Part shown: positions 1 to 64,000 of the stretch, piece by piece
How positions within the stretch are numbered: the stretch's first letter is position 1
How the letters are laid out: every line of letters starts with the position of its first letter
Assembly: GCA_016771945.1 (NCBI GenBank)
Contig: QZLF01000001.1
Span: 372,001 to 436,000 of the forward strand
Source of the DNA: Candidatus Leucobacter sulfamidivorax
Lineage (GTDB): Bacteria; Actinomycetota; Actinomycetes; Actinomycetales; Microbacteriaceae
Direction of reading: 5' to 3'
Length of the DNA: 64,000 bases
The notes under the pieces: generated by a model
Told to the model about the DNA's origin: nothing
The model's input: only the letters and a program-made list of their open reading frames with translations
Database searches by the model: none
Made by a program: the position numbers and the translations under genes

Positions 1-1014
1 GGGGACGCCGAGGCCGTCGCCGATCCAGATGCGCACCACGAGGCTCGCGTGCAGCAGCGCCGCGGGCGCCCAGAAGGCCGCGCGGTACGGCAGCGAGATG
101 TGCAGGATCGCGGGCAGGATCGTCGTCGCGTGCGCCATGATCATCGACATCACGAAGCCGAGCAGCACGGCGTGGGTCACGGTGTCGTAGGCGCGCTGCG
201 AGGCGGGGAATCCGAAGAGCAGCGTGGCGCCGGCCACGGCGAGCCAGAAGTAGCCGCCGAGCATGCAGGCCGCCATGAAGCGGGTCGCGCCCGCGGCGTG
301 GATGGTGCGGCGCGCGACGTCGTGCCGCACGAGCCACACCACGAGCGCGAGGAGGGCCGCGCCCAGCGCGATCGCCCCGATCTGCGCGTTCGCGAGGAGG
401 ATCAGCAGGGCCACGACCACGAGGCAGGCGTGCACGAGCAGGCGGGTGCCCGCTCGCGGGCCCATGGCGATCGAGGCGAGCTCCACCCGCTCGGCGGCGA
501 TCGTGAGCACGAGGAAGCAGAGCAGCCAGGGGGTGATGAGGGGCATGGCCGTGCCGGCCGTCCAGAGGATCGCTGCGGCGAGCCCGAGGCCCGCCGCGAG
601 CATCTGCACGAGCAGCTGGGCGTCGTAGCGACGCAGCCAGAGCGGGATGTAGAGGAGGGTGAGCGCCGCCGTGCCCGCGATGAGCGCGATCTTCGCGACG
701 AGGAGCGGCACCGCGTCGAAGAGCATGAGCAGCCCCGCGAGCCCGAGCAGGGCGGGCGCGGCGTAGCCGTACCAGCGGCGCAGCGCGGTCGCGCGCTCGA
801 GGGAGATGAGCGTGGCGACGAAGCCGAGCACGAGCAGCATGCCGTGGGTCTCGGCCAGCCGGGAGACGGAGATCGGCGCGGGCAGGCCGAGCAGCAGCAG
901 GGCCGCGTCGAGCCCCCCGAGCAGGCAGAGGCCCGCCGGCAGCATCCAGAGCAGCCGCAGCGAGGGGCGTCGCCGGGTGCCGGTGGCCTGCACGGGGGCG
1001 GCGTCGGCGCTCAT
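1..1014 (-). CDS. Multi-pass membrane protein, NnrS-like (3' end beyond window)
   Basis: Translating the reverse strand from the ATG at 1014 gives an open frame of 338 codons to the window edge. It is almost entirely hydrophobic, with about ten membrane-spanning stretches. Histidines sit inside or beside helices (ETHGMLLVLGF early; THAVLLGF and AHATTILPAIL late), the pattern of NnrS-type haem/metal membrane proteins linked to nitric oxide metabolism. Its start overlaps the stop of the regulator at 1011-1754 by four bases, so the two are one operon. Seen: membrane topology and overlap. Known: NnrS proteins accompany denitrification and NO-stress genes. Inferred: the NO link, which the neighbouring DUF2249 gene supports. 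A generic uncharacterised membrane protein is the alternative. Confidence 0.6.
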   Translation of the reverse strand, partial: MSADAAPVQATGTRRRPSLRLLWMLPAGLCLLGGLDAALLLLGLPAPISVSRLAETHGMLLVLGFVATLISLERATALRRWYGYAAPALLGLAGLLMLFDAVPLLVAKIALIAGTAALTLLYIPLWLRRYDAQLLVQMLAAGLGLAAAILWTAGTAMPLITPWLLCFLVLTIAAERVELASIAMGPRAGTRLLVHACLVVVALLILLANAQIGAIALGAALLALVVWLVRHDVARRTIHAAGATRFMAACMLGGYFWLAVAGATLLFGFPASQRAYDTVTHAVLLGFVMSMIMAHATTILPAILHISLPYRAAFWAPAALLHASLVVRIWIGDGLGVP

Positions 1015-1754
1015 GCGGCGATCCGCAGCCGCAGCGTGCACTGTCCGGGGGCGGTGAAGGGGAGCAGGACGGATCCGCCGTCGCGCGCGCCCACGGCCTC
1101 GAGCACGCCCGCGACCATGCCCAGGTGCACCGCGCAGACGACGTCCGGGTGCTTCGCGGCCGCCTCGACGAGGGGGCACTGGCGCAGCACGAGGGCGCCG
1201 GCTGCCGATGCGTCGACCTCGGGAGAGCCGGGTGCGTCTGCGGGTGCGGGCGCGGGCGCGGGCGCGAAGCCCTGATCCCGCATCGCCTCGACGACCGCGC
1301 GCTCGGCCTCCTGCCGGGTGCGCGCCGCGGGCAGCTGCGCACCGAGGGCGAGGCCCCAGGAGCGGCCGGCCTCGCGGGCGTCGCGCGCCGGGTCCCGGCT
1401 CACCCGCGCGAGCGACTCCGCCAGCACCCCCGCGAGCTCGGCGTAGGGCGTCGCGGCGTCGCGGCGCTTCGCGCTCCACAGCCAGGAGGGGCGCCCCTTC
1501 GCGTCGCGCTGCTCGCGGGTGCGATCCAGGTAGCCGTCCTCCCAGAGCGCGGTGACGTGCCCGCGGATCGTGTTGTCGTGCCACCCGGTCGCCCGCGCGA
1601 GCGACGCGATCGAGGTCGGCGCGCCCTGCGCCTCGATCAGGTGCAGCAGGGCCTCGCGGGTCGGCGAGTGCACGCGACCGGTCGAGGACCGTCGGTGCGC
1701 GGGCGGGGCCGGACGATCCGCGGCGGGGCGATCCGCTTTCGCGATGTTTTCCAC
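1011..1754 (-). CDS. Winged-helix transcriptional regulator with C-terminal cysteines
   Basis: A GTG start at 1754 gives 247 aa; the open frame runs further upstream but loses all similarity there. The N-terminal third is a winged helix (SIASLARATGWHDNTIRGHV, then a wing around DRTREQRDAKGRP). The C-terminal part holds QCPLVEAAAKHPDVVC and a later PGQC, a C-x13-C-x31-C arrangement like that of SufR-type and related actinobacterial regulators that bind a metal or Fe-S cluster. It probably senses redox or NO and controls the overlapping membrane-protein gene and the divergent DUF2249 gene at 1797. DNA binding is clear from the motif; cluster binding is inference. Confidence 0.7.
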   Translation of the reverse strand: MENIAKADRPAADRPAPPAHRRSSTGRVHSPTREALLHLIEAQGAPTSIASLARATGWHDNTIRGHVTALWEDGYLDRTREQRDAKGRPSWLWSAKRRDAATPYAELAGVLAESLARVSRDPARDAREAGRSWGLALGAQLPAARTRQEAERAVVEAMRDQGFAPAPAPAPADAPGSPEVDASAAGALVLRQCPLVEAAAKHPDVVCAVHLGMVAGVLEAVGARDGGSVLLPFTAPGQCTLRLRIAA

Positions 1755-1796
1755 ATGGTTTAGTGTAGTAAATGATTCGCTCGAGAGGGAGGCGTC
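1755..1796. promoter_or_regulatory. Divergent promoter/operator between regulator and DUF2249 gene
   Basis: This 42-bp gap is A/T-rich for the window and contains TTTAGTGTAGTAAA, a short imperfect inverted repeat (TTTA/TAAA ends) suited to autoregulation by the divergent regulator. The DUF2249 gene has a good ribosome site, GAGGGAGG, just before its ATG. The TAAATGATT motif here recurs next to the TetR operator near 11400. Confidence 0.4.
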
Positions 1797-2111
1797 ATGG
1801 AGAAGGTCGAGATCCACCGCAGTCGCGAGGAGGCGGCGGCGCCCGCGAGCACCGGCTGCGCCTGCGGCGGCCACGACGAGGACCTGCCCGAGGTCGACGT
1901 GCAGACCATCCCGCACGCGGTGCGGCACGCGGCGATCTTCGGCATGCTCGACAGCCTGCGCCCGGGCTTCGGCATCGTGCTCTCGGCCACCCACGACCCG
2001 GTGCCGCTGCTGCACCAGCTCGCCGAGCGGGCCCCGAGCCTCTTCGAGGTCACGTACCTCGCCAAGGGCCCCGAGCGCTGGCGGCTGCGGATGATCCGCC
2101 TCGAGGGCTGA
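1797..2111 (+). CDS. DUF2249 domain protein
   Basis: This small protein (104 aa) has the DUF2249 pattern: a PHAVRHAAIFGMLDSLRPG helix, a strand with HDPVPLLHQL, and a C-terminal W-R-x-R strand (ERWRLRMIRLEG). An N-terminal CACGGHDEDLPEVDV stretch could ligate metal. Members are often found next to hemerythrin-like, NnrS and NO-detoxification genes; the exact biochemical role is not established. It is divergent from the Cys-containing regulator and the NnrS-like gene, so a joint role in nitrosative or redox stress is likely. Start supported by GAGGGAGG upstream. Confidence 0.75.
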   Translation: MEKVEIHRSREEAAAPASTGCACGGHDEDLPEVDVQTIPHAVRHAAIFGMLDSLRPGFGIVLSATHDPVPLLHQLAERAPSLFEVTYLAKGPERWRLRMIRLEG

Positions 2112-2129
2112 TCCGGGAGAGCGGAGCCC

Positions 2130-3095
2130 TCAGTCCGCCCGCTGGGACGCGCGGTAGGCGGTCGGCGTCATCCCGGTGGACTGCTTGAAGATGTACGAGA
2201 ACTGCGCGATGCTGCTGAAGCCGCAGCGCTGCGCGGACTCGGTGATGGAGAGGCCGCTCGCAGAGTCGGAGAGGATGCGCTTCGCCTCCCGCAGGCGCTG
2301 CTCCCTGATCCACGCCGCGGGGGTGTCGCCGGCCTCCGCGAAGAGCTTGTGCACGCTGCGCACCGACAGGTAGTTCGCCTGCGCCACCGCCTCGACCGAG
2401 AGCTCGGGGTCGGAGAGGTGGTCCCGGATGAACCGCTTGATCGCATCGAGCTTGGAATCGGGCCGGGCACGATCCGCATCGTTCGTGCGCCGCGATTTCA
2501 TCATCAGCACCATCATCTCTATCAGGCTGTGCCGCAGGTCGGCGTACGGGGCGATCTGATCCGAGCACTGCCGCAGGCCGAGCAGCGTCGTCCAGACGAC
2601 CGGGGCGATGCCGTCGCGCACGGACGCGGTCTCGACGGTGAGCTCGTCGAGCAGCCGTCGATCTTGCGGGGCGAGATCGCGCTTCGGGAACCGGATGTTG
2701 ATCGACCGGTAGTCGTCCCCGACGCGGAGGGCGACCGGAGCGGTGGAGTCGTAGAGGGTGAACTCCCCGGCCCCGATGGTCGCGACCCGTCCGCGCTGCT
2801 CCACCGACTTGCGCCCGGACACCTGCAGCGAGAGCAGGTAGTGCGAGTCCTCGACCAGGTGCGCGCGCTCGCGGAAGACGAGGTGCGAATCGCAGGTCAC
2901 GCTGAAGATGCGGAAGCCGACCGCCGAGAACGCGTTGATGGAGCCCATGAAGGCGGAGCGATCGCCGAAGTCGAAGCCGAAGCCGAGCGCGACCCCCGTG
3001 TTGACGCGTCGCGGCCAGCTGTCGCTCGACGTGTCGCCCCGGAGCTCCGGGACGGAGTCGGACAGAAGACTCAGAAGCTGATCCCTCGTGTTCAT
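2130..3095 (-). CDS. AraC family transcriptional regulator
   Basis: The protein is 321 aa. Residues 1-200 resemble the AraC_binding_2 type sensor domain found in regulators of aromatic and amide catabolism. The C-terminal ~100 residues hold both AraC helix-turn-helix units (SVEAVAQANYLSVRSVHKLF and ITESAQRCGFSSIAQFSYIF followed by TGMTPTAYR). It lies divergent from the flavin monooxygenase and amidohydrolase at 3390-6141 across a 294-bp gap, so it most probably activates them in response to their substrate. Family assignment is firm; effector unknown. Confidence 0.9.
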   Translation of the reverse strand: MNTRDQLLSLLSDSVPELRGDTSSDSWPRRVNTGVALGFGFDFGDRSAFMGSINAFSAVGFRIFSVTCDSHLVFRERAHLVEDSHYLLSLQVSGRKSVEQRGRVATIGAGEFTLYDSTAPVALRVGDDYRSINIRFPKRDLAPQDRRLLDELTVETASVRDGIAPVVWTTLLGLRQCSDQIAPYADLRHSLIEMMVLMMKSRRTNDADRARPDSKLDAIKRFIRDHLSDPELSVEAVAQANYLSVRSVHKLFAEAGDTPAAWIREQRLREAKRILSDSASGLSITESAQRCGFSSIAQFSYIFKQSTGMTPTAYRASQRAD

Positions 3096-3389
3096 CTGCG
3101 GCCCCTTCGCCGGGTCAACGATTCATCGCGACGGCCGGGATCCGCGCTCCGGACGGCTGCGGTCGTCGGCCTACATTCCTACACGATGAAGCTAAGCAGC
3201 CCCGATCGGGAAGCTCAACGGTCGGGGGCGAACGGTGCAGATAGTCGAAAATGCCGGGCAGACCTGCGATAGCCCGCCGTCGCGAACTCGCGAAGCATGG
3301 GGTGTGCACCTCGGCTGAACAGGTGGATCGGTCCTCGCGACCGGCCCCCGCCCTTCCGAGGCGCGCCCACCGACTCGAGGAGGAGAACC
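3096..3389. promoter_or_regulatory. Divergent intergenic region, AraC regulator / flavin monooxygenase
   Basis: This 294-bp gap must contain the promoters of the AraC gene and of the monooxygenase operon. The strongest signal is the ribosome site GAGGAGGAG just before the ATG at 3390. A relatively A/T-rich patch lies around 3170-3195. No convincing -35/-10 pair or terminator was found. Confidence 0.4.
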
Positions 3390-4661
3390 ATGGAGACCAC
3401 GACCCTGACCGCCCCGGCACGGTCCATCGACGAGCGCCGCCCGGAAGACTACCCGGGCGCCGACGAACTGGTGCGGCGCGCCCGCGCGCTGATCCCGCTG
3501 ATCCGCGAGCACTCGCAGGAGTCGGAGGATCTCACGACCTTCCCCGTCGCGCTGCGCGAGAAGTTCATCGAGAACGACCTCTACCGGCTCTACGTGCCCA
3601 CCCGCTACGGCGGCTTCGAGGAGACGCCGCGCAACTTCATGCGCGTGGTCATGGAGATCGCCCGGGGCGACATGAGCACCGGCTGGAGCTTCGCGCTGAC
3701 CGCGAACCACGCGCTGCAGATCGGCTCGTGGTTCCCCGAGGCCGCGCAGGACATGGTCTTCGGAGCGGGCGACTTCCGGGCCGCGGCCAACTACCTGCCC
3801 ACCCTCACCGCGAAGAAGGTCGACGACGGCTGGCGGATCGACGGCACCGTGCAGTACTGCTCGGGCCTGCCCCACTCGACCTACTTCATGGGGCAGACCG
3901 TGCTCGAGGGGGAGAATCCCGACGGCTCGCCGCGATACGGCATCATCATCGCGCCGCGCGACTCCTGGACCATCGACGACGACTGGGGCCGCACCCTCGG
4001 CCTGCGCTCGACGGGTTCGAACACGGTGCGCTTCGACGGCGGCGTGATCCCGCACGAGCTGCTCATCGAGGATGCGAACATGGTCGACTACGTCAACCCC
4101 GACGGCTCGCCGGGCTGGCACCTCACGGGCAACCCGCTCTACGCCGGCCGCCACTTCGTCATCTTCCAGATGTCGATCGCCTCGGCCGCGGTCGGCGGGG
4201 CCTTCAGCGCGCTCGACGAGTTCGCGCGCCAGATGGACGAGAAGCGCGTCTCGCATCCGCCGTTCGACCTGCGCCACGACGACCCCGACTACCAGCGCTA
4301 CTACGGTCTCGCCTACTCGAAGCTGCGCATGGCCCGCGCGGCGATCCTCGCGGTCGCCGACGAGCACCTCGCGCTCTGCAAGCGGGTCGCGGTGGGGGAG
4401 GCCGAGTACCGCGAGGCCGACGACCACCGCATCTCCGCCATCGCGCGCGAGGCGATGATCCTCGCCTGGGAGGTGACCGAGGAGTACCTCTTCCGCAACA
4501 TCGGCGCTTCGAGCATCGAGCGCACGGAGCGCTTCGAGCGCCAGTTCCGCGATCTCGCGCAGGGCACCACCCACCGCTTCGTGATGCTGCGCGACGCCCT
4601 CTCGCGCAATGTCGCGCAGGACCTGCTGGCGAACCCCGCCCTGGCCGGCGAGCTTCCCTGA
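3390..4661 (+). CDS. Group D flavin-dependent monooxygenase (acyl-CoA dehydrogenase fold)
   Basis: The ATG at 3390 is chosen because it follows GAGGAGGAG; an in-frame upstream ATG at 3297 has no ribosome site. The 423-aa protein has the acyl-CoA dehydrogenase fold: N-terminal helical domain (LREKFIENDLYRLYVPTRYG), a beta domain with LRSTGSNTVRFDGGVIP, and a C-terminal helical bundle. This variant, like HsaA, DszC and SadA-type enzymes, uses reduced FMN/FAD and oxygen to hydroxylate aromatic or amine substrates. It needs a partner flavin reductase, and none is adjacent. It lies 67 bp upstream of an amidohydrolase, suggesting oxidation followed by hydrolysis. Substrate unknown; a true acyl-CoA dehydrogenase is less likely. 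Confidence 0.8.
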   Translation: METTTLTAPARSIDERRPEDYPGADELVRRARALIPLIREHSQESEDLTTFPVALREKFIENDLYRLYVPTRYGGFEETPRNFMRVVMEIARGDMSTGWSFALTANHALQIGSWFPEAAQDMVFGAGDFRAAANYLPTLTAKKVDDGWRIDGTVQYCSGLPHSTYFMGQTVLEGENPDGSPRYGIIIAPRDSWTIDDDWGRTLGLRSTGSNTVRFDGGVIPHELLIEDANMVDYVNPDGSPGWHLTGNPLYAGRHFVIFQMSIASAAVGGAFSALDEFARQMDEKRVSHPPFDLRHDDPDYQRYYGLAYSKLRMARAAILAVADEHLALCKRVAVGEAEYREADDHRISAIAREAMILAWEVTEEYLFRNIGASSIERTERFERQFRDLAQGTTHRFVMLRDALSRNVAQDLLANPALAGELP

Positions 4662-4728
4662 CCCCGATCCCCGCGGTCGGCGGCGGCCCCCGTGGTCGCC
4701 GCCGGCCCCGACGCACGAGGAGTGCATC

Positions 4729-6141
4729 ATGACCCAGAACCCCCACCGCGGCAGGACCGTGATCCGCGGCGCGCAGGTGCTGACGCAGGATCCCGCGCTC
4801 GGCGACCTTCCCGAGGCCGACGTGCTCGTCGTCGACGGCGAGATCGCCGAGATCGGACCGGGCCTCTCCGTGGCCGATGCGGAGGAGATCGACGCCGCCG
4901 GCAAGATCCTGATCCCCGGCTTCGTCGACACCCACCGTCACACCTGGCAGTCGCTCGTGCGGCACCTCGCGACCGACTGGACGCTCGGCCAGTACTTCAC
5001 GGGCATCCACTTCGGCCTGAGCAAGCACTACCGCCCAGAGGACACCGAGATCGCGAATCTCCTGGGCGCGCTCGAGGCACTGAACGCGGGCGTGACGACG
5101 CTCGTGGACTGGAGCCACAACCTCGAGACCCCCGCGCACGCCGACGCCGCCATCGCCGGGCTCAGGGAGTCCGGGCTGCGGGCGGTCTTCGCCCACGGCG
5201 GCGGCGCCACGATGTGGGCGGTGCCGAACGACGTGCGCCACACCCGGGACGTGCTGCGCATCCAGCGCGAGCACTTCGGGGGCAGCGACACGAGCGGCCT
5301 GCTCACCCTCGCCTTCGCGGCCCGCGGCCCGCAGTTCGCGCCCGGGCAGGCGACCCTCGACGACTGGGAGCTCGCCCGCGAGCTCGGGGTGCGCATCACC
5401 GTGCACGTCGGCGACGGGGAGTGGGGCAGGAGCGGCCCGGTCCGCTTCATGCGGGAGCACGGCCTGACCGGTCCGAACGTCACCTATGTGCACTGCAACA
5501 CGCTCTCGGACGAGGAGCTGCGGATCATCGCCGACACCGGCGGCACCGCGAGCGTCTCGGCGGACATCGAGTCGCAGATGGGCCACGGCTGGCCGGCGAC
5601 GGGCCGGCTGCTCGAGGCGGGGATCCGCCCGAGCCTGTCGATCGACGTCTGCTCCTCGACCTCGGGAGACATGTTCAACGCGATGAAGACCACCATCTCG
5701 CTGCAGCGGGCGCTCGACAACGCCGCGACCGACAACGCGGACGGCCAGGTCGGCGTGAAGCTGCGTTGCAGCGACGTGCTCGAGTTCGCGACGGTGCGGG
5801 GCGCGATCGCCACCGGGCTGGACGACCGCATCGGCAGCGTGACCGTCGGGAAGCAGGCCGACCTCGTGCTGCTGTCGACCTCGGGTCTCGGCACCACGCC
5901 GCTCAACAACCCCGTGGGCGCGATCGTCTACTCCGGCAACATCGGCATGGTCGACACGGTGCTCGTCGCGGGCAACGTCGTGAAGCGGGACGGCGCGCTG
6001 CTGCGCGACGACCTCGAATCGATCCGCCGGCGTGCGACCGACGCCCGCGACGAGCTCTTCGAGCGCGCTCGCGCCGAGGAGGCGACGGCGGATGCGCGGA
6101 TCGGCGGCGCCTGGCTGCCGGGGGCGCTCTCGGCGAGCTGA
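4729..6141 (+). CDS. Amidohydrolase / deaminase of the TRZ/ATZ (chlorohydrolase) family
   Basis: The start at 4729 follows ACGAGGAG; the frame extends upstream as a shadow of the preceding gene. The 470-aa protein shows the metal-dependent hydrolase pattern: N-terminal beta sandwich, GFVDTHRHTWQSLV with the first metal histidines, ITVHVGDGEWG, VTYVHCN, and SIDVCSSTSGDMF carrying the catalytic aspartate region, then a C-terminal beta strand set with GKQADLVLL. Family members deaminate or dechlorinate N-heterocycles such as guanine, cytosine, adenosine derivatives and s-triazines. Co-transcription with the upstream monooxygenase suggests it acts on the oxidised product. The substrate cannot be assigned. 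Confidence 0.85.
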   Translation: MTQNPHRGRTVIRGAQVLTQDPALGDLPEADVLVVDGEIAEIGPGLSVADAEEIDAAGKILIPGFVDTHRHTWQSLVRHLATDWTLGQYFTGIHFGLSKHYRPEDTEIANLLGALEALNAGVTTLVDWSHNLETPAHADAAIAGLRESGLRAVFAHGGGATMWAVPNDVRHTRDVLRIQREHFGGSDTSGLLTLAFAARGPQFAPGQATLDDWELARELGVRITVHVGDGEWGRSGPVRFMREHGLTGPNVTYVHCNTLSDEELRIIADTGGTASVSADIESQMGHGWPATGRLLEAGIRPSLSIDVCSSTSGDMFNAMKTTISLQRALDNAATDNADGQVGVKLRCSDVLEFATVRGAIATGLDDRIGSVTVGKQADLVLLSTSGLGTTPLNNPVGAIVYSGNIGMVDTVLVAGNVVKRDGALLRDDLESIRRRATDARDELFERARAEEATADARIGGAWLPGALSAS

Positions 6142-6142
6142 A

Positions 6143-6190
6143 GGCCGCGGTGCGGGTCCCGTCGCACAGGGATCCGCACCGCCGCGGCCT
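6143..6190 (+). terminator. Hairpin after amidohydrolase
   Basis: GCCGCGGTGCGGGTCCC and GGGATCCGCACCGCCGCGGC form a long imperfect stem just after the stop codon. No T-tract follows, as is common in high-G+C actinobacteria. The duplicated ctaG segment starts three bases after this hairpin. Confidence 0.65.
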
Positions 6191-6192
6191 AT

Positions 6193-6395
6193 GAGCGCGG
6201 CCACGCTGGTGCTCACCTACATCGACGTGACCGGCCTCTCCTTCTCGGGCGACGCGGCCTTCGGCGCCGGCCTCGGCCAGTTCGTCACCGAGATCGAGCT
6301 CGGCAGGCTCTGGCTGCTGCAGCTCATGCTCGCGGCTATGACCACCGTGCTGTGCTTCGCGGTGCGCGACCGCCGCTGGGTGCTGCTCGCGCTCG
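6193..6395 (+). pseudogene. Internal fragment of ctaG/copD, direct repeat of 15216-15418
   Basis: These 203 bp match 15216-15418 in the same orientation with a single difference (T at 6337 for C at 15360). They encode about 67 internal residues of the CopD-CtaG membrane protein (TLVLTYIDVTGLSFSGD onward) without the gene's start or remainder. The copy begins right after the amidohydrolase terminator and ends where the IS3-related sequence starts. It is a non-functional remnant that marks a rearrangement junction. Confidence 0.95.
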
Positions 6396-6410
6396 TTGGA
6401 GAGATGCTAC

Positions 6411-7142
6411 TCATCGAGACCGCCAGGGTCGATCGGGTTCGACCTGCTCGACGGTCTTCCAGGGGCCGCGTTGACGGATTAGTTCGGTCTTGTAGAGGTT
6501 GTTGACCGCCTCGGCGAGGGCGTCATACGAGTCCCCGACGGTTCCCGTCGAGGGTGTTGCGCCAAGCTCGACAACCCGGTCGGTGTAGACCATCGACATG
6601 TAGTTCGACCCGTGATCGGCGTGATGGATGAGCCCATCTAGCGGACCGTCCGCACCCCAGGCGGCCATGTCCAGCGCCTGCAACGGCAGCACTTCCGCTT
6701 TCAGCGTTGAGGCGACGTTCCAGCCCACGATCCGCCGTGAATAGACGTCGGTGACGAACGCGACGTATGCGAACCCCGCCCAGGTGGCGACATACGTGAT
6801 GTCTGCGACCCAGAGTCGCCGCGGCGCGTCCGCGCGGAACTGCCGCTGGACGAGGTCCCGCGGAAGGGCCTGCGTCTTGTCCGGCCTCGTCGTGAACACC
6901 TTCTTCGACTTGCGCACCCCGCGCACTCCCGCCAGGCGCATGAGCCTCGCGGTCTGGTCGCGGCCGATCTCCCACCCCTGCCGCTTCAAGAGCGCATGCA
7001 TCTTCCGTCGCCCATAGACGCTGTAGTTCTCCGCATGCAGCCTGGCGACCTCGGGCACCAGCAGCTCGTCACGCAGCTGCCGGGCAGAGGCGACGCGGGT
7101 CTTCGCGGCGCGATACCCGCGGGACGTGAGGAATCCCTGCAC
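6411..7142 (-). pseudogene. IS3-family transposase OrfB, C-terminally damaged
   Basis: This is the rve integrase-type catalytic subunit of an IS3-family element: YSVYGRRKMHALLKRQGW, LWVADITYVATWAGFAYVAF, HHADHGSNY and AEAVNNLYKTELI carry the DDE residues. OrfB has no good start of its own. Its reading frame continues upstream to about 7219 and joins OrfA by a -1 shift (OrfA ends at a TGA, while the -1 frame reads on as LTEIIRFIDEYRERFG), as in programmed IS3 frameshifting. Damage: the protein ends VEQVEPDRPWRSR, lacking the roughly 30-40 C-terminal residues usual for the family. The E motif reads DSYDALAE where the family has DSYDNALAE, so one codon is missing. Probably inactive. Confidence 0.85.
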
Positions 7143-7613
7143 GGCCGGGCGCAGCGTCCGGCAGATGAGCTCGACCCCGAACCGCTCTCGATACTCGTCG
7201 ATGAAGCGGATTATCTCGGTCAGGGCCGGTCGAGCTCCTTCGCGAAAAACACGCTCGCTGCCTTGAGGATCTCATTCGCCTTCCGAAGCTCGGCCACCTC
7301 GCGGCGCAGCCGCTTATTCTCCTCAGCAACATCGCTTGGGACACCGGGCTTCACGCCGGCATCGACCTCACGGCGGCGATGCCACACCCGCAGCGTCTCC
7401 GCACTCATACCGAGGAGGCCGGCGACGTGTCGGACCGCGGACATCAGATTCGGGTGCTCACCGGAGGCCTTGGCCTCGTCGAGCATCCGCAGCGCCCGAT
7501 CACGCATCTCGGGAGAATACTTCTGGTTCATCGTGTTCCATCCTTGCTTCAAGAACGGAACGAAACCCAGGCCGATTCAAGGAGCGGTTGGGAGGATCGC
7601 TCTGGCGACTATC
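6415..7613 (-). mobile_element. IS3-family insertion sequence, internally deleted
   Basis: The element spans OrfA and OrfB. Candidate terminal inverted repeats are CGCCAGGGTCGATC at 6421-6434 and, inverted, CGCCAGAGCGATC at 7595-7607; they differ by one inserted base and one substitution, so the exact ends are uncertain. The short distance from the truncated OrfB to the left repeat indicates an internal deletion. It sits at the left border of the accessory block, directly against the ctaG/copD fragment. Confidence 0.6.
7220..7531 (-). CDS. IS3-family transposase OrfA
   Basis: The ATG at 7531 follows AAGGATGG on the reverse strand. It gives 103 aa with the OrfA helix-turn-helix (AVRHVAGLLGMSAETLRVWHRR) followed by a leucine-zipper helix (VAEENKRLRREVAELRKANEILKAAS, here spread over residues 60-90) and the usual FFAKELDRP end. 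OrfA binds the element ends and is fused to OrfB by -1 frameshifting to make the active transposase. OrfA itself looks intact while OrfB does not. Confidence 0.85.
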   Translation of the reverse strand: MNQKYSPEMRDRALRMLDEAKASGEHPNLMSAVRHVAGLLGMSAETLRVWHRRREVDAGVKPGVPSDVAEENKRLRREVAELRKANEILKAASVFFAKELDRP

Positions 7614-7799
7614 GGATCCACTGTCGCCACTGTCGTACCTGCCGACGGGTCCGCTGCAGGAACGTTCGAGTTCGGTCAGAGGGCAAGCCCTCGTCCTTGG
7701 CCGAAATTAGGATTCCGACCACGCAATCGGTTGTGCTCTTGGCGCAATCCGAGTTGAAGCCTGGGAGACCAGTGAATCGACAATCTACCCAGTTTTGAC
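7614..7799. other. Non-coding stretch between IS element and aldolase gene
   Basis: About 190 bp between the IS end and the stop of the convergent-side aldolase gene. It is visibly poorer in G+C than the flanks and has no convincing gene, terminator or repeat. Confidence 0.4.
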
Positions 7800-8492
7800 T
7801 TAGAGATTCCGGACCAGATAGTTCCATACTGCCTGAACGGCGCGTGGACTATAGATGTGATCGCGCTTAGCGATGGACTCTGCCTCATCCGACCACGCCG
7901 GCCAGCCGCCCATCTGACGGGTCAGCAATTGTTGTCTAGCGGCCTGCTCAAGGACGACGGCTCGGACGACAGCGGTCTGCACGTCGGGGCCGACGGTGAC
8001 GATGCCGTGATTCGCAAGGAGAAGCGCGTGGTTCGCCCCCAGATTCTCGGCCACCTGCGATCCGAGTTCTGGCGTGAGGATCAGGTCGGCTGTTCCGGTG
8101 AACCGTGGCACCTCAGGTGGAACGAAGAAGTTGGCCGCGTGACTGACCGGGCGCAGAGGCTGCCCGGTGGCGCCGAGTGCTACCGCATGTGGCGGATGCG
8201 TGTGCACCACTGCCCCGACGTCGGGGCGCGCCCGCATGATCTCAGTGTGGATCGGGTACTCGCTGTGACGAGTCCCGTCGCCCTCCACGACATCGCCGTC
8301 CGCATCGACGAGATGCACGCGCGCCGGGGTGATCTCGGCGAGACTCCATTCCGCATGCTTGATCCAGACACCTCGACCCTCTGGGTCGCGGATTGAAGTG
8401 TGCCCCCAGATGAAGTCGTCTTGATCATTAGCCGCCAGCACACGGGATGCGGTCGCCACCAACTCCCTGATCGGTTCGGCGTCCACGTTCAA
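7800..8492 (-). CDS. Class II aldolase/adducin family protein
   Basis: The protein is 230 aa, the normal length for this zinc-dependent family (fuculose-phosphate aldolase, ribulose-phosphate epimerase, decarboxylases). It shows SEYPIHTEIMRARPDVGAVVHTHPPHA with the metal-binding HTHPPH, and LLANHGIVTVG with the third histidine. It overlaps the upstream BKACE gene by four bases (ATGA), so the two are cotranscribed and translationally coupled. Members can also act as decarboxylases of hydroxy-aromatic acids. Base composition is lower in G+C than in the core genes around it, consistent with acquisition. Confidence 0.85.
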   Translation of the reverse strand: MNVDAEPIRELVATASRVLAANDQDDFIWGHTSIRDPEGRGVWIKHAEWSLAEITPARVHLVDADGDVVEGDGTRHSEYPIHTEIMRARPDVGAVVHTHPPHAVALGATGQPLRPVSHAANFFVPPEVPRFTGTADLILTPELGSQVAENLGANHALLLANHGIVTVGPDVQTAVVRAVVLEQAARQQLLTRQMGGWPAWSDEAESIAKRDHIYSPRAVQAVWNYLVRNL

Positions 8493-9460
8493 CCCCGGGT
8501 CGGGAGCCCGATTTGGGCCCGGTATTCGTCCGCAGTGGCGGGCGTGCGACCGAGTTGCGCCGCGATGTCTCGAGCGCGCTCGAACAGTTCGATGTTGCTG
8601 GTCAGCATCTCGTCACTGTTCGGGTGACGCCACAGGCTGTCCTCCAGGCCCACGCGGATGTTCAGGCCCATCATGAGAGCGAGCGTCGTGATGTAGAGTC
8701 CAGCCCGCCCGGCGTTGCAGACAGTGATAGAGGCGCTCGGGTCGATCTGACGGATCTGATCGACCATCAGAATCAGATGAGTCGCCATCGATTTGGCATC
8801 GGTGACATACGCGCCCGAGATGAGGGTACGGCCGACGTCAACCGGGAGCGCGTAGAGGATGATCCAGTTGGTCCTGTCGCCGGCCTTGACGATACCGGTG
8901 TCGAAGAGACGCCTCTTCGCGAACTCGATCTCGCCCGAGGAATGCACGACGATCTCCGGACTGACGCCATTGTCCAGGATAGTCCGGACCGCGGGTATCA
9001 CGAATGCTTCAGGGTGGCCGGCTGCGCAAGGAGCTACCTCGGCCAGTTTTGAGGTGACAGGGCTGAGGCACTCATCGAACGATTTCCCGTTGAGCACATT
9101 CAGATTCGGCACGAAGTCGTTGCCGAAACGCTCCCTCAGCGGATCGAGGACGAGACTGTAGGCCTCCGTCGGCGGCAGATCGAGATCGAGTCGGCGGCCC
9201 TGGGAGTCCGTGACCCAGGTGAAGTCGATGTGGACACCGCAGGCGCCTGCCTCGATCACTCGGCTCGCCTCATCGATGTAGTCCTCGATGTCAATCGGCT
9301 TCTCAGCTTCGGTTCCGAAGTTCGATCGGCTGGCCACTGCGACATTGATCGCCACCTTCGAAGGAACGTCCCAGATCGGTTGCAGGGTGGCGTCGGCGGT
9401 GAAGGCATACTCCTCCATCTCGACCCGAGCGGCTTCCCAGAGCGAGGGTGCGGCATTCAT
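8489..9460 (-). CDS. BKACE family beta-keto acid cleavage enzyme (DUF849)
   Basis: The ATG at 9460 follows AAAGGAGA on the reverse strand; it yields 323 aa. The sequence fits the beta-keto acid cleavage enzyme family: a TIM barrel with GVHIDFTWVTD, EIVVHSSGEIEFAKRR, ITVCNAGRAGLYITTLALMM, and the typical late RVGLEDSLW followed by NSDEMLTSN. These enzymes cleave a beta-keto acid with acetyl-CoA to give acetoacetate and a CoA thioester (Kce is the founding member). Coupled to the class II aldolase, it suggests carbon-chain cleavage of a ring-opened product. Substrate specificity cannot be read from the sequence. Confidence 0.85.
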   Translation of the reverse strand: MNAAPSLWEAARVEMEEYAFTADATLQPIWDVPSKVAINVAVASRSNFGTEAEKPIDIEDYIDEASRVIEAGACGVHIDFTWVTDSQGRRLDLDLPPTEAYSLVLDPLRERFGNDFVPNLNVLNGKSFDECLSPVTSKLAEVAPCAAGHPEAFVIPAVRTILDNGVSPEIVVHSSGEIEFAKRRLFDTGIVKAGDRTNWIILYALPVDVGRTLISGAYVTDAKSMATHLILMVDQIRQIDPSASITVCNAGRAGLYITTLALMMGLNIRVGLEDSLWRHPNSDEMLTSNIELFERARDIAAQLGRTPATADEYRAQIGLPTRG

Positions 9461-9697
9461 CTCATTTTCTCCTTTGCCTTTGTGGGACTCGGCAGTCCGA
9501 GCCATTCAGGGTAGGGGAGCCGTTTGTCTTGACTCCAGCACAGCGACTCCATCACTGCCGTGCGGTGAAAGCCAGTAGCAGTCTGCTGTGCGGAACATTC
9601 ATTCGAAACCGTTGCGTTCGCCGCTGCGGCCTCGTTCAGTGATGTGAACCCGACGAGGTGTCGGCGCTTCGATGTAAGGAAGGACTGGTCGGACAAC
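9461..9697. promoter_or_regulatory. Divergent region between BKACE operon and DUF6081-like gene
   Basis: This 237-bp gap is A/T-richer than its surroundings. It holds the ribosome sites of both genes (AAAGGAGA reading left; AAGGAAGGA reading right) and an irregular AACATTCATTCGAAACC patch near 9594-9610 that could be a binding site for the IclR regulator at 10469. The site is only a guess. Confidence 0.35.
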
Positions 9698-10414
9698 ATG
9701 ACAACTCAAGCGGGGCGACTGTACGACCCCTATCTCGGCCCTGCCGTCGACCCGGCGAAGTGGTTCCACCTCGAGTTCCCGCTGCCCGACGGCGGCAGCT
9801 ATGTCGCGGAGGAGCCGACGGCGACCATCGTCGCGCACGACGGGGAGCTTCGGGTGGCTGTGGCCGAGTTCACAAAGAGCCACGCTGTCCAGCCCATGGA
9901 CAACTGCAAGTTCCTGCTCCTGTCCACGGAGGACTTCCAGATCCCAGCCGCGGGGACGGTCGGCTTCTCAGCGACGATCACGGCCGATCCCATCGGTGCC
10001 ACCCCTTACGATGTGCGCGATGGCTTCGCCGCCTTCGTCGTCGGGGACATGGTCTCGGGGGCGATCTTCGATGTCTGTACAACGGGCGATGTGGCGTTCG
10101 CGATCCACGAGCAACTCCCCTATCCGGGGGTGGAGCGCCCGTACACCCGTGTCGTGCAGGATCCGCTCTACGTCCCGAGCGCCGAACGCGGCGCGTCCGT
10201 ACGGTGCTCGGTCGAGTTCGACGCCGATGCGCGTAAGGTGATCTGGTCGGTGAACGGCGCCGTCGTCCACGAGGCCGAAGGAGTGACGATGCCCCCATCG
10301 GTCAAGGTGGGCACGGGGATCTTCACCGTCAGGCCGGTCGAGGACGGCGAGAGTCGATCCTCCCACGGACAGGGCATGTCGGCCTCCTGGCGGGACATCC
10401 GCGTCCCCGAATGA
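9698..10414 (+). CDS. DUF6081-like protein, beta-rich, function unknown
   Basis: The ATG at 9698 is preceded by AAGGAAGGA; the protein is 238 aa. It has no signal peptide or membrane helix and is rich in beta strands (GGSYVAEEPTATIVAHDGEL, GTVGFSATITADPIG, RKVIWSVNGAVVHEAEGV), resembling concanavalin-like or DUF6081-type proteins. The resemblance is from memory of the family and is not certain. It stands alone between the BKACE operon and the IclR gene, whose stop codons face each other, so it is presumably part of the same accessory regulon. Possible roles are substrate binding or a lyase/hydratase-type activity; no catalytic residues are recognised. Confidence 0.65.
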   Translation: MTTQAGRLYDPYLGPAVDPAKWFHLEFPLPDGGSYVAEEPTATIVAHDGELRVAVAEFTKSHAVQPMDNCKFLLLSTEDFQIPAAGTVGFSATITADPIGATPYDVRDGFAAFVVGDMVSGAIFDVCTTGDVAFAIHEQLPYPGVERPYTRVVQDPLYVPSAERGASVRCSVEFDADARKVIWSVNGAVVHEAEGVTMPPSVKVGTGIFTVRPVEDGESRSSHGQGMSASWRDIRVPE

Positions 10415-10468
10415 CCTCGGTGCGCGGGCCCGGACCCCTGTGGACCGGGCCCGCGCATGATCTGCAGA

Positions 10469-11230
10469 TCAGGCGGCGGTCGAGTAGTCGACCTGCTCGG
10501 CGAGCTCCCGTTCCAGTCTGGCCGCGATCTCCTGCACAGCGCTCGCCGCCTCGCGAACCCTGGGGGCGGAGGCGCGGAAGCTCGGCATCGAGACGGTGAT
10601 CGCGGCGGTGGGCCAGGATCCGCCGTCGCGAATCGCGACGCCGACCGCGGCCACCCCGCGCTCGCTCTCTCCCATGTTGGTGCCGTATCCGATAGCTCGG
10701 ACGGCCGCGAGCATCGGCCTGAGCCGGTCAGAGGGCGGCACGGCGGGTTCTCGGCTGAGAACGCTCGCGAGCTCCTCCGGGGCGAGCGCGGCGAGCATTG
10801 CCTTGCCGCCCGAGGTGAGGTGGGCGGGGAGCACCGCACCTGCCCGCGAGCCGATGCGCACCGGGTTCTCACCTTCGACACTGTCCAGGAATCTCACAGT
10901 TCCGCCTTCTCTGACCATCAGGTGGGTCGTCTCGTCGAGCATGCGGCTGAGGGCGTGCAGGTGCCGGTCCGCGGTGATGCGGATGTGCTCCGAGGCCGTC
11001 GCCGCCGATCCGAAGCCGCCGAGGGCCGGCCCGGCCAGGTAGCGGCGCCGCATGTCCTGGATGACGAATCCGCGGCGGAGCAGCGTGCCCAGCAGGCGGT
11101 GAACCGTCGACTTCGCGACGCCGAGCTCGCGAGCCGCGCTCGAGAGCTGCACCGCTCCGTCACGGCGGAGCATGAGCAGCAGCACCATCGCGTTGTCCAC
11201 CGATTCGACGGTGTAGTCCCGATGCGGCAT
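10469..11230 (-). CDS. IclR family transcriptional regulator
   Basis: The protein is 253 aa with the classical layout: N-terminal winged helix (LSSAARELGVAKSTVHRLLGTLLRRGFV, shown here by its SAARELGVAKSTVHRLL core) and a C-terminal effector domain with AHLTSGGKAMLAALAPEEL and ERGVAAVGVAIRD. IclR proteins sense aromatic acids or small carboxylates and control catabolic operons. It lies convergent to the DUF6081-like gene and divergent from the TetR gene at 11442, between the BKACE operon and the cupin operon, either of which could be its target. Confidence 0.9.
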   Translation of the reverse strand: MPHRDYTVESVDNAMVLLLMLRRDGAVQLSSAARELGVAKSTVHRLLGTLLRRGFVIQDMRRRYLAGPALGGFGSAATASEHIRITADRHLHALSRMLDETTHLMVREGGTVRFLDSVEGENPVRIGSRAGAVLPAHLTSGGKAMLAALAPEELASVLSREPAVPPSDRLRPMLAAVRAIGYGTNMGESERGVAAVGVAIRDGGSWPTAAITVSMPSFRASAPRVREAASAVQEIAARLERELAEQVDYSTAA

Positions 11231-11382
11231 GACGAACCTCTTTCCCGATGAGTAGACGGATGCGCGTCGGCTGCGACCGGGGAGGAATCCGGGGAAACCT
11301 CTTCGGCGGGCTGCGCTGCCCGGCGACTCGAGGCTGTGCCCAGGTGCGGGTGGAGCCTCGTTGCTCGCTTCGCTTGTTCTAA

Positions 11383-11402
11383 TTTACAGTGATGAGTGTA
11401 AA
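11383..11402. promoter_or_regulatory. TetR-type operator TTTACA-N8-TGTAAA
   Basis: TTTACA at 11383-11388 and TGTAAA at 11397-11402 form a perfect 6-bp inverted repeat. It lies about 40 bp upstream of the TetR gene start, a typical place for an autoregulatory operator. Confidence 0.6.
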
Positions 11403-11405
11403 TGA

Positions 11406-11434
11406 TTGCACGTAATATTGCGAGACTATACTTG
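11406..11434 (+). promoter_or_regulatory. Promoter of TetR gene, probable leaderless transcript
   Basis: TTGCAC (11406-11411) is followed by TATACT at 11427-11432 (15-bp gap) or TACTTG at 11429-11434 (17-bp gap). The ATG at 11442 lies only 7-9 bases beyond the -10 hexamer and has no ribosome site before it (TTGCCTCACT), so transcription probably begins at or next to the start codon. Confidence 0.5.
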
Positions 11435-11441
11435 CCTCACT

Positions 11442-12104
11442 ATGAAAGCGGTGCAGATTCGAAGGCAGGATGGCGGCTCCGCACTGAAGCGAAGTGCGAT
11501 CGTCTCGGCCGCTCTCGAGGTCTTCGCGAGAGACGGATTCTCCCGGGCCAGGGTCGAGGACATCGCGCAGGCGGCGTCCGTGTCGACGAGGACGGTCTAC
11601 AACCATTTCCAGGACAAGAGCGCGCTGTTCGCGGCCGTCGTAGAGATCAGTGCGACGGCCACATCTCACGCGTACATTGCGACGATCGACGGAATCCTCG
11701 GGGCGGTGGCCGATCCTGACGATCTCGAATCGGCGTTGATCTCGTGCGCGATGGCTCTTCGCGAGTCGGTGCCGCCGGAGCACCCGCACTGGGGGCTCGT
11801 CCGGCACCTCCACGCCGATGCAGCCCACGTCTCGGTCGACGTCGCCGACACCTGGCGCCAGGTGGGCCCGGCGCGTGTGAATCGCCAGATCGCCCTGCAC
11901 TTCTCGTCGCTCACCCTGAAGGGACTCCTCCGGCTCGCGGATCCGGATGCCGCGGCCGAGCACTACATCGCCCTGATCCGCTCGACCTGGGGTTCGGAGT
12001 TCGAGCCCAGAGTGACGGAGGAGCACTCGGCCCGACAGGTGGAGCTGGCCGTCCGCACCTTCCTGTACGGCTACTCGACGGTGCCGCGGGACACCGGCGA
12101 GTAG
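11442..12104 (+). CDS. TetR/AcrR family transcriptional regulator
   Basis: A start at 11442 gives 220 aa; an in-frame ATG 36 bases upstream would lie inside the promoter. The N-terminal helix-turn-helix is canonical (ALEVFARDGFSRARVEDIAQ, then VSTRTVYNHFQDKSALFAAV). The C-terminal ligand domain resembles the TetR_C_7/AefR type. It precedes the cupin/NmrA/SnoaL operon by 207 bp in the same direction and has its own operator just upstream, so autoregulation plus control of that operon is the simplest reading. Confidence 0.9.
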   Translation: MKAVQIRRQDGGSALKRSAIVSAALEVFARDGFSRARVEDIAQAASVSTRTVYNHFQDKSALFAAVVEISATATSHAYIATIDGILGAVADPDDLESALISCAMALRESVPPEHPHWGLVRHLHADAAHVSVDVADTWRQVGPARVNRQIALHFSSLTLKGLLRLADPDAAAEHYIALIRSTWGSEFEPRVTEEHSARQVELAVRTFLYGYSTVPRDTGE

Positions 12105-12311
12105 CGCGGACTCGCCGAGCCCGGTGCCGGCCAGTTCTTCGTAGGCGCGGGTATCTGCAGCCTCGAGGGGTGCCGACCGACATACCCCGATCGTTCTGCC
12201 TGGCAGAAAACGTGTCTCGTTCGCGTCCAGTCGCCGCTTCGGGTTCCTATCGTGGCCGTACCTTCCCCGGCACGACCGTCGACCGGGATCCGTTCCGACG
12301 AAGGAGGACGT
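12105..12311. other. Intergenic region upstream of cupin operon
   Basis: This 207-bp gap should hold the promoter of the cupin operon. The only solid signal is AAGGAGGA just before the ATG at 12312. No copy of the TTTACA-N8-TGTAAA operator was seen here. Confidence 0.4.
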
Positions 12312-13490
12312 ATGACCACCAACATCCGCCGAGGCAAAGTGCCGCACTCCCAGACCGGCATCACGCCCTACCTGGACGAGATCTACACGGTGAAGGGATT
12401 CTTCGGCGACTGGGCCATGCTCTACCGCAGCCACAATGTCGGCCATCCTTCCGAGTGGTCGAGCGACGATCTGATGAATCTCGGCGCGGATACGAACGCG
12501 CTGGTTCCGAGCGACTTGAATGATCCCGCGGGCGCGCCGATGCCGATCCTGGAGGGTGATGGGATCGTCGTCTCGCTCTCGCGCCGCAGCGCGCCCATGC
12601 CCTTCCTCGAGAAGAACGCCGACCACCACCAGATCCGCTTCTACCACCAGGGCGAGATGACACTGGAGACCGAGCTCGGCCCACTGGAGGTGGAGGCCGG
12701 CGACTTCGTCGTCATCCCCGTCGGGATGATGTTCCGCGAGGTCCCCAAGACGGACGACAACGCCGTCATGATCTTCGAGACCAGGGCGCCGGTCCGCCCG
12801 GCCGAGGAGCTGTGGGACAGCGTGGGCTTCAGCGCCTTCGCGATGGACTACACCCTGATGCAGCTGCCCACACCGCAGGAGTGGTCTGCAGAGGAGATCG
12901 AGGTGGAGACAGAGGTCCGTGTCCGTCTGCGTGGCGAGTATGAGAAGCTCGTCTTCCCGTTCAACCCGCTGCGCGATGTCGTCGGCTGGATGGGCGATCC
13001 GGTGATCTACAAGCTCAACATCTGGGATGTGCCCGGTATGGGCACCTCGCAAGGCTTCCTGCCTCCGCCGAGCGGTGCGGTCCTGCTGGGGGAGAACCGC
13101 GAGTTCCTCTTCACGGTCCAGGCTCCGCGACCGTTCCCCAACACGCCGGCTCCGAACGGCAGCTACGGCGCCCCCGCCCACCGCAACGACTACGACGAGG
13201 TGTGGTTCAATCATCGGTCCGACAAGGCCTCCGATACCGAGGGACACCTATGGCGCCTGTCGCCGGCGGTGGTTCACCCGGGGCTCAAGCGGCCACCGGC
13301 CTATCCCGAGAACCCCGTGACCGAGGTGCGCGAGGCCAAGATCAACTTCGACACGGAGCCCCGGCTCTCCTGGACCGCCGAGGCGCGGGCCGCCTTCTTG
13401 CCCGACCCTCATGTCGCGGTCTACACCAGCCTGTACGGCGCTCACATCGGCGTCGTGCCCGAAGAGGCCACCAGGCACGTCAAGAAGTGA
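12312..13490 (+). CDS. Cupin protein resembling homogentisate 1,2-dioxygenase
   Basis: The start follows AAGGAGGACGT; the protein is 392 aa. It has two cupin-like halves: an N-terminal one with MPFLEKNADHHQIRFYHQGE and a C-terminal one with HRNDYDEVWF, which could supply His/Glu iron ligands as in homogentisate dioxygenases. VEAGDFVVIPVGMMFREV is a typical cupin strand pair. A homogentisate-like iron dioxygenase would cleave a dihydroxylated ring with O2. It leads an operon with an NmrA-type reductase and a SnoaL-type protein. Family placement is moderate; the true substrate is probably not homogentisate, since none of the other homogentisate-pathway genes is present. Confidence 0.7.
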   Translation: MTTNIRRGKVPHSQTGITPYLDEIYTVKGFFGDWAMLYRSHNVGHPSEWSSDDLMNLGADTNALVPSDLNDPAGAPMPILEGDGIVVSLSRRSAPMPFLEKNADHHQIRFYHQGEMTLETELGPLEVEAGDFVVIPVGMMFREVPKTDDNAVMIFETRAPVRPAEELWDSVGFSAFAMDYTLMQLPTPQEWSAEEIEVETEVRVRLRGEYEKLVFPFNPLRDVVGWMGDPVIYKLNIWDVPGMGTSQGFLPPPSGAVLLGENREFLFTVQAPRPFPNTPAPNGSYGAPAHRNDYDEVWFNHRSDKASDTEGHLWRLSPAVVHPGLKRPPAYPENPVTEVREAKINFDTEPRLSWTAEARAAFLPDPHVAVYTSLYGAHIGVVPEEATRHVKK

Positions 13491-13504
13491 GAGAGGAAAG
13501 AGCA

Positions 13505-14404
13505 ATGGAGATTCTGACCTACGGGGCCACAGGAGTGCAGGGCGGCGCGATGGCGCGACGGCTCGCGGGAACGGGGCACTCGGTCCACGCACTGCTGCGT
13601 GAGCCCGAGAAGCTCGGGGCGTTGGCCGATCGCGGAATCCACGCGGTCGGGGGCGACATCGGGAACCGCGAGAGCGTCGAGGCCGCAAGCCGAGGTATGG
13701 ACCGGGTGGTGTTCAACCTGCCGCTTGTCTTCGACCGCGAGACGGGGCTGCGCTGGGCGCGCAACGTGCTCGAATCGGCGAAGGCCGCGGACGTGGAGCT
13801 CGTGATATTCAACACCGGGAGCATCGTGCCGCCCTGGCCGACGGAGTACCTGCACCTCGACCTGAAGCGTCAGATCATCGACATCGCGGACGAGATCGGG
13901 CAGCCGATGATCAGCCTGCGGCCCAGGCTCTACTATGAGGTGCTCGGCGAACCCTGGGTCGCGGGCGCGATCCTGGAGCAGTCGACCCTGGCCTATCCGC
14001 TTCCGGCGGACTTCCGCGTGAGCTGGTGCACGGTGGAGGACGTGGGTGCGGTGGCTGCGGCCTGTCTGGATCGCCCCGACCTCGCAGGTACCGGCATCGA
14101 GGTCGGCGGACCCGCAGCGTTGACCGGTCCGGATCTCGCCGATTCGTTCACGCGGGCACTCGGCCGTGAGATCGGCTATTACCCGCTGCAGGTGTCGGAC
14201 TTCGAGAAGGGGCTGCAGCAGAACTTCGGGCCCGAAGTCGGAACGGTCATCGCCGAGTCGTTCTACTACTTCGAGACCCTCGGGCCGGAGGGGATGGTCA
14301 TCCCCGAGGCCGCGGCAACGGCGGATGGACTCGGCGTGACGCTCACCTCTCTCGACGACTGGATCGGCTCGCGTTCCTGGGGCGATGTCGAAGGGAGAGA
14401 GTGA
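13505..14404 (+). CDS. NAD(P)-binding NmrA-like protein
   Basis: The protein is 299 aa, with the atypical short-chain dehydrogenase N-terminus MEILTYGATGVQGGAMARRL (glycine motif GxxGxxG) and an NmrA-type body. It lacks the YxxxK catalytic pair of classical short-chain dehydrogenases, as is usual in NmrA-like reductases or regulators. It starts 14 bp after the cupin gene (ribosome site GAGAGGAAAG), and its stop shares one base with the next start. A role in reducing or isomerising the ring-cleavage product is possible; redox sensing is the alternative. Confidence 0.8.
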   Translation: MEILTYGATGVQGGAMARRLAGTGHSVHALLREPEKLGALADRGIHAVGGDIGNRESVEAASRGMDRVVFNLPLVFDRETGLRWARNVLESAKAADVELVIFNTGSIVPPWPTEYLHLDLKRQIIDIADEIGQPMISLRPRLYYEVLGEPWVAGAILEQSTLAYPLPADFRVSWCTVEDVGAVAAACLDRPDLAGTGIEVGGPAALTGPDLADSFTRALGREIGYYPLQVSDFEKGLQQNFGPEVGTVIAESFYYFETLGPEGMVIPEAAATADGLGVTLTSLDDWIGSRSWGDVEGRE

Positions 14405-14841
14405 TGACGGGAGTGATTCCGCGTGGGAGCGCGTTGGACTCCCTGACCGCAGGACTGCTGTTCTCCGAGTTTGCGAATGCACTCGACACCAAGAACTGGC
14501 AAGCATACGCCGAGCTCTTTGTTCCCGACGGCCTGCTTCATCTCCCCGGAGCAGATCCGGTGCAGAAGAACGAACTCGCGTCGGTCTGTCAGGCCGTGCT
14601 CGGCGGGTTCTCCGATACCCATCACATGATCACGAATGTCATCTCGACCCCAGGCTCGATGGTGAACCACGTCACCGCGAATCTGCGGGCCACCCATTTC
14701 TACCCTGATTCCGATCGTGAGCCGTGGATTGTCATCGGGCGCTACATCGCCAAGACCCTGCCTCAAGGGGATGCCGTGCTCTTTCAGAGTGTCGAGTTGG
14801 TCATGGTTTGGCAGACGGGGGAAGCGCCGACCGGTATGTGA
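14404..14841 (+). CDS. SnoaL-like / NTF2-like protein
   Basis: This 145-aa protein has an NTF2/SnoaL cone fold signature: an N-terminal helix with FANALDTKNWQAYAELFVPDG and strands ending in SVELVMVWQTG. SnoaL-like proteins serve as small cyclases, isomerases, dehydratases or subunits of ring-hydroxylating enzymes. Its ATG overlaps the stop of the NmrA-like gene by one base (a GTG three bases earlier is also possible), so it is translationally coupled. It is the last gene of the cupin operon; a hairpin (GGACGC/GCGTCC, 14879-14900 region) follows without a T-tract. Confidence 0.75.
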   Translation: MTGVIPRGSALDSLTAGLLFSEFANALDTKNWQAYAELFVPDGLLHLPGADPVQKNELASVCQAVLGGFSDTHHMITNVISTPGSMVNHVTANLRATHFYPDSDREPWIVIGRYIAKTLPQGDAVLFQSVELVMVWQTGEAPTGM

Positions 14842-14928
14842 CGGGATCTCGCAGGCGAGGTGTGGCCGGCCCTGAACGCGGACGCTCCGAGAAAGGCGTC
14901 CGACGGGGGGCCGTAGGCTAGAGGCACC

Positions 14929-16929
14929 ATGCCCAGGTCCCTTCGCGTTCTCGCGCCCGCCGTGCTGCTCGCGGTCACCCTCGTGGCGCTCGTGGCGGGG
15001 CTCGCCATCGGCGGCGCGGCCGACGAGCGCGCGCTGCTCGACCCGGGGGCCGTGGTGCGCTACGGTCTGCCGGTGGCCCGCACCCTCGTGAATCTGGGAC
15101 TCGCGGGCCTCATCGGCTCGCTCGTCATGGTGCTCTGGGCGCTCGACACCACCCGCCCCGAGGGGCGCCTCGCGATGGACCTCGCTGCGGCGAGCGCCGC
15201 GATCGTGACCGTGGCGAGCGCGGCCACGCTGGTGCTCACCTACATCGACGTGACCGGCCTCTCCTTCTCGGGCGACGCGGCCTTCGGCGCCGGCCTCGGC
15301 CAGTTCGTCACCGAGATCGAGCTCGGCAGGCTCTGGCTGCTGCAGCTCATGCTCGCGGCCATGACCACCGTGCTGTGCTTCGCGGTGCGCGACCGCCGCT
15401 GGGTGCTGCTCGCGCTCGCCGCCGCGCTCGCCACGGTGCTGCCCCTCGCGCTGCAGGGCCATGCCGCGGGGGCCTCGGGGCACTCCCTCGCGGTGAACTC
15501 GCTGCTCGTGCACCTCGTCGGCGCCGCGGTCTGGCTGGGCGGCCTCGTCACCGTGGTGCTGCTCGCGAAGGCCGTGGACCGGCCCCGGCTGGCGGTCGTC
15601 GTCGGCCGCTACAGCACGCTCGCCCTCCTCGCCTTCATCGGGGTCGCCTCCTCGGGCATCGTGAGCGCAGCGCAGCGCATCGGCGGCCTCGACGCGCTCT
15701 TCGGCACTGGCTACGGGCGCATCGTCGTGCTGAAGGCGGTCGCGATCATCGCACTCGGCGTCTTCGGCGTCGTGTGGCGGCGCTGGGCGATCCCCCGCAT
15801 CGCGGGCGAGCGCGGCGGGCGGGTCTTCGCGTGGCTCGTCGTCGTGGAGCTCGCGGTGATGGGCGTCGCGAGCGGCCTCGCCGGCGCGCTCGGCCGCACG
15901 GCGACCCCGGTGGCGCTCGACTCGGCCCGGGAGACCGGCGACTTCACGGTCTCGCCGGCCGAGTGGCTGACCGGCGATCCGCTGCCGCCCGAGCTCACCT
16001 CGATGAGCTACCTCACGGAGTGGCGGTTCGACCTCGCCTGGGCGCTCGTGTGCGCCTTCGGCATCGCGCTCTACCTGGCGGGCGCGATCCGCCTGCACCG
16101 GCGCGGCGACCGCTGGCCCATCGGCCGCACCATCGCGTGGACCGCCGGGCTCCTCATGCTCTTCTACACGACCAACGGCGCCCTGAACGCCTACGAGCAG
16201 TACCTCTTCAGCCAGCACATGCTCGCGCACATGATGCTCACGATGCTGATCCCGCTCGTGCTCGTCCTCGGCGCCCCGGTCACGCTCGCGCTGCGCGCGG
16301 TCGAGAAGCGCCGGGACGGATCCTGGGGCGGCCGCGAGTGGATCATGTGGGGCGTGCAGACCCCGTTCTCGAAGTTCATCACCCACCCCGCGGTGGCCGC
16401 CGTGATCTTCGCGGGCTCGCTGTGGGTGTTCTACTTCACGCCGATCGCGGGCTGGGCCGCCGAGGAGCACCTCGGCCACCAGTGGATGATCATCCACTTC
16501 CTCATCTCGGGCTACCTGTTCAGCCTCTCGATGATCGGCATCGACCCCGTGCCCTACCGCTTCCCCTACCCGCTGCGCATCGTCACCCTCTTCGCGACCA
16601 TGGCGTCGCACGCCTTCTTCGGGGTGACGCTCATGACCGGCGACGGGCTGATCCTCGCCGACTGGTACGGGGCCATGGGCCGCACCTGGGGCGCGACGCC
16701 GCTCGAGGACCAGAACACGGGCGGCGGCATCGCCTGGGGCATCGGCGAGCTGCCGACCCTCGCGCTCGCGCTCATCGTCGCGATCCAGTGGTCGCGCAGC
16801 GACGAGAAGGAGCAGAAGCGGAAGGATCGCGCCGCCGACCGCTCGGGCGACGCCGAGCTCGCGGCCTACAACGAGATGCTGGCGAGGCAATCCGAGCGGG
16901 ACCGCCGGGCCGCCGAGCGCGGGCGCTGA
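14929..16929 (+). CDS. CopD-CtaG fusion, copper handling / cytochrome c oxidase assembly protein
   Basis: The protein is 666 aa with about 14 membrane helices. The N-terminal half is a CopD-like domain (RIVVLKAVAIIALGVFGVVWRR), and the C-terminal half is a CtaG/caa3-assembly domain with QHMLAHMMLTMLIPLVLVLG and EEHLGHQWMIIHF, whose histidines likely bind copper. It delivers copper to cytochrome oxidase in the membrane and is a core gene in many actinobacteria. Codons 97-163 are the source of the 203-bp copy at 6193-6395. The gene itself is intact, so the accessory block to its left did not disrupt it. Confidence 0.9.
   Translation: MPRSLRVLAPAVLLAVTLVALVAGLAIGGAADERALLDPGAVVRYGLPVARTLVNLGLAGLIGSLVMVLWALDTTRPEGRLAMDLAAASAAIVTVASAATLVLTYIDVTGLSFSGDAAFGAGLGQFVTEIELGRLWLLQLMLAAMTTVLCFAVRDRRWVLLALAAALATVLPLALQGHAAGASGHSLAVNSLLVHLVGAAVWLGGLVTVVLLAKAVDRPRLAVVVGRYSTLALLAFIGVASSGIVSAAQRIGGLDALFGTGYGRIVVLKAVAIIALGVFGVVWRRWAIPRIAGERGGRVFAWLVVVELAVMGVASGLAGALGRTATPVALDSARETGDFTVSPAEWLTGDPLPPELTSMSYLTEWRFDLAWALVCAFGIALYLAGAIRLHRRGDRWPIGRTIAWTAGLLMLFYTTNGALNAYEQYLFSQHMLAHMMLTMLIPLVLVLGAPVTLALRAVEKRRDGSWGGREWIMWGVQTPFSKFITHPAVAAVIFAGSLWVFYFTPIAGWAAEEHLGHQWMIIHFLISGYLFSLSMIGIDPVPYRFPYPLRIVTLFATMASHAFFGVTLMTGDGLILADWYGAMGRTWGATPLEDQNTGGGIAWGIGELPTLALALIVAIQWSRSDEKEQKRKDRAADRSGDAELAAYNEMLARQSERDRRAAERGR
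15216..15418 (+). repeat. Direct repeat, parental copy within ctaG/copD
   Basis: This 203-bp segment is repeated at 6193-6395 with one mismatch, 9023 bp apart in direct orientation. Homologous recombination between the two would delete the accessory block together with the 5' end of the intact gene. Confidence 0.95.
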
Positions 16930-16935
16930 AGCGGA

Positions 16936-17403
16936 TCAGCGGGTCGGCGTCGCCACGCCCCGCAGCACGCCCTGATCCACCCCGTGCGCGAGCATCGCGA
17001 GCAGCGAATGGCGCAGCGCCTCGCTCTCCGGCCCGCGCAGGCCCTCGGTCAGCAGCTCCTCGACGCGGTCCACCCGGGGCCGCAGCTCGGCGACGGTCGA
17101 CCGGCCCCGCTCGGTGAGGGTGAGCACCTTGCGGCGGCGATCCTCGGTGCTCTGCTCCCGGGCCACGAGGCCGTTGCGGGTCATGCGCTCGACGAGGTCG
17201 GCGATGGTCGAGCGGTCGAGGTCGAGCTCGGCCCCCAGATCCACTTGCCCGATGCCCGGCCTGCGCTCGAGCACCGAGAGCGCGGCGAACTGCACGCTGG
17301 AGACCTCGAGGGAGACCTCTCGGTTCCACAGCGCCAGGTGCAGCTGCTGGGCGCGGCGCAGCAGGTGGCCGGTGTGGTAGCGGGTGGAGCTGTCGGTGTT
17401 CAT
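16936..17403 (-). CDS. MarR family transcriptional regulator
   Basis: The protein is 155 aa with a MarR winged helix: QVDLGAELDLDRSTIADLVERM as recognition region and the wing STEDRRRKVLTLTERG. It lies 12 bp downstream of the FAD hydroxylase gene on the same strand, so both probably form one transcript from the promoter near 19400-19427, with the regulator controlling its own operon in response to a phenolic ligand. Its stop is convergent with the ctaG/copD stop only six bases away. Confidence 0.9.
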   Translation of the reverse strand: MNTDSSTRYHTGHLLRRAQQLHLALWNREVSLEVSSVQFAALSVLERRPGIGQVDLGAELDLDRSTIADLVERMTRNGLVAREQSTEDRRRKVLTLTERGRSTVAELRPRVDRVEELLTEGLRGPESEALRHSLLAMLAHGVDQGVLRGVATPTR

Positions 17404-17415
17404 CTCCTCCCGACT

Positions 17416-19356
17416 TTATCCCGCCCGGGTGAAGATGCCGGCGAAGTAGCCCGCGATCTCGTCCGTGGCGTCGAGCGGCAGCACCTGCGCGACGTACATG
17501 TCGGGGCGCACGATCACGACGGCCCCGCGCTCGCGGTCGACGCCGCGGGTGTCGTAGTAGTCGCCGTCGCGGGTGATCGACGAGAACGCCTTCTCGTAGT
17601 CGACGAGGCCGTAGCGGCCGGTGCGCGGGCGGAGCAGGCTCGGGAGCGAGCCGAGATCGACCTCGCGGTGCGGGCGCTGCACGATGCCGCGCACGTCGAT
17701 GACGCTGTCGACGTCGCCGCCCAGCTTCACGATGGGCGAGTCGGGGGAGGTCTCGAGCCACGCGCAGAGGCCCTCGAAGGCGGTCTCGTCGCGCCCGGCG
17801 AAGAGGTAGGCGCGGAAGCGCCCGTCGGCGCGGTGCACGTGGCCGAGCTCGACGCGCTGGGCGTCGGCGATCCGGGTCACCGGGGCGGAGTGGAAGCGCC
17901 TGCCGATCTCGAGGCCCGCCGCGAGCGCCTGGTGCTCCGCGCCGCCGGTCAGGAGCGACGGCGTGTAGCGCACGCCGAAGCCGGCGGTGTAGCGGCCGGC
18001 CTTCACGAAGTAGGCCTGCAGCTCGTCGGGGTCGACGCCGCCGAGTTCGGGATGATCCGGATCCTTCGGCGTCGCGGCCATCATGGCCGACCATTCGCGG
18101 TCGAAGTCGATGAGGTCCTGGGCGACCGGCTGGCGCTCACCCGAGTAGGTCTCGAGCAGCGAGGCGTCGACCTGGCCGCGCAGCACCGCGATCAGCTTCC
18201 AGCCGAGGTTGAAAGTGTCCTGCATCGACACGTTCATGCCCTGGCCGGCCTTGGCGCTGTGCGTGTGGCAGGCGTCGCCCGCGATGAAGACGCGGGGATC
18301 CGCGCCCGCCCCGTTCGCCCCGTCGACCCCGTCGCGCCCCGCCGTGTCGTCGAAGCCGTCGGTGACCCGCTGCGCGACCTCGTAGATCGACCACCACGCC
18401 GTCTCGCGGACCTCGAGGGTGTAGGGGTGCAGCACGCGGCGGGCGGTCTCCGCGATCTGCTCCTGCGTCAGGCCGCGCACCGCCGCGCGGTTGCTCTCGT
18501 CGACGCTGCCGAGGTCGACGTAGAGGCGCACGAGGTTGCCGCCCTCGCGCGGAATCAGCAGGATGCTGCCCTCGTCGGCCGACTGGATGGCGGCCTTGAG
18601 GCGGATGTCGGGGAAGTCGGTGACCGGCAGGATGTCCATGACGCCCCAGGCGTGGCCGGCGGCGTCGCCGTGCAGGCTGCGGCCGATGGCGGCGCGCACG
18701 CGGCTGCGGGCGCCGTCGGTGCCGACGAGGTACTTGGCGCGGATCGTCACGGTCTCGGGCTCGGCGCCGTCCGCCGCGCCCCCCTCGGCCTGGCCGCCGA
18801 CCCGTGCGAAGGTCGCGGCCACCGGGTACTCGGCGTCGCGGTCGACCTCGAGGGAGACGAACTCGAGGCCGTAGTCGGGCTGCAGCCGGGTGGGGCTGTG
18901 CTCGGCGAAGTCGAGCAGATAGTCCTGGATGCGGGCCTGGTTGACGATGACGTGCGGGAACTCGCTGAGCCCGTCCTCCACGTCCTGCACCCGGCCGGTG
19001 CGCACAATGGCGCCGCGGTCGTCCTCGCCCGGCCGCCAGAACGAGACCTCGTTCACCCAGTAGGCCTCGTCGATGAGCTTGCCTGCGAGGCCGAAGGCCT
19101 CGAAGGTCTCGACGGTGCGGCAGGCGATGCCGTCGGCCTGGCCGAGCTGCAGCCGGCCCTCGCGGCGCTCGACGATGCGGGTGGTGATCTCGGGGAACTG
19201 CGAGAGCTGCGCCGCGAGCATGACGCCCGCGGGGCCCGAGCCGACGATGAGCACGTCGACCTCGTCGGGCTGCGGCCGGCCGAGCGCCCTGCCGGGCGCC
19301 GCGGGATGGATCGTCGGATCGCCGGGGCGGAAGCCGTCGCGGTAGTACTGCTGCAC
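17416..19356 (-). CDS. FAD-dependent aromatic hydroxylase (phenol 2-monooxygenase / 3-hydroxybenzoate 4-monooxygenase type)
   Basis: A GTG start at 19356 (preceded by AAGGAGTT) gives 646 aa, the length typical of this group. Group A flavoprotein motifs are present: VLIVGSGPAGVMLAAQL (FAD ADP-binding), VGTDGARSRVRAAIG (DG motif) and VFIAGDACHTHSAKAGQGMN (GD motif). A C-terminal thioredoxin-like Phe_hydrox_dim domain (residues ~470-640) matches phenol hydroxylases rather than simple PHBH. It uses NAD(P)H and O2 to hydroxylate a phenolic ring. The adjacent MarR regulator fits an aromatic inducer. The exact phenol cannot be told. Confidence 0.88.
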   Translation of the reverse strand: MQQYYRDGFRPGDPTIHPAAPGRALGRPQPDEVDVLIVGSGPAGVMLAAQLSQFPEITTRIVERREGRLQLGQADGIACRTVETFEAFGLAGKLIDEAYWVNEVSFWRPGEDDRGAIVRTGRVQDVEDGLSEFPHVIVNQARIQDYLLDFAEHSPTRLQPDYGLEFVSLEVDRDAEYPVAATFARVGGQAEGGAADGAEPETVTIRAKYLVGTDGARSRVRAAIGRSLHGDAAGHAWGVMDILPVTDFPDIRLKAAIQSADEGSILLIPREGGNLVRLYVDLGSVDESNRAAVRGLTQEQIAETARRVLHPYTLEVRETAWWSIYEVAQRVTDGFDDTAGRDGVDGANGAGADPRVFIAGDACHTHSAKAGQGMNVSMQDTFNLGWKLIAVLRGQVDASLLETYSGERQPVAQDLIDFDREWSAMMAATPKDPDHPELGGVDPDELQAYFVKAGRYTAGFGVRYTPSLLTGGAEHQALAAGLEIGRRFHSAPVTRIADAQRVELGHVHRADGRFRAYLFAGRDETAFEGLCAWLETSPDSPIVKLGGDVDSVIDVRGIVQRPHREVDLGSLPSLLRPRTGRYGLVDYEKAFSSITRDGDYYDTRGVDRERGAVVIVRPDMYVAQVLPLDATDEIAGYFAGIFTRAG

Positions 19357-19399
19357 TGGGAACTCCTTCGGTCGCCGGTCTCGAGGCCGGTGCATCGAG

Positions 19400-19427
19400 C
19401 ATATAGTCAGTACCCCAACGATTGCAA
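19400..19427 (-). promoter_or_regulatory. Promoter of FAD hydroxylase-MarR operon
   Basis: Reading leftwards, TTGCAA (19427-19422) and TATATG (19405-19400) are 16 bp apart, close to the sigma-70 consensus, and lie 44-71 bp upstream of the GTG at 19356. This is the most A/T-rich patch in the 229-bp divergent gap shared with the LLM gene at 19586. Confidence 0.6.
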
Positions 19428-19585
19428 GAGGGTATTTCTCCAGCAGAAACTTGGCGCGCCCGTGTTCAGCCGGGCTGCACCGCCGCCCTATCCTGGCGGC
19501 CCGTGCTCGACTGCCAGGGCTCCGGCGAACGATCGCCGCCGGCCCGTCGAGTCGCGGCGATCCGCCTTCGAAGGAGAACGCTGAG

Positions 19586-20680
19586 ATGACGAACCGGATG
19601 CTCGCCAAGGACAGGTTCCTGCTGGGAACCTTCACCTCGAACTGCTCGAGCGGCATGACCATCACCAAGGTGCCTGAGCGCTGGGATGCCTCCTGGGAGA
19701 AGAACCTGCGACTCGCGAAGATGCTCGACGAGGCGGACATCGACTTCATGCTCCCGGTGGCGCGCTGGGTGGGCAACGGCGGTGAGACGAACTTCCACGG
19801 CAGCGTGCTCGAGACGATGACCTGGGCCGCGGGCCTGCTCGCGAGCACCTCGCGCCTGAACGTCTTCGCCACCGTGCACACCGCGATGTTCCACCCCATC
19901 GTCGCGGCGAAGCAGCTCGCGACCATCAGCCACATCAGCGGCGGCCGCGTCGGGCTCAACATCGTGGCCGGGTGGAACAAGCCCGAGTACGAGGCCTTCG
20001 GCCTCGAGCTGCCCGAGGACCACGAGACCCGCTACGCCTACGCGCAGGAGTGGTTCGACATCATCCGCAAGCTCTGGGAGAGCGACGAGCGCTTCGACTG
20101 GGCCGGCGAGTACTTCCAGCTCAAGAACGTGCACAGCGACCCGCATCCGGTCGAGCGTCTGCCGATCCTGAACGCCGCGGGCTCGGCCACCGGCCGCGAG
20201 TTCGCAGTCAGGAACGCGGACTTCCTGTTCACGAGCGCGCTCGACCTCGCCCGCTCGAAGGACGAGAACGCCGAACTGCGGGCGCAGGGCGCGGCCGTGG
20301 GCCGCGAGGTCGACGTGCTCACCTTCTCGCACGTGATCTGCCGCCCGACCGAGCAGGAGGCGCGCGACTACCTGCAGTACACGGCGCGCGACAACGTCGA
20401 TCGCGAAGCGCTCGACAACACCGTGCGGCTGCAGATCGCCCACGCCGAGTCGTTCCCGCACGACCTGCTCGAGCAGCTGAAGGACAGCTTCGCGATCGGG
20501 CACGGCGGCTTCCAGCTCGTCGGCACGCCCGAGCAGGTCGCCGACGGGATCCAGGCGCTGCACGAGGCCGGCTTCAGCGGCACGACGCTGTCGTTCGTCG
20601 ACTACGTCGAGGAGTTCCCCTACTTCCGCGACAACGTGCTGCCGCTTCTCGAGGAGCGGGGGATCCGCGCGAACGGCTGA
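19586..20680 (+). CDS. RutA-like LLM-family flavin-dependent monooxygenase
   Basis: The start follows GAAGGAGA; the protein is 364 aa. It is a TIM-barrel luciferase-like monooxygenase close to RutA: GTFTSNCSSGMTITKVPERW, ARWVGNGGETNFHGSVLETM and LNIVAGWNKPEYEAFGLELP match the RutA pattern closely. RutA opens uracil with FMNH2 and O2. None of rutB-rutF is here, so a related amide or heterocycle is more likely than uracil. FMNH2 must come from a reductase outside the window. It is divergent from the FAD hydroxylase and ends 59 bp before the convergent dcd gene. Confidence 0.85.
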   Translation: MTNRMLAKDRFLLGTFTSNCSSGMTITKVPERWDASWEKNLRLAKMLDEADIDFMLPVARWVGNGGETNFHGSVLETMTWAAGLLASTSRLNVFATVHTAMFHPIVAAKQLATISHISGGRVGLNIVAGWNKPEYEAFGLELPEDHETRYAYAQEWFDIIRKLWESDERFDWAGEYFQLKNVHSDPHPVERLPILNAAGSATGREFAVRNADFLFTSALDLARSKDENAELRAQGAAVGREVDVLTFSHVICRPTEQEARDYLQYTARDNVDREALDNTVRLQIAHAESFPHDLLEQLKDSFAIGHGGFQLVGTPEQVADGIQALHEAGFSGTTLSFVDYVEEFPYFRDNVLPLLEERGIRANG

Positions 20681-20739
20681 GGGCTGCGGCTCGGCCCGGC
20701 TCGGTTCCGCGTTCCGGATCCGCGTCGGGCCTTTCCGTC

Positions 20740-21345
20740 TCAGCTGCCGAGCGCGCCCTCGTCGGTGACGGTGACGTCGGCCTTGTGGAAGTTGAGGTGC
20801 GAGCGCGAGGCCGTCGGGCCCCGCTGCCCCAGGTAGCGCGAGTACGTGGCGCCCGCCCCGTAGGGCCGCTCGGCGGGGGAGGAGAGCCGGAAGAAGCACA
20901 GCTGCCCGATCTTCATGCCCGGCCAGAGGCGGATCGGCAGGGTGGCCACGTTCGAGAGCTCGAGCGTGACGTGCCCCTCGAAGCCGGGATCGATGAAGCC
21001 CGCGGTCGAATGGGTGAGGAGGCCGAGGCGGCCGAGCGAGCTCTTGCCCTCGAGGCGCGCGGCGATGTCGTCGGGCAGGCCCACCTGCTCGTAGGTGGAT
21101 CCCAGCACGAACTCCCCGGGGTGCAGGATGAAGCCCTCGGCGGGGTCGACCTCGATGAGGCGGGTGAGCTCGGGCTGCTCCTCGGAGGGATCGATCACCG
21201 CGTACTTGTGGTTGTCGAAGAGCCGGAAGTAGCGGTCGAGGCGCACGTCGACGCTGGACGGCTGCACCATGCCGGGCTCGCTCGGCGAGAGGCGGATGCG
21301 GCCCGACTCGAGCTCGGCGTTGATGTCGCGGTCTGAGAGCAGCAC
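20740..21345 (-). CDS. dcd: dCTP deaminase
   Basis: The protein is 201 aa, with the trimeric dUTPase/dCTP deaminase fold. [19 protein letters not shown] at the N-terminus, [20 protein letters not shown] and [12 protein letters not shown] are near-invariant in the family. It makes dUTP (or directly dUMP in the bifunctional actinobacterial form) from dCTP. It is a core nucleotide-metabolism gene and not part of the surrounding catabolic cassettes; it marks chromosomal backbone. Confidence 0.95.
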
Positions 21346-21377
21346 CGCTCCAGTTTAGGGCCAGTTCGAGGGCTCGG

Positions 21378-22301
21378 TCACGACCGCGCGAGCAGGCTGG
21401 CGAGGAGCTGGTCGAGGGCCGGGGGCGGCTGCTCGGCGATGGGCTCGAGGAGCAGCTCGCGCACGGCTCGTTCCGCATGGCGCGTGAGGCGGAAGATGTC
21501 GCGCCCCGCGGCCGTCATCGCGATCACCTGCTGCCGCCGATCCGTGGGGTGCCCGCGCACCTCGATCAGTCCGTTGCGCCGGAGCCGGGCCAGGAGCTCG
21601 GTCACCGTGCCCTTGTTGAGTGCGACGCGCGCGGTGAGGGTGTTCTGATTGACCTCCTCCTCGGCGATCGCCGAGAGCGTCGTGTACTGCACCGGCGTCA
21701 CGAAGGTGCCGACCTGGTCGCGCCAGATCGAGGTGTGCAGCTGGTTGCAGACGCGGAGCAGGCGCCCGAAGGCCCGAGAGGTCTCGGCCACCGAGAACAC
21801 GTCGGCCGTCGCGACCTCCCCGACCGTGCGCGTGCCCGGATCGATCGCGCGGGAGTAGGCCACTCGGCTGAGCCGGTCGATCAGCGCATCGCGATCGTCG
21901 CTCGAGAGCCGGGCCAGCAGCGCGTCGTCGGCTCGTCGCAGACGCGCCGAGTCGGATCGCACCATCTCGAGGGAGGTGTCGGTCACGTAGAGGAGCTTGC
22001 GCCGTCCGTCCACCGGATCCGCCTCCACCCGGAGCAGGCCGCGACTCGCGAGCCTGCGCACGACTCCGCTCACCGTGGCCTGGTCGATGGACGCCAGCTC
22101 GCCCGCCGTGCGCTGGTCGACGCCCGGCACCCGGCTCACCGCGAGCAGCACCACGAACTGGGGCGGTGTGAGCAGGCTCGGATCCGGCGTGTCCTTGATC
22201 GTCTCGTGGGCGCGCTTCACGGCGCGCAGCAGGTGACCGATGTCCTGCTCCCACGACGAGCCCACGATCTCATCGGGGGCCTCAGGGGCAATCAGGCTCA
22301 T
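21378..22301 (-). CDS. Tandem MarR-MarR fusion transcriptional regulator
   Basis: The ATG at 22301 follows AGGAAGG on the reverse strand; the protein is 307 aa, twice the MarR length. Two complete MarR units follow one another: residues ~10-150 (TAGELASIDQATVSGVVRRL, wing DPVDGRRKLLYVTDTS) and ~165-300 (LTARVALNKGTVTELLARL, wing HPTDRRQQVIAMTAAG). MarR proteins normally dimerise to make two wings, so this chain may act as a covalent dimer. It is divergent from the peptide-type ABC operon and the promoter at 22392-22420 overlaps a palindrome, so it likely represses that operon. Confidence 0.88.
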   Translation of the reverse strand: MSLIAPEAPDEIVGSSWEQDIGHLLRAVKRAHETIKDTPDPSLLTPPQFVVLLAVSRVPGVDQRTAGELASIDQATVSGVVRRLASRGLLRVEADPVDGRRKLLYVTDTSLEMVRSDSARLRRADDALLARLSSDDRDALIDRLSRVAYSRAIDPGTRTVGEVATADVFSVAETSRAFGRLLRVCNQLHTSIWRDQVGTFVTPVQYTTLSAIAEEEVNQNTLTARVALNKGTVTELLARLRRNGLIEVRGHPTDRRQQVIAMTAAGRDIFRLTRHAERAVRELLLEPIAEQPPPALDQLLASLLARS

Positions 22302-22379
22302 CGCGTGGATCCTTCCTGTGTCGAGCCTACATGAGTCGCGAGGCCCCGTATTTCTTCTCTGCAAAAAATTCGTGTACAT

Positions 22380-22395
22380 ACAACTTGAGTGTTGT
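22380..22395. promoter_or_regulatory. Operator palindrome ACAAC-N6-GTTGT
   Basis: ACAAC (22380-22384) and GTTGT (22391-22395) form a perfect inverted repeat overlapping the -35 hexamer of the ABC operon promoter. Wider outer arms GTGTAC (near 22373) and GTACAC (near 22426) flank the whole promoter. The placement fits repression by the tandem MarR protein. Confidence 0.5.
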
Positions 22396-22420
22396 CAGGC
22401 TTATTCCAAGTATGTAATAT
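22392..22420 (+). promoter_or_regulatory. Sigma-70-type promoter of the ABC importer operon
   Basis: TTGTCA (22392-22397) and TAATAT (22415-22420) are spaced by exactly 17 bp in an A/T-rich island. The operon's first large gene begins at 22548, leaving a leader of roughly 120 bases. Confidence 0.7.
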
Positions 22421-22509
22421 GCTTCGTACACAAACGATGTGCAGCACCGCAAAGACGCTAGTCTGGTTCGGCGAGGCGTTGCACCCATGACTCACCGTCG
22501 GAGGCAAGG

Positions 22510-22551
22510 ATGACCGCGATCTGTTCCGCACGCATCGGGAGGGGCTCGTGA
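22510..22551 (+). CDS. Possible 13-residue leader ORF coupled to the first permease gene
   Basis: An ATG at 22510 after GGAGGCAAGG opens a 13-codon frame (MTAICSARIGRGS) whose TGA overlaps the GTG start of the permease gene. It could provide translational coupling. It may also be chance; no conservation evidence is available. Confidence 0.3.
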   Translation: MTAICSARIGRGS

Positions 22552-23507
22552 CGACGCTCTGGTTCGTGCTCCGCCGCCTCGCCCAGGCGGTGGTCGTGGT
22601 CTGGGCCGCGTGGACGTTCTCGTTCATCATCCTGTTCCTCCTGCCCGGCGATCCGGCACTCAACCTCGTCGCGGGCGGCGACATGGGCCAGATCGTCGAC
22701 GAGGACGAGCTCGCCCGCGTGCGCGCCCAGCACGGCCTCGACCAGCCGTTCATCGTCCAGTACGCGACCCGTCTGCTCGCTGCGCTGCGCGGCGACCTCG
22801 GCGTCTCGATGATCACCGGTCGCCCGGTGACCGACATCATCGGGGAGGGGCTGCCGAGCACGCTCATGGTCATCGGCGGTGCGCTGCTGATCGGCTCGAT
22901 CGTCGGTGCGCTGCTCGCCCTCGTCGCCACCTTCGTCCGCACCGGCTGGCTGCGCGGGATCCTCCTCGCGCTCCCGCCGTTTGGCATCTCGCTGCCCACC
23001 TTCTGGGTCGGCCTGATGCTGATCCAGTTCTTCTCGTTCCAGCTGCGCGTGCTCCCGCCCACCGGCAACGCGGGCTTCGCCTCGCTCGTCATGCCCTGGC
23101 TGACGCTCGCCCTGCCCACGGCCGCCACGGTCGGGCAGGTGCTCGCGAAGAGCCTCGCCACGGTGCAGGGGGAGGCCTTCGTCACCACGGCTCGCGCTAT
23201 CGGCATGCGGCGCGCGGTCATCCACTTCCGCGACATCTTCCGCAACGCCGCGATCCCGGCGGTGACGATCGCGGGCGTGGTGGTCGCCAGCCTCCTGGGC
23301 GGCGCGATCGTCATCGAGAACGTCTTCTCGCGCACCGGCATCGGGCGTGCGACCGTGCAGGCCGTGCTGGGGCGCGACATCGCCGTGGTGCAGGGCGTCG
23401 TCGTGTTTGGCGCGGTGCTGTTCGTGCTCGTGAGCCTGGTCGTCGATCTGATCTATCCGCTCATCGATCCCCGACTGCGGTCGACGTTGAAGGGAGGCGC
23501 TCGATGA
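22548..23507 (+). CDS. Peptide-type ABC transporter permease (DppB-like)
   Basis: The GTG start at 22548 (after CGGGAGGGG) gives 319 aa with six membrane helices. It has the DppB/OppB signature: an N-terminal TM followed by FLLPGDPALNLVAGG and the EAA loop with TARAIGMRRAVIHFRDIFRNA. It forms the membrane channel together with the next gene for import of peptides, opines, nickel or similar small solutes. It overlaps the next gene by four bases (ATGA) and opens the long operon 22548-34478. Confidence 0.93.
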   Translation: MTTLWFVLRRLAQAVVVVWAAWTFSFIILFLLPGDPALNLVAGGDMGQIVDEDELARVRAQHGLDQPFIVQYATRLLAALRGDLGVSMITGRPVTDIIGEGLPSTLMVIGGALLIGSIVGALLALVATFVRTGWLRGILLALPPFGISLPTFWVGLMLIQFFSFQLRVLPPTGNAGFASLVMPWLTLALPTAATVGQVLAKSLATVQGEAFVTTARAIGMRRAVIHFRDIFRNAAIPAVTIAGVVVASLLGGAIVIENVFSRTGIGRATVQAVLGRDIAVVQGVVVFGAVLFVLVSLVVDLIYPLIDPRLRSTLKGGAR

Positions 23508-24415
23508 GCCTCGAGACCGGAGCGGCATCGCTCACCGTGACCGAGCAGGGGGTCACCGGCCCCGTCGAGCTGCGGCGCGCGCAGCGGGGCGATCGCTGGA
23601 AGAGCGGCCTTAAGCGGCTGGGACGCAGCCCGGGCTTGATCCTCGCCATCCTCGTGCTGCTCGTCATGGCGATCGCCGCCGTGTTCCCGCAGCTGCTCGC
23701 CGCCGGCGACCCCTACGCCACGAACCCCGCCGGCTCGCTGCTGCCGCCCGGAACCTCGGGGCATCTGCTGGGAACCGACATCGTGGGCCGTGACCTCTAC
23801 ACGCGCGTGGTCTTCGGCGCCCGGGACTCCCTGCTGGCTGCCGCGCTGGCGATGGTGATCTCCCTCGTCGGCGGCTCGCTGCTCGGGCTGCTCGCCGGCT
23901 ACTTCGGCGGCAGGACCGACGCCGTCATCATGCGCGTCGTCGACGTGATGATGGCCTTCCCCGCCCTGCTGCTCGCGATGGCCATCATCACCGCGATCGG
24001 CTTCGGCACGCTCGCGGTCGCGGTCGCGGTCGGCGTCGTGGGGATCGCGGCGATGACCCGATTGATGCGATCCGAGGTGCTCCGGGTGCGTCGTCGCGAG
24101 TACGTCGAGGCCGCCGGCCTGAGCGGGGCCGGCTGGGTGACCATCCTCCTGCGGCACGTGCTGCCGAACGCGTCGGGACCGGCGATCGTGCTCGCGGTGC
24201 TCGACTTCGGCACGGCGATCCTCGCGATCTCGAGCCTCAGCTTCCTGGGCTTCGGCGCACCGCCGCCCTCGCCCGAATGGGGCTCGCTGATCGCGGACGG
24301 CCGCGCCTACCTGACCTCGGCGTGGTGGCTCAGCACCTTCCCGGGGCTCGCGATCGCCGCCGTGGTGCTCGCCTCCAATCACGTCGCCCGCTCCTTCGAC
24401 GGAGGTTCACGATGA
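23504..24415 (+). CDS. Peptide-type ABC transporter permease (DppC-like)
   Basis: The protein is 303 aa. It has a cytosolic N-terminus of ~35 residues, then the DppC pattern: an OppC-type first helix, [36 protein letters not shown] and an EAA loop at [20 protein letters not shown]. It is the second channel subunit of the importer and overlaps genes on both sides by four bases, consistent with coupled translation at equal levels. Confidence 0.93.
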
Positions 24416-26112
24416 CGCCCCAGACGACCCGGCTCCCGGAGGCCGGCCGTGCCGATGCGCGCGACGAGCTGCTCCGGGTGGAGGGGCTCGACATCGACTA
24501 CCGCACCGGCGGGGGCCTGCTGCCGGCGGTCCGCGACGCGTCATTCGCGGTCGCGCCCGGCGAGATCGTCGCCATCGTGGGAGAGTCCGGATCGGGCAAG
24601 AGCACGCTGGCCCACGCCATCATCGACCTGCTGCCGGCCAACGGCGCGGTGACCGGCGGCAGCATCGTGCTCGACGGGGAGAACCTCGTCGGCCGCTCCG
24701 ACGCTGAGATGCGCAGGCTGCGCGGTGCCCGCATCGGGCTCGTGCCGCAGGATCCCATGAGCTCCCTCAACCCCCTGCGCCGCATCGGCGAGCAGGTGGC
24801 CGATGCGATGGTGGTGCACGGGGTCTGCTCCCGGGGCGAGGCGCGCGAGCGCGCGGTGGCGCTGCTCGACGAGGCCGGCCTGAGCCTCCCCGCCACCCGC
24901 GCTCGCCAGTACCCGCACGAACTCTCCGGCGGCATGCGCCAGCGCGTGCTCATCGCCATGGCGCTGGCATGCCGGCCCTCGCTGCTCATCGCCGACGAGC
25001 CGACGAGCGCGCTCGACGTGACCGTGCAGAAGCGGATCCTCGACTCCATCACCGCGATCTCGCGGGAATCCGGCACCGCGGTGCTGCTGATCACCCACGA
25101 CCTCGGGGTCGCGGCGGATCGCGCCGACCGGATCGTGGTGATGGCCAAGGGCGCCATCGTCGAGTCGGGACCGACCTCCGAGACGCTGACGGCGCCGCGC
25201 GAGGAGTACACCAAGCGGCTGCTGGCCGCGGCCCCGGGCTTCCACGCGACCGTCCGCGCGGCCGAGGAAGCCGAACCCGAGCAGGCCCGCGAGGTGCTGC
25301 TCGAGGTGAGCGGGCTCGTCAAGGAGTTCCGGGTGCGCGACGAGCTCGGGCGCCCCTCGCTGCTACGCGCAGTGGACGGTGTCGACTTCACGATCTCCCG
25401 GGGCCGCACGCTCGGCATCGTCGGCGAGTCCGGCTCGGGCAAGTCGACGACGGCGCGGCTCGCGATGGGCCTCGAGACGCCCACGAGCGGCACGATCCGC
25501 TTCGCGGGCGACGACGTCACCGCGGCGCGCGGGCGCCGTCGCCGCGAGATCCGCCGGCGGATGCAGTTCGTCTACCAGAGCCCCTTCGGCTCGCTCGACC
25601 CCCGGTTCACCGTGGCCGACACCATCGCGGAGCCGCTGCGCCACTACCAGCGCGCGGATCGCCGCGACCGCGCGGCGCGGGTCGATGAACTGCTCGAGCT
25701 CGTCGCGCTGCCGACCGCCTACGCCTCCCGCAGGCCGGGCGAGCTGTCGGGCGGGCAGCGGCAGCGCGTCGCGATCGCTCGGGCGCTCGCGATCAACCCC
25801 GAGCTCGTCGTCTGCGACGAGCCGGTGTCGGCATTGGACGTGTCCGTACAGGCCCAGATCCTCGACCTGCTCGACGAGCTCCAGCGCGAGCTCGACCTGA
25901 GCTACCTCTTCATCTCGCACGACCTCGCCGTCGTGCGGCAGCTCTCGCACGAGGTGCTCGTGATGAGGAACGGCGAGACGGTCGAGTACGGGGATGCGGA
26001 GCTGGTCTTCGCGTCCCCGCAGGACCCCTACACCGTCGCGCTCATCGACGCGATCCCGGGCCGCGAGGCCGCGCGGCGGCTGGGCGACGCCCCCTCCGAT
26101 CCCTCTCCGTGA
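24412..26112 (+). CDS. Fused double ATPase of peptide-type ABC importer (DppD-DppF)
   Basis: The protein is 566 aa with two complete nucleotide-binding domains in one chain. NBD1 has [17 protein letters not shown] and [14 protein letters not shown]2 repeats GESGSGKST, then LSGGQRQR and [11 protein letters not shown]. Each carries the oligopeptide-specific C-terminal segment. It drives the DppB/DppC channel. Fused ATPases of this kind are common in actinobacteria. All catalytic motifs are intact in both halves. Confidence 0.93.
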
Positions 26113-26169
26113 CACCGCCCCACCCCACTCCATCCGATCCCGAGAGAAACAGAGAAACCGAGGAACCCC

Positions 26170-27756
26170 ATGAACAGAAGAACGAAGCGAATCGCGCATC
26201 TCGCCGTCGCGGCGTCGGCAGTCATCGCGATGGGCGCGATGACCGCCTGCTCCTCCGGCGGCGGTGACGCCCCCGCCCCGTCCGGCGACGGCGGCGCCTC
26301 CGGCGGCGCGCTCAACATGGCGATCCCAGCCGACGAGGGCTGCATCGACCCCCAGCAGCTCGTCGGACGGTCGCAGCTGACCGTCGCCCGCGGCATGGTC
26401 GACTCGCTGGTCTACCAGGACGGGACCGATTTCAAGCCGTGGCTCGCGAGTTCCTGGGAGGTCAGCGACGACGTCACCAGTTACACCTTCGAGCTCCGCG
26501 ACGACGTCACTTTCAGCGACGGCAGCGCCCTCGACGCCCAGACCGTGGTCGACAACTTCAACGCCATCGTCGAACTCGGTTCGAAGGCGCGGCTGGCCTC
26601 GACGTATCTCGCGGGGGTCGACAGCATCACGGCGCCCGACGAGCGCACCGTCTCCGTGGTCTTCGCCGAGCCCAATGCCGCGTTCCTCGCGGCCGTCGCC
26701 ACGCCCAGCATGGGCATCCTGTCGGCAGCGAGCGCGGCCGAGGAGCAGTCGGCGCGGTGTCAGGGCTCGATCACCGGAAGCGGCCCCTTCGTGGTCGATT
26801 CCTACACTCCCAACGAGTCGATCAACCTCACGGCGCGCGACGACTACGCGTGGGGTCCCCTCCACGAGGGCCGTGCGTACCTCGATTCCGTCTCGGTGTC
26901 GATCGTCGCCGAGAGCAGTGTGCGCACGGGCACGCTCGTGAGCGGGCAGACCGACTACATCACCGAGGTGCAGCGCGCGGATCTGGCGACGCTCGAGGGC
27001 GCCGACATGCCGGTCGAGTCTCGGTCGAACCCGGGTCTCAGCCAGGGGCTGTTCGTGAATCCCGCGAGCGGACCGCTGGCCGACCAGGCCGTCCGCGAGG
27101 CCCTCATGCTCGGCGCGGATCGCCAGACGCTCATCGACACGACGCTGACTGAGTACCAGAAGCTCGCCACGAGCTCGCTCTCCTCCGCGACGCCCGGTTA
27201 CGTCGATAACTCGGACCTCGTCGTCTTCGACCCCGAGCAGGCGGAGAAGATCCTCGACGAGGCCGGCTGGACCCCGGGCGCCGACGGCATTCGCGAGAAG
27301 GACGGCCAGCGCCTGACGGTGTCGCTGCTCTACGGCAGCCAGCTCTACGGCTTCCTCGTGCCGCTGATGGAACTGCTGCAGCAGCAGTACGCCGCCATCG
27401 GCGTCGAGATGACGCTGCGGCCGCTGCCCGACGCCGACGCGAACACCGCGTGGATCAACAAGGACTTCGAGTTGCGCATTTCGGCGCTGACCCGCGCGGA
27501 GCCCGACGTGATGCGCACGGCGTTCCTCGGCACCGATCCCGCGCTCGATGCGCTGCTCACCGAGCAGCTCGCGACCGCGGACACCGCGGCCCGGATGGAC
27601 ATGGTCGCCGAGGCGCAGAAGATGCTGCTCACCGAGGGCTTCTTCGTGCCGATCAACGAGCTCGCGCTCCCGATGGCGCACAGCCAGCGGCTGGGCAACA
27701 TCCAGTACACGACCGACTCCCTGGTGCTCCTCTCGGAGCTGCAGCTCGCGTCGTGA
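26170..27756 (+). CDS. Extracellular solute-binding lipoprotein, family 5 (peptide/opine type)
   Basis: The protein is 528 aa. It starts with a lipoprotein signal (MNRRTKRIAHL, hydrophobic core, lipobox GAMTAC with Cys27), then a Gly/Ser/Pro linker. The SBP family 5 body includes SWEVSDDVTSYTFELRDDV and FSDGSALDAQTVVDNFN. It captures the substrate outside the membrane for the importer encoded just upstream. The binding-protein gene comes last among the transporter genes, which is less usual. A strong hairpin follows it, perhaps tuning expression of the enzymes downstream. Confidence 0.93.
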   Translation: MNRRTKRIAHLAVAASAVIAMGAMTACSSGGGDAPAPSGDGGASGGALNMAIPADEGCIDPQQLVGRSQLTVARGMVDSLVYQDGTDFKPWLASSWEVSDDVTSYTFELRDDVTFSDGSALDAQTVVDNFNAIVELGSKARLASTYLAGVDSITAPDERTVSVVFAEPNAAFLAAVATPSMGILSAASAAEEQSARCQGSITGSGPFVVDSYTPNESINLTARDDYAWGPLHEGRAYLDSVSVSIVAESSVRTGTLVSGQTDYITEVQRADLATLEGADMPVESRSNPGLSQGLFVNPASGPLADQAVREALMLGADRQTLIDTTLTEYQKLATSSLSSATPGYVDNSDLVVFDPEQAEKILDEAGWTPGADGIREKDGQRLTVSLLYGSQLYGFLVPLMELLQQQYAAIGVEMTLRPLPDADANTAWINKDFELRISALTRAEPDVMRTAFLGTDPALDALLTEQLATADTAARMDMVAEAQKMLLTEGFFVPINELALPMAHSQRLGNIQYTTDSLVLLSELQLAS

Positions 27757-27759
27757 TCC

Positions 27760-27795
27760 CTCCGGGGCGGAGCGGACACCCGCTCCGCCCCGGAG
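27760..27795 (+). terminator. Strong hairpin between transporter and enzyme genes
   Basis: CTCCGGGGCGGAGCG (27760-27774) and CGCTCCGCCCCGGAG (27781-27795) form a perfect 15-bp stem with a 6-base loop right after the binding-protein stop. No T-tract follows. It may be a partial terminator or an mRNA-stabilising hairpin rather than the end of the operon. Confidence 0.7.
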
Positions 27796-27863
27796 CCCCC
27801 GAGACCCCGGATGGGCTCCGGGGCCACCGAACCCGCTGATCCCACGGACCGAGGAAGGACCTC

Positions 27864-28865
27864 ATGCGCGCATACACCGTCGTGGGCGCGGGCGCCATCG
27901 GCAGCTCGCTCGCCGCGCATCTCGCGGGCCGAGGCGCGGATGTGACGATCGTCGACGCGGATCCCGCCCACGTCGAGGCGATCAGCACCTCCGGCATCAC
28001 GCTCGTGCGCGGCGGCGAGCCGTCGAGCACGGGGCCGCTGCGCGCGGTGACGCCGGAGGAGCTCGACGGTCCGCTCGATCGGGTGCTGCTCGCCACGAAG
28101 TCCCACCACCTGCGGAGCGCGCTGCCCTGGCTCGCCGAGCGCCTGGCGCCCGACGGCCTCGCGGTCGTCTGCCAGAACGGGCTCGGCTATGCGGCCGCGG
28201 TCGCCGAGCTGGGCGAGGCGCGGGTGGTGCCGGCGCTCGTCAACTTCGCCGCCGACCGGATCGCGCCGGGCACAATCAGGGCGGGCGGCGCCGGGGAGCT
28301 CGTCTTCGGCGAGATCGACGGCTCCGAATCGGCGCGGGTCGAGGAGCTCCGGGAGGACTTCGCGGGCTTCGGCACGGTCGGCACGACGCCTGACATCGTC
28401 GGGCTGCTCTGGTCGAAGCGGATCCTCGCGGTGCTGCTCACCGCGACGGCGGTGGCCGACGACGACCTGCCGGTGCTCGTCTTCCGCTATCGCGAGGTCA
28501 TGATCGCGCTCGCCGCGGAGGCCGTCGCCGTCGCGCGGGCCCGGGGCGTGCGCTTCGAGGAGTTCGACGGCATCGACTGGGAGCGGCTCGATGCCCGCCC
28601 CGACGAGACCGTCGACGCCGTCGAGGCGTTCCTGCGCTCGGTCCCCGACAAGCCGCGCAGCGGCGTGTTCCGCGACCTGCGCGACGGCCGCGTGCCGTGC
28701 GAGGCCTCCGGCGACCTCGAGCAGCTGCTCGGCGCCGCGCGCGAGACCGCTGTGAACGTCCCGCTGCTCGCCCGGCTGCATGCCACCATCGTCGATCTCG
28801 AGCAGGGGCGCGCCGGCTTCGACCACGGCCACCTCGACCGACTGGCCGCCGAGATCCATCACTAG
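27864..28865 (+). CDS. Ketopantoate reductase family NAD(P)H oxidoreductase
   Basis: The protein is 333 aa with an N-terminal Rossmann motif (VVGAGAIGSSLAAHLAGRGA) and the ApbA/PanE C-terminal helical domain (FLRSVPDKPRSGVFRDL). Family members reduce 2-keto acids with a branched beta-carbon, as ketopantoate reductase does in CoA synthesis. Its place among amidase and monooxygenase genes suggests a catabolic paralogue acting on a keto or hydroxy acid product and not vitamin synthesis. It follows AGGAAGGAC. Confidence 0.85.
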   Translation: MRAYTVVGAGAIGSSLAAHLAGRGADVTIVDADPAHVEAISTSGITLVRGGEPSSTGPLRAVTPEELDGPLDRVLLATKSHHLRSALPWLAERLAPDGLAVVCQNGLGYAAAVAELGEARVVPALVNFAADRIAPGTIRAGGAGELVFGEIDGSESARVEELREDFAGFGTVGTTPDIVGLLWSKRILAVLLTATAVADDDLPVLVFRYREVMIALAAEAVAVARARGVRFEEFDGIDWERLDARPDETVDAVEAFLRSVPDKPRSGVFRDLRDGRVPCEASGDLEQLLGAARETAVNVPLLARLHATIVDLEQGRAGFDHGHLDRLAAEIHH

Positions 28866-28884
28866 ACACCGATTGAAGGAAGCA

Positions 28885-30075
28885 ATGTCCCTCACGATTC
28901 CCTCCGGGCCGCGGACGCCCAAGACCCGCAGGAACGACTCGACGATGCGGTTCGGCCTCATGTGGCCGAACTCCCCGTCTCCCAACGTGACCTCGGGGGT
29001 CATGGCCGCCGGCAACCCCGACGTGCTGCAGATCGACTCGCACATCGCGCTCGCGCAGACGGCGGAGAAGATCGGCGTCGACTTCGTCTTCTTCGCCGAC
29101 GGCTACACGAACCACGGCAAGCACAACGCGCGGGTCGGCCACGGCGAGCCGTGCATCTCGGCTCCGATCTGGGCGCCGATCGTGATGGCGGCCACCGAGC
29201 ACATCGGCGTCGTCACCACCATGCACGCGCGCTACCTCTCCCCGGTCGTGCTGGCCCGCCTCGGCGCGAACCTCGACGTGCTCTCCGGGGGCCGCTGGGG
29301 CTGGAACATCGTGCCGGGCTCCAAGGGCTCCGAGGAGGCGCTCTTCGGCCTCGACGATCCCGTGGACCACGACGAGCGGTACGCGCTGGTCGCCGAGACC
29401 CTCGCCGCCGTGCGCACGCTCTGGGGCGCGCGCGGCGAGCCCATCGACTTCCAGGGCAGGTACAGCCACCACCAGGGCGTGCCCCGCGGCCCCTATCCGA
29501 TCCAGGAGTCCCCCGCGATCTTCAACGCCGGCGTCTCGGAGGCGGGCAAGAGCTTCATCGCCGAGCACGCCGACTACGCCTTCTTCGCCGTGACCGATGA
29601 CCTCGACGCGGTCAAGCAGACCGTGGACGACCTCTCGGCGCGCGCCGAGGCCGCCGGCCGCGATCCGCTCTCCGTGAGCGCCGCCGGGTCCATCGGGATC
29701 GTGCTCGGCAGGACCCATGAGGAGGCCCAGGAGAAGTACCGGGCCATCGTCGACTCCGTCGACATGGAGGCCGCCCGCGGCTGGGCCCGGGGCTTCCTCG
29801 GCGGCAGCCAGACCTACCAGAAGACCTTCGGCACCGACCTCGACGCCGCCGCGCGCAAGATCGGCGTCGCAGCCGGCAGCACCGTGCTCGTCGGCACGGC
29901 CGAGGAGGTGGCCGAGCAGCTGATCGACATCCATCGCAGCACGGGTCTGCGCGGCTACATGCTGCTGACCCTCAACTGGAACCCCGAGGAGGTGGCGCTC
30001 ATCGGAGACGTCTTCCCCCACCTGCAGCAGGCCGGCGTCTGGACCCCGCCGGCCGAGCGCGGCTGGTCCTGGTGA
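28885..30075 (+). CDS. LLM-class flavin-dependent oxidoreductase
   Basis: The ATG at 28885 follows GAAGGAAG; the protein is 396 aa. It is a luciferase-like TIM barrel with SGGRWGWNIVPGSKGSEEA and a C-terminal LVGTAEEVAEQL. It is expected to use FMNH2 and O2 (or F420 in some relatives) to oxygenate or desaturate the imported compound. It lies 19 bp after the ketopantoate-reductase-like gene and 50 bp before an amidohydrolase, so oxidation and hydrolysis are likely coupled steps. Confidence 0.85.
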   Translation: MSLTIPSGPRTPKTRRNDSTMRFGLMWPNSPSPNVTSGVMAAGNPDVLQIDSHIALAQTAEKIGVDFVFFADGYTNHGKHNARVGHGEPCISAPIWAPIVMAATEHIGVVTTMHARYLSPVVLARLGANLDVLSGGRWGWNIVPGSKGSEEALFGLDDPVDHDERYALVAETLAAVRTLWGARGEPIDFQGRYSHHQGVPRGPYPIQESPAIFNAGVSEAGKSFIAEHADYAFFAVTDDLDAVKQTVDDLSARAEAAGRDPLSVSAAGSIGIVLGRTHEEAQEKYRAIVDSVDMEAARGWARGFLGGSQTYQKTFGTDLDAAARKIGVAAGSTVLVGTAEEVAEQLIDIHRSTGLRGYMLLTLNWNPEEVALIGDVFPHLQQAGVWTPPAERGWSW

Positions 30076-30125
30076 CCGGCCCGGGGCGCCCCGATATCCC
30101 ACAAGACGCGAATGCGAAGGAGACC

Positions 30126-31184
30126 ATGATGCAGCCGGTACCCATGTGCGAGTTCACCGACGAGGAGAACGACGCGCGACTCGACGCGGGCGGATCGAAC
30201 CGCACCGACCTGCGCGCGATCGACGTGCACGTCCACTATCTGCCGCCCCGCTACCGCGGCCTCGTCGTGGGCGCGGGCATCAGCAAGCCCGACGGCCATG
30301 TCGGCGGCGTGCCGGAGTGGAGCGCCGAGGCCCATCTCGAGCACATGGAGCGGCTCGGCATCGAGACCTCGGTCGTGTCGATCTCGACCCCCGGCGTCGA
30401 GTTCACCGGCGAGCTGCCGGACGGGATCCTGGCCGCCCGCACGGCGAACGAGGAAGGCGCGGAGCTCGTCGCAGCCCATCCCGGCAGGTTCGGCTTCTAC
30501 GCCGCGCTCCCCGCGTCCGACGTCGATGCGGCTCTCGCCGAACTCGAGTACGCCGATGACGAGCTCGGCGCGTGGGGCGTGTCCCTGCTGAGCAACGTGC
30601 GCGGCACCTACATCGGCGACCCCTCGCTCGAGCCGCTCTGGGCCGAGCTGTCGCGGCGCAGCATGCCCGTGCTCATCCACCCCACGCAGCCGTCGAACCT
30701 CGTGGAAGGTGTCATGGAGGGATGGTCGAAATCGATGTACGAGTACTTCTTCGACAGCACCCGCGCCATCATCGGGCTGATCTTCTCGGGCATGCTGGAG
30801 CGCAACCCCGGCGTCAAGCTCGTCGTGCCGCACGCCGGGGCGGCCCTGCCCGCGCTCGCGCGTCGCATCGAGCGGAACGTGTGGCGCGCGAACCGGCTCG
30901 AGCCCGGCAGCCACCCCTCGTTCGTCGGCTCGCTGCAGAACTGCTACTTCGACCTCGCCGGCAGCGTCGTGCCGTACCAGCTGCCCTCCCTGCTCAGCCT
31001 CATCGACGACACCCGCATCCTCGCCGGCAGCGACTACCCCTTCACGGGCCACCAGATGGGAGCCGAGCTCATGGCCGATCTGCGCACCACCGAGCTGCTC
31101 TCCCCCGAGCAGAAGCGCCGGATCCTGCGCACGAACGCGGGCGCGGTCTTCCCGCAGCTGGCGGAGAGCGGGGTGGCACTGTGA
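30126..31184 (+). CDS. Amidohydrolase-2 family metal-dependent hydrolase or decarboxylase
   Basis: The protein is 352 aa. It has an HxH near residues 35-37 (DVHVHYLPP), a histidine in VLIHPTQPSN, another in VVPHAGAALPALARR and a final aspartate in LAGSDYPFTG, all expected of the ACMSD / gamma-resorcylate decarboxylase group. Such enzymes decarboxylate aromatic acids or hydrolyse lactone/amide bonds. A GTG start for the next gene overlaps its stop. The two possible chemistries cannot be told apart here. Confidence 0.85.
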   Translation: MMQPVPMCEFTDEENDARLDAGGSNRTDLRAIDVHVHYLPPRYRGLVVGAGISKPDGHVGGVPEWSAEAHLEHMERLGIETSVVSISTPGVEFTGELPDGILAARTANEEGAELVAAHPGRFGFYAALPASDVDAALAELEYADDELGAWGVSLLSNVRGTYIGDPSLEPLWAELSRRSMPVLIHPTQPSNLVEGVMEGWSKSMYEYFFDSTRAIIGLIFSGMLERNPGVKLVVPHAGAALPALARRIERNVWRANRLEPGSHPSFVGSLQNCYFDLAGSVVPYQLPSLLSLIDDTRILAGSDYPFTGHQMGAELMADLRTTELLSPEQKRRILRTNAGAVFPQLAESGVAL

Positions 31185-32440
31185 GCGGCACCCGCGACTT
31201 CCCCCAGGCCTCGGGCTACGAGGGCTACCGGTCGTTCCAGTACCTGAGGGCGGGCATCGACTACAAGGACTACGAGTGGGAGGCCGAGATCGACCGACTG
31301 CCGCTCTACGAGGCGGGCCTCACGCCCGAGCAGGCCGCGCACGCCGAGCGCCTGCTCCAGGAGAGCCTCGTCATCAGCCTGCACGACCACCCCCAGGTCT
31401 ACCCGAGGAACGTCATCGACGAGGGTCCCGACTACGCCTCGCAGGGGCGTACTCCGGTCGGCTACGAGGGGCTCTCCTATTCGGGAATGGACGTCGTCTT
31501 CGACAATCTCGCGGGCCCAACCGGCTGCATCATGAGTCGTTACGGCTGGGACTGGAACGACGTTGTCTACGACATCGGGCACCGACTCGCCGATGTCGCG
31601 CACCAGCGCTACGTCGAGATCATCCGCACCGTGTCCGAGATCGAGTCGATCCGCGGCACGGGTCGTCTCGGCATGGTGCTCGCGCTTGAGGCCGCGTCAC
31701 CGATCGACAACGACATCGACCGGGTCGACATCCTCTACGGCTTCGGCATCCGGCAGATGGGCCTCGTCTACAACGAATCCAATCTGCTCGGCGGTGGTCT
31801 CAAGGAGTACCGCGACGGTGGGCTGACGAGGTTCGGCCACCGCGTCGTCGAGCGGATGAACCGGCTCGGCATGTCGGTCGACCTCTCCCACGCCGGCGAC
31901 CGCACGACGCTCGACGCCATCGCCGCCTCGGAGGCGCCGGTCATGATCACCCACGCCGGCGCTCGCGGTGTCTGGCCGAGCGAGCGCATGAAGCCGGACA
32001 GCGTGCTCAAGGCGCTCGCCGAGAGGGACGGACTCTTCGGCATCGAGGCGGCCCCGAACTCGACGCTCACCCCGCAGCACGACACGCACACCCTCGACGC
32101 CGTCATGGCGCACTTCGAGTACTGCGTCGAACTGATGGGGATCGACCACGTCACCTTCGGCCCGGACACCCTCTACGCCGATCATGCCAGGCTGCACGAG
32201 GCCTTCGCGGGTGTCTTCGGCAACGCGGGCGAGCAGCGACACGTCGGCCCGGATCCGGAGACGCGCATCGGGGTCACCGACCCGGCGAAGCCGAAGTCCG
32301 ACTGGTGTGCGGGCATGGAGAACCCCACCGAGAACTTCCGCAACGCGATCGGCTGGCTCGTCGCTCACGGATACTCGGACGACGACATCCGCAAGGTGGT
32401 CGGGGGGAACACGCTCCGCGTGCTCGAACGATCATGGTGA
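31181..32440 (+). CDS. Membrane dipeptidase family (M19) hydrolase
   Basis: The GTG at 31181 overlaps the preceding stop; the protein is 419 aa. Zinc-site motifs of renal-type dipeptidases are present: ISLHDHPQVYP (HxD), EAASPI, DLSHAGDRT and ITHAGARG. There is no signal peptide, so it is cytoplasmic. M19 enzymes cleave dipeptides, beta-lactam-like amides and other small amides. With the M20 enzyme next to it, it may release an amino acid from the ring-opened product. It overlaps the next gene by seven bases. Confidence 0.88.
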   Translation: MSGTRDFPQASGYEGYRSFQYLRAGIDYKDYEWEAEIDRLPLYEAGLTPEQAAHAERLLQESLVISLHDHPQVYPRNVIDEGPDYASQGRTPVGYEGLSYSGMDVVFDNLAGPTGCIMSRYGWDWNDVVYDIGHRLADVAHQRYVEIIRTVSEIESIRGTGRLGMVLALEAASPIDNDIDRVDILYGFGIRQMGLVYNESNLLGGGLKEYRDGGLTRFGHRVVERMNRLGMSVDLSHAGDRTTLDAIAASEAPVMITHAGARGVWPSERMKPDSVLKALAERDGLFGIEAAPNSTLTPQHDTHTLDAVMAHFEYCVELMGIDHVTFGPDTLYADHARLHEAFAGVFGNAGEQRHVGPDPETRIGVTDPAKPKSDWCAGMENPTENFRNAIGWLVAHGYSDDDIRKVVGGNTLRVLERSW

Positions 32441-33711
32441 CCGAGACCCCCGGCGAGCTCGCGATCCGGGTGTATCGCGAGCTGCACCGCCACCCCGAGA
32501 TTGGCCTGCGCGTGCCACGCACGCTGCGGACGATCGAGGAGGCGCTCGCGGGACTTCCGCTCGAGCTGCACCGCGGCGAGGCGATCGACTCGCTCGTCGC
32601 GGTGCTGCCGGGCCCCGCCGGGGGGCCGGTCGCCGTGCTGCGGGCCGACACGGACGCACTGCCCATCGAGGAGTCCTCCGAGCACGAGCTGCGCTCCGAG
32701 ATCGAGGGCGCGATGCACGCCTGCGGCCACGACGGCCACTCGGCCATGCTCGTGGGCGCCGCGCACGCGCTCGCCGCCTCCGAGCTGCGGCCGCCGGGAC
32801 CGGTGGTGATGATGTGGCAGCCCGGCGAGGAGGGCTACGAGGGCATGGCCGCGATGATCGACGAGGGGCTCATGGAGCTCGTGGACGGGCTCGGGCCGGT
32901 GCAGCGCAGCTACGGGCTGCACCTGCTCTCGGATCCCGGGGTGCCGCGCGGGGTGTTCACCGGCCGGGCGGGGCCGAGCCACGCCTCGACGGCGACCTTC
33001 GAGATCGTGCTCGAGGGACGCGGCGGCCACGCGGCCTTCCCGCATCTGGCGGAGGATCCGGTTCCCGCCTGCGCCGCGCTCATCTCGGCGCTGAACGTCG
33101 CGATGACCCGCACGCGGGACCCCTTCGACCCGGCCGTACTCACGGTCGGGGCCGTGGCGGCCGGCGACGCGCCGAACGTCATCGCGGAGCGCGCCGTGCT
33201 GCGGGGGACGATCCGAGCGTACTCGGTCGCCTCCGGTGAGCAGATCGTCGGCATGGTCCGGCGGACCGCTGACGGCATCGCCGCCGCGCACGGGCTGCGG
33301 GCGGAGGTCCTGATCGAGGGCGGCTACCCGTCCGTCGTCAACGACGCGGCCTGCGTGGAGCACTTCGCCGATGTCGTGACCGCCGCCCTCGGCGAGGGGC
33401 GGTTCCAGCCCATGAGGAATCCGCTGCCCGCGGGCGACGACTACGCGCGCCTGCTCGAGCGGATCCCCGGTGCCTTCTTCATGTTGGGCGCGGGGCTGCC
33501 GGACGCCGCCGGGACGATGCACCCGAACCACTCGCCGGGGGTGCGGTTCGACGAGTCGGTGCTGGTCGACGGCGTCGCGGCGCTCGCCGCCATCGCGCTC
33601 GACCCGCTGCCCGCGGCCGGGACCGAGGAGGCGGCCGGGACCGCGGAACCGCGGGTGAGGGGATTCCGGGCGGCGGCGGATTCGGACATGCTCGAAGGAG
33701 ACACGGAATGA
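32434..33711 (+). CDS. M20 family amidohydrolase (aminoacylase/hippuricase type)
   Basis: The protein is 425 aa, with the two-zinc amidase pattern: YRELHRHPEIGL, HACGHDGHSAML, WQPGEEGYEGM and the late MHPNHSPGVRF. A dimerisation domain (GRGGHAAFPHLAEDPVPA) separates the two halves of the catalytic domain. Such enzymes remove acyl groups from amino acids (HipO, AbgB, IAA-amino acid hydrolases). The Ala/Glu/Pro-rich C-terminus (residues ~390-425) is outside the family core. It overlaps both neighbouring genes. Confidence 0.9.
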   Translation: MVTETPGELAIRVYRELHRHPEIGLRVPRTLRTIEEALAGLPLELHRGEAIDSLVAVLPGPAGGPVAVLRADTDALPIEESSEHELRSEIEGAMHACGHDGHSAMLVGAAHALAASELRPPGPVVMMWQPGEEGYEGMAAMIDEGLMELVDGLGPVQRSYGLHLLSDPGVPRGVFTGRAGPSHASTATFEIVLEGRGGHAAFPHLAEDPVPACAALISALNVAMTRTRDPFDPAVLTVGAVAAGDAPNVIAERAVLRGTIRAYSVASGEQIVGMVRRTADGIAAAHGLRAEVLIEGGYPSVVNDAACVEHFADVVTAALGEGRFQPMRNPLPAGDDYARLLERIPGAFFMLGAGLPDAAGTMHPNHSPGVRFDESVLVDGVAALAAIALDPLPAAGTEEAAGTAEPRVRGFRAAADSDMLEGDTE

Positions 33712-34478
33712 AGGAGGCGACGATGAAGGGGTTCGCGGGCAAGGTGGCGGTCGTCACCGGTGCGAGCGGGGATATCGGCCTGGCCATCGCGCGCGAGCTC
33801 GCCGCGGGCGGGGCCGCGGTCTGGTGCGTCGACGTCAGGCCGCCGGCGCAGGGGATCGAGGGCGAGGAGGGGCTGCGGTACGCGGAGCTCGACATCACCG
33901 ATTCCGCCGCGGTGACGGCGTTCTTCGAGCGGGTGCGGGCCGAGGGCGGCCCGGCGACGCTCGTGGTGAACGCCGCGGGCGGCCCCGGGAGCGTGCGCAC
34001 CCCTGTCGACGAGGTCACCGACGAGGCGTGGCACCGGGTGCTCACCCTGAACCTGACGGGCACCTTCCACTGCTGCCGGGAGGCCGTGCGGCACCTGAAG
34101 GCGGCGGGGCTGCCGGGCTCGATCGTCAACATCTCCTCGGGGGCGGGCAGGACGTACTCCCGCACCGGGGTGCAGGCCTACGCCGCGGCGAAGGCCGGGG
34201 TCATCGGCCTGACGCGGCAGCTGGCCCGCGAGCTGGGGCCGCACGGCATCCGCGTCAACTGCGTCGCGCCGGGCCTCATCGTCTCGGACGGCACGCGCGA
34301 GGAGATCGGCCGCCTCGGCGACGAGAATCTCGCCACCCACCTGAGCGGAGTCTCGATGGGCCGCCTCGGCGAGGCGGAGGACATGGTCGCGCCCGTCGTG
34401 TTCTTCCTCGACGATGCCGCGGGCTATGTGACGGGGCAGACGATCAGCGCCGACGGCGGCTCGATCATGCTCGGCTGA
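33708..34478 (+). CDS. Short-chain dehydrogenase/reductase
   Basis: The protein has TGASGDIGLAIAREL (NAD(P)-binding), a central NAAGGPG, catalytic Ser in NISSGAGRTYS and YAAAKAG (YxxxK). It is 256 aa from the ATG at 33708 (ATGA overlap, GAAGGAG upstream) or 251 aa from 33723 (AAGGAGG upstream); both are plausible and the choice is open. It is the last gene of the operon, before a strong terminator, and probably oxidises an alcohol intermediate released by the hydrolases. Confidence 0.9.
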   Translation: MKEATMKGFAGKVAVVTGASGDIGLAIARELAAGGAAVWCVDVRPPAQGIEGEEGLRYAELDITDSAAVTAFFERVRAEGGPATLVVNAAGGPGSVRTPVDEVTDEAWHRVLTLNLTGTFHCCREAVRHLKAAGLPGSIVNISSGAGRTYSRTGVQAYAAAKAGVIGLTRQLARELGPHGIRVNCVAPGLIVSDGTREEIGRLGDENLATHLSGVSMGRLGEAEDMVAPVVFFLDDAAGYVTGQTISADGGSIMLG

Positions 34479-34488
34479 GCACTCCTCC

Positions 34489-34531
34489 GGAAGCGCGGTG
34501 CGCCCTCTTCGAAGGGGCGCACCGCGCTTCC
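34489..34531 (+). terminator. Operon terminator hairpin
   Basis: GGAAGCGCGGTGCGCCC (34489-34505) and GGGCGCACCGCGCTTCC (34515-34531) form a perfect 17-bp stem with a 9-base loop just after the SDR stop. It is the clearest terminator in the window and closes the operon that began at 22548. Confidence 0.85.
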
Positions 34532-34733
34532 GCGTCCCCGGTCCGGCACGGTTCGGATCGCCGTTGATTCAATATGAGACAACCCGCCCGAGGCCGCTCC
34601 GGCCCGCCTAGCATGAGGATTCACGAGGCGGGACCTCGGCGGCGGCGGCGAATCGAACGGCCCGGGCCTCCGATCGTCCTGCACGGCGGGCCGGGCTCTC
34701 GGAGCCGAGCCGGACGATTCGAGGGAGAGCAAC
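34532..34733. promoter_or_regulatory. Intergenic region upstream of hyuA/hyuB pair 1
   Basis: The gap contains an A/T-rich patch, TTGATTCAATATGAGACAA, at 34564-34582, the likely promoter or regulator site, and GAGGGAGAG before the GTG at 34734. No second hexamer at a proper distance was recognised. Confidence 0.4.
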
Positions 34734-36817
34734 GTGTATCGAGTATCGGTGGACACCGGTGGCACCTTCACCGACCTGGTGGTCCGCGACGACCGCAACA
34801 ACGTCTACATGTCGAAGGCGCTCACCACGCGGGAGCGCGCCTACCTCGCGATCGAGCAGGGGCTCGAGGACATCGCGAAGACCATCGGCATCGGCGTCGA
34901 CGAGCTCGTGCGCCGGTCGAGCCAGATCAACTACGGCACGACCCGCTCGACCAACCTCGTCGTCACGGAGCAGACGGCGAAGACGGCGCTGCTGACCACC
35001 GAGGGCTTCCCCGACGTGCTGCTGCTGCGCGAGGGCGGCAAGCCCGATCCCTTCCGCCGCCTGCACTACCGCGGCCCCTACGTTCCGCGCTACCTGACCT
35101 TCGAGATCGGCGAGCGCATCGCGAGCGACGGGTCCGTCTACACCCCGCTCGACGAGCGGACCGTCGTCGACGCCCTGCACCGTTGCCGGGAGGCGGAGGT
35201 CGAGGCGATCGCGGTCAGCCTGATCTGGTCGATCGGCAACCCGGTGCACGAGCTGCGCGTCGGGGAGCTCATCGAGCAGCACCTGCCCGGCGTGCCGTAC
35301 ACCCTCTCGCACCGGGTGAACCCCAGCATCCGCGAGTACCGGCGGGCTCGGCGACCGCGATCGACGCCTCGCTGAAGCCGTCGATGCAGAGGTTCTTCGG
35401 CGATCTCGAGAGCGACCTCGAGGAGGCGGGCTTCGCCGGCACGCTGCTGATCTCGACCTCCTACGGCGGCGGCTGGCACGCGGACCGGATCGCCGAGCAG
35501 CCGGTGTACTCGATCGGCTCGGGCCCCTCGATGGCCCCCCTCGCGGCCATCGACGTCGCCGACCACAACCTCCCGGGCGGCGCGGCGGAGAACATCCTGC
35601 TCGTCACCGACATGGGCGGCACCACCTTCGACCTGGCCGTCGTCGTGCGCGGCGAGGTCGCCCGCACGACCGACACCTGGCTCGGCGGCAAGTGGATCGG
35701 CGACATCACGGGCGCCCGCTCGGTGGACATCGAGAGCATCGGCGCCGGCGGCGGATCGATCATCTGGGTCGACGGCGGCGGCCTCATGCGGGTCGGGCCG
35801 CAGAGTGCGGGATCCGAGCCCGGCCCCGTCTGCTACGGCCGCGGGGGCGTCGAACCCACGATCACCGACGCGGCGCTGGTGCTCGGCTACCTCGACTCCT
35901 CGAACTTCCTCGGCGGCCGGCTCGGGCTCGACCTCGAAGGCGCCCGGCGATCGCTCGAAGGGGTCGCCGAGCGCCTCGGCATGACGGTGGAGCAGGCCGC
36001 GAGCGCGGCCCTGCACATCTCGGTGGACAACATCGTCACCGCGATCCGCGAGAAGACCGTCGCGAAGGGCATCGACGCCCGCGAGCTCGCAGTCGTCGCC
36101 GGCGGCGGCGCCTCGGGCCTCACGATCGGCCTCATCGCGCGCGAGCTCGGCGCGGGCTCGGTGATCCTGCCGAAGGCGGCCGGGGCGATGAGCGCCTACG
36201 GCGCGCTCTACTCCGACATCGTGAGCGAGTTCGACGCGGTGACCTTCATGACGACCGACAGCGAGGGCTTCGCGGTCGACAACGAGGGGATCCGCCGGGT
36301 GAGCGCGGCGGCCGAGGAGTTCTTCGGCACGCTCGACCACGGCACCATCGCCGGCACCTCGACCGACTTCTACATGCAGGCCCGGTACCCGATGCAGGCC
36401 TGGGAGCTGACGATCCCGCTCGGCGACCGGCAGACACTCGACGGGCTCTCGGCTCGGGACGTGGAGGAGCGCTTCCACCTCGAGCACGAGCGCGTCTTCG
36501 GCGTGCGCGAGGTCGGCAAGCACATCGAGATCGTGGCCTGGGGCGCCCGCGCCCGCGCGCAGCTTGCCGCGAGCCCCGAGAAGGGCAGCTTCGTCTCCTC
36601 GGGCTCCGCGGGGTCGGCCACCTCGCGCCCGGGCTACTTCGGGGACACCGGCTGGCAGGAGACTCCCGTCCTCGACGCCGTCGGGGTGGTCCGCCGCGGC
36701 AGGGTGCAGGGCCCCGCGATCATCCGCGAGGACATCACGACCATCGTCATCCACCCCGGGCAGCTGCTCGAGGTGCTTCCTTCCGGCGACTACCGCCTGA
36801 GCAACCGGACCGCCTGA
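34734..36817 (+). pseudogene. hyuA: Hydantoinase/oxoprolinase subunit A, frameshifted (copy 1)
   Basis: From the GTG at 34734 (after GAGGGAGAG) the protein begins with the ATP-binding signature VSVDTGGTFTDLVV and continues in frame to about 35345. The homologous continuation (SATAIDASLKPSMQRFFGDL, then TDMGGTTFDLAVV and AVVAGGGASGLTIGL) is in another frame from 35348 on. Inserting one base at 35346-35348 restores a 694-aa protein of normal length ending at 36817. HyuA-type subunits work with HyuB in ATP-dependent opening of hydantoins, oxoproline or lactams, or in ketone carboxylation. The shift may be real inactivation or a base-calling error; both halves are otherwise well kept, which favours a recent event. 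Confidence 0.85.
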
Positions 36818-36841
36818 AGCGGCGAGCAGAGGGAGAGAATC

Positions 36842-38620
36842 ATGAGCACCGCCTACTCGACCAGCATCATCGACATGTCGGTCATCGCCAACCGCCTCGA
36901 CGGCATCGTGCGCGAGATGGAGAACACCCTGCTGCGGGCGGGCCGATCCGCCGTGCTGAACATGGCGCGCGACTTCTCGTGCAGCATCATCACGGGCGAC
37001 AACCGGCTGCTCGCCACCGCCGAGGGCCTCCCGGTGCACGTCATCGGCAGCGACCGGCTGGGGGTGGCGATGACCACGATCCACCCCGATCTGCGCGAGG
37101 GCGACGCCTTCCTGCACAACGACCCCTACGCGGGCAACACCCACGCGGCGGACCTCACGATGATGGTGCCGGTGTTCGTCGACGGCGTGCACATGTTCAC
37201 GACGCTCGCGAAGGCGCACCAGGCGGACATCGGCAACTCGGTGCCGAGCACCTACATGCCCTTCGCCCGCGACGTCTACGAGGAGGGCGCGCTCATCTTC
37301 CGCGCCACCCAGGTGCAGCGCGACTTCACCGACATCGCCGACATCATCAACATGTGCCGCAGCCGCATCCGCGTGCCCGATCAGTGGTACGGCGACTACC
37401 TGGCGATGGTGGGCGCTGCGCGCATCGGCGAGCGGGGCCTGCAGGAGCTGACGAGGAAGTACGGCGCGGAGCGGCTCCGGGACTTCATCGACGACTGGTT
37501 CAACTACTCGGAGCGCATGATGCGCGACACGATCGGGAGGATGCCCGCCGGGATCGCCGAGGGCACCGGCATGCACGACCCGGTGGGCGACCTCGTGCCC
37601 GACGGGGTGCCGGTGAACGTGAAGGTCGAGATCCTGCCCGAGGAGGGCCGCGTCATCGTCGACCTCCGCGACAACATGGACTGCGTCGACGGCGGCATCA
37701 ACGAGTCCGAGACCTGCGCGATCAACAACTCGATGACCGGCGTGCTCAACTGCCTCGACCCGAACGTGCCGCGCAACGCCGGCAGCTTCCGCTGCATCGA
37801 GGTGCTGCTGCGCGACAACTGCATCGTCGGCCGTCCCTCGTTCCCGCACTCGACCTCGGTCGCGACGACCAACGTCGGCGAGCGCCTCGTGATGACCACG
37901 CAGCGCAGCATCGCCGAGCGCTGGCCGGGCGAGGGCCAGGCGGAGGGGTCGAGCGGCCTCGGCGCCGGCTTCGCGGTCGTCTCCGGCAAGGACTACCGGG
38001 GCAACCAGCCCGTCGCCTACATCAACCAGCTCTTCCTCGGCAGCCAGGGGGGACCCGCGAGCCCCGGCTACGACGGCTGGCTCACCTACGGCAACTCGGT
38101 GACGAACGGCCTCATGCTGCGCGACAGCGTCGAGGTCGACGAGCAGAAGTACCCGCTGCACGTGAGGCAGCTGCGGATCCGCCCCGACTCGGGCGGCGTC
38201 GGCCAGTGGCGCGGGGCGCCGGGGACGATCCTCGAATACGGGCCCTCCCACGCGACCATGACCGCGTACTACGTCACCGATGGGAACGCCTACCCGCCCC
38301 GCGGCGCGGTCGGCGGCGGCCCGGCCGCCCCGTCCGAGCCCTACGTGCTCACCCCCGAGGGCGAGGAGGCCACGGCGCCCCTGATCGGCAGCATCGGCCT
38401 CGAGCCCGGGGAGTTCCTCGGCCACCGTTTGAGCGGCGGAGGCGGCTACGGCGATCCGCGGCTGCGCCCGGCCGAGCAGGTGCGGGAGGACGTGCTCGCC
38501 GGCTTCGTCTCCTTCGCGTCGGCCCGCGACGACTACGGGGTCGTCTTCGTCGAGGACGTGTTCTCGGAGGCGCTCACGGTCGACGAGGCGGCGACGGCGG
38601 AGCTGCGCGCGGCGGCCTGA
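36842..38620 (+). CDS. hyuB: Hydantoinase/oxoprolinase subunit B (copy 1)
   Basis: The protein is 592 aa, the normal HyuB length. Characteristic stretches are RDFSCSIITGDNRLLATAEG, LREGDAFLHNDPYAGNTHAADL and the C-terminal RLSGGGGYGDP followed by SARDDYGVVF. It pairs with the subunit A gene 24 bp upstream in an ATP-dependent amidase or carboxylase complex. It starts after AGGGAGAG. If the upstream frameshift is real, this subunit may be an orphan whose activity is lost or taken over by the second pair at 50787-54667. Confidence 0.9.
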   Translation: MSTAYSTSIIDMSVIANRLDGIVREMENTLLRAGRSAVLNMARDFSCSIITGDNRLLATAEGLPVHVIGSDRLGVAMTTIHPDLREGDAFLHNDPYAGNTHAADLTMMVPVFVDGVHMFTTLAKAHQADIGNSVPSTYMPFARDVYEEGALIFRATQVQRDFTDIADIINMCRSRIRVPDQWYGDYLAMVGAARIGERGLQELTRKYGAERLRDFIDDWFNYSERMMRDTIGRMPAGIAEGTGMHDPVGDLVPDGVPVNVKVEILPEEGRVIVDLRDNMDCVDGGINESETCAINNSMTGVLNCLDPNVPRNAGSFRCIEVLLRDNCIVGRPSFPHSTSVATTNVGERLVMTTQRSIAERWPGEGQAEGSSGLGAGFAVVSGKDYRGNQPVAYINQLFLGSQGGPASPGYDGWLTYGNSVTNGLMLRDSVEVDEQKYPLHVRQLRIRPDSGGVGQWRGAPGTILEYGPSHATMTAYYVTDGNAYPPRGAVGGGPAAPSEPYVLTPEGEEATAPLIGSIGLEPGEFLGHRLSGGGGYGDPRLRPAEQVREDVLAGFVSFASARDDYGVVFVEDVFSEALTVDEAATAELRAAA

Positions 38621-38626
38621 CGGCGT

Positions 38627-39346
38627 TCAGCCGATCCGGCGCAGCGCGTTCGCCGCCCCGGCGGGCGCGTCGTCTGAGAACCGCTTGGTGTATTCGAGGA
38701 TCGCGAGCTTGCCGGCGAGCGAGACGTGGTGCTCGGAGTTCAGTCGCGCGGTCTTCGGATCGCGATCGCGCGCCGCGGCCTCGGCGATCGCGACGATCTC
38801 GGTGTAGGAGATGCTGACGCGCTCGGGATCGATGAAGGCGAAGTAGCGGAAGATGCCGATGCGGGCGTGGATGCCCTCGAGGGTCGAGGTGAGCACCGGG
38901 TTGCCCGCGCCCTCGAGCAGCAGCCGGTAGAACTCGCTCTTGCTCTCGCTGCGGCTCTCGAGGTCGCCGTGCAGGTAGCTCTGCTCCATGCCGCGGACGA
39001 GCTCGCGCATGGCCTGCGCCTGCCCGTCGTCGGCGCGCCGCGCGAACAGCTCGGCGGCCAGGCCCTCGAGCTCCTGCCGCACCTCGTAGAGCGCCTCGAT
39101 GCCGGCGGGGGTGAGCACGGTCACCATCGGGCCGTGCCCCGGGCGGACGGTGACGAGGCTCTCCGACTCGAGCTGCCGCAGCACCTCGCGGATCACGGTG
39201 CGCGAGACGTCGTAGCGCTCGCAGAGGCTCTTCTCGTACAGGCGCTCGCCGGGCGCCAGCGTCCCGTCGACGATCTCGGCTCGCATGGCCGCCGCGACCT
39301 GCTCGCGCAGTGGGGCTGCCTGGCGCGTCACCGCTGTGGTCGACAT
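38627..39346 (-). CDS. GntR family transcriptional regulator (FCD type)
   Basis: The protein is 239 aa, with an N-terminal winged helix (GERLYEKSLCERYDVSRTVIREVLRQLES, core SRTVIREVLRQLE) and a C-terminal all-helical FCD effector domain (ELEGLAAELFARRAD; metal-binding histidines late in the chain at EHHVSL). FCD regulators repress catabolic operons until a carboxylate or similar ligand binds. It is convergent with hyuB (six bases between stops), so hyuA/hyuB is the obvious target candidate. Confidence 0.9.
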   Translation of the reverse strand: MSTTAVTRQAAPLREQVAAAMRAEIVDGTLAPGERLYEKSLCERYDVSRTVIREVLRQLESESLVTVRPGHGPMVTVLTPAGIEALYEVRQELEGLAAELFARRADDGQAQAMRELVRGMEQSYLHGDLESRSESKSEFYRLLLEGAGNPVLTSTLEGIHARIGIFRYFAFIDPERVSISYTEIVAIAEAAARDRDPKTARLNSEHHVSLAGKLAILEYTKRFSDDAPAGAANALRRIG

Positions 39347-39364
39347 GTCTCAACTCTCCGTGCG

Positions 39365-39374
39365 CGAGTACTCG
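39365..39374. promoter_or_regulatory. Palindrome upstream of GntR gene
   Basis: CGAGTACTCG is a perfect 10-bp palindrome 19 bp upstream of the GntR start codon, a fitting place for autoregulation. Short, so possibly chance in G+C-rich DNA. Confidence 0.3.
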
Positions 39375-39441
39375 AACACCACTCAATTGTAAGGGAGGCC
39401 GCGGGCGCGCTCGCCGCCGGGACGAGCGCGTGCGAGCGGCC

Positions 39442-40353
39442 TCAGGAGACCGCGGCACCCCTCCAATCCGCGGCGCGGAACGAGAGGGGGACGTAGTCGA
39501 CGGCGACGCCGAGCTCGGCGGCCGCCCGGAAGACGAAATGAGGGTCCCGGGTCAGCTCGCGCGCCAGGAACACCGCGTCGGCGCGGCCCTCGGCGAGGAT
39601 GGACTCGGCCTGCGCCGGCGTCGTGATCCTGCCGACGGCGGCGGCCGAAACCCCGCCGAGCTCGCGGACGGTCTCCGTGAGCGGGACCTGGTAGCCCGGG
39701 GTCGCGGAGATGAAGATGTCCCTGACGAGCCCTCCGCTCGAGATGTCGAAGAAGTCGGCGCCGCGCTCGGCCGCCCACGCCGCAACGCAGGCCGTGTCCT
39801 CCGCGGTCCAGCCGCCCTCGATCCAGTCGGTGCCCGAGAAGCGGATGAAGAGCGGCATGGACTCGGGGATGACGTCGCGCATCCGGTCGGTCACGGCGAG
39901 CAGCAGCCGGGCCCGGTTCTCCAGGGAGCTGCCGTACTCGTCGGAGCGGTGGTTGCTGAGGGGGGAGAGGAAGGTGTGCAGCAGGTAGCCGTGGGCGGCA
40001 TGGATCTCGACGACGTCGAAGCCGGCGTCGACGGCCCGTCGCGCCCCCTCGCCGAAGTCGTCGACGACCTTGCGGATGCCGGCCTCGTCGAGCTCGAGCG
40101 GGGCGTCGAAGCCGGGGGCGGCGATCGCCGAAGGCGCGACGGGCTCCCACCCGCCCTCGGCGATCGGCTTCGTCCTCCCGGCCTCCTCGGTGAAGCCCCG
40201 GTAGTCCGAGCCCTTGCGGCCGGAGTGCGCGAGCTGCATGCCGGCGAGCGCGCCCTGCGCGTGCACGAAGTCGACGACGCGGGCCCATCGCTCCCGCTGC
40301 CGCTCGTTCCAGATGCCGGCGCATTCGGAGGTGATCCGGCCCTCGGGGCTCAC
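39442..40353 (-). pseudogene. Old Yellow Enzyme-type flavin oxidoreductase, 5'-truncated
   Basis: Homology to YqjM-type NADH:flavin oxidoreductases begins abruptly at AVSPEGRITSECAGIWNE and runs to a normal C-terminus. Present: GMQLAHSGRKG, EIHAAHGYLLHTFLSP (substrate-binding HxxH), LFIRFSGTDW and FLARELTRDPHF. Absent: roughly the first 60-65 residues, with the N-terminal barrel strand and the PMC-type FMN loop. The only possible start is a GTG at 40353 without a ribosome site (303 aa). Upstream lies the terminator of the TetR gene. The open frame continues to 41172 only as a shadow of TetR. Likely a remnant left by a deletion that brought the TetR gene next to it. Confidence 0.8.
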
Positions 40354-40380
40354 CGCGGTGTACCGGAAGGCCAAGTCCTT

Positions 40381-40407
40381 CGGCCTCCCCGAGTGAGGTC
40401 GGGGCCG
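40381..40407 (-). terminator. Terminator of TetR gene
   Basis: CGGCC-T-CCCCGA (40381-40392) pairs with TCGGGGCCG (40399-40407) with one bulged T, just downstream of the TetR stop at 40428 in its reading direction. It sits where the missing N-terminus of the Old Yellow Enzyme should begin. Confidence 0.6.
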
Positions 40408-40427
40408 GGCTCCGTCGGCAGCGCCCT

Positions 40428-41099
40428 TCAGCCCTCGGCGACCTCCGTCAGCGCGAAGAGCAGCTCGGCCAGCCGGTCGCCGAGATCGTCGAGGCCGCCG
40501 GGCGCGCTCGGGCCCGCGAGCGCCGAGGCGCGCAGCGCGCTCTGGTACACCTCGCCGAGCACCGGTATCGCATGCTCGACGGGCAGCACGAAGCGCCGTC
40601 CCGCCGCAGCGATGACCCGCTCGACGACGCCCGCGATCCCGGCGTAGAAGCGGGTCATGAACTCGTGGTGGTCGGGCGCGATCGAGGGGTCGCGCATCGC
40701 GAGCAGCAGCAGTTCGGTCTCGAGCACGAACCATGCCGTCGCATCGGTCGGCGGGGCGAAGAACTCCACGATGTAGCGCGCGGCCTCCGGAGGCCCGATC
40801 CGCGGCCCGCGGTCCCGCAGCAGCGGTTCGAGCTCGAGCGCCTTCTCCTGGAGGTCCCGCGCCCTCCGGTCGAACTCCCTGGCGAGCAGCTCGAGGAACA
40901 GCTGCTCCTTGCTCGAGAAGTTCGAGTAGAAGGCGCCGCGGGTGAAGCCGGCGCGCGCGCAGATCGCCTCGACGGAGGCGCCCTGCAGGCCGTCCTCGGC
41001 GAACACCTCGGTCGCGGCGTCGAGCAGTCGCTCGCGGGTCGCCCGCCGCCTGGCGCTCGGCGCCGGCACGGCCTCGCTCTCCGTACGCATGATCCTCAT
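40428..41099 (-). CDS. TetR/AcrR family transcriptional regulator
   Basis: The protein is 223 aa from 41099, or 220 aa from a second ATG at 41090. The N-terminal DNA-binding helices are canonical: RLLDAATEVFAEDGLQGASV, ICARAGFTRGAFYSNFSSKE. The C-terminal domain is unclassified. It is divergent from the IclR gene at 41278 across 178 bp, and its original partner may have been the truncated flavin oxidoreductase downstream. Confidence 0.9.
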   Translation of the reverse strand: MRIMRTESEAVPAPSARRRATRERLLDAATEVFAEDGLQGASVEAICARAGFTRGAFYSNFSSKEQLFLELLAREFDRRARDLQEKALELEPLLRDRGPRIGPPEAARYIVEFFAPPTDATAWFVLETELLLLAMRDPSIAPDHHEFMTRFYAGIAGVVERVIAAAGRRFVLPVEHAIPVLGEVYQSALRASALAGPSAPGGLDDLGDRLAELLFALTEVAEG

Positions 41100-41178
41100 T
41101 CTCGCACGCGCCTCCGTCTGAGCGGAGCAGCGCCGTGCATCCCGCCGGCGGCTGCGGGAAGGGGCGCGTCATGGAACT

Positions 41179-41204
41179 TTTCGCAGAGCGTAATCGCTGT
41201 GAAA
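41179..41204. promoter_or_regulatory. Candidate IclR operator
   Basis: TTTCGCAG (41179-41186) and CTGTGAAA (41197-41204) form an inverted repeat matching at 7 of 8 positions, centred just upstream of the IclR gene promoter and between two divergent regulators. Confidence 0.5.
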
Positions 41205-41214
41205 CGCATTCCTA

Positions 41215-41243
41215 TTGTTCAGTCACACTTCATAACCTATTCT
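41215..41243 (+). promoter_or_regulatory. Promoter of IclR gene
   Basis: TTGTTC (41215-41220) and TATTCT (41238-41243) are separated by exactly 17 bp, 35 bp before the ATG at 41278, which itself follows GGAGGAGAG. Confidence 0.65.
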
Positions 41244-41277
41244 GATAAGCACCGCCGTAGTTGCGATTGGAGGAGAG

Positions 41278-42159
41278 ATGCCTACGTCCACCGAAGTCGC
41301 CCCGACCGAGGCCGCCCAGTCCGCCCAGTCCGCCCACGAGGCGGGTGCGACTCCCCACGAGGCGGAGAAGCTCTCCCACGCCGAGTCGGGGCTCGACTCG
41401 GTGCGGAGGGCGCTGAGGCTGGTGACCGCGCTGCAGCAGGGCGAGGTGCTCGCGGTCAAGCAGGCCTCCGAGCTCCTCGGCGTCGCTCCGGCGAGCGCGC
41501 ACCGCCTGCTCACCACCCTGAAGCTCGAGGGCTTCGCCGCGCAGACCGGCGACCGCCGGTACCGCGCGGGCGCCCGGCTCTCCCCGCTGACGCCGCAGGC
41601 GATGACCCGCGAGGACTTCAAGGCGACGGTCTGGCCGGTCATCACGGACCTGCAGGAGGCCACCGGCGAGACGATCCACGTCTGGGCGCGCCAGGGGTCC
41701 GTGCTGCACCTGGTCTCCGCGATGCGCGGTTCGGCGACGGGCTCCGTGCCCCACGATGCGCTCAGGCGCATCCCCGCCTATACGACGGCCAGCGGCCGGG
41801 CGCTCCTCGCCGAGCTGCCCAACGAGAAGGTGCAGGACATCCACAAGCGGGGCTTCCTGCCCTGGCGCGACGCGAAGATCACCTCGCTCTCGGCGCTGAA
41901 GCGTCGTCTCTCCTCCATCCGCAGGGAGGGCTTCGAGACGACGGTCGAGGAGGCGATGCAGGGCACGAGCGGCCTCGGCATCTGCATCCACGACCCCTGG
42001 AACCGGCCGGTGCTCGGCGTCGGCCTCGCGGTCCCGAACCGCAGGTTCGCGCGCGCCGACGTCTCGCGGCTGCACGACGTGCTCGAGGATGCGCGCAGAC
42101 GGGCGGAGAAGGAGCTCACCCGCCTGTACGTCGAGCGCCAGTTCTTCGGCGCCGAATAG
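41278..42159 (+). CDS. IclR family transcriptional regulator
   Basis: The protein is 293 aa. An Ala/Glu-rich N-terminal tail of ~38 residues (with the repeat AAQSAQSAHEAG) precedes the winged helix (KQASELLGVAPASAHRLLTT). The effector domain follows, with ATGETIHVWARQGSVLHLVS and YTTASGRALLAELP. It is the first gene in the direction of the second catabolic cassette (42344-54667) and its likely regulator, from the promoter and palindrome just upstream. Starts after GGAGGAGAG. Confidence 0.9.
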   Translation: MPTSTEVAPTEAAQSAQSAHEAGATPHEAEKLSHAESGLDSVRRALRLVTALQQGEVLAVKQASELLGVAPASAHRLLTTLKLEGFAAQTGDRRYRAGARLSPLTPQAMTREDFKATVWPVITDLQEATGETIHVWARQGSVLHLVSAMRGSATGSVPHDALRRIPAYTTASGRALLAELPNEKVQDIHKRGFLPWRDAKITSLSALKRRLSSIRREGFETTVEEAMQGTSGLGICIHDPWNRPVLGVGLAVPNRRFARADVSRLHDVLEDARRRAEKELTRLYVERQFFGAE

Positions 42160-42343
42160 GCCGAGCCGGCAGCGCGCCGGTCGGCGACGCCCGCCGGGCG
42201 ACCCCGTCCGCCGCTATTTCGGCGAGCGGAACTCGCGCGCCGCGCCGTGCGCGCACGCGATCCGCTCCCCTAGTCTCCCGAACCAGTGGCGCGCCGAGCC
42301 CGGCAGGGGCATCGGTCCGCGCCCGAGGGAAGGGAACGGACCG

Positions 42344-43579
42344 ATGAACGAGATCGCGACTGCGGGGGGCCCGGAGGCCGACCTCGAGGGGCTGCTGGCA
42401 CGGATCGCCGAGCTGCGCCCGCTGCTGGCCGAGAACGGAGCGCGGGGCGAGCGGGACCGCCGGGTGCCGGAGGAGTCGATCGACGCGCTGAAGCGGATCG
42501 GCGCCCTGCGGGTGTCGGTGCCGAAGCGCTACGGCGGGCTCGACCTCGGCCATCTGGACGCGATGCGGGTGGGCCGCGAGGTCGGCCTCGCCGACGGGGG
42601 CACCGCGTGGGTGGTCTCGCTGCTGAACTCGGGGGCCTGGTACACGCGGCACTTCTCGGAGCGGGCGCAGGACGAGATCTTCTCGGAGAGCCCGGACACC
42701 CTGGTGTCGGCGGTCGTCGCTCCGACGGGAACCGCGCGGCGGGTGCGCGGCGGCTACGTCGTCACCGGCGAGTGGTCGTACAACTCCGGATCCTGGCACG
42801 CCGACTGGGCGCTGCTCGCGGTGCGGCTGCAGGACGAGCGGGGCGAGACGACGGGGGAGGGGCAGGTGCTGATCCCGGCCTCGCACTACTGGATCGAGGA
42901 CGTCTGGCGCGTGGCGGGCATGCGCTCCTCCGGCAGCAACCTGCTGCTCACGGAGGACGCGTTCGTGCCCGACCACCGCGCGATCGTGACGGAGGAGCGG
43001 CCTCCCGCCCGGGGCGGGGCCGCGAGCGCCGGGACCGCGAGCGCCGGGGGGACGGGAGCCGAGGGCACGGGCGACGGCGAGCGCGCGTACCGCGCCGCCT
43101 CCGTGCCGCTCGCGCTGCTCGGACCGCAGCTCGGCCTCGGCCGGGCGATCCTCGACGCCGTGACGGTGGACGCGCGGAAGCGGGGCATCGCCTACACCGC
43201 GATCGAGCGGAAGGCCGACTCCGTGGCCTTCCAGCTCGACATCGCGCGGGCTGCGCAGATGCTCGACACCGCGGATTTCTTCGCCGAGCGCGCGGGGGCC
43301 TACCTCGACTCGATCGAGCCCGGCGACCCCGTCGACTACCTGCCGCGGGCGCGGGTGCGCGGGGACGTCGGGTGGGCGGTCGAGAACGTGACGGAGGCGA
43401 TCCGCATCCTGCTCTCGATCCACGGCTCCTCCGCCTTCGCCGACGCCAACCCCGTGCAGCGGTTCTGGCGCGACCAGGCGGTGGTCGCGCGGCACGGCTA
43501 CGTCTCGCCGTCCTTCAGCCTCGAGGTCTACGGCAAGGCGGTGATGGGGGTGGAGAACCTGGACGCAGTGGTGCTCTGA
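42344..43579 (+). CDS. Group D flavin-dependent monooxygenase (acyl-CoA dehydrogenase fold)
   Basis: The ATG at 42344 is chosen over in-frame upstream codons because homology starts there. The 411-aa protein resembles HsaA/DszC-type oxygenases: GALRVSVPKRYGGLDLGHLD, VAGMRSSGSNLLLTEDAFVP and a C-terminal helical bundle ending HGYVSPSFSLEVYGKAVMG. A Gly/Ala/Ser-rich insert (residues ~225-245) interrupts the middle. It is the second gene of this type in the window (compare 3390) and also has no adjacent flavin reductase. Its neighbour is an NtaA-type monooxygenase, which would compete for or share the same FMNH2 source. Confidence 0.8.
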   Translation: MNEIATAGGPEADLEGLLARIAELRPLLAENGARGERDRRVPEESIDALKRIGALRVSVPKRYGGLDLGHLDAMRVGREVGLADGGTAWVVSLLNSGAWYTRHFSERAQDEIFSESPDTLVSAVVAPTGTARRVRGGYVVTGEWSYNSGSWHADWALLAVRLQDERGETTGEGQVLIPASHYWIEDVWRVAGMRSSGSNLLLTEDAFVPDHRAIVTEERPPARGGAASAGTASAGGTGAEGTGDGERAYRAASVPLALLGPQLGLGRAILDAVTVDARKRGIAYTAIERKADSVAFQLDIARAAQMLDTADFFAERAGAYLDSIEPGDPVDYLPRARVRGDVGWAVENVTEAIRILLSIHGSSAFADANPVQRFWRDQAVVARHGYVSPSFSLEVYGKAVMGVENLDAVVL

Positions 43580-43705
43580 AACCCACCTCCGGCTCGGTTC
43601 CGGCAAGCGAAATCTGAGCGCCGATTCTGTGCCGGGGCGAGATCGCGTCGCTACCTTGCCGTTAGCGATGCGGCCCGGAGCCGTGCTGCCACGAAGGAGC
43701 GAATC

Positions 43706-45091
43706 ATGGATCGAAGTTCACGGCGAATGCTGTTCACGCATTTCACGAGCTTCGCGCCCGCCGGGCCGGCGGGTGCTCAGTGGGACCATCCGCGGGCGCG
43801 GGACTTCGACTACCTGAACCTCGACCACTGGATCAAGCTCGCGCGCGCCCTCGAGGACGCGCGCTTCGACGCGTTCTTCTGGGCGGACCACAGCGGCGTG
43901 CACGACGTCTACCGGAGCTCCTACGAGACCGCGGTGCGCGAGGCGACGCAGTTCCCGCTCGGCGATCCGCTGATGCTCACGGCGGCGCTCGCGAGCTCGA
44001 CGACCGACCTCGGCTTCGCGTTCAGCTCGAACGTGATCCAGGATCACCCCTACTCGTTCGCGCGCAAGCTGTCGACGCTCGACGCCCTCACCCGCGGGCG
44101 CATCGGCTGGAACATCGTGACCTCATTCCAGCCCTCGGCCTGGCGCAACTTCGGCTACGACGAGGTCGCGGATCACGCGGCGCGCTACGAGCAGGCCGAG
44201 GAGTACGTCACCGTGCTCTACAAGCTGCTGCAGGGCTCCTGGGAGGACGGCGCGGTCGTGCGCGACCTCGAGCGGCGCGTCTACGCGGATCCGAGCCGGG
44301 TGCACCCCATCGGCCACGAGGGCGAGTACTACCGGGTGCCCGGCATCCACGTCAACGAGCCCACCGCGCAGCGCGTGCCGGTGCTGTTCCAGGCCGGCAC
44401 CTCCGAGGACGGGCGCGGCTTCGCCTCGCGCAACGCCGAGGGCATGTTCATGCACCCGCACAGCGTCGAGGCCGCGGCGAAGCTCGTGCAGGACATGAAG
44501 CGCCGCCTGCGCGAGAACGGCCGCGCCGAGGACGACCTCGTCTTCCTCGTCTTCAAGACCTTCATCGTCGGCTCCACCGAGGAGGAGGCGAAGCGTAAGA
44601 GCGCCGAGGCCGACGAGTACCTGAGCAGCGACGCGAGCCTCGCCTTCTTCAGCTCGACGATCGGCACCGACCTCTCGGAGATCGATCTCGACTCGCCCAT
44701 CGGCGAGCTCGAGACGAACGCCGTGCAGGGTCACATCCGCGCGCTCATCGACGCGGCGCCCGACAAGGGATGGACGTTCCGGGAGCTCGTCACCACGCTG
44801 ACCGGCGCCCGCACGGTCGGCACCCCGGAGCAGATCGCCGACGAGATCGAGCGGTGGCGCGCGGCCGGGATCCACGGCTTCAACGTGAACAGCATCACCG
44901 GCCCCGACGACACCTACGACTTCCTCGACCACGTCGTCCCGGTTCTGCAGCGGCGCGGGCTGATGCAGACCGAGTACGCACCCGGCACCTTCCGGGAGAA
45001 GCTCGCCACCGCCACCGGGCTTCCGGCCGGGCCGCGGCTGAACGAGCGCCATCCCGGGTACCGCCACCTCCACAGCGCCGACCGCGGATGA
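43706..45091 (+). CDS. NtaA/SnaA/DszA-type LLM flavin monooxygenase
   Basis: The start follows CGAAGGAG; the protein is 461 aa, the longer form of the luciferase-like family typical of nitrilotriacetate and dibenzothiophene sulfone monooxygenases. It shows FDAFFWADHSGVHDVY, LTRGRIGWNIVTSFQPSAWRNFG and VPVLFQAGTSEDGRGFASRNAE, all diagnostic. Such enzymes use FMNH2 and O2 to cleave C-N or C-S bonds. It immediately precedes the sugar-type importer genes, so the compound it attacks is probably the one imported. Confidence 0.9.
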   Translation: MDRSSRRMLFTHFTSFAPAGPAGAQWDHPRARDFDYLNLDHWIKLARALEDARFDAFFWADHSGVHDVYRSSYETAVREATQFPLGDPLMLTAALASSTTDLGFAFSSNVIQDHPYSFARKLSTLDALTRGRIGWNIVTSFQPSAWRNFGYDEVADHAARYEQAEEYVTVLYKLLQGSWEDGAVVRDLERRVYADPSRVHPIGHEGEYYRVPGIHVNEPTAQRVPVLFQAGTSEDGRGFASRNAEGMFMHPHSVEAAAKLVQDMKRRLRENGRAEDDLVFLVFKTFIVGSTEEEAKRKSAEADEYLSSDASLAFFSSTIGTDLSEIDLDSPIGELETNAVQGHIRALIDAAPDKGWTFRELVTTLTGARTVGTPEQIADEIERWRAAGIHGFNVNSITGPDDTYDFLDHVVPVLQRRGLMQTEYAPGTFREKLATATGLPAGPRLNERHPGYRHLHSADRG

Positions 45092-45140
45092 CGACGTCCG
45101 CAGGCGCACCACCACATATCGCACGAGAAACGGAAGAGAA

Positions 45141-46193
45141 ATGAAATTCACCAGGAACATCGTCAAGGGGATCGCCCTCGGCGCCGCCGCCCTGCTGGCG
45201 GTCGGCGCGCTCGTCGGCTGCAGCGGCAGCGGCAGCGGGGACCAAGGCGGCGACGGCGGCGGGACCGATGACGGCATCACCGTCGGCATCAGCGTCGCCG
45301 CGGGCCAGAACTCCACGCTGCAGGCGATCGTCGAGGGCCTGCGCGCCGAGCTCGAGACCGTCGGCGGCGAGCTCATCACCGCCGACGCGAAGCTCGACAT
45401 CGACAAGCAGATCGCCGACATCGACACCTTCGTCAACCAGGGCGTCGACGCCATCGTCGTGATCCCCATCGACTTCCCCACCCTCGGCAATGCGCTGCAG
45501 CGAGCCGACGCGGCGGGCATCCCGCTCTTCGCGAACGATGCGGTGGTGGGCGACGACGTGACCGCCGAGCAGCTCGCGCCCTTCCAGGCGCAGGTGCGCA
45601 CCAAGCGCCCGGCCGACTCGGTCGCCGACTTCATCGAGGAGCGCACCGGCGGCGAGGGCCAGGTCGCCGCGATCACCATCGCGGCTCCGGTCGCCCAGAT
45701 CGAGTTCTTCGTCGACGAGTTCCAGGCCGACATCGAGTCCCGGAGCGGCCTGGAGTTCGTGGGCGCCAAGGGCAACCCGAGCGACGACGCCGCGGGCGCC
45801 CGGCCCATCGCCGACGCCTTCCTCACCCAGTACCCCGATCTCCGGGCGATCTTCTCCTACAACGACCCGAGCGCGGTGGGCGCCTCCGCCGCCGCGACGG
45901 CCGCGGGCAAGCGCGACCAGGTCGTGATCACCGGCTTCAACGCCAGCCAGGACGGCCTCGACGCGGTGAAGGACGGCACGATCGACGCGACGTGGGACTA
46001 CCGCGCCCCCGACCAGGGCCAGCTGCTCGGCCGCCTCGTCATCGCCACCGTGCTCGACGGCAAGACGACCGGCCACCAGTACGAGGTCGAGAGCCAGATC
46101 GTCACCGCCGAGAACATCGACGACTTCGTGCCGTGGGAAGAGCGGATCGAGCTGATCCGCAAGGGCGAGTACGCCGGCATCTCGATCGACTGA
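45141..46193 (+). CDS. Sugar-type ABC transporter substrate-binding lipoprotein
   Basis: The protein is 350 aa, with a lipoprotein signal (MKFTRNIVKG, hydrophobic core, lipobox ALVGC with Cys27) and a Gly/Asp linker. The Peripla_BP_4 fold follows: DIDKQIADIDTFVNQGVDAIVVIP and IFSYNDPSAVGASAAATAAG. It resembles ribose/xylose-type binding proteins, whose family also carries autoinducers, inositols and other polar rings. It is followed by the ATPase and permease of the same system, 28 bp and overlapping. Confidence 0.92.
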   Translation: MKFTRNIVKGIALGAAALLAVGALVGCSGSGSGDQGGDGGGTDDGITVGISVAAGQNSTLQAIVEGLRAELETVGGELITADAKLDIDKQIADIDTFVNQGVDAIVVIPIDFPTLGNALQRADAAGIPLFANDAVVGDDVTAEQLAPFQAQVRTKRPADSVADFIEERTGGEGQVAAITIAAPVAQIEFFVDEFQADIESRSGLEFVGAKGNPSDDAAGARPIADAFLTQYPDLRAIFSYNDPSAVGASAAATAAGKRDQVVITGFNASQDGLDAVKDGTIDATWDYRAPDQGQLLGRLVIATVLDGKTTGHQYEVESQIVTAENIDDFVPWEERIELIRKGEYAGISID

Positions 46194-46221
46194 CGTCCCG
46201 CCGCGGAGAAGAGACCAGACC

Positions 46222-47725
46222 ATGATCGAGATCGACGGGATCTCCAAGCACTACCCGGGGGTGACGGCGCTCTCCGAGGTGAGCTTCGCGATCCGCGAGG
46301 GCGAGGTGCTCGCCCTCGCGGGGGAGAACGGCTCGGGCAAGTCGACGATGATGAAGATCCTCGCCGGGCACATCCAGCCCGACGGCGGACGGATCCTCCT
46401 CGACGGCGAGCCCGTGCAGTTCCACACCCCGACGGATGCCGTCGCGGCCGGGATCGGTCTGGTCGAGCAGGAGCTCGCAGTCGCGACGCACCTGACGGTG
46501 GGGGAGAACATCCTGCTGGGCGCTCCCCCGCCGTCGCTTCGGCGGGCTCATCGACTGGCCCGCCGTGCGGCGACGGGCCCGCGAGATCATGGACCTGCTC
46601 GGGATCGACGTCAGCCCGCGCGCGATACTCGGGGAGCTGCCCGTCAACGTGCAGCAGCTCGTGGCGATCGCGTGCGTGCTCGCCCGGAGGCCCAGGGTCA
46701 TGCTGCTCGACGAGGCGACGAGCTCGCTCTCCGAGAGCGAGACCGCCCACGTGCTCTCCATCGTCCGCTCGCTGCGCGACCAGGGCATGTCGATCGTCTT
46801 CATCTCGCATCGCATGCGCGAGATGCGCCAGGTCGCGGATCGGATCGTCGTGCTGCGCGACGGCGAGGTCAGCGGCGAGGCCATGATCGACGACGTCAGC
46901 GATGACGAGGTCGTGCGCATGCTCGTCGGCCGGGAGCTCAAGGAGATCTTCCCCGCGAGCTACCGGAGGCCCGAGGAGCGCGAAGTGCTCGTGGTCGAGG
47001 GACTCGAAGCGGGGCGGGCCCTGCACGACGCCTCGCTCCGCGTGCGCGAGGGCGAGATCGTCGGCCTCGCGGGGCTCGTCGGCTCGGGCCGCTCGACGCT
47101 CGCCCAGTGCATCGGGGGCGCGATCCGGCCGACCGCCGGGAGCATCCGGCTGCACGGCGAGGAGGTCGCCTTCCGGCATCCCGCCGACGCGCTGGCGGCC
47201 GGGATCGGCTTCGTCGGGGAGAACCGTAAGACGCAGGGGATCCTGCCCGGCCGCTCGATCACCGAGAACATCACCGTGATCAACACCTCCGGCGCCGCCG
47301 CGTCGCGGGGCCTGCTCTCGCGGAAGCGCGAGCAGGCGCGGGCGCAAGGCGCCGCAGCGGAGGTCGGCGCCAAGTACGGGCGCCTCTCCGAGCCGATCGA
47401 GAGCCTCTCCGGCGGCAACCAGCAGAAGATCCTGCTGGCGCGCGCGATGATGCGCAAACCCCGGCTGCTGGTGCTCGACGAGCCCACGCGCGGGGTCGAC
47501 ATCGGCGCCAAGTCGGAGATCTACACACTGATCGACCAGGCGGCCGCGCAGGGCACGGGCCTGCTCGTGGTCTCCTCCGAGCTGCCCGAGCTGCTCGGGC
47601 TCTGCGACAGGATCTTCGTCCTCTCGCACGGCCGGGTGGTCGGCGAGCTCGACCGCGCGACGGCCACCGAGGAGCGCATCGCCGCGCTGGCATTCACATC
47701 GACAGAAGAGGCGGAAGCAGAATGA
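46222..47725 (+). pseudogene. Sugar-type ABC transporter ATPase (RbsA/MglA-like), frameshifted
   Basis: The N-terminus (ISKHYPGVTALSEVSFAIRE, Walker A GENGSGKST) is in frame from 46222 to about 46525. The continuation (FGGLIDWPAVRRRAREIMDL, LDEATSSLSE, second domain with GLVGSGRSTLAQ, SLSGGNQQK and LVLDEPTRGVD) is in the +1 frame to 47725. Removing one C from the C5 run at 46525-46529 restores a normal 500-aa double ATPase. The first Walker A lies before the shift and everything else after it. A homopolymer indel can be a sequencing slip; if real, the importer has no ATPase. The stop overlaps the permease start by four bases. Confidence 0.88.
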
Positions 47726-48795
47726 ACTCCCAGCCATCCATCCCCGTGGGGAAGAACCGGACGCGCACCCGGTCGGTGGGCGTCAGGGTCCGCGGCGGCA
47801 GGAGGTTCACCTTCGACCCGCGCCTGACGCTGGCGATCGTGCTCATCGCCATGATCGTGCTCTTCGCGATCCTGCAGCCCGTCTTCCTCACCTCGGGCAA
47901 CCTGCTGAACATCCTCCGCCTGCAGGCGGTGCCCATGATCCTCGCCGTCGGCATGACGATGGTCGTGCTGACGGGCGGCGCCGACCTGTCGGTGGGATCG
48001 GCGCTCGCGCTGTCGGGCATCGTCGCCGGCATCCTCTATCTCAGCGGCATGCCCATCTGGGTCGTGATCGGCGGCACGGTGCTGTTCGGCGCCGTGCTCG
48101 GCGCGGCCAACGGCTTCCTCGTCGGCATAGTCGGGATGTCGTTCTTCGTCGTCACGCTGGGCACGCTCTCGGCCTATCGCAGCCTCGCGCTCGTCGCCTC
48201 CGACGGCTCGGCGATCCAGATGAGCGGCGAGCGGGTGCTGCTCTTCCTCGGCGACGGATCACTGGGCTGGCTGCCCGTCCCGGTGCTGATCACCGCGATC
48301 ATCGTCCTGCTCGGCTACGTGGCGCTCGCCCACACCGGCTGGGGGCGCAGGATCTACGCCGTCGGCTCGAACCCGGAGGCGGCGCGTCTCTCGGGCATCC
48401 GCGTGGGTCGCGTGCTGTTCTCGGTGTACCTCGTGAGCGGCCTGCTCGCCGGCGTCGCCGCCGTGATCCAGGTCGGCCGCCTCACCTCGGCATCGCCGCT
48501 CGTGGGCCAGGGGCTCGAGCTGCAGGTCATCGCGGCGGTGCTGCTGGGCGGAACCGTGCTCTCCGGCGGATCCGGCGGGCTCGGCGGCACCATCATCGCC
48601 GTGTTGCTGCTCGGCGTGCTGCAGAACGGTCTCACCCTGTCGGGCGTGCCCGACTACTGGCAGGGCGCCATCACCGGCGCGATCCTGATCATCGCCGTCT
48701 ACCTCGACCACGTGCAGCGCAAGCAGCGGAGCTCCTTCGCCCCGATGAAGAAGCGCAGGATCGCGGCCCGCTCCACGCGGACCGCGGAGAAGTGA
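47722..48795 (+). CDS. Sugar-type ABC transporter permease (RbsC-like)
   Basis: The protein is 357 aa, with a basic N-terminal tail and about nine helices. Family motifs are ILAVGMTMVVLTGGADLSVGS, GWGRRIYAVGSNPEAARLSG and VLLGGTVLSGGSGGLGGTI. It forms the membrane channel with the ATPase at 46222 and the binding protein at 45141. It overlaps the ATPase gene (ATGA) and is followed 18 bp later by the racemase-like gene. Confidence 0.93.
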   Translation: MNSQPSIPVGKNRTRTRSVGVRVRGGRRFTFDPRLTLAIVLIAMIVLFAILQPVFLTSGNLLNILRLQAVPMILAVGMTMVVLTGGADLSVGSALALSGIVAGILYLSGMPIWVVIGGTVLFGAVLGAANGFLVGIVGMSFFVVTLGTLSAYRSLALVASDGSAIQMSGERVLLFLGDGSLGWLPVPVLITAIIVLLGYVALAHTGWGRRIYAVGSNPEAARLSGIRVGRVLFSVYLVSGLLAGVAAVIQVGRLTSASPLVGQGLELQVIAAVLLGGTVLSGGSGGLGGTIIAVLLLGVLQNGLTLSGVPDYWQGAITGAILIIAVYLDHVQRKQRSSFAPMKKRRIAARSTRTAEK

Positions 48796-48813
48796 GAAGC
48801 AAGGAGAATTCCG

Positions 48814-49560
48814 ATGTCCCGACGCATTCTGAACATCGTCCCGGTGCCCGTGCCGCCGGAGGCGCTCGACGCCTTCGCGGCGCAGCTCCCGGGCGAGGCG
48901 ATCCACCCCGATTTCGAGAACGTGTTCGTCGCCGCCCGCGCCGGCGCGACGGTGATCGACAGCCCCTACGAGCAGCTGCTGGCCGAGGCCTACGTGCTCG
49001 ACGCGGGCTGCCGCGCCGAGGAGGAGGGGTATGCGGCCGTCGCGGTCAACTCGATGAGCGACTCTGCGCTGTCGGCGCTGCGATCCCGATTGAACGTGCC
49101 GGTCACCGCGCCCGCGAGCTCGGCGATGCTGCTCGCCTGCATGCTGGGCAAGAAGTTCTCGGTGGTCACGATGTGGCCCGAGTGGCACTCGCTCTACGAG
49201 AAGACCATCGCCGAGCACGGCATCGCCCACCGCGTGGCCTCGATCCGCGACATCGGCGTGCGCCCCGATGCCGCCGAGCTGCTCGCGGGCAAGGAGGAGG
49301 TCGTCTTCGATGCGCTGCTGCGCGAGTCGCGCGCGGCGATCGACGAGGACGGAGCGGACGTCATCATCCTCGGCTCGACGACCATGCACCAGAGCTACGA
49401 GTTCCTCCGCGCCAACCTCGAGGTGCCGGTCCTCAGCCCGGGCCTCGTCGCGGTCAAGATCGCGGAGCTGCTGGTGCTCACGGGCACGAGCCACAGCAAG
49501 AAGGCCTACCCCTCGCCCGCGCGGGCTCAGGACGACCTCTTCACCCAGCCAGTCGTCTGA
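48814..49560 (+). CDS. Asp/Glu/hydantoin racemase-fold protein lacking both catalytic cysteines
   Basis: The start follows AAGGAG; the protein is 248 aa with the two-domain racemase fold. Where hydantoin racemases have a cysteine before the D-P-G-L segment, this protein reads AVNSMSDSALSALRSRL. Where they have L-G-C-A/T-G-M, it reads ILGSTTMHQSYEFL. Both cysteines appear to be serine. Two-base racemisation by thiolates is therefore unlikely; a lyase, isomerase, hydrolase or binding role is possible. Its place between an importer and HyuA/HyuB genes would classically suit a hydantoin racemase, which makes the change notable. Confidence 0.85.
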   Translation: MSRRILNIVPVPVPPEALDAFAAQLPGEAIHPDFENVFVAARAGATVIDSPYEQLLAEAYVLDAGCRAEEEGYAAVAVNSMSDSALSALRSRLNVPVTAPASSAMLLACMLGKKFSVVTMWPEWHSLYEKTIAEHGIAHRVASIRDIGVRPDAAELLAGKEEVVFDALLRESRAAIDEDGADVIILGSTTMHQSYEFLRANLEVPVLSPGLVAVKIAELLVLTGTSHSKKAYPSPARAQDDLFTQPVV

Positions 49561-49586
49561 TCGGGCTTCGGCCCGGACGCTTTTGC
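49561..49586 (+). terminator. Short UUCG hairpin with T-run between racemase-like and M24 genes
   Basis: TCGGGC-TTCG-GCCCGGA is a compact stem with a stable TTCG loop, followed by GCTTTTGC. It is small and may only attenuate read-through or protect an mRNA end within the operon. Confidence 0.4.
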
Positions 49587-49602
49587 AACGAAAGGAAATC
49601 AA

Positions 49603-50784
49603 TTGTCGAACGGAATTCTGACCTCACACCGGAGCGATGCCAAGTCCAAGCTCCAGGCCTCGCGCCTCGCGGCGGTATGGGAGGCGATGAATGACGAGGG
49701 GTACGACGCGTTGATCGTTGCGGGGCGCGGGTTGCTGACCCAGTACGGCTACCTCGAGTACGTCGTCGGCTTCTGCCCCCTGGTGCGCCTCACCTACGCG
49801 GTGGTCGTCCCGGGGCACCAGCCGGTGCTCGTCACCCCGACCTCGTCGGACGCCTGGTACACGCGGATGGCGACCGAGCTCACCGACATCCGGATCGCCG
49901 GCCAGGGCGACGTCATCAGCAAGCAGGACAACCTGCCCGCCGCGGTGGCCCAGGTGCTCGTGGATTACAAGCTCGACCGCGGCTCGATCGGCATGGTCGG
50001 CCTGAAGCACATCGTGCCGGTCGGCGACTTCGAGGACTTCAACGCCGCCCTGCCCGATGCGAAGATCTCCGACGCCACCTCGGTGGTTGGCCGCGCGAAG
50101 GCCGTGAAGTTCGCGGAGGAGCAGGCCGAGGTGCTGCGCTCGTGCGCGATCGCCGATGCCGGTATGCGCGCCTTCGAGGAGCGCGCGGCGATCGGCGTCA
50201 CCGGGTGGGAGCTGTGGGGCGACATGCAGCGCGCGGTGCGATCCCGGGGCGCGCGCGAGGTCCTCATCATGGTGAGCAACGACCCGTTCTTCAACGCGCC
50301 GCCGCGCGACGAGCCGCTGCAGCAGGGGGACATGGTCTGCGTCTACACCGAGATCACGGGCCCCAACGGCTTCTGGGTGGAGAAGGCGAGCCTGTACGAG
50401 ATGGGGGCGACGAGCGACGCGAAGCGCGAGATGGCCGAGCTGTGCCTCGCCAGTCACGCCGCCGCCGCCGAGCGGCTCGTGGCCGGATCCGCCGCCTCGG
50501 AGGTGGCCGCGGCGCTCGAGGGCACGGTCGCGGGCCGCGACGTCGAGTTCGGCATCTGGCACGGGCACGGGGTCGGGGTCGACCACGACACCCCCGTGAT
50601 CACGAAGACCGACAGCACCGAGCTGGTGCCCGGCATGACCATCGCGATGCACCCGAACTTCACGAATCGGGCGCAGACCGTCGGCGCCAGCATCGCCGAC
50701 ACGTATATCGTCCAGGAGCAAGGGCCCGCGGTGCGCGGCTCGCAGCTCGACCAGCAGCTCACCCGTATCGAGAGGACGGTCTGA
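49603..50784 (+). CDS. M24 family (creatinase/prolidase-like) hydrolase without canonical metal site
   Basis: A TTG start at 49603 after AAAGGAAA gives 393 aa. It has the N-terminal creatinase domain and a C-terminal pita-bread fold. The five metal ligands of aminopeptidase/prolidase relatives are mostly changed: the two aspartates become glutamates (VYTEITG and WVEKAS), the histidine is kept (HGHGVGVDH), the first glutamate is histidine in TIAMHPN, and the last is alanine in ASIADTY. This resembles metal-independent creatinase, which hydrolyses a guanidino C-N bond. Together with the downstream HyuA/HyuB, a creatinine- or hydantoin-like route is conceivable but unproven. It ends two bases before hyuA. 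Confidence 0.85.
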   Translation: MSNGILTSHRSDAKSKLQASRLAAVWEAMNDEGYDALIVAGRGLLTQYGYLEYVVGFCPLVRLTYAVVVPGHQPVLVTPTSSDAWYTRMATELTDIRIAGQGDVISKQDNLPAAVAQVLVDYKLDRGSIGMVGLKHIVPVGDFEDFNAALPDAKISDATSVVGRAKAVKFAEEQAEVLRSCAIADAGMRAFEERAAIGVTGWELWGDMQRAVRSRGAREVLIMVSNDPFFNAPPRDEPLQQGDMVCVYTEITGPNGFWVEKASLYEMGATSDAKREMAELCLASHAAAAERLVAGSAASEVAAALEGTVAGRDVEFGIWHGHGVGVDHDTPVITKTDSTELVPGMTIAMHPNFTNRAQTVGASIADTYIVQEQGPAVRGSQLDQQLTRIERTV

Positions 50785-50786
50785 AT

Positions 50787-52904
50787 ATGAGCTATACCGT
50801 TGGAATCGATGTCGGGGGCACCTTCACCGATCTCGTACTCACCGAGACCGGCGGCGGCTACCGGCGCCAGCACAAGACGCCTTCGGTGCCGGCCGACCCG
50901 GCCGAAGGCATCCTGACCGGGTTGCGGGATCTGGCCGAGCTCGAGGGGCTCTCCCATGCGGAGTTCTTCGCGGGCATCGACCTCATCGTCCACGGCACGA
51001 CGGTCGCGACGAACGCAGTGCTCACCGGCGCGGGGGCCCCGACCGGCATCCTCACCACGGAGGGCGTGCGCGACATCCTCGAGATGCGCCGCGGCATCCG
51101 CAGCCGCGAGCACCTGTACGACAACAAGTACTCGGCGCCGCCGCCCCTCGTGCCGCGCGACCGCCGCCTCGGCGTGCCCGGCCGCATCGACGTCTCGGGC
51201 GAGGTCGTCGCCGAGCTCGACGAGGACGCCCTGCGCGCCGCGGTGCGCAGCCTCGTCGACAGCGGCGTGCAGGCCCTCGCGGTCTGCTTCATGCACTCCT
51301 ACAAGAACCCGGCGCACGAGCGCCGGGCCCGCGAGGTCATCGAGGAGGTCGCTCCCGACCTCTTCCTGTCGGTCTCCTCCGAGGTGCTGCCGCAGGTGCG
51401 CCTGTACCCGCGCGTCAGCACGACCGTGATGAACGCCTACCTCGGCCCCATCGTCGAGCGGTACATGGCCGAGATCATCTCGCGCCTCGCCGACAACGGC
51501 TTCGCGGGCACCCTGATGGTGATGCAGTCCAACGGCGGCATCACGCAGCCCGCGAACGTCGCGCATCTGCCCGCCACGATCACCATGTCCGGCCCGGCCG
51601 CGGGCCCCGTGGCCGCGCACGAGTTCGTGCGGCGCCAGGGATGGGAGAACTGCACGGTCGTCGACATGGGCGGCACCAGCTTCGACGCCTCGCTCGTGCT
51701 CGGCGGCGAGGTGCAGATCACCCGCGAGGGCGAGATCAACCGTCACGTGATCGCGCTGCCCACCACGCACGTGCACACGATCGGCTCGGGCGGCGGCTCG
51801 ATCGCCTGGATCGACCAGGGCGATCTGCTGCAGGTCGGCCCCCGCAGCGCGGGCGCGGTGCCCGGTCCCGCGGCCTACGACCAGGGCGGCACGGAGCCGA
51901 CCGTGACCGACGCGAACATCGTGCTCGGCTACCTCGACCCCGACTACTTCCTGGGCGGCCGCAAGAAGCTGCGCGCCGACCTCTCGGAGGCCGCGCTGCG
52001 ATCGCGCGTCGCCGAGCCGCTCGGCATCGACGTGCTCGAGGCCGCCGCGGGCGTCTACGAGCTCGTGAACCTGCAGATGGGCGCCGGCACGAAGAACGTC
52101 TCGGTCGAGCGCGGCTTCGATCCGCGCGAGTTCCCGATGGTGGTCGCCGGCGGCGCCGGCCCGATCCACGCGGGCATGATCGCCCACGAGCTCGAGATCC
52201 CCGTCGTGATCATCCCGCGCCTCTCCTCGGTGCTGTGCGCCTCGGGCATGCTCGTAGCGGATCTGCGGCACGACTTCGTGCGCGGCTTCGCCGGGCGCCT
52301 GTCCGAGCTCGACCTGGCGCACGCGGCCGGCCTCGTCGACGAGATGGTGCGCGAGGGCGGCGCCCTGCTCGCCGACGAGGGCGTGGCGGAGGCGGACCGC
52401 AAGTACGTCGTGTCCGCCGACGTGCGCTACCCGGGTCAGCACCACGAGGTCACCGTCAACTTCGACGTCGAGGACATCGATCCGGCGCGGCCCGAGCGCA
52501 TCTCCCGCGTCGCCGAGCTCTTCCACGCCAGTCACGAGCAGCTGTACGGCTTCGCGCAGCCGCAGGAGGATGTGGAGCTCATGAGCCTCCGCGTCGCAGC
52601 AGTGGGCGCGCGAGGCGGCATCTCGCTCGACCTCGTGAGCGACGTCCCCGCCGAGGCGGCGCAGCCCAAGGGCACCCGGGCCGCCTACCTGCACTCCGAG
52701 CAGAGGAAGGTCGAGATCCCCGTGTACGAGGGCTCGAGCCTCGGCCCCGCCCAGCGCATCGCCGGCCCGGTGATCGTCGAGGAGCCGACGACGACCATCT
52801 TCGTGCCCGAGTACTTCGACATCGAGTTGCACCCCTCGGGCAGCTACCTGATGATCGCGAAGGATTTCGATCGGGAGAACCTCCCCCAGGAAGGACGTGC
52901 ATGA
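50787..52904 (+). CDS. hyuA: Hydantoinase/oxoprolinase subunit A (copy 2)
   Basis: The ATG at 50787 is two bases after the M24 stop; the protein is 705 aa and intact. It carries the phosphate-binding VGIDVGGTFTDLVLTE at the N-terminus, IVHGTTVATNAVL, VDMGGTSFDASLV and VVAGGAGPIHAGMIA. It is the ATP-binding subunit of an N-methylhydantoinase-, 5-oxoprolinase- or acetone-carboxylase-type enzyme. It is clearly related to the frameshifted copy at 34734 but too diverged to be a recent duplicate, so the two pairs probably act on different substrates. Confidence 0.92.
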   Translation: MSYTVGIDVGGTFTDLVLTETGGGYRRQHKTPSVPADPAEGILTGLRDLAELEGLSHAEFFAGIDLIVHGTTVATNAVLTGAGAPTGILTTEGVRDILEMRRGIRSREHLYDNKYSAPPPLVPRDRRLGVPGRIDVSGEVVAELDEDALRAAVRSLVDSGVQALAVCFMHSYKNPAHERRAREVIEEVAPDLFLSVSSEVLPQVRLYPRVSTTVMNAYLGPIVERYMAEIISRLADNGFAGTLMVMQSNGGITQPANVAHLPATITMSGPAAGPVAAHEFVRRQGWENCTVVDMGGTSFDASLVLGGEVQITREGEINRHVIALPTTHVHTIGSGGGSIAWIDQGDLLQVGPRSAGAVPGPAAYDQGGTEPTVTDANIVLGYLDPDYFLGGRKKLRADLSEAALRSRVAEPLGIDVLEAAAGVYELVNLQMGAGTKNVSVERGFDPREFPMVVAGGAGPIHAGMIAHELEIPVVIIPRLSSVLCASGMLVADLRHDFVRGFAGRLSELDLAHAAGLVDEMVREGGALLADEGVAEADRKYVVSADVRYPGQHHEVTVNFDVEDIDPARPERISRVAELFHASHEQLYGFAQPQEDVELMSLRVAAVGARGGISLDLVSDVPAEAAQPKGTRAAYLHSEQRKVEIPVYEGSSLGPAQRIAGPVIVEEPTTTIFVPEYFDIELHPSGSYLMIAKDFDRENLPQEGRA

Positions 52905-54667
52905 TGACGAACACGCAGACGGTCGCACGCGACGACGCCGCGCTGAACCCGGTGCTGGTGTCGGTCGTCTCGAGCCGCATCCGCGCGATCGGCGAGCGCA
53001 TGGGCCTCGTGATCGAGCGCAGCGCCCGCTCCCCGCTGCTGGTCGAGGGGCGCGACTTCTCGCTCGGCATCTACGCGGCCGACGGCACGCTCATCGAGCA
53101 GACGGAGTACATCCCGATCCTCGGCTACGCCGCGGCGCCGACCATGCAGCACGTGGCGGAGAAATTCCGCGGCAAGGTCGCGGAGGGCGACGTCATCCTC
53201 CACAACGACCCCTTCACCGGCGGCAACCAGCCCGCCGACTGGAAGATCATGAAGCCGGTCTTCTTCGAGGGCGAGCACATCGCCTGGGTCATGATCACCG
53301 CGCACCAGGCCGACGTGGGCGGAGCGGTCGCCGGCGGCTACAACCCCGACGCCACCGAGATCTGGCAGGAGGCGCTGCGCATCACCGCCGTCAAGATCAT
53401 GGAGGCCGGCGAGATCCGCGAGGACGTCTGGGATCTGATCTTCGGCAATGTGCGCCTGGCCATGGTCGAGTACGACGTGCGCGCGATGATCGGCGCCTGC
53501 ACCGTGGGCGAGCGCGAGCTGCAGCAGCTCGTGGGCCGCTACTCGGTGCCGACCTTCGAGGCCGTCGTCGCGCAGATGCTCGACGCCGCGGAGGCGACGG
53601 CGGCGCAGGTCATCGAACAGATCCCCGACGGGGTGTACGAGCACTCGTGGGTCGTCAACTACGACGGCATCACCGAGGGCAGCCGCATGACCCTGCGGGT
53701 GCGCATCGAGGTCAAGGGGGATCGCATCTCCTTCGACTTCGCCGGCACCGACCCGCAGACCCCGGGCTATGTGAACGCGCCGCTCGCCGTGACCCTGTCG
53801 TCGGTGATGGTGACGTTCTTCATGCTCGCGGGCGTGGACATCCCCCACAACGACGGCATCATGCGGCGCATCGACATCTCGGTGCCCGAGGGGTCGTTCC
53901 TGAACTGCCGGTACCCGGCGGCGTCGGGCTACGGCAACCACCTCTCGGATCAGATCTGCTCGGCGATCATGGCCGCGCTCGCGGACGTCCTGCCCGAGCG
54001 GGTCACCGCGGGGTGGAATCCCCTCCTGTGCGCCATCATGAACGGGATGAACGAGACGACCGGCGAGCCCTTCGTCGACATCCTCATCAACTCCTCGAAG
54101 GGCGGCAGCGGGGGCACCCACGGCGTCGACGGCTTCGACCACATCGGCCTCATCGCCTCGGGCGGCGCGCTCGGGGCGCAGGATCCCGAGATGTTCGAGA
54201 TCATGACGCCGCTGTTCGTCGAGCAGTTCGAGTACGCGACCGACTCCGCAGGTCCCGGCGAATGGCGCGGCGGCCTCGGCGTCGACTCGCGCTTCCGCAT
54301 CACCTCGGGCGGCGTGCAGGCGAGCATCTTCGGCGACGGCGACGAGCCGCAGTCGGCCGCTCCGGGCCTGCGCGGGGGGCTCCCGGGCGCGGTGAACCTC
54401 ATCGAGTTCATCTACCCCGACGGCACGGTCGAGAAGCCGTTGAACAAGGACCTGGTACGGGGGATCCCCGCCGGCACGATCTTCCGGGAGATCGCGGGCG
54501 GCGGCGGCGGCTTCGGCGATCCGCACCGCCGGCCGGCGGAGCGCGTGGCGGAGGAGGTCCGCTACGGTTACATCTCCGTGGAGTCGGCGCGCGACGACTA
54601 CGGGGTCGTGGTGGACGAGTCGGGCCGGCTCGACGAGGCGGCCACCGCGGCGCTCCGCGGCGCGTAG
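52901..54667 (+). CDS. hyuB: Hydantoinase/oxoprolinase subunit B (copy 2)
   Basis: The start at 52901 overlaps the subunit A stop by four bases (a second ATG at 52904 is also possible); the protein is 588 aa. Family features are LLVEGRDFSLGIYAADGTL, VAEGDVILHNDPFTGGNQPAD, YPAASGYGNHLSDQICSA and the C-terminal GGGGFGDP and SARDDYGVVV. It pairs with the upstream subunit in an ATP-dependent ring-opening amidase or a ketone carboxylase. No gamma subunit of the acetone carboxylase kind is present, which favours the amidase reading. It is the last gene of the second cassette, closed by a strong hairpin. Confidence 0.92.
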   Translation: MMTNTQTVARDDAALNPVLVSVVSSRIRAIGERMGLVIERSARSPLLVEGRDFSLGIYAADGTLIEQTEYIPILGYAAAPTMQHVAEKFRGKVAEGDVILHNDPFTGGNQPADWKIMKPVFFEGEHIAWVMITAHQADVGGAVAGGYNPDATEIWQEALRITAVKIMEAGEIREDVWDLIFGNVRLAMVEYDVRAMIGACTVGERELQQLVGRYSVPTFEAVVAQMLDAAEATAAQVIEQIPDGVYEHSWVVNYDGITEGSRMTLRVRIEVKGDRISFDFAGTDPQTPGYVNAPLAVTLSSVMVTFFMLAGVDIPHNDGIMRRIDISVPEGSFLNCRYPAASGYGNHLSDQICSAIMAALADVLPERVTAGWNPLLCAIMNGMNETTGEPFVDILINSSKGGSGGTHGVDGFDHIGLIASGGALGAQDPEMFEIMTPLFVEQFEYATDSAGPGEWRGGLGVDSRFRITSGGVQASIFGDGDEPQSAAPGLRGGLPGAVNLIEFIYPDGTVEKPLNKDLVRGIPAGTIFREIAGGGGGFGDPHRRPAERVAEEVRYGYISVESARDDYGVVVDESGRLDEAATAALRGA

Positions 54668-54696
54668 GCGCGGCGCCCGGCGCCCGGCCATTGCGG

Positions 54697-54737
54697 CGGA
54701 AGGCGGGCATCCCTCGGGGAGGGGTGCCCGCCTTCCG
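54697..54737 (+). terminator. Terminator of the second catabolic cassette
   Basis: CGGAAGGCGGGCA (54697-54709) pairs perfectly with TGCCCGCCTTCCG (54725-54737), and the stem is extended inward by CCCTC/GAGGGG-type pairing. It lies between hyuB and the convergent P450 gene and could serve both directions. Confidence 0.8.
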
Positions 54738-54792
54738 CTTCCCGCCTTCCGCTCGGCGGAGCGCGGGGGAGGGTCCGAGCCTCCGAGCGCCA

Positions 54793-54828
54793 GCCTCAGA
54801 GCCTCAGAGGTCGAGCCTCAGAGGTCGA
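54793..54828. repeat. Short tandem repeat at the 3' end of the P450 gene
   Basis: GCCTCAGAGGTCGA occurs twice in tandem (54801-54814, 54815-54828) after an 8-base partial copy (54793-54800). The stop codon of the P450 fusion lies inside the last unit, so slippage here would alter only the C-terminal end or the 3' untranslated part. Confidence 0.7.
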
Positions 54829-57013
54829 GGCTGAGCCGGGGGGTCTGCGAGCGGGAGCAGCAGACGGTGATCCGGGTGTTGGACGCCTTCTCGGCCTCGG
54901 TGAGCACCATGTCCCGGTGCTCGGGCCGGCCGTCGACCACCCGGGTGATGCAGGTGCCGCAGACGCCGTTCTCGCAGGCGGTCTCCACGGGGATCCCCGC
55001 GTCCCTGAGCGCCGCGACGATGGTCTGCTCGGCGCCGACGGTGATCGTCCGGCCGGACCGGAGGGCGACGACCTCGAACGGATCCCCGACGACATCGATC
55101 TCGGCGCCGAAGTGCTCGAGGTGGACGCGGCCGGGAGGCACGCCGCGCTCGCCGGCCTGGGCGCGCACGAAGTCCATGTACCCGCGGGGTCCGCAGACGT
55201 AGACCTCGTCCCGAGCCGCCAGCGTCGCGAAGTCGCGCGGGGAGAGACGGGTTCCCGCGCCGCTGAGGTGCGTGCGGATCCTCGACGCGAACGGCAGCGA
55301 GCGGAGCTCATGGCCCCAGGCCAGGTGGTCGAGGTCGCGCGCCGAGAGATGCCAGACGAAGTCCCCGCCGCGCTCGTGCAGGTGCCACGCCATCGCGAGC
55401 ATCGGGGTGATCCCGATCCCGCCCGAGAACAGGACGAAGCGGGAGTCGCGGTCCGACTCCAGGGGGAACAGGTTCTTGGGCGGGGACACGGCGAGCTCCT
55501 CGCCCGCTCTGATCCCGTGCATCGCCCGGGACCCTCCGCGGGACTCGGGCTCCAGCTTCACCGCGATGCGGTAGACGCCCTCCTCGGGCCGCCCGGTCAG
55601 GGAGTACTGCCGGATGAGGTCATCGCTCACGTGCACGTCGATGTGCGCGCCGGGATCCCACGGGGGCAGCGCCGCTCCGTCCGCGGCGCCGATCTCCAGG
55701 CCCACGATCCCCCGAGCGAGCATCCTCCGGCTCAGCACCCGGGCGGGCAGCGCGCGCGTCTCGTCCGCTCTCCGCTCCGAGGCGGCGAGGACGGCGGTCT
55801 CCGCCGTCGCCGCACCGGTCTCCGGGACCAGGGCGACGGGCAGGGAGGAGAAGCTGTAGATGGTGTTGTTCAGCTGGATCTCGGGCGTGCCCACGGCGAT
55901 CTCCCTCACCCGCGGCAGCATCGCCTGCAGCAGCGAGACCATCTCGAGCTGCGCCAGGTGCTGCCCCATGCACATGTGGATGCCGCTGCCGAACCCGAGG
56001 TGGTCGCGCGGGTGGCGCGTGATGTCGAACTCGTCGGGGTTCTCGAACACCCGCTCGTCGCGACTGGCGGAGGCGTAGAGCATCATGACCCTCGCCCCCG
56101 CGGGGATCTCGACCCCCTCGATCTCGACCGCTCGCGAGGTGTGGCGGGCGAAGGAGCGCACCGGGGACGCCATCCGCACCGCCTCGTTCGCCGCGTTCCG
56201 CGCCAGCTCGGGCCGTTCGCGCAGCAGCCGCCACTGCTCGGGGTGCCGGCCCAGCTGATAGATGAGCTGCCCCGTCGCGGCGATCGTCGTGTCCAGGCTC
56301 GGGGTCAGGTAGTCGCGCATCCCCACCGGCGCGAGCTCGGGCGCGAGCCGGCCCTCGCGCACCAGCTCGTACAGCCTCCAGGACCAGCTGCCCGGACGGA
56401 ACTCCTCGGGGCGGGCGTGCACCTCCATGTACGCCCGCTGCTCCTTGAAGGTCTCGACCGCCGCCCGCCCGCGCTCGTTCCGCGAGCCGAGCACGTCGAA
56501 CGCCGCGGATGCCCACCGCAGCATGTTGTCCTTGCCGAAGTCCGGCAGCCCCACCAGATCCCTCACGATCATCAGCGGCAGATGCGGGGCCAGCTCGGCC
56601 ATCGCGTCGAAGACTCCGCGCCCGGACAGGCGGTCGATCAGCGACTCCGACTCCTGCTCGAGGCGGGAGCGGATCTTCTCGAGCGCCCCCGGCAGCAGCG
56701 GCGCCGAGGTGGCCTGACGCAGCGTCGCGTGCCGTTCCCCGTCGGACGAGGGCGTGCTCCCCAGCGATATCCCGTTGGCGTACGCGTTCGCGGCGACTCC
56801 TCGGCCGCTGATGAAGGTGTCGTGATCGCGCAGGGCCGCGGCCACGGCTGCGTGGCGGGTCAGCGCGAAGTTGCCGAGCCGAGGCAGCCACACCACCGGG
56901 CCGAGTGCGCGCATCCGCGCGTACCGCGGCCACGGGTCGCGGATGAACTCGTCCGAGTAGAGGTCCTCGTCGTATTCCGGAGCCGAGGTCGAAGCTCCTG
57001 CCGCTCTCGCCAT
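54818..57013 (-). CDS. Self-sufficient cytochrome P450 fused to phthalate-dioxygenase-type reductase (CYP116B-like architecture)
   Basis: The ATG at 57013 follows GGGAGGGAA; the 731-aa protein has three parts. A P450 domain (residues ~1-420) has the I-helix region LTPSLDTTIAATG, an ExxR-type helix and the haem loop FGSGIHMCMGQHLA. An FMN/NADH reductase domain (~440-630) has RQYSLTGRPEEG and LFSGGIGITPMLAMAWHL. A C-terminal plant-type ferredoxin has CENGVCGTCITRVV and a fourth cysteine in ITVCCSRS. Such fusions receive electrons from NAD(P)H in one chain and hydroxylate or dealkylate hydrophobic compounds such as thiocarbamates. It is divergent from a LysR gene, its likely activator. Confidence 0.92.
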   Translation of the reverse strand: MARAAGASTSAPEYDEDLYSDEFIRDPWPRYARMRALGPVVWLPRLGNFALTRHAAVAAALRDHDTFISGRGVAANAYANGISLGSTPSSDGERHATLRQATSAPLLPGALEKIRSRLEQESESLIDRLSGRGVFDAMAELAPHLPLMIVRDLVGLPDFGKDNMLRWASAAFDVLGSRNERGRAAVETFKEQRAYMEVHARPEEFRPGSWSWRLYELVREGRLAPELAPVGMRDYLTPSLDTTIAATGQLIYQLGRHPEQWRLLRERPELARNAANEAVRMASPVRSFARHTSRAVEIEGVEIPAGARVMMLYASASRDERVFENPDEFDITRHPRDHLGFGSGIHMCMGQHLAQLEMVSLLQAMLPRVREIAVGTPEIQLNNTIYSFSSLPVALVPETGAATAETAVLAASERRADETRALPARVLSRRMLARGIVGLEIGAADGAALPPWDPGAHIDVHVSDDLIRQYSLTGRPEEGVYRIAVKLEPESRGGSRAMHGIRAGEELAVSPPKNLFPLESDRDSRFVLFSGGIGITPMLAMAWHLHERGGDFVWHLSARDLDHLAWGHELRSLPFASRIRTHLSGAGTRLSPRDFATLAARDEVYVCGPRGYMDFVRAQAGERGVPPGRVHLEHFGAEIDVVGDPFEVVALRSGRTITVGAEQTIVAALRDAGIPVETACENGVCGTCITRVVDGRPEHRDMVLTEAEKASNTRITVCCSRSQTPRLSLDL

Positions 57014-57165
57014 CTGTTCCCTCCCTGAGCGCTCGTCGGATCGTCGCCGGGCCCGGAGCGCCGCCCGCCCGTCTCGGGACGCCCGACCGCCCGGCTGCCC
57101 CGCCGGACACGAGAAGCCTCGCAGCCGGTGATTCCGCATGCAAACGGTGTTTTCCAACGTATTTG

Positions 57166-57180
57166 TTCGATAAGTTCGAA
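57166..57180. promoter_or_regulatory. Candidate LysR binding site
   Basis: TTCGA-TAAGT-TCGAA is a perfect inverted repeat in the only A/T-rich part of the 201-bp gap between the P450 and LysR genes, 34 bp before the LysR ATG. This fits LysR-type autoregulation and divergent activation. Confidence 0.55.
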
Positions 57181-57214
57181 TAATCAGACGGCCGACCGCG
57201 ACCGAGGAGCGCGC

Positions 57215-58174
57215 ATGGATGCGAATCAGACGAACCTCTGGCAGGACCTGTCCCTCCGGCAGCTCGCCCACTTCGTCGCCGTGGCGGAGGAGGGGACCAT
57301 CAGGGCGGCGGCCCAGCGGCTGTTCATGTCCCAATCCGCGATCTCGAACTCGATCACCGAACTCGAGCGCACGCTGGGGCTCGGGCTGTGCGTTCGCCGC
57401 CGCTCGCAGGGGGTGTCGCTGACGCCCACCGGGCGGCAGGTGCTGGCGCAGGCCAAGCAGGTGCTCGGCGAGGCGGCGAAGCTCGGCATGATGAGCCGCG
57501 GCGAGGGATCCGAGCTGGCCGGTCCGCTCAGGGTCGGCTGCTTCGTGACCCTGACGCCCACCGTGCTGCCGCGGCTCCTGGTGGAGTACACGTCCCGGCA
57601 TCCGCTGGTGGCGATGAGCTTCGTCGAAGGATCCCAGGAGGTGCTCCAGGACAGGCTCCTCTCGGGAGACCTCGACATCGCGATCATGTACGACCTCGAT
57701 CTGAAGACGGATCCGGAGCGCGCCGTCCTCTACGAGCCCCGGGCCTATGCGCTGTTCGGAGAGGGCCACCCGTTCGCCGAGCTCCCCTCCGTCTCCCTGG
57801 AGCGGCTCGCGCCCGAGCCCCTCGTCCTCGTCGATGCGGCTCCCAGCACGAGCTATGCGATGTCCCTCTTCGGCGCGCAGGGGCTCCGTCCGAACATCCG
57901 CCTCCTCACCCAGAGCTACGAGTTCAGCCGCTCCATCGTCGCCCGGGACAGCTCCTGCTACGGGATGCTCGTCCAGCGACCCGTGAACACCTCGAGCTAC
58001 GAGGGCCTGCCGATCATCGAGCGGGAGATCACCCCGCTTCCCCCGCCCTGCCCGGTCGTGCTGGCGTGGTCGAAGGACACCCGCCTCTCCCCGCCCGCCG
58101 CCGAGTTCGTGACGCTGGCGCGGCGGCTGTACGCCGACGCTGGCGCGGATCGCGGCTCCCACGACGCGTCCTGA
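57215..58174 (+). CDS. LysR family transcriptional regulator
   Basis: The ATG at 57215 follows CGAGGAGCG; the in-frame upstream extension lies in the promoter. The 319-aa protein has the N-terminal LysR helix-turn-helix (LRQLAHFVAVAEEGTIRAAA, RLFMSQSAISNSITELER) and a two-lobed effector domain starting LRVGCFVTLTPTVLPRLL. It is divergent from the self-sufficient P450 gene, the usual arrangement of LysR activator and target. The ligand is unknown. Confidence 0.92.
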   Translation: MDANQTNLWQDLSLRQLAHFVAVAEEGTIRAAAQRLFMSQSAISNSITELERTLGLGLCVRRRSQGVSLTPTGRQVLAQAKQVLGEAAKLGMMSRGEGSELAGPLRVGCFVTLTPTVLPRLLVEYTSRHPLVAMSFVEGSQEVLQDRLLSGDLDIAIMYDLDLKTDPERAVLYEPRAYALFGEGHPFAELPSVSLERLAPEPLVLVDAAPSTSYAMSLFGAQGLRPNIRLLTQSYEFSRSIVARDSSCYGMLVQRPVNTSSYEGLPIIEREITPLPPPCPVVLAWSKDTRLSPPAAEFVTLARRLYADAGADRGSHDAS

Positions 58175-58228
58175 TCGCCGTCGCCCGGGCCGCGATCCGC
58201 ATCATCAGGGAGTTCCGAGCCTCGGCGG

Positions 58229-58264
58229 ATACATTGGTGTATTGAAACGAATACACTTCTGTAT
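58229..58264. promoter_or_regulatory. Twin operator palindromes upstream of MMPL gene
   Basis: ATACA-TTGG-TGTAT (58229-58242) and ATACA-CTTC-TGTAT (58251-58264) are two perfect copies of ATACA-N4-TGTAT. Their starts are 22 bp apart, close to two helical turns, so a dimeric repressor could bind side by side on one DNA face. They lie 82-117 bp before the MMPL start. Confidence 0.7.
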
Positions 58265-58345
58265 CGAACCGTGCACGGGAGCCGGCGCAGCGGTTCGCCG
58301 CGCCGCCGCGTCGCGCGGCTTCCGATCCCGATCCGAAGGACCGGC

Positions 58346-61231
58346 ATGTCGTCTCTGCTGTACGCCCTCGGCCGCTGGGCCGCCCGCGCGCGCTTCGTCG
58401 TGCTCGGCGCCTGGCTGGTGCTGCTCGCGCTGCTCGGCGCGGGGGCGGGCCTTTTCGCGCAGGGCGCGAACGCCCCCATCACGATCCCCGGCACCGAGTC
58501 GCAGGCCGCGATCGACGCGCTCGGCCGCACCTTCCCGGAGGTGAGCGGATCGAGTGCGCGCATCATCGTGGTCGCCGCCGAGGGCGACCGGGTCGACGCC
58601 GAGCCCTACCGGGGCGCCATCGTGGACGCCGCGGCCGAGCTCGAGGACCTGGACGGGGTCCGGGCGGTCTCGACCCCCTTCGCCGAGCTCGCACCCAGCG
58701 GCCTGAGCGACGACGGCGCCGCCGCGCTCATCACGATCCAGATCGATGCGAGCGTCTCCGACGTCCCGGCGGTCACCGCCGAGGGCATCGTGCAGGCGAC
58801 GGAGGGCCTGCAGCGGGACCTCCCGGCCGGAACCCAGGCCTCCTACGGCGGCGACGTCTTCTCCACCTCGATCCCCGGCTTCACCGCGACCGAGGCGATC
58901 GGCGTCGTCATCGCCTTCATCGTGCTCGTCTTCACGCTCGGCTCGCTCATCGCCGCCGGCATGCCGCTCCTCATCGCGATCCTCGGCGTCGGCATCTCGG
59001 TCGCGGGCATCTACTTCACCACGGCCTTCGCCCCCATGACCTCGACGACCCCCATGCTCGCGCTCATGCTCGGGCTCGCCGTGGGCATCGACTACACCCT
59101 CTTCATCGTGAGCCGGCACCAGGAGCAGCTGAGGTCCGGCCTCGGAGTGCGCGAGTCCATCGCGCGCGCGACCGCCACGAGCGGCAGCGCCGTGGTCTTC
59201 GCCGGTCTCACGGTCATCATCGCGCTGCTCGGCCTCTCCGTCGCCGGCATCCCCTTCCTCACCGCGCTCGGCGTGGCGGCCGCGGCGGGCGTCGCGGTGG
59301 CGGTGCTCATCGCGATCACCCTGACGCCGGCGGTGCTGGCGATGGCGGGGGAGCGGATCCTGCCCAAGCGGCAGCGCCTCGCGCTTCTCCCGGCCGGTCC
59401 GGTCATCTCGACAAGCTCGATGACCGGGGCGGGCCCGGTTGTCGAGCCCGTCGAGCCGGTTGTCGAGCCTGTCGAGCCGGTTGTCGAGCCTGTCGAGACA
59501 TCCGGGCCGAAGCCTAGCCGCGCCGAGCGCTTCTTCGCGGGATGGGTGCGCGCGGTCACGGCCAAGCCGCTCCTCACCATCGTCTCGGTGCTGCTCGTGC
59601 TGGGCGTCGCCGCCATCCCGGCGGCGAGTCTGCGCCTCGCGCTGCCGGGCGCCGAGTCGCTCGAGCACGACGATCCGGCCAGGGTCACCTACGAGCTCAC
59701 GGGCGAGCACTTCGGCGAGGGCGCGAACGGTCCGCTGCTGCTCACCGGCTCGATCGTCGCGAGCAGCGATCCGCTCGGCCTCATGGAGGACCTCGCCGAC
59801 GAGGTGCGCGCGATCCCGGGCGTCGCCGAAGTCCCGCTCGCGACCCCGAACCAGGGGGCCGATACCGGCATCATCCAGGTGATCCCCGAGGAGGGGCCGC
59901 AGGCCGAGAGCACGGCCGAGCTCGTCGCCGAGCTGCGCGCCCACCACGACGAGTGGCTCGAGAAGTACGGGGTCAGCCTCGCCGTGACCGGCTTCACCGC
60001 GGTCGGCATCGACGTCTCGCAGCTGCTGTTCGGCGCGCTGCTGCCCTTCGGCGTGCTGGTGGTCGGGCTCTCGCTGATCCTGCTCGCCATGGTGTTCCGC
60101 AGCGTCTGGGTGCCCATCAAGGCGACGCTCGGCTACCTGCTCTCGGTGGGCGTCGCATTCGGCGCGGTCGTCGCCGTCTTCCAGTGGGGCTGGCTCGCCG
60201 AGCCCTTGAACGTGCATCACGCGGGACCGGTGCTGAGCTTCATGCCGATCATCCTCATGGGGGTGCTCTTCGGCCTCGCCATGGACTACGAGGTGTTCCT
60301 CGTCTCCCGCATCCGCGAGGAGGTGGTGCACGGCGCCGACAGCCGTACCGCGATCCGCCGCGGATTCGTCGGCTCGGGACGCGTGGTGACGGCCGCCGCG
60401 ATCATCATGTTCGCGGTCTTCGCCGCCTTCGTACCCGAGGGCGATCCGTCGATCAAGGTCATCGCCCTGGGGCTCGCCGTGGGCGTCTTCGTCGACGCCT
60501 TCATCGTGCGGATGACCCTCGTGCCCGCCGTGCTGCAGCTGCTGGGCGACCGCGCGTGGCGCATGCCGCGGTGGCTCGACCGCCTGCTCCCCGTCTTCGA
60601 CGTCGAGGGCGAGGGCCTCGCGCGCGAGCTCGAGCACGCGTCGTGGCCGTCGGATGCGCCGGATGCCCGCATCGCGGGATCCCGCCTCGTGCTCGGCTCC
60701 GAGCTGCGGGTGCCCGAGCTGCGCGTCGGCCCCGGACAGGCGCTGCGGCTCGACCCCGCCGATCCCGTGTCGGCCCCGCTCGCGGCGACGCTGAGCGGTC
60801 GCGGCCCGCTGCGCGCCGGCACCCTCAAGGTGACGGGCCTGCTGCTGCCCGAGCGCGCCGCGGCCCTGCGCCGTCGCGCCGCCTGGGCGACCCCCGCCAC
60901 GATCGCCGAGGCGCTCGCCGATCGGCCCGACCTCGTGGTGCTCGATCTGCGCGGCTGGGACGCCGCCTCCGGCAGCCTGCGCGCGGCCGAGCGGATCGAG
61001 GAGGCCCGGGTGCTGCTCGGCTCCGTCGTCCGGATCCCGGATCGCGGCGCTTCTGGGCCACCGACGACGCCTGCGTCGACGCCCGCTCCGACGAACCCCC
61101 CGACGCTCGTCGTGCTGGGAAGCCGGGCGCAGGCCGAGGCCGCGCTGCCGTCCGGCATCGAGATCGTGGAGCCCGGTGCGGCGCCGGCACCCGCGGGTGG
61201 ACTCCTCGAGACGATCGGAGCGGAACGATGA
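58346..61231 (+). CDS. MMPL/RND family membrane transporter
   Basis: The ATG at 58346 follows CGAAGGACC; the protein is 961 aa. It has the MMPL layout: TM1, a large outer loop, TM2-6, a cytosolic loop, TM7, a second outer loop, TM8-12 and a cytosolic tail of ~200 residues. Typical stretches are MLALMLGLAVGIDYTLFIVSRH and MPIILMGVLFGLAMDYEVFLVSRIREE, carrying proton-relay Asp-Tyr pairs. It exports lipids, dyes or drugs using the proton gradient. The loop after TM6 (residues ~352-388) contains an insertion encoded by a palindromic repeat element. It overlaps the YhgE/Pip gene by four bases. Confidence 0.92.
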   Translation: MSSLLYALGRWAARARFVVLGAWLVLLALLGAGAGLFAQGANAPITIPGTESQAAIDALGRTFPEVSGSSARIIVVAAEGDRVDAEPYRGAIVDAAAELEDLDGVRAVSTPFAELAPSGLSDDGAAALITIQIDASVSDVPAVTAEGIVQATEGLQRDLPAGTQASYGGDVFSTSIPGFTATEAIGVVIAFIVLVFTLGSLIAAGMPLLIAILGVGISVAGIYFTTAFAPMTSTTPMLALMLGLAVGIDYTLFIVSRHQEQLRSGLGVRESIARATATSGSAVVFAGLTVIIALLGLSVAGIPFLTALGVAAAAGVAVAVLIAITLTPAVLAMAGERILPKRQRLALLPAGPVISTSSMTGAGPVVEPVEPVVEPVEPVVEPVETSGPKPSRAERFFAGWVRAVTAKPLLTIVSVLLVLGVAAIPAASLRLALPGAESLEHDDPARVTYELTGEHFGEGANGPLLLTGSIVASSDPLGLMEDLADEVRAIPGVAEVPLATPNQGADTGIIQVIPEEGPQAESTAELVAELRAHHDEWLEKYGVSLAVTGFTAVGIDVSQLLFGALLPFGVLVVGLSLILLAMVFRSVWVPIKATLGYLLSVGVAFGAVVAVFQWGWLAEPLNVHHAGPVLSFMPIILMGVLFGLAMDYEVFLVSRIREEVVHGADSRTAIRRGFVGSGRVVTAAAIIMFAVFAAFVPEGDPSIKVIALGLAVGVFVDAFIVRMTLVPAVLQLLGDRAWRMPRWLDRLLPVFDVEGEGLARELEHASWPSDAPDARIAGSRLVLGSELRVPELRVGPGQALRLDPADPVSAPLAATLSGRGPLRAGTLKVTGLLLPERAAALRRRAAWATPATIAEALADRPDLVVLDLRGWDAASGSLRAAERIEEARVLLGSVVRIPDRGASGPPTTPASTPAPTNPPTLVVLGSRAQAEAALPSGIEIVEPGAAPAPAGGLLETIGAER
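59401..59507. repeat. Palindromic repeat element inserted in frame in the MMPL gene
   Basis: An imperfect palindrome at 59401-59425 (arms GGTCATC/GATGACC around a TCGACAAGCTCGA core) is followed by three tandem 21-bp units (59437-59457, 59458-59478, 59479-59499) of the form GGTTGTCGAGCC-YGTCGAG-MC. They encode VVEPVEP three times. Such TCGA-rich palindromes are typical intergenic repeats of Microbacteriaceae; here one lies inside a coding sequence without breaking the frame. Confidence 0.8.
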
Positions 61232-63219
61232 GCGGAACGCTGCAACGCCTGCGCCCCGGCCGCCCGATCGGCTGGCGCACGATCCTCGGGCTGCTGCTCG
61301 TGCCGCTGACCGCCGCGGGGGTGCTGCTGTGGGGGCTGTGGAACCCGAGCGACCGCCTCGACACCATGACCGCCGCGGTGGTGAACCTCGACGAGCCCGT
61401 CGAGGTCGACGGGCAGCTCACGCCGCTCGGTCGCGTGCTGGCCGGCGAGCTCGTCGGCGGTGGTGGCGGCAGTGGCGGCGAGAGCGGCGAGGCGGCATCG
61501 GACGCCGGCTTCACGTGGGTGCTCACCGACGAGAGCGACGCCGCGGCGGGTCTCGACGACGGCCGCTACACCGCGATCGTGACGATCCCCGAGAACTTCT
61601 CGGCGGCGGCCACCTCCTTCGCCCGCGCGGCTGGCGGGTCCGACGGTGCCGCGGCCGAGGACGCCGCGGCCACCGCCGCCGCACCCGCCGAGGCCGAGCG
61701 CGCGGTCATCGACGTGGCCACGAGCGAGCGCGGCCGTCTGCTCGACGCGGCGCTCTCGAACATCGTCGTCACGACGGCGACGTCGGTGCTGAACGAGCAG
61801 CTGGGCAGCCGATTCGTGGGCGGCGTGCTCGTCGGCATGAGCGAGCTGGGCGCCGGAATCGGCGAGGCCGCCGACGGGGCGGGGGAGCTCGCGGACGGCG
61901 TCTCCCGCCTCGCGGGCGGCGCCGACGCGCTCGCGGGAGGCGTGACGCAGTTCTCCGGCGGCGTCTCGGAGCTCGCCTCGGGGGCCGCCGGCCTCGCCGG
62001 GGGGACCTCCGAGCTGGCCACCGGCGCCCGCGCGGCGGCCGGGGGCAGCGCGGCGCTGGCGCAGGGGGTGCGCGACTACACCGACGGGGTGAACTCCGCC
62101 GTCTCGGGGCTGCAGGCCGGCGCCGGGCAGGCGATCGCACCGCTGCAGCAGCTCTACGCCCTGATCGAGGCCGACGCGGTGCCGCTGCCGCCCGGGCAGA
62201 GCAAGGACGAGGCGCTGGCCCAGCTGGCGCAGGTGATCGCGGGGCTGCAGTCGGCGTCGGTCGACGGCCCCGGCAACCCCCTGACGCAGTTGAAGGACGG
62301 CGGATCCGCGCTCGCCGGCGGGGCCCAGGCCTCGGCCGAGGGCTCGGCCCAGCTGGCGACGGGAGCCGAGGGGGTGGCCGCCGGTGCGTCGCAGCTCGCG
62401 GGCGGCGCCGCGAGCCTCGCGACCGGCGCCGCGGAGCTCTCCTCGGGAGCCTCCGGCCTCGCGAGCGGAACCCGCGAGGCGTCCGGCGGGGCCTCCGCCC
62501 TCGCCGACGGGCTGGTCGAGGCGGCGGATCGCGTACCGAGCTACACCGAGTCCGAGGCGCAGAGCCTGGCCGAGACCGCGGTGCAGCCGGTGGAGGCGCG
62601 GGGCTCGAGCGACGAGCTCTTCAGCGCCTCGGGCGTGCCGCTGTTCGCGGGGCTGGCCCTCTGGGCGGGTGCCTTCGCCTCGTTCCTCGTGCTCGCCCCG
62701 CTGTGGCGGCGCAGCGGGGAGGCGGCCCGCGGCGTCGGCGCGATCGCGCTGCGCAGCGCTCTGCCGGCTGCGGCGATCGGCGCGGCACAGGGGCTCATCG
62801 CGGGCCTCGTGCTGCCGCCGCTGCTGGGCTACGACGCGCCCCAGTGGTTCGGGTTCCTGGGCCTCGCGGTGCTCGCGGGGGTGAGCTTCTCGCTGCTCTG
62901 CCAGGGTCTCTCGGCCCTGCTCGGCGGCCTCGGGCGCTTCCTGGCCTTCGCGCTGCTGATCGTCGCCTTCGCCGTGGGCGTGGTCTCGACGGCGCCGCCG
63001 CTGCTGCGGGCGGTGGGCGACGCGAGCCCGATCGGCGCGCTGTTCTCGGGCTTCCAGTCCGTCGCCATGGGCTCGGCGGGTGCGGGGTCGGCCGTGTGGG
63101 CGCTCGTGCTCTGGGGTCTCGGCGGTCTGGCGCTGACGGCCCTCGCGGTCGCGCGCTCGCGTCGCGCACCCCGCCCATCTGCGCTGCGCCCGCCCGCGCC
63201 GCACGCATCCTCCCGCTGA
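61228..63219 (+). CDS. YhgE/Pip family membrane protein
   Basis: The protein is 663 aa. One N-terminal helix (ILGLLLVPLTAAGVLLWGLW) is followed by the Pip-type outer domain (MTAAVVNLDEPVEVDGQ, YTAIVTIPENFSAA). A long run of Ala/Gly/Ser repeats of the type L-A-x-G-A-x-x-L (residues ~205-440) comes next, then six C-terminal helices of the ABC-2 type. Related proteins include phage infection protein and type VII secretion-associated YueB/EsaA. Co-translation with MMPL (ATGA overlap) suggests a joint envelope export function. Confidence 0.9.
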   Translation: MSGTLQRLRPGRPIGWRTILGLLLVPLTAAGVLLWGLWNPSDRLDTMTAAVVNLDEPVEVDGQLTPLGRVLAGELVGGGGGSGGESGEAASDAGFTWVLTDESDAAAGLDDGRYTAIVTIPENFSAAATSFARAAGGSDGAAAEDAAATAAAPAEAERAVIDVATSERGRLLDAALSNIVVTTATSVLNEQLGSRFVGGVLVGMSELGAGIGEAADGAGELADGVSRLAGGADALAGGVTQFSGGVSELASGAAGLAGGTSELATGARAAAGGSAALAQGVRDYTDGVNSAVSGLQAGAGQAIAPLQQLYALIEADAVPLPPGQSKDEALAQLAQVIAGLQSASVDGPGNPLTQLKDGGSALAGGAQASAEGSAQLATGAEGVAAGASQLAGGAASLATGAAELSSGASGLASGTREASGGASALADGLVEAADRVPSYTESEAQSLAETAVQPVEARGSSDELFSASGVPLFAGLALWAGAFASFLVLAPLWRRSGEAARGVGAIALRSALPAAAIGAAQGLIAGLVLPPLLGYDAPQWFGFLGLAVLAGVSFSLLCQGLSALLGGLGRFLAFALLIVAFAVGVVSTAPPLLRAVGDASPIGALFSGFQSVAMGSAGAGSAVWALVLWGLGGLALTALAVARSRRAPRPSALRPPAPHASSR

Positions 63220-63234
63220 GAGCACCCCTGGGGG

Positions 63235-63277
63235 GTGAGAGCACCCCCGGGGAGGCTCGCCCCACGGGTGCTCTCAC
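63235..63277 (+). terminator. Hairpin cluster after YhgE/Pip gene
   Basis: GTGAGAGCACCC (63235-63246) pairs perfectly with GGGTGCTCTCAC (63266-63277). A further TGAGAGCACCCC directly upstream and GGTGCTTTCA downstream are additional arms, so alternative hairpins can form. Confidence 0.75.
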
Positions 63278-63374
63278 CCCCGACAGGTGCTTTCAGCCGG
63301 GCGGAGATAGGCGCATAACTCTAGAGACGATCGTGCGTATTGTGTTATGTTCAGGGGACACGAAGGAGGCCCCC
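63278..63374 (+). promoter_or_regulatory. Promoter region of tryptophan 2,3-dioxygenase gene
   Basis: After the hairpins the DNA turns A/T-rich (GCGCATAACTCTAGAG to TTGTGTTATGTTCAGG). An inverted pair CATAAC ... GTTATG flanks the centre near 63312-63350, a possible operator. The ribosome site CGAAGGAGG precedes the ATG at 63375. Confidence 0.45.
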
Positions 63375-64000
63375 ATGAGCGTCGAACGCAACACCCGCGA
63401 GATCGAGGACGGCGTCGTCACCGACCTGCGCGAGAAGATGACCTACGGCGGCTATCTCGACCTCGACACGCTGCTCTCGGCCCAGCACCCCGTCAGCAGC
63501 CCCGAGCACCACGACGAGATGCTGTTCATCATCCAGCACCAGACCTCCGAGCTCTGGATGAAGCTCGCCCTGCACGAGATCGTCAGCGCCCGCGAGCTGC
63601 TGCGCGCCGACAACCTCGGCGAGGCGCTCAAGCGGATCGCGCGGGTCAAGCACATCCAGGAGGTGCTCACCCAGCAGTGGTCCGTGCTCGCGACCCTCAC
63701 GCCGACCGAGTACGCGCAGTTCCGCGGCAGCCTCGGCAACTCCTCGGGCTTCCAGTCGGTGCAGTACCGCGCGATCGAGTTCGCGCTCGGCAACAAGAAC
63801 GCGCGCATGCTGCGGGTGTTCGAGGCCGAGCCCGAGAACCACGCGATGCTGCGGGCCGAGCTCGAGAGCCCCACCCTCTACGACGAGTTCCTGCGCCTCG
63901 TCGCGCGGCGCGGCCTGCCGGTGCCCGAGGAGGTGCTGCACCGCGACGTCACACTCGCCTACGAGATGAGCGAGCCGCTCGTCGACGTGATCCTCGAGAT
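63375..64000 (+). CDS. kynA: Tryptophan 2,3-dioxygenase (N-terminal part, runs off window)
   Basis: From the ATG at 63375, 208 codons are visible. The start of the family is clear: MTYGGYLDLDTLLSAQHP, HHDEMLFIIQHQTSELWMKL (substrate-pocket histidine and Trp/Phe residues) and NSSGFQSVQYRAIEFALGNKN (the conserved arginine and phenylalanine region). The enzyme is a haem dioxygenase that opens the indole ring of L-tryptophan to N-formylkynurenine, the first step of the kynurenine route. The proximal haem histidine lies beyond the window. Its partners (kynureninase, formamidase) would be expected just downstream. Confidence 0.93.
   Translation, partial: MSVERNTREIEDGVVTDLREKMTYGGYLDLDTLLSAQHPVSSPEHHDEMLFIIQHQTSELWMKLALHEIVSARELLRADNLGEALKRIARVKHIQEVLTQQWSVLATLTPTEYAQFRGSLGNSSGFQSVQYRAIEFALGNKNARMLRVFEAEPENHAMLRAELESPTLYDEFLRLVARRGLPVPEEVLHRDVTLAYEMSEPLVDVILE

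Follow-up and report, generated by a model that had tools for sequence, protein, structure and literature searches.

A 203-bp ctaG copy beside a truncated IS3 element: a probable internal seam in the enlarged HU-ctaG region of Candidatus Leucobacter sulfamidivorax

Site-specific islands are typically flanked by direct repeats, with an intact gene at one end. For Escherichia coli, the consulted part of one study (PMC3161906) describes nearby sequence inserted at novel junctions together with repeated template switching. One-sided homologous capture (HFIR) is described as a mechanism in the excerpted text of two further reports (PMC3240628; PMC5361080). End joining of the Ku type is rare in prokaryotes according to the portion consulted of a fourth source (PMC2884548).

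The window analyzed here is a 64,000-nucleotide stretch of contig C1 in the draft genome of Candidatus Leucobacter sulfamidivorax, and positions are those of the window unless a contig or locus is named. The original prediction, made from the sequence alone, was of a 203-bp direct repeat with one mismatch, and sequence comparison confirmed it: positions 6193-6395 and 15216-15418 are identical at 202 of 203 bases (the sole difference is 6337 T / 15360 C), are offset by 9023 bp start to start, and are flanked by bases that do not match at either end. No further copy was found in the assembly (3,837,865 bases, 11 contigs). Self-comparison of 464 kb of contiguous own sequence, roughly 12% of the genome, was carried out using megablast (24-base word, cut-offs of at least 60 bp and at least 90% identity). 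The resulting 12 pairs fell into four families, namely the ctaG pair, two tandem arrays of short range, and a pair of 64 bp with a spacing of 2.3 kb; the ctaG pair was the only dispersed pair of at least 100 bp at 90% identity or more found in these 464 kb. A tandem array with a short period, its copies 90-96% alike, lies at C1:253416-253643. The features of the locus are as follows.

4609-6141, plus strand: amidohydrolase (PRK08204 subfamily), last gene left of the seam; Pfam Amidohydro_1, E 3.5e-31; NCBIfam NF006056, 534.9 bits against a cut-off of 391
6142-6190, no strand: strong hairpin by fold energy, ending 2 bp before the ctaG fragment
6193-6395, plus strand: derived ctaG copy (bases 288-490 only), 202/203 identical to 15216-15418
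6396-6433, no strand: filler of 38 bp, outside the IS; no match found elsewhere
6434-7579, minus strand: IS3-family element, upstream end intact at 7579, transposase-3' end short by 165 bp when compared with the copy on contig C4; Pfam rve, HTH_21, HTH_Tnp_1
7800-8492, minus strand: class II aldolase; Pfam Aldolase_II, E 1.1e-44
8489-9505, minus strand: BKACE gene; Pfam BKACE, E 6.3e-26
9644-10414, plus strand: DUF6081 gene; Pfam, E 1.5e-32
10469-11230, minus strand: IclR-type regulator; Pfam IclR_C, E 1.3e-28
11406-12104, plus strand: TetR-type regulator, start tentative; Pfam TetR_N, E 1e-14
12313-14841, plus strand: cupin-NmrA-SnoaL operon, some starts tentative; Pfam HgmA_N, SnoaL_4, NmrA; order recurs in Pseudonocardia ammonioxydans
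14929-16929, plus strand: ctaG/copD, intact, parent of the fragment; Pfam Caa3_CtaG, E 9.6e-83, and CopD, E 5.3e-16; same-genus copies
15216-15418, plus strand: parent repeat copy within ctaG, corresponding to ctaG bases 288-490

The right copy had been placed inside an intact core gene, and this was borne out: ctaG/copD, a conserved gene for copper/cytochrome-oxidase assembly, is full length by Pfam and was detected in all 36 same-genus genomes among 60 relatives (best segment 71-84% DNA identity). A TAGGCT motif stands just 5' of the ctaG start in this genome, and the upstream DNA examined in 18 relatives carries it without exception. On these sequence grounds, with ctaG intact and the conserved motif upstream of it, the right copy is the parent, and the left copy is most likely a non-functional duplicate of an internal ctaG piece. 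The base at which the copies differ is G in 13 of those relatives, C in four, and T in one, so that this base alone cannot tell which copy changed. The amidohydrolase was also considered as an ancestral neighbor of ctaG. Across 60 relatives, a DNA search turned up no more than weak matches to conserved motifs (at best 69% over some 0.4 kb), and a protein in genome G004 that is 42% identical to the amidohydrolase sits in the region but downstream of ctaG; the candidate was rejected on this basis.

The genes between the copies had been described as accessory in type and partly lower in G+C, and both descriptions held. Using five scored candidates per genome, the block DNA beyond the IS gave only aldolase-type and short partial matches in 53 other genus genomes, and G+C at about 7500-9500 is 0.61-0.63, against about 0.70. 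The cupin had matches in 41 of 396 genomes sampled from the order, the present one included, with no close relative among the 396 (best other match 60.6 bits, 27% identity). Cupin relatives occurred in three named genomes: Pseudonocardia ammonioxydans (L074) carries cupin, NmrA, and SnoaL_4 in that order and has BKACE at a distance of about 3 kb, the L076 MAG has the cupin directly beside BKACE, and L075 matches the cupin alone. Given the lack of close genus matches and the gene order shared with P. ammonioxydans, the rightward portion of the block resembles a catabolic module acquired from elsewhere. A plasmid search matched 313 records, and among the 20 listed most were IS3-family copies, one was a BKACE gene, and three had no annotated feature. 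Another class II aldolase gene (C1:364130-364578; L071:131-579) is located upstream of the HU gene, where it precedes a GAF-domain frame and an aldehyde dehydrogenase; it shares 67% DNA identity with the block aldolase (window 7972-8420).

In order to locate the borders of the inserted DNA, 18 of the 36 same-genus ctaG loci were compared. An HU gene lies upstream of ctaG and in the same direction in 16 of these relatives, and was not found in the retrieved DNA of the other two (L047, L057). The HU-ctaG gap is 75-314 bp in 15 of the 18 and 1,298 bp in one (L046). Downstream of ctaG, dcd was placed in 17 of the 18 by a match in its overlapping reading frame (not found in L059), and it was also matched directly in at least L043, L048, L049, and L052. 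In the present genome HU occupies C1:368698-368973 and ctaG starts at C1:386929, a distance of 17.96 kb, and ctaG is 3.8 kb from dcd, as named by NCBIfam. Since HU and ctaG are so close in 15 of 18 relatives, a much larger region than the block was inserted here, and the left copy marks an internal seam. Judged from these spacings, the insertion spans HU to the ctaG promoter, plus another 3.8 kb between ctaG and dcd. The repeat had been thought to bound the accessory block; relatives instead place the borders at HU and the ctaG promoter. The left copy sits about half-way along the inserted HU-ctaG region, and the part to its left holds a Cu-oxidase-type gene, a DUF2249 frame, an AraC regulator, a flavin-monooxygenase-like gene, and the amidohydrolase.

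Further observations were made on the same locus. A membrane and multicopper-oxidase protein is encoded in two overlapping frames at L071:5146-7889 on the minus strand (C1:369145-371888), and the break near L071:7125 in the multicopper-oxidase protein is likely a frameshift or a sequence error. Between ctaG and dcd (window 16936-20680) lie genes for a MarR regulator, a phenol-hydroxylase-like FAD monooxygenase, and a luciferase-like monooxygenase, all three missing from the tight ctaG-dcd spacing of several relatives. Wider HU-ctaG or ctaG-dcd spacing was also seen in L046 (G004), L047 (G022), L057 (G006), L058, and L060, and the HU-ctaG-dcd locus therefore seems insertion-prone in the genus.

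Read from left to right, the seam consists of the hairpin after the amidohydrolase, 2 bp, the 203-bp ctaG copy, the 38-bp filler, and the IS3 element without its outer 165 bp, with several discontinuities packed within about 245 bp. The left copy had been described as lying between an amidohydrolase terminator and a damaged IS3 element. It is indeed an isolated fragment and an IS3 end is missing, but 38 bp precede the IS and the hairpin was not scored as a terminator: a pattern scan for intrinsic terminators gave no call at 6142-6190 and a T run is absent. The hairpin folds at -23.3 kcal/mol as DNA (z -5.28), and none of 200 shuffles was as stable. A 30-mer of the filler had no second site in the own genome, and a 26-mer had none in any of the 53 other genus genomes with up to 3 mismatches allowed. 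The filler was also tried as a variant IS end and rejected, as related IS3 copies carry ordinary transposase sequence at that point. Nine bases around 6430-6437 recur in the IS end, which may be chance.

The IS was measured against a full-length sister at C4:152855-155519 (L070), complete with 23-bp inverted repeats at both ends and flanked by a 4-bp duplication, GAGG; this C4 copy is interrupted by a 1,352-bp insert carrying a 356-aa frame. Given that the element at the seam is short by 165 bp and that 38 bp intervene, the junction is not at the IS tip. The lost 165-bp end has no other near-identical copy (the next best, at 79%, belongs to a related IS), so it was probably deleted and not moved. 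For the same reason a reciprocal inversion or translocation was rejected.

The best explanation, to which we give about an even chance, is that the seam is a deletion junction patched with nearby template sequence after accessory genes had been inserted. Accessory, largely catabolic genes would first have been inserted between HU and ctaG. A deletion would then have taken the DNA from the amidohydrolase hairpin into the IS3 interior, the IS end included. During repair of the break or of a stalled fork, the growing end would have taken up two copied stretches, about 203 bp of ctaG (9 kb off and likewise oriented) and some 38 bp from other sequence, and would then have rejoined within the IS. 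We infer that a single event produced both patch and deletion, by way of template switching or end capture. Patching is favored because several discontinuities fall within 245 bp, with the hairpin adjacent, a copy from 9 kb away, and the IS end missing; because the filler was not found elsewhere and ctaG is intact with its conserved upstream motif; and because no comparable dispersed pair was found in the 464 kb. The insert is a copy of sequence kept at its source (ctaG 288-490, source intact), and flanking DNA has been lost at the novel junction, the missing IS end not being found elsewhere. Counted against patching are that the hairpin may lie beside the seam by chance, that two-event paths yield an identical product, and that a 203-bp patch from 9 kb away is long for template-switch-type events. 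No microhomology was visible between the last bases before 6193 and the ctaG bases before 288, this being the only comparable side, as the other pre-event flanks are gone. The fragment is most probably a common product of DNA breakage where foreign genes have accumulated, and not a mobile element or a working device.

A possible but rather unlikely route runs through tandem duplication of a 9.0-kb unit (6396 to ctaG base 490), giving ctaG(1-490)-filler-IS-block-ctaG, from which a second, illegitimate deletion of the first unit up to ctaG base 287 would have left the 203 bp. The fragment-filler seam would then be a plain duplication joint and each step a common kind of event, but two independent events are required, with a further, earlier one to account for the IS truncation and the filler, and a 9-kb tandem repeat usually collapses cleanly by homologous recombination. 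Tandem duplication followed by IS-adjacent deletion had been proposed originally. The IS end is lost at the scar and the duplication is kept here as a rival, but the IS-adjacent part fits only by half, the junction lying 165 bp inside the IS with 38 bp between. The accompanying point that a simple single crossover is inadequate is supported by the absence of ctaG bases 1-287 on the left. That same absence weighs on one-sided homologous capture, in which an incoming block with ctaG would have recombined in ctaG on the right and joined illegitimately in the resident ctaG on the left: the resident gene is not kept up to the illegitimate join, so that a later deletion of bases 1-287 is needed. Although the block looks imported and has ctaG as a possible homologous anchor at its right end, accessory DNA reaches 9 kb further left, to HU, and neither a donor with the block beside ctaG nor a recipient state was found in the 53 other genus genomes; we consider this route doubtful.

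A site-specific integrative element targeting ctaG would leave an att-type duplication, and the island-like look of the repeat was counted for it. Pfam scans of the block's main frames found the IS3 transposase only and no site-specific recombinase, the left side is without the ctaG 5' part, and the repeats do not stand at both ends of the insert, as accessory DNA runs past the left copy to HU. With no recombinase in the scanned frames and the wrong borders, the att reading was rejected and is given next to no credence. An assembly error at a short repeat might be suspected in a draft of 11 contigs, but there is a one-base difference between the copies, a unique 38-bp filler would not arise from a false join, and the assembly keeps apart three stretches, each 2.39 kb or longer, with 99.4-99.8% identity. 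Since such long near-identical stretches were resolved, error at a 203-bp repeat is highly improbable and was rejected. The three lie on C4 near 165.7 kb and 184.5 kb and on C1 near 1468.4 kb (L066-L068), with an IS3-like transposase match. IS3 tip-mediated adjacent deletion was rejected because 165 bp of the IS end is lost and filler is present. Ku (PF02735) was not found in the own draft genome, which is 94% complete (0/1); the control search was positive in one of 14 genomes, Bacillus subtilis. Classical Ku-type end joining is therefore disfavored in this draft genome and, with Ku not found, was rejected.

As a direct repeat of 203 bp, the pair may recombine. Deletion between the copies would eliminate the block and leave ctaG without its 5' portion, and unequal exchange would amplify the block. 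It is very unlikely that the repeat serves as a recombination handle, with crossover between the copies reversibly amplifying the catabolic block and the ctaG 5' part as a switch of pathway dosage, the opposite deletion being selected against because ctaG would be truncated. The scar is an event of an ordinary, already-known kind in an insertion-prone locus. Its lesson is that a repeat taken for an island border can mislead when relatives set the true limits elsewhere, here HU and the ctaG promoter. Should the templated reading hold, the seam would offer a clear case from nature of patch copying in a bacterium without detected Ku, and the HU-ctaG-dcd region may help to trace catabolic gene gain in the genus.

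Set beside known systems, the locus resembles IS-mediated adjacent deletion in having an IS3 element at the scar, but here the deletion runs 165 bp into the IS and not to its tip, and 38 bp separates the IS from the fragment. With HFIR, as presented in the excerpted text of its two descriptions (PMC3240628; PMC5361080), it shares the presence of imported DNA next to a conserved gene, a potential anchor, but on the illegitimate side that gene has no resident 5' part here. From template-switch or MMBIR-type junctions it differs in that the end product alone is seen, in a natural setting with no selected amplification and no microhomology on the comparable side; the likeness to those junctions, as far as the consulted part of the E. 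coli study describes them (PMC3161906), lies in a short direct-orientation copy from 9 kb off, placed where a junction also shows a deletion and additional bases.
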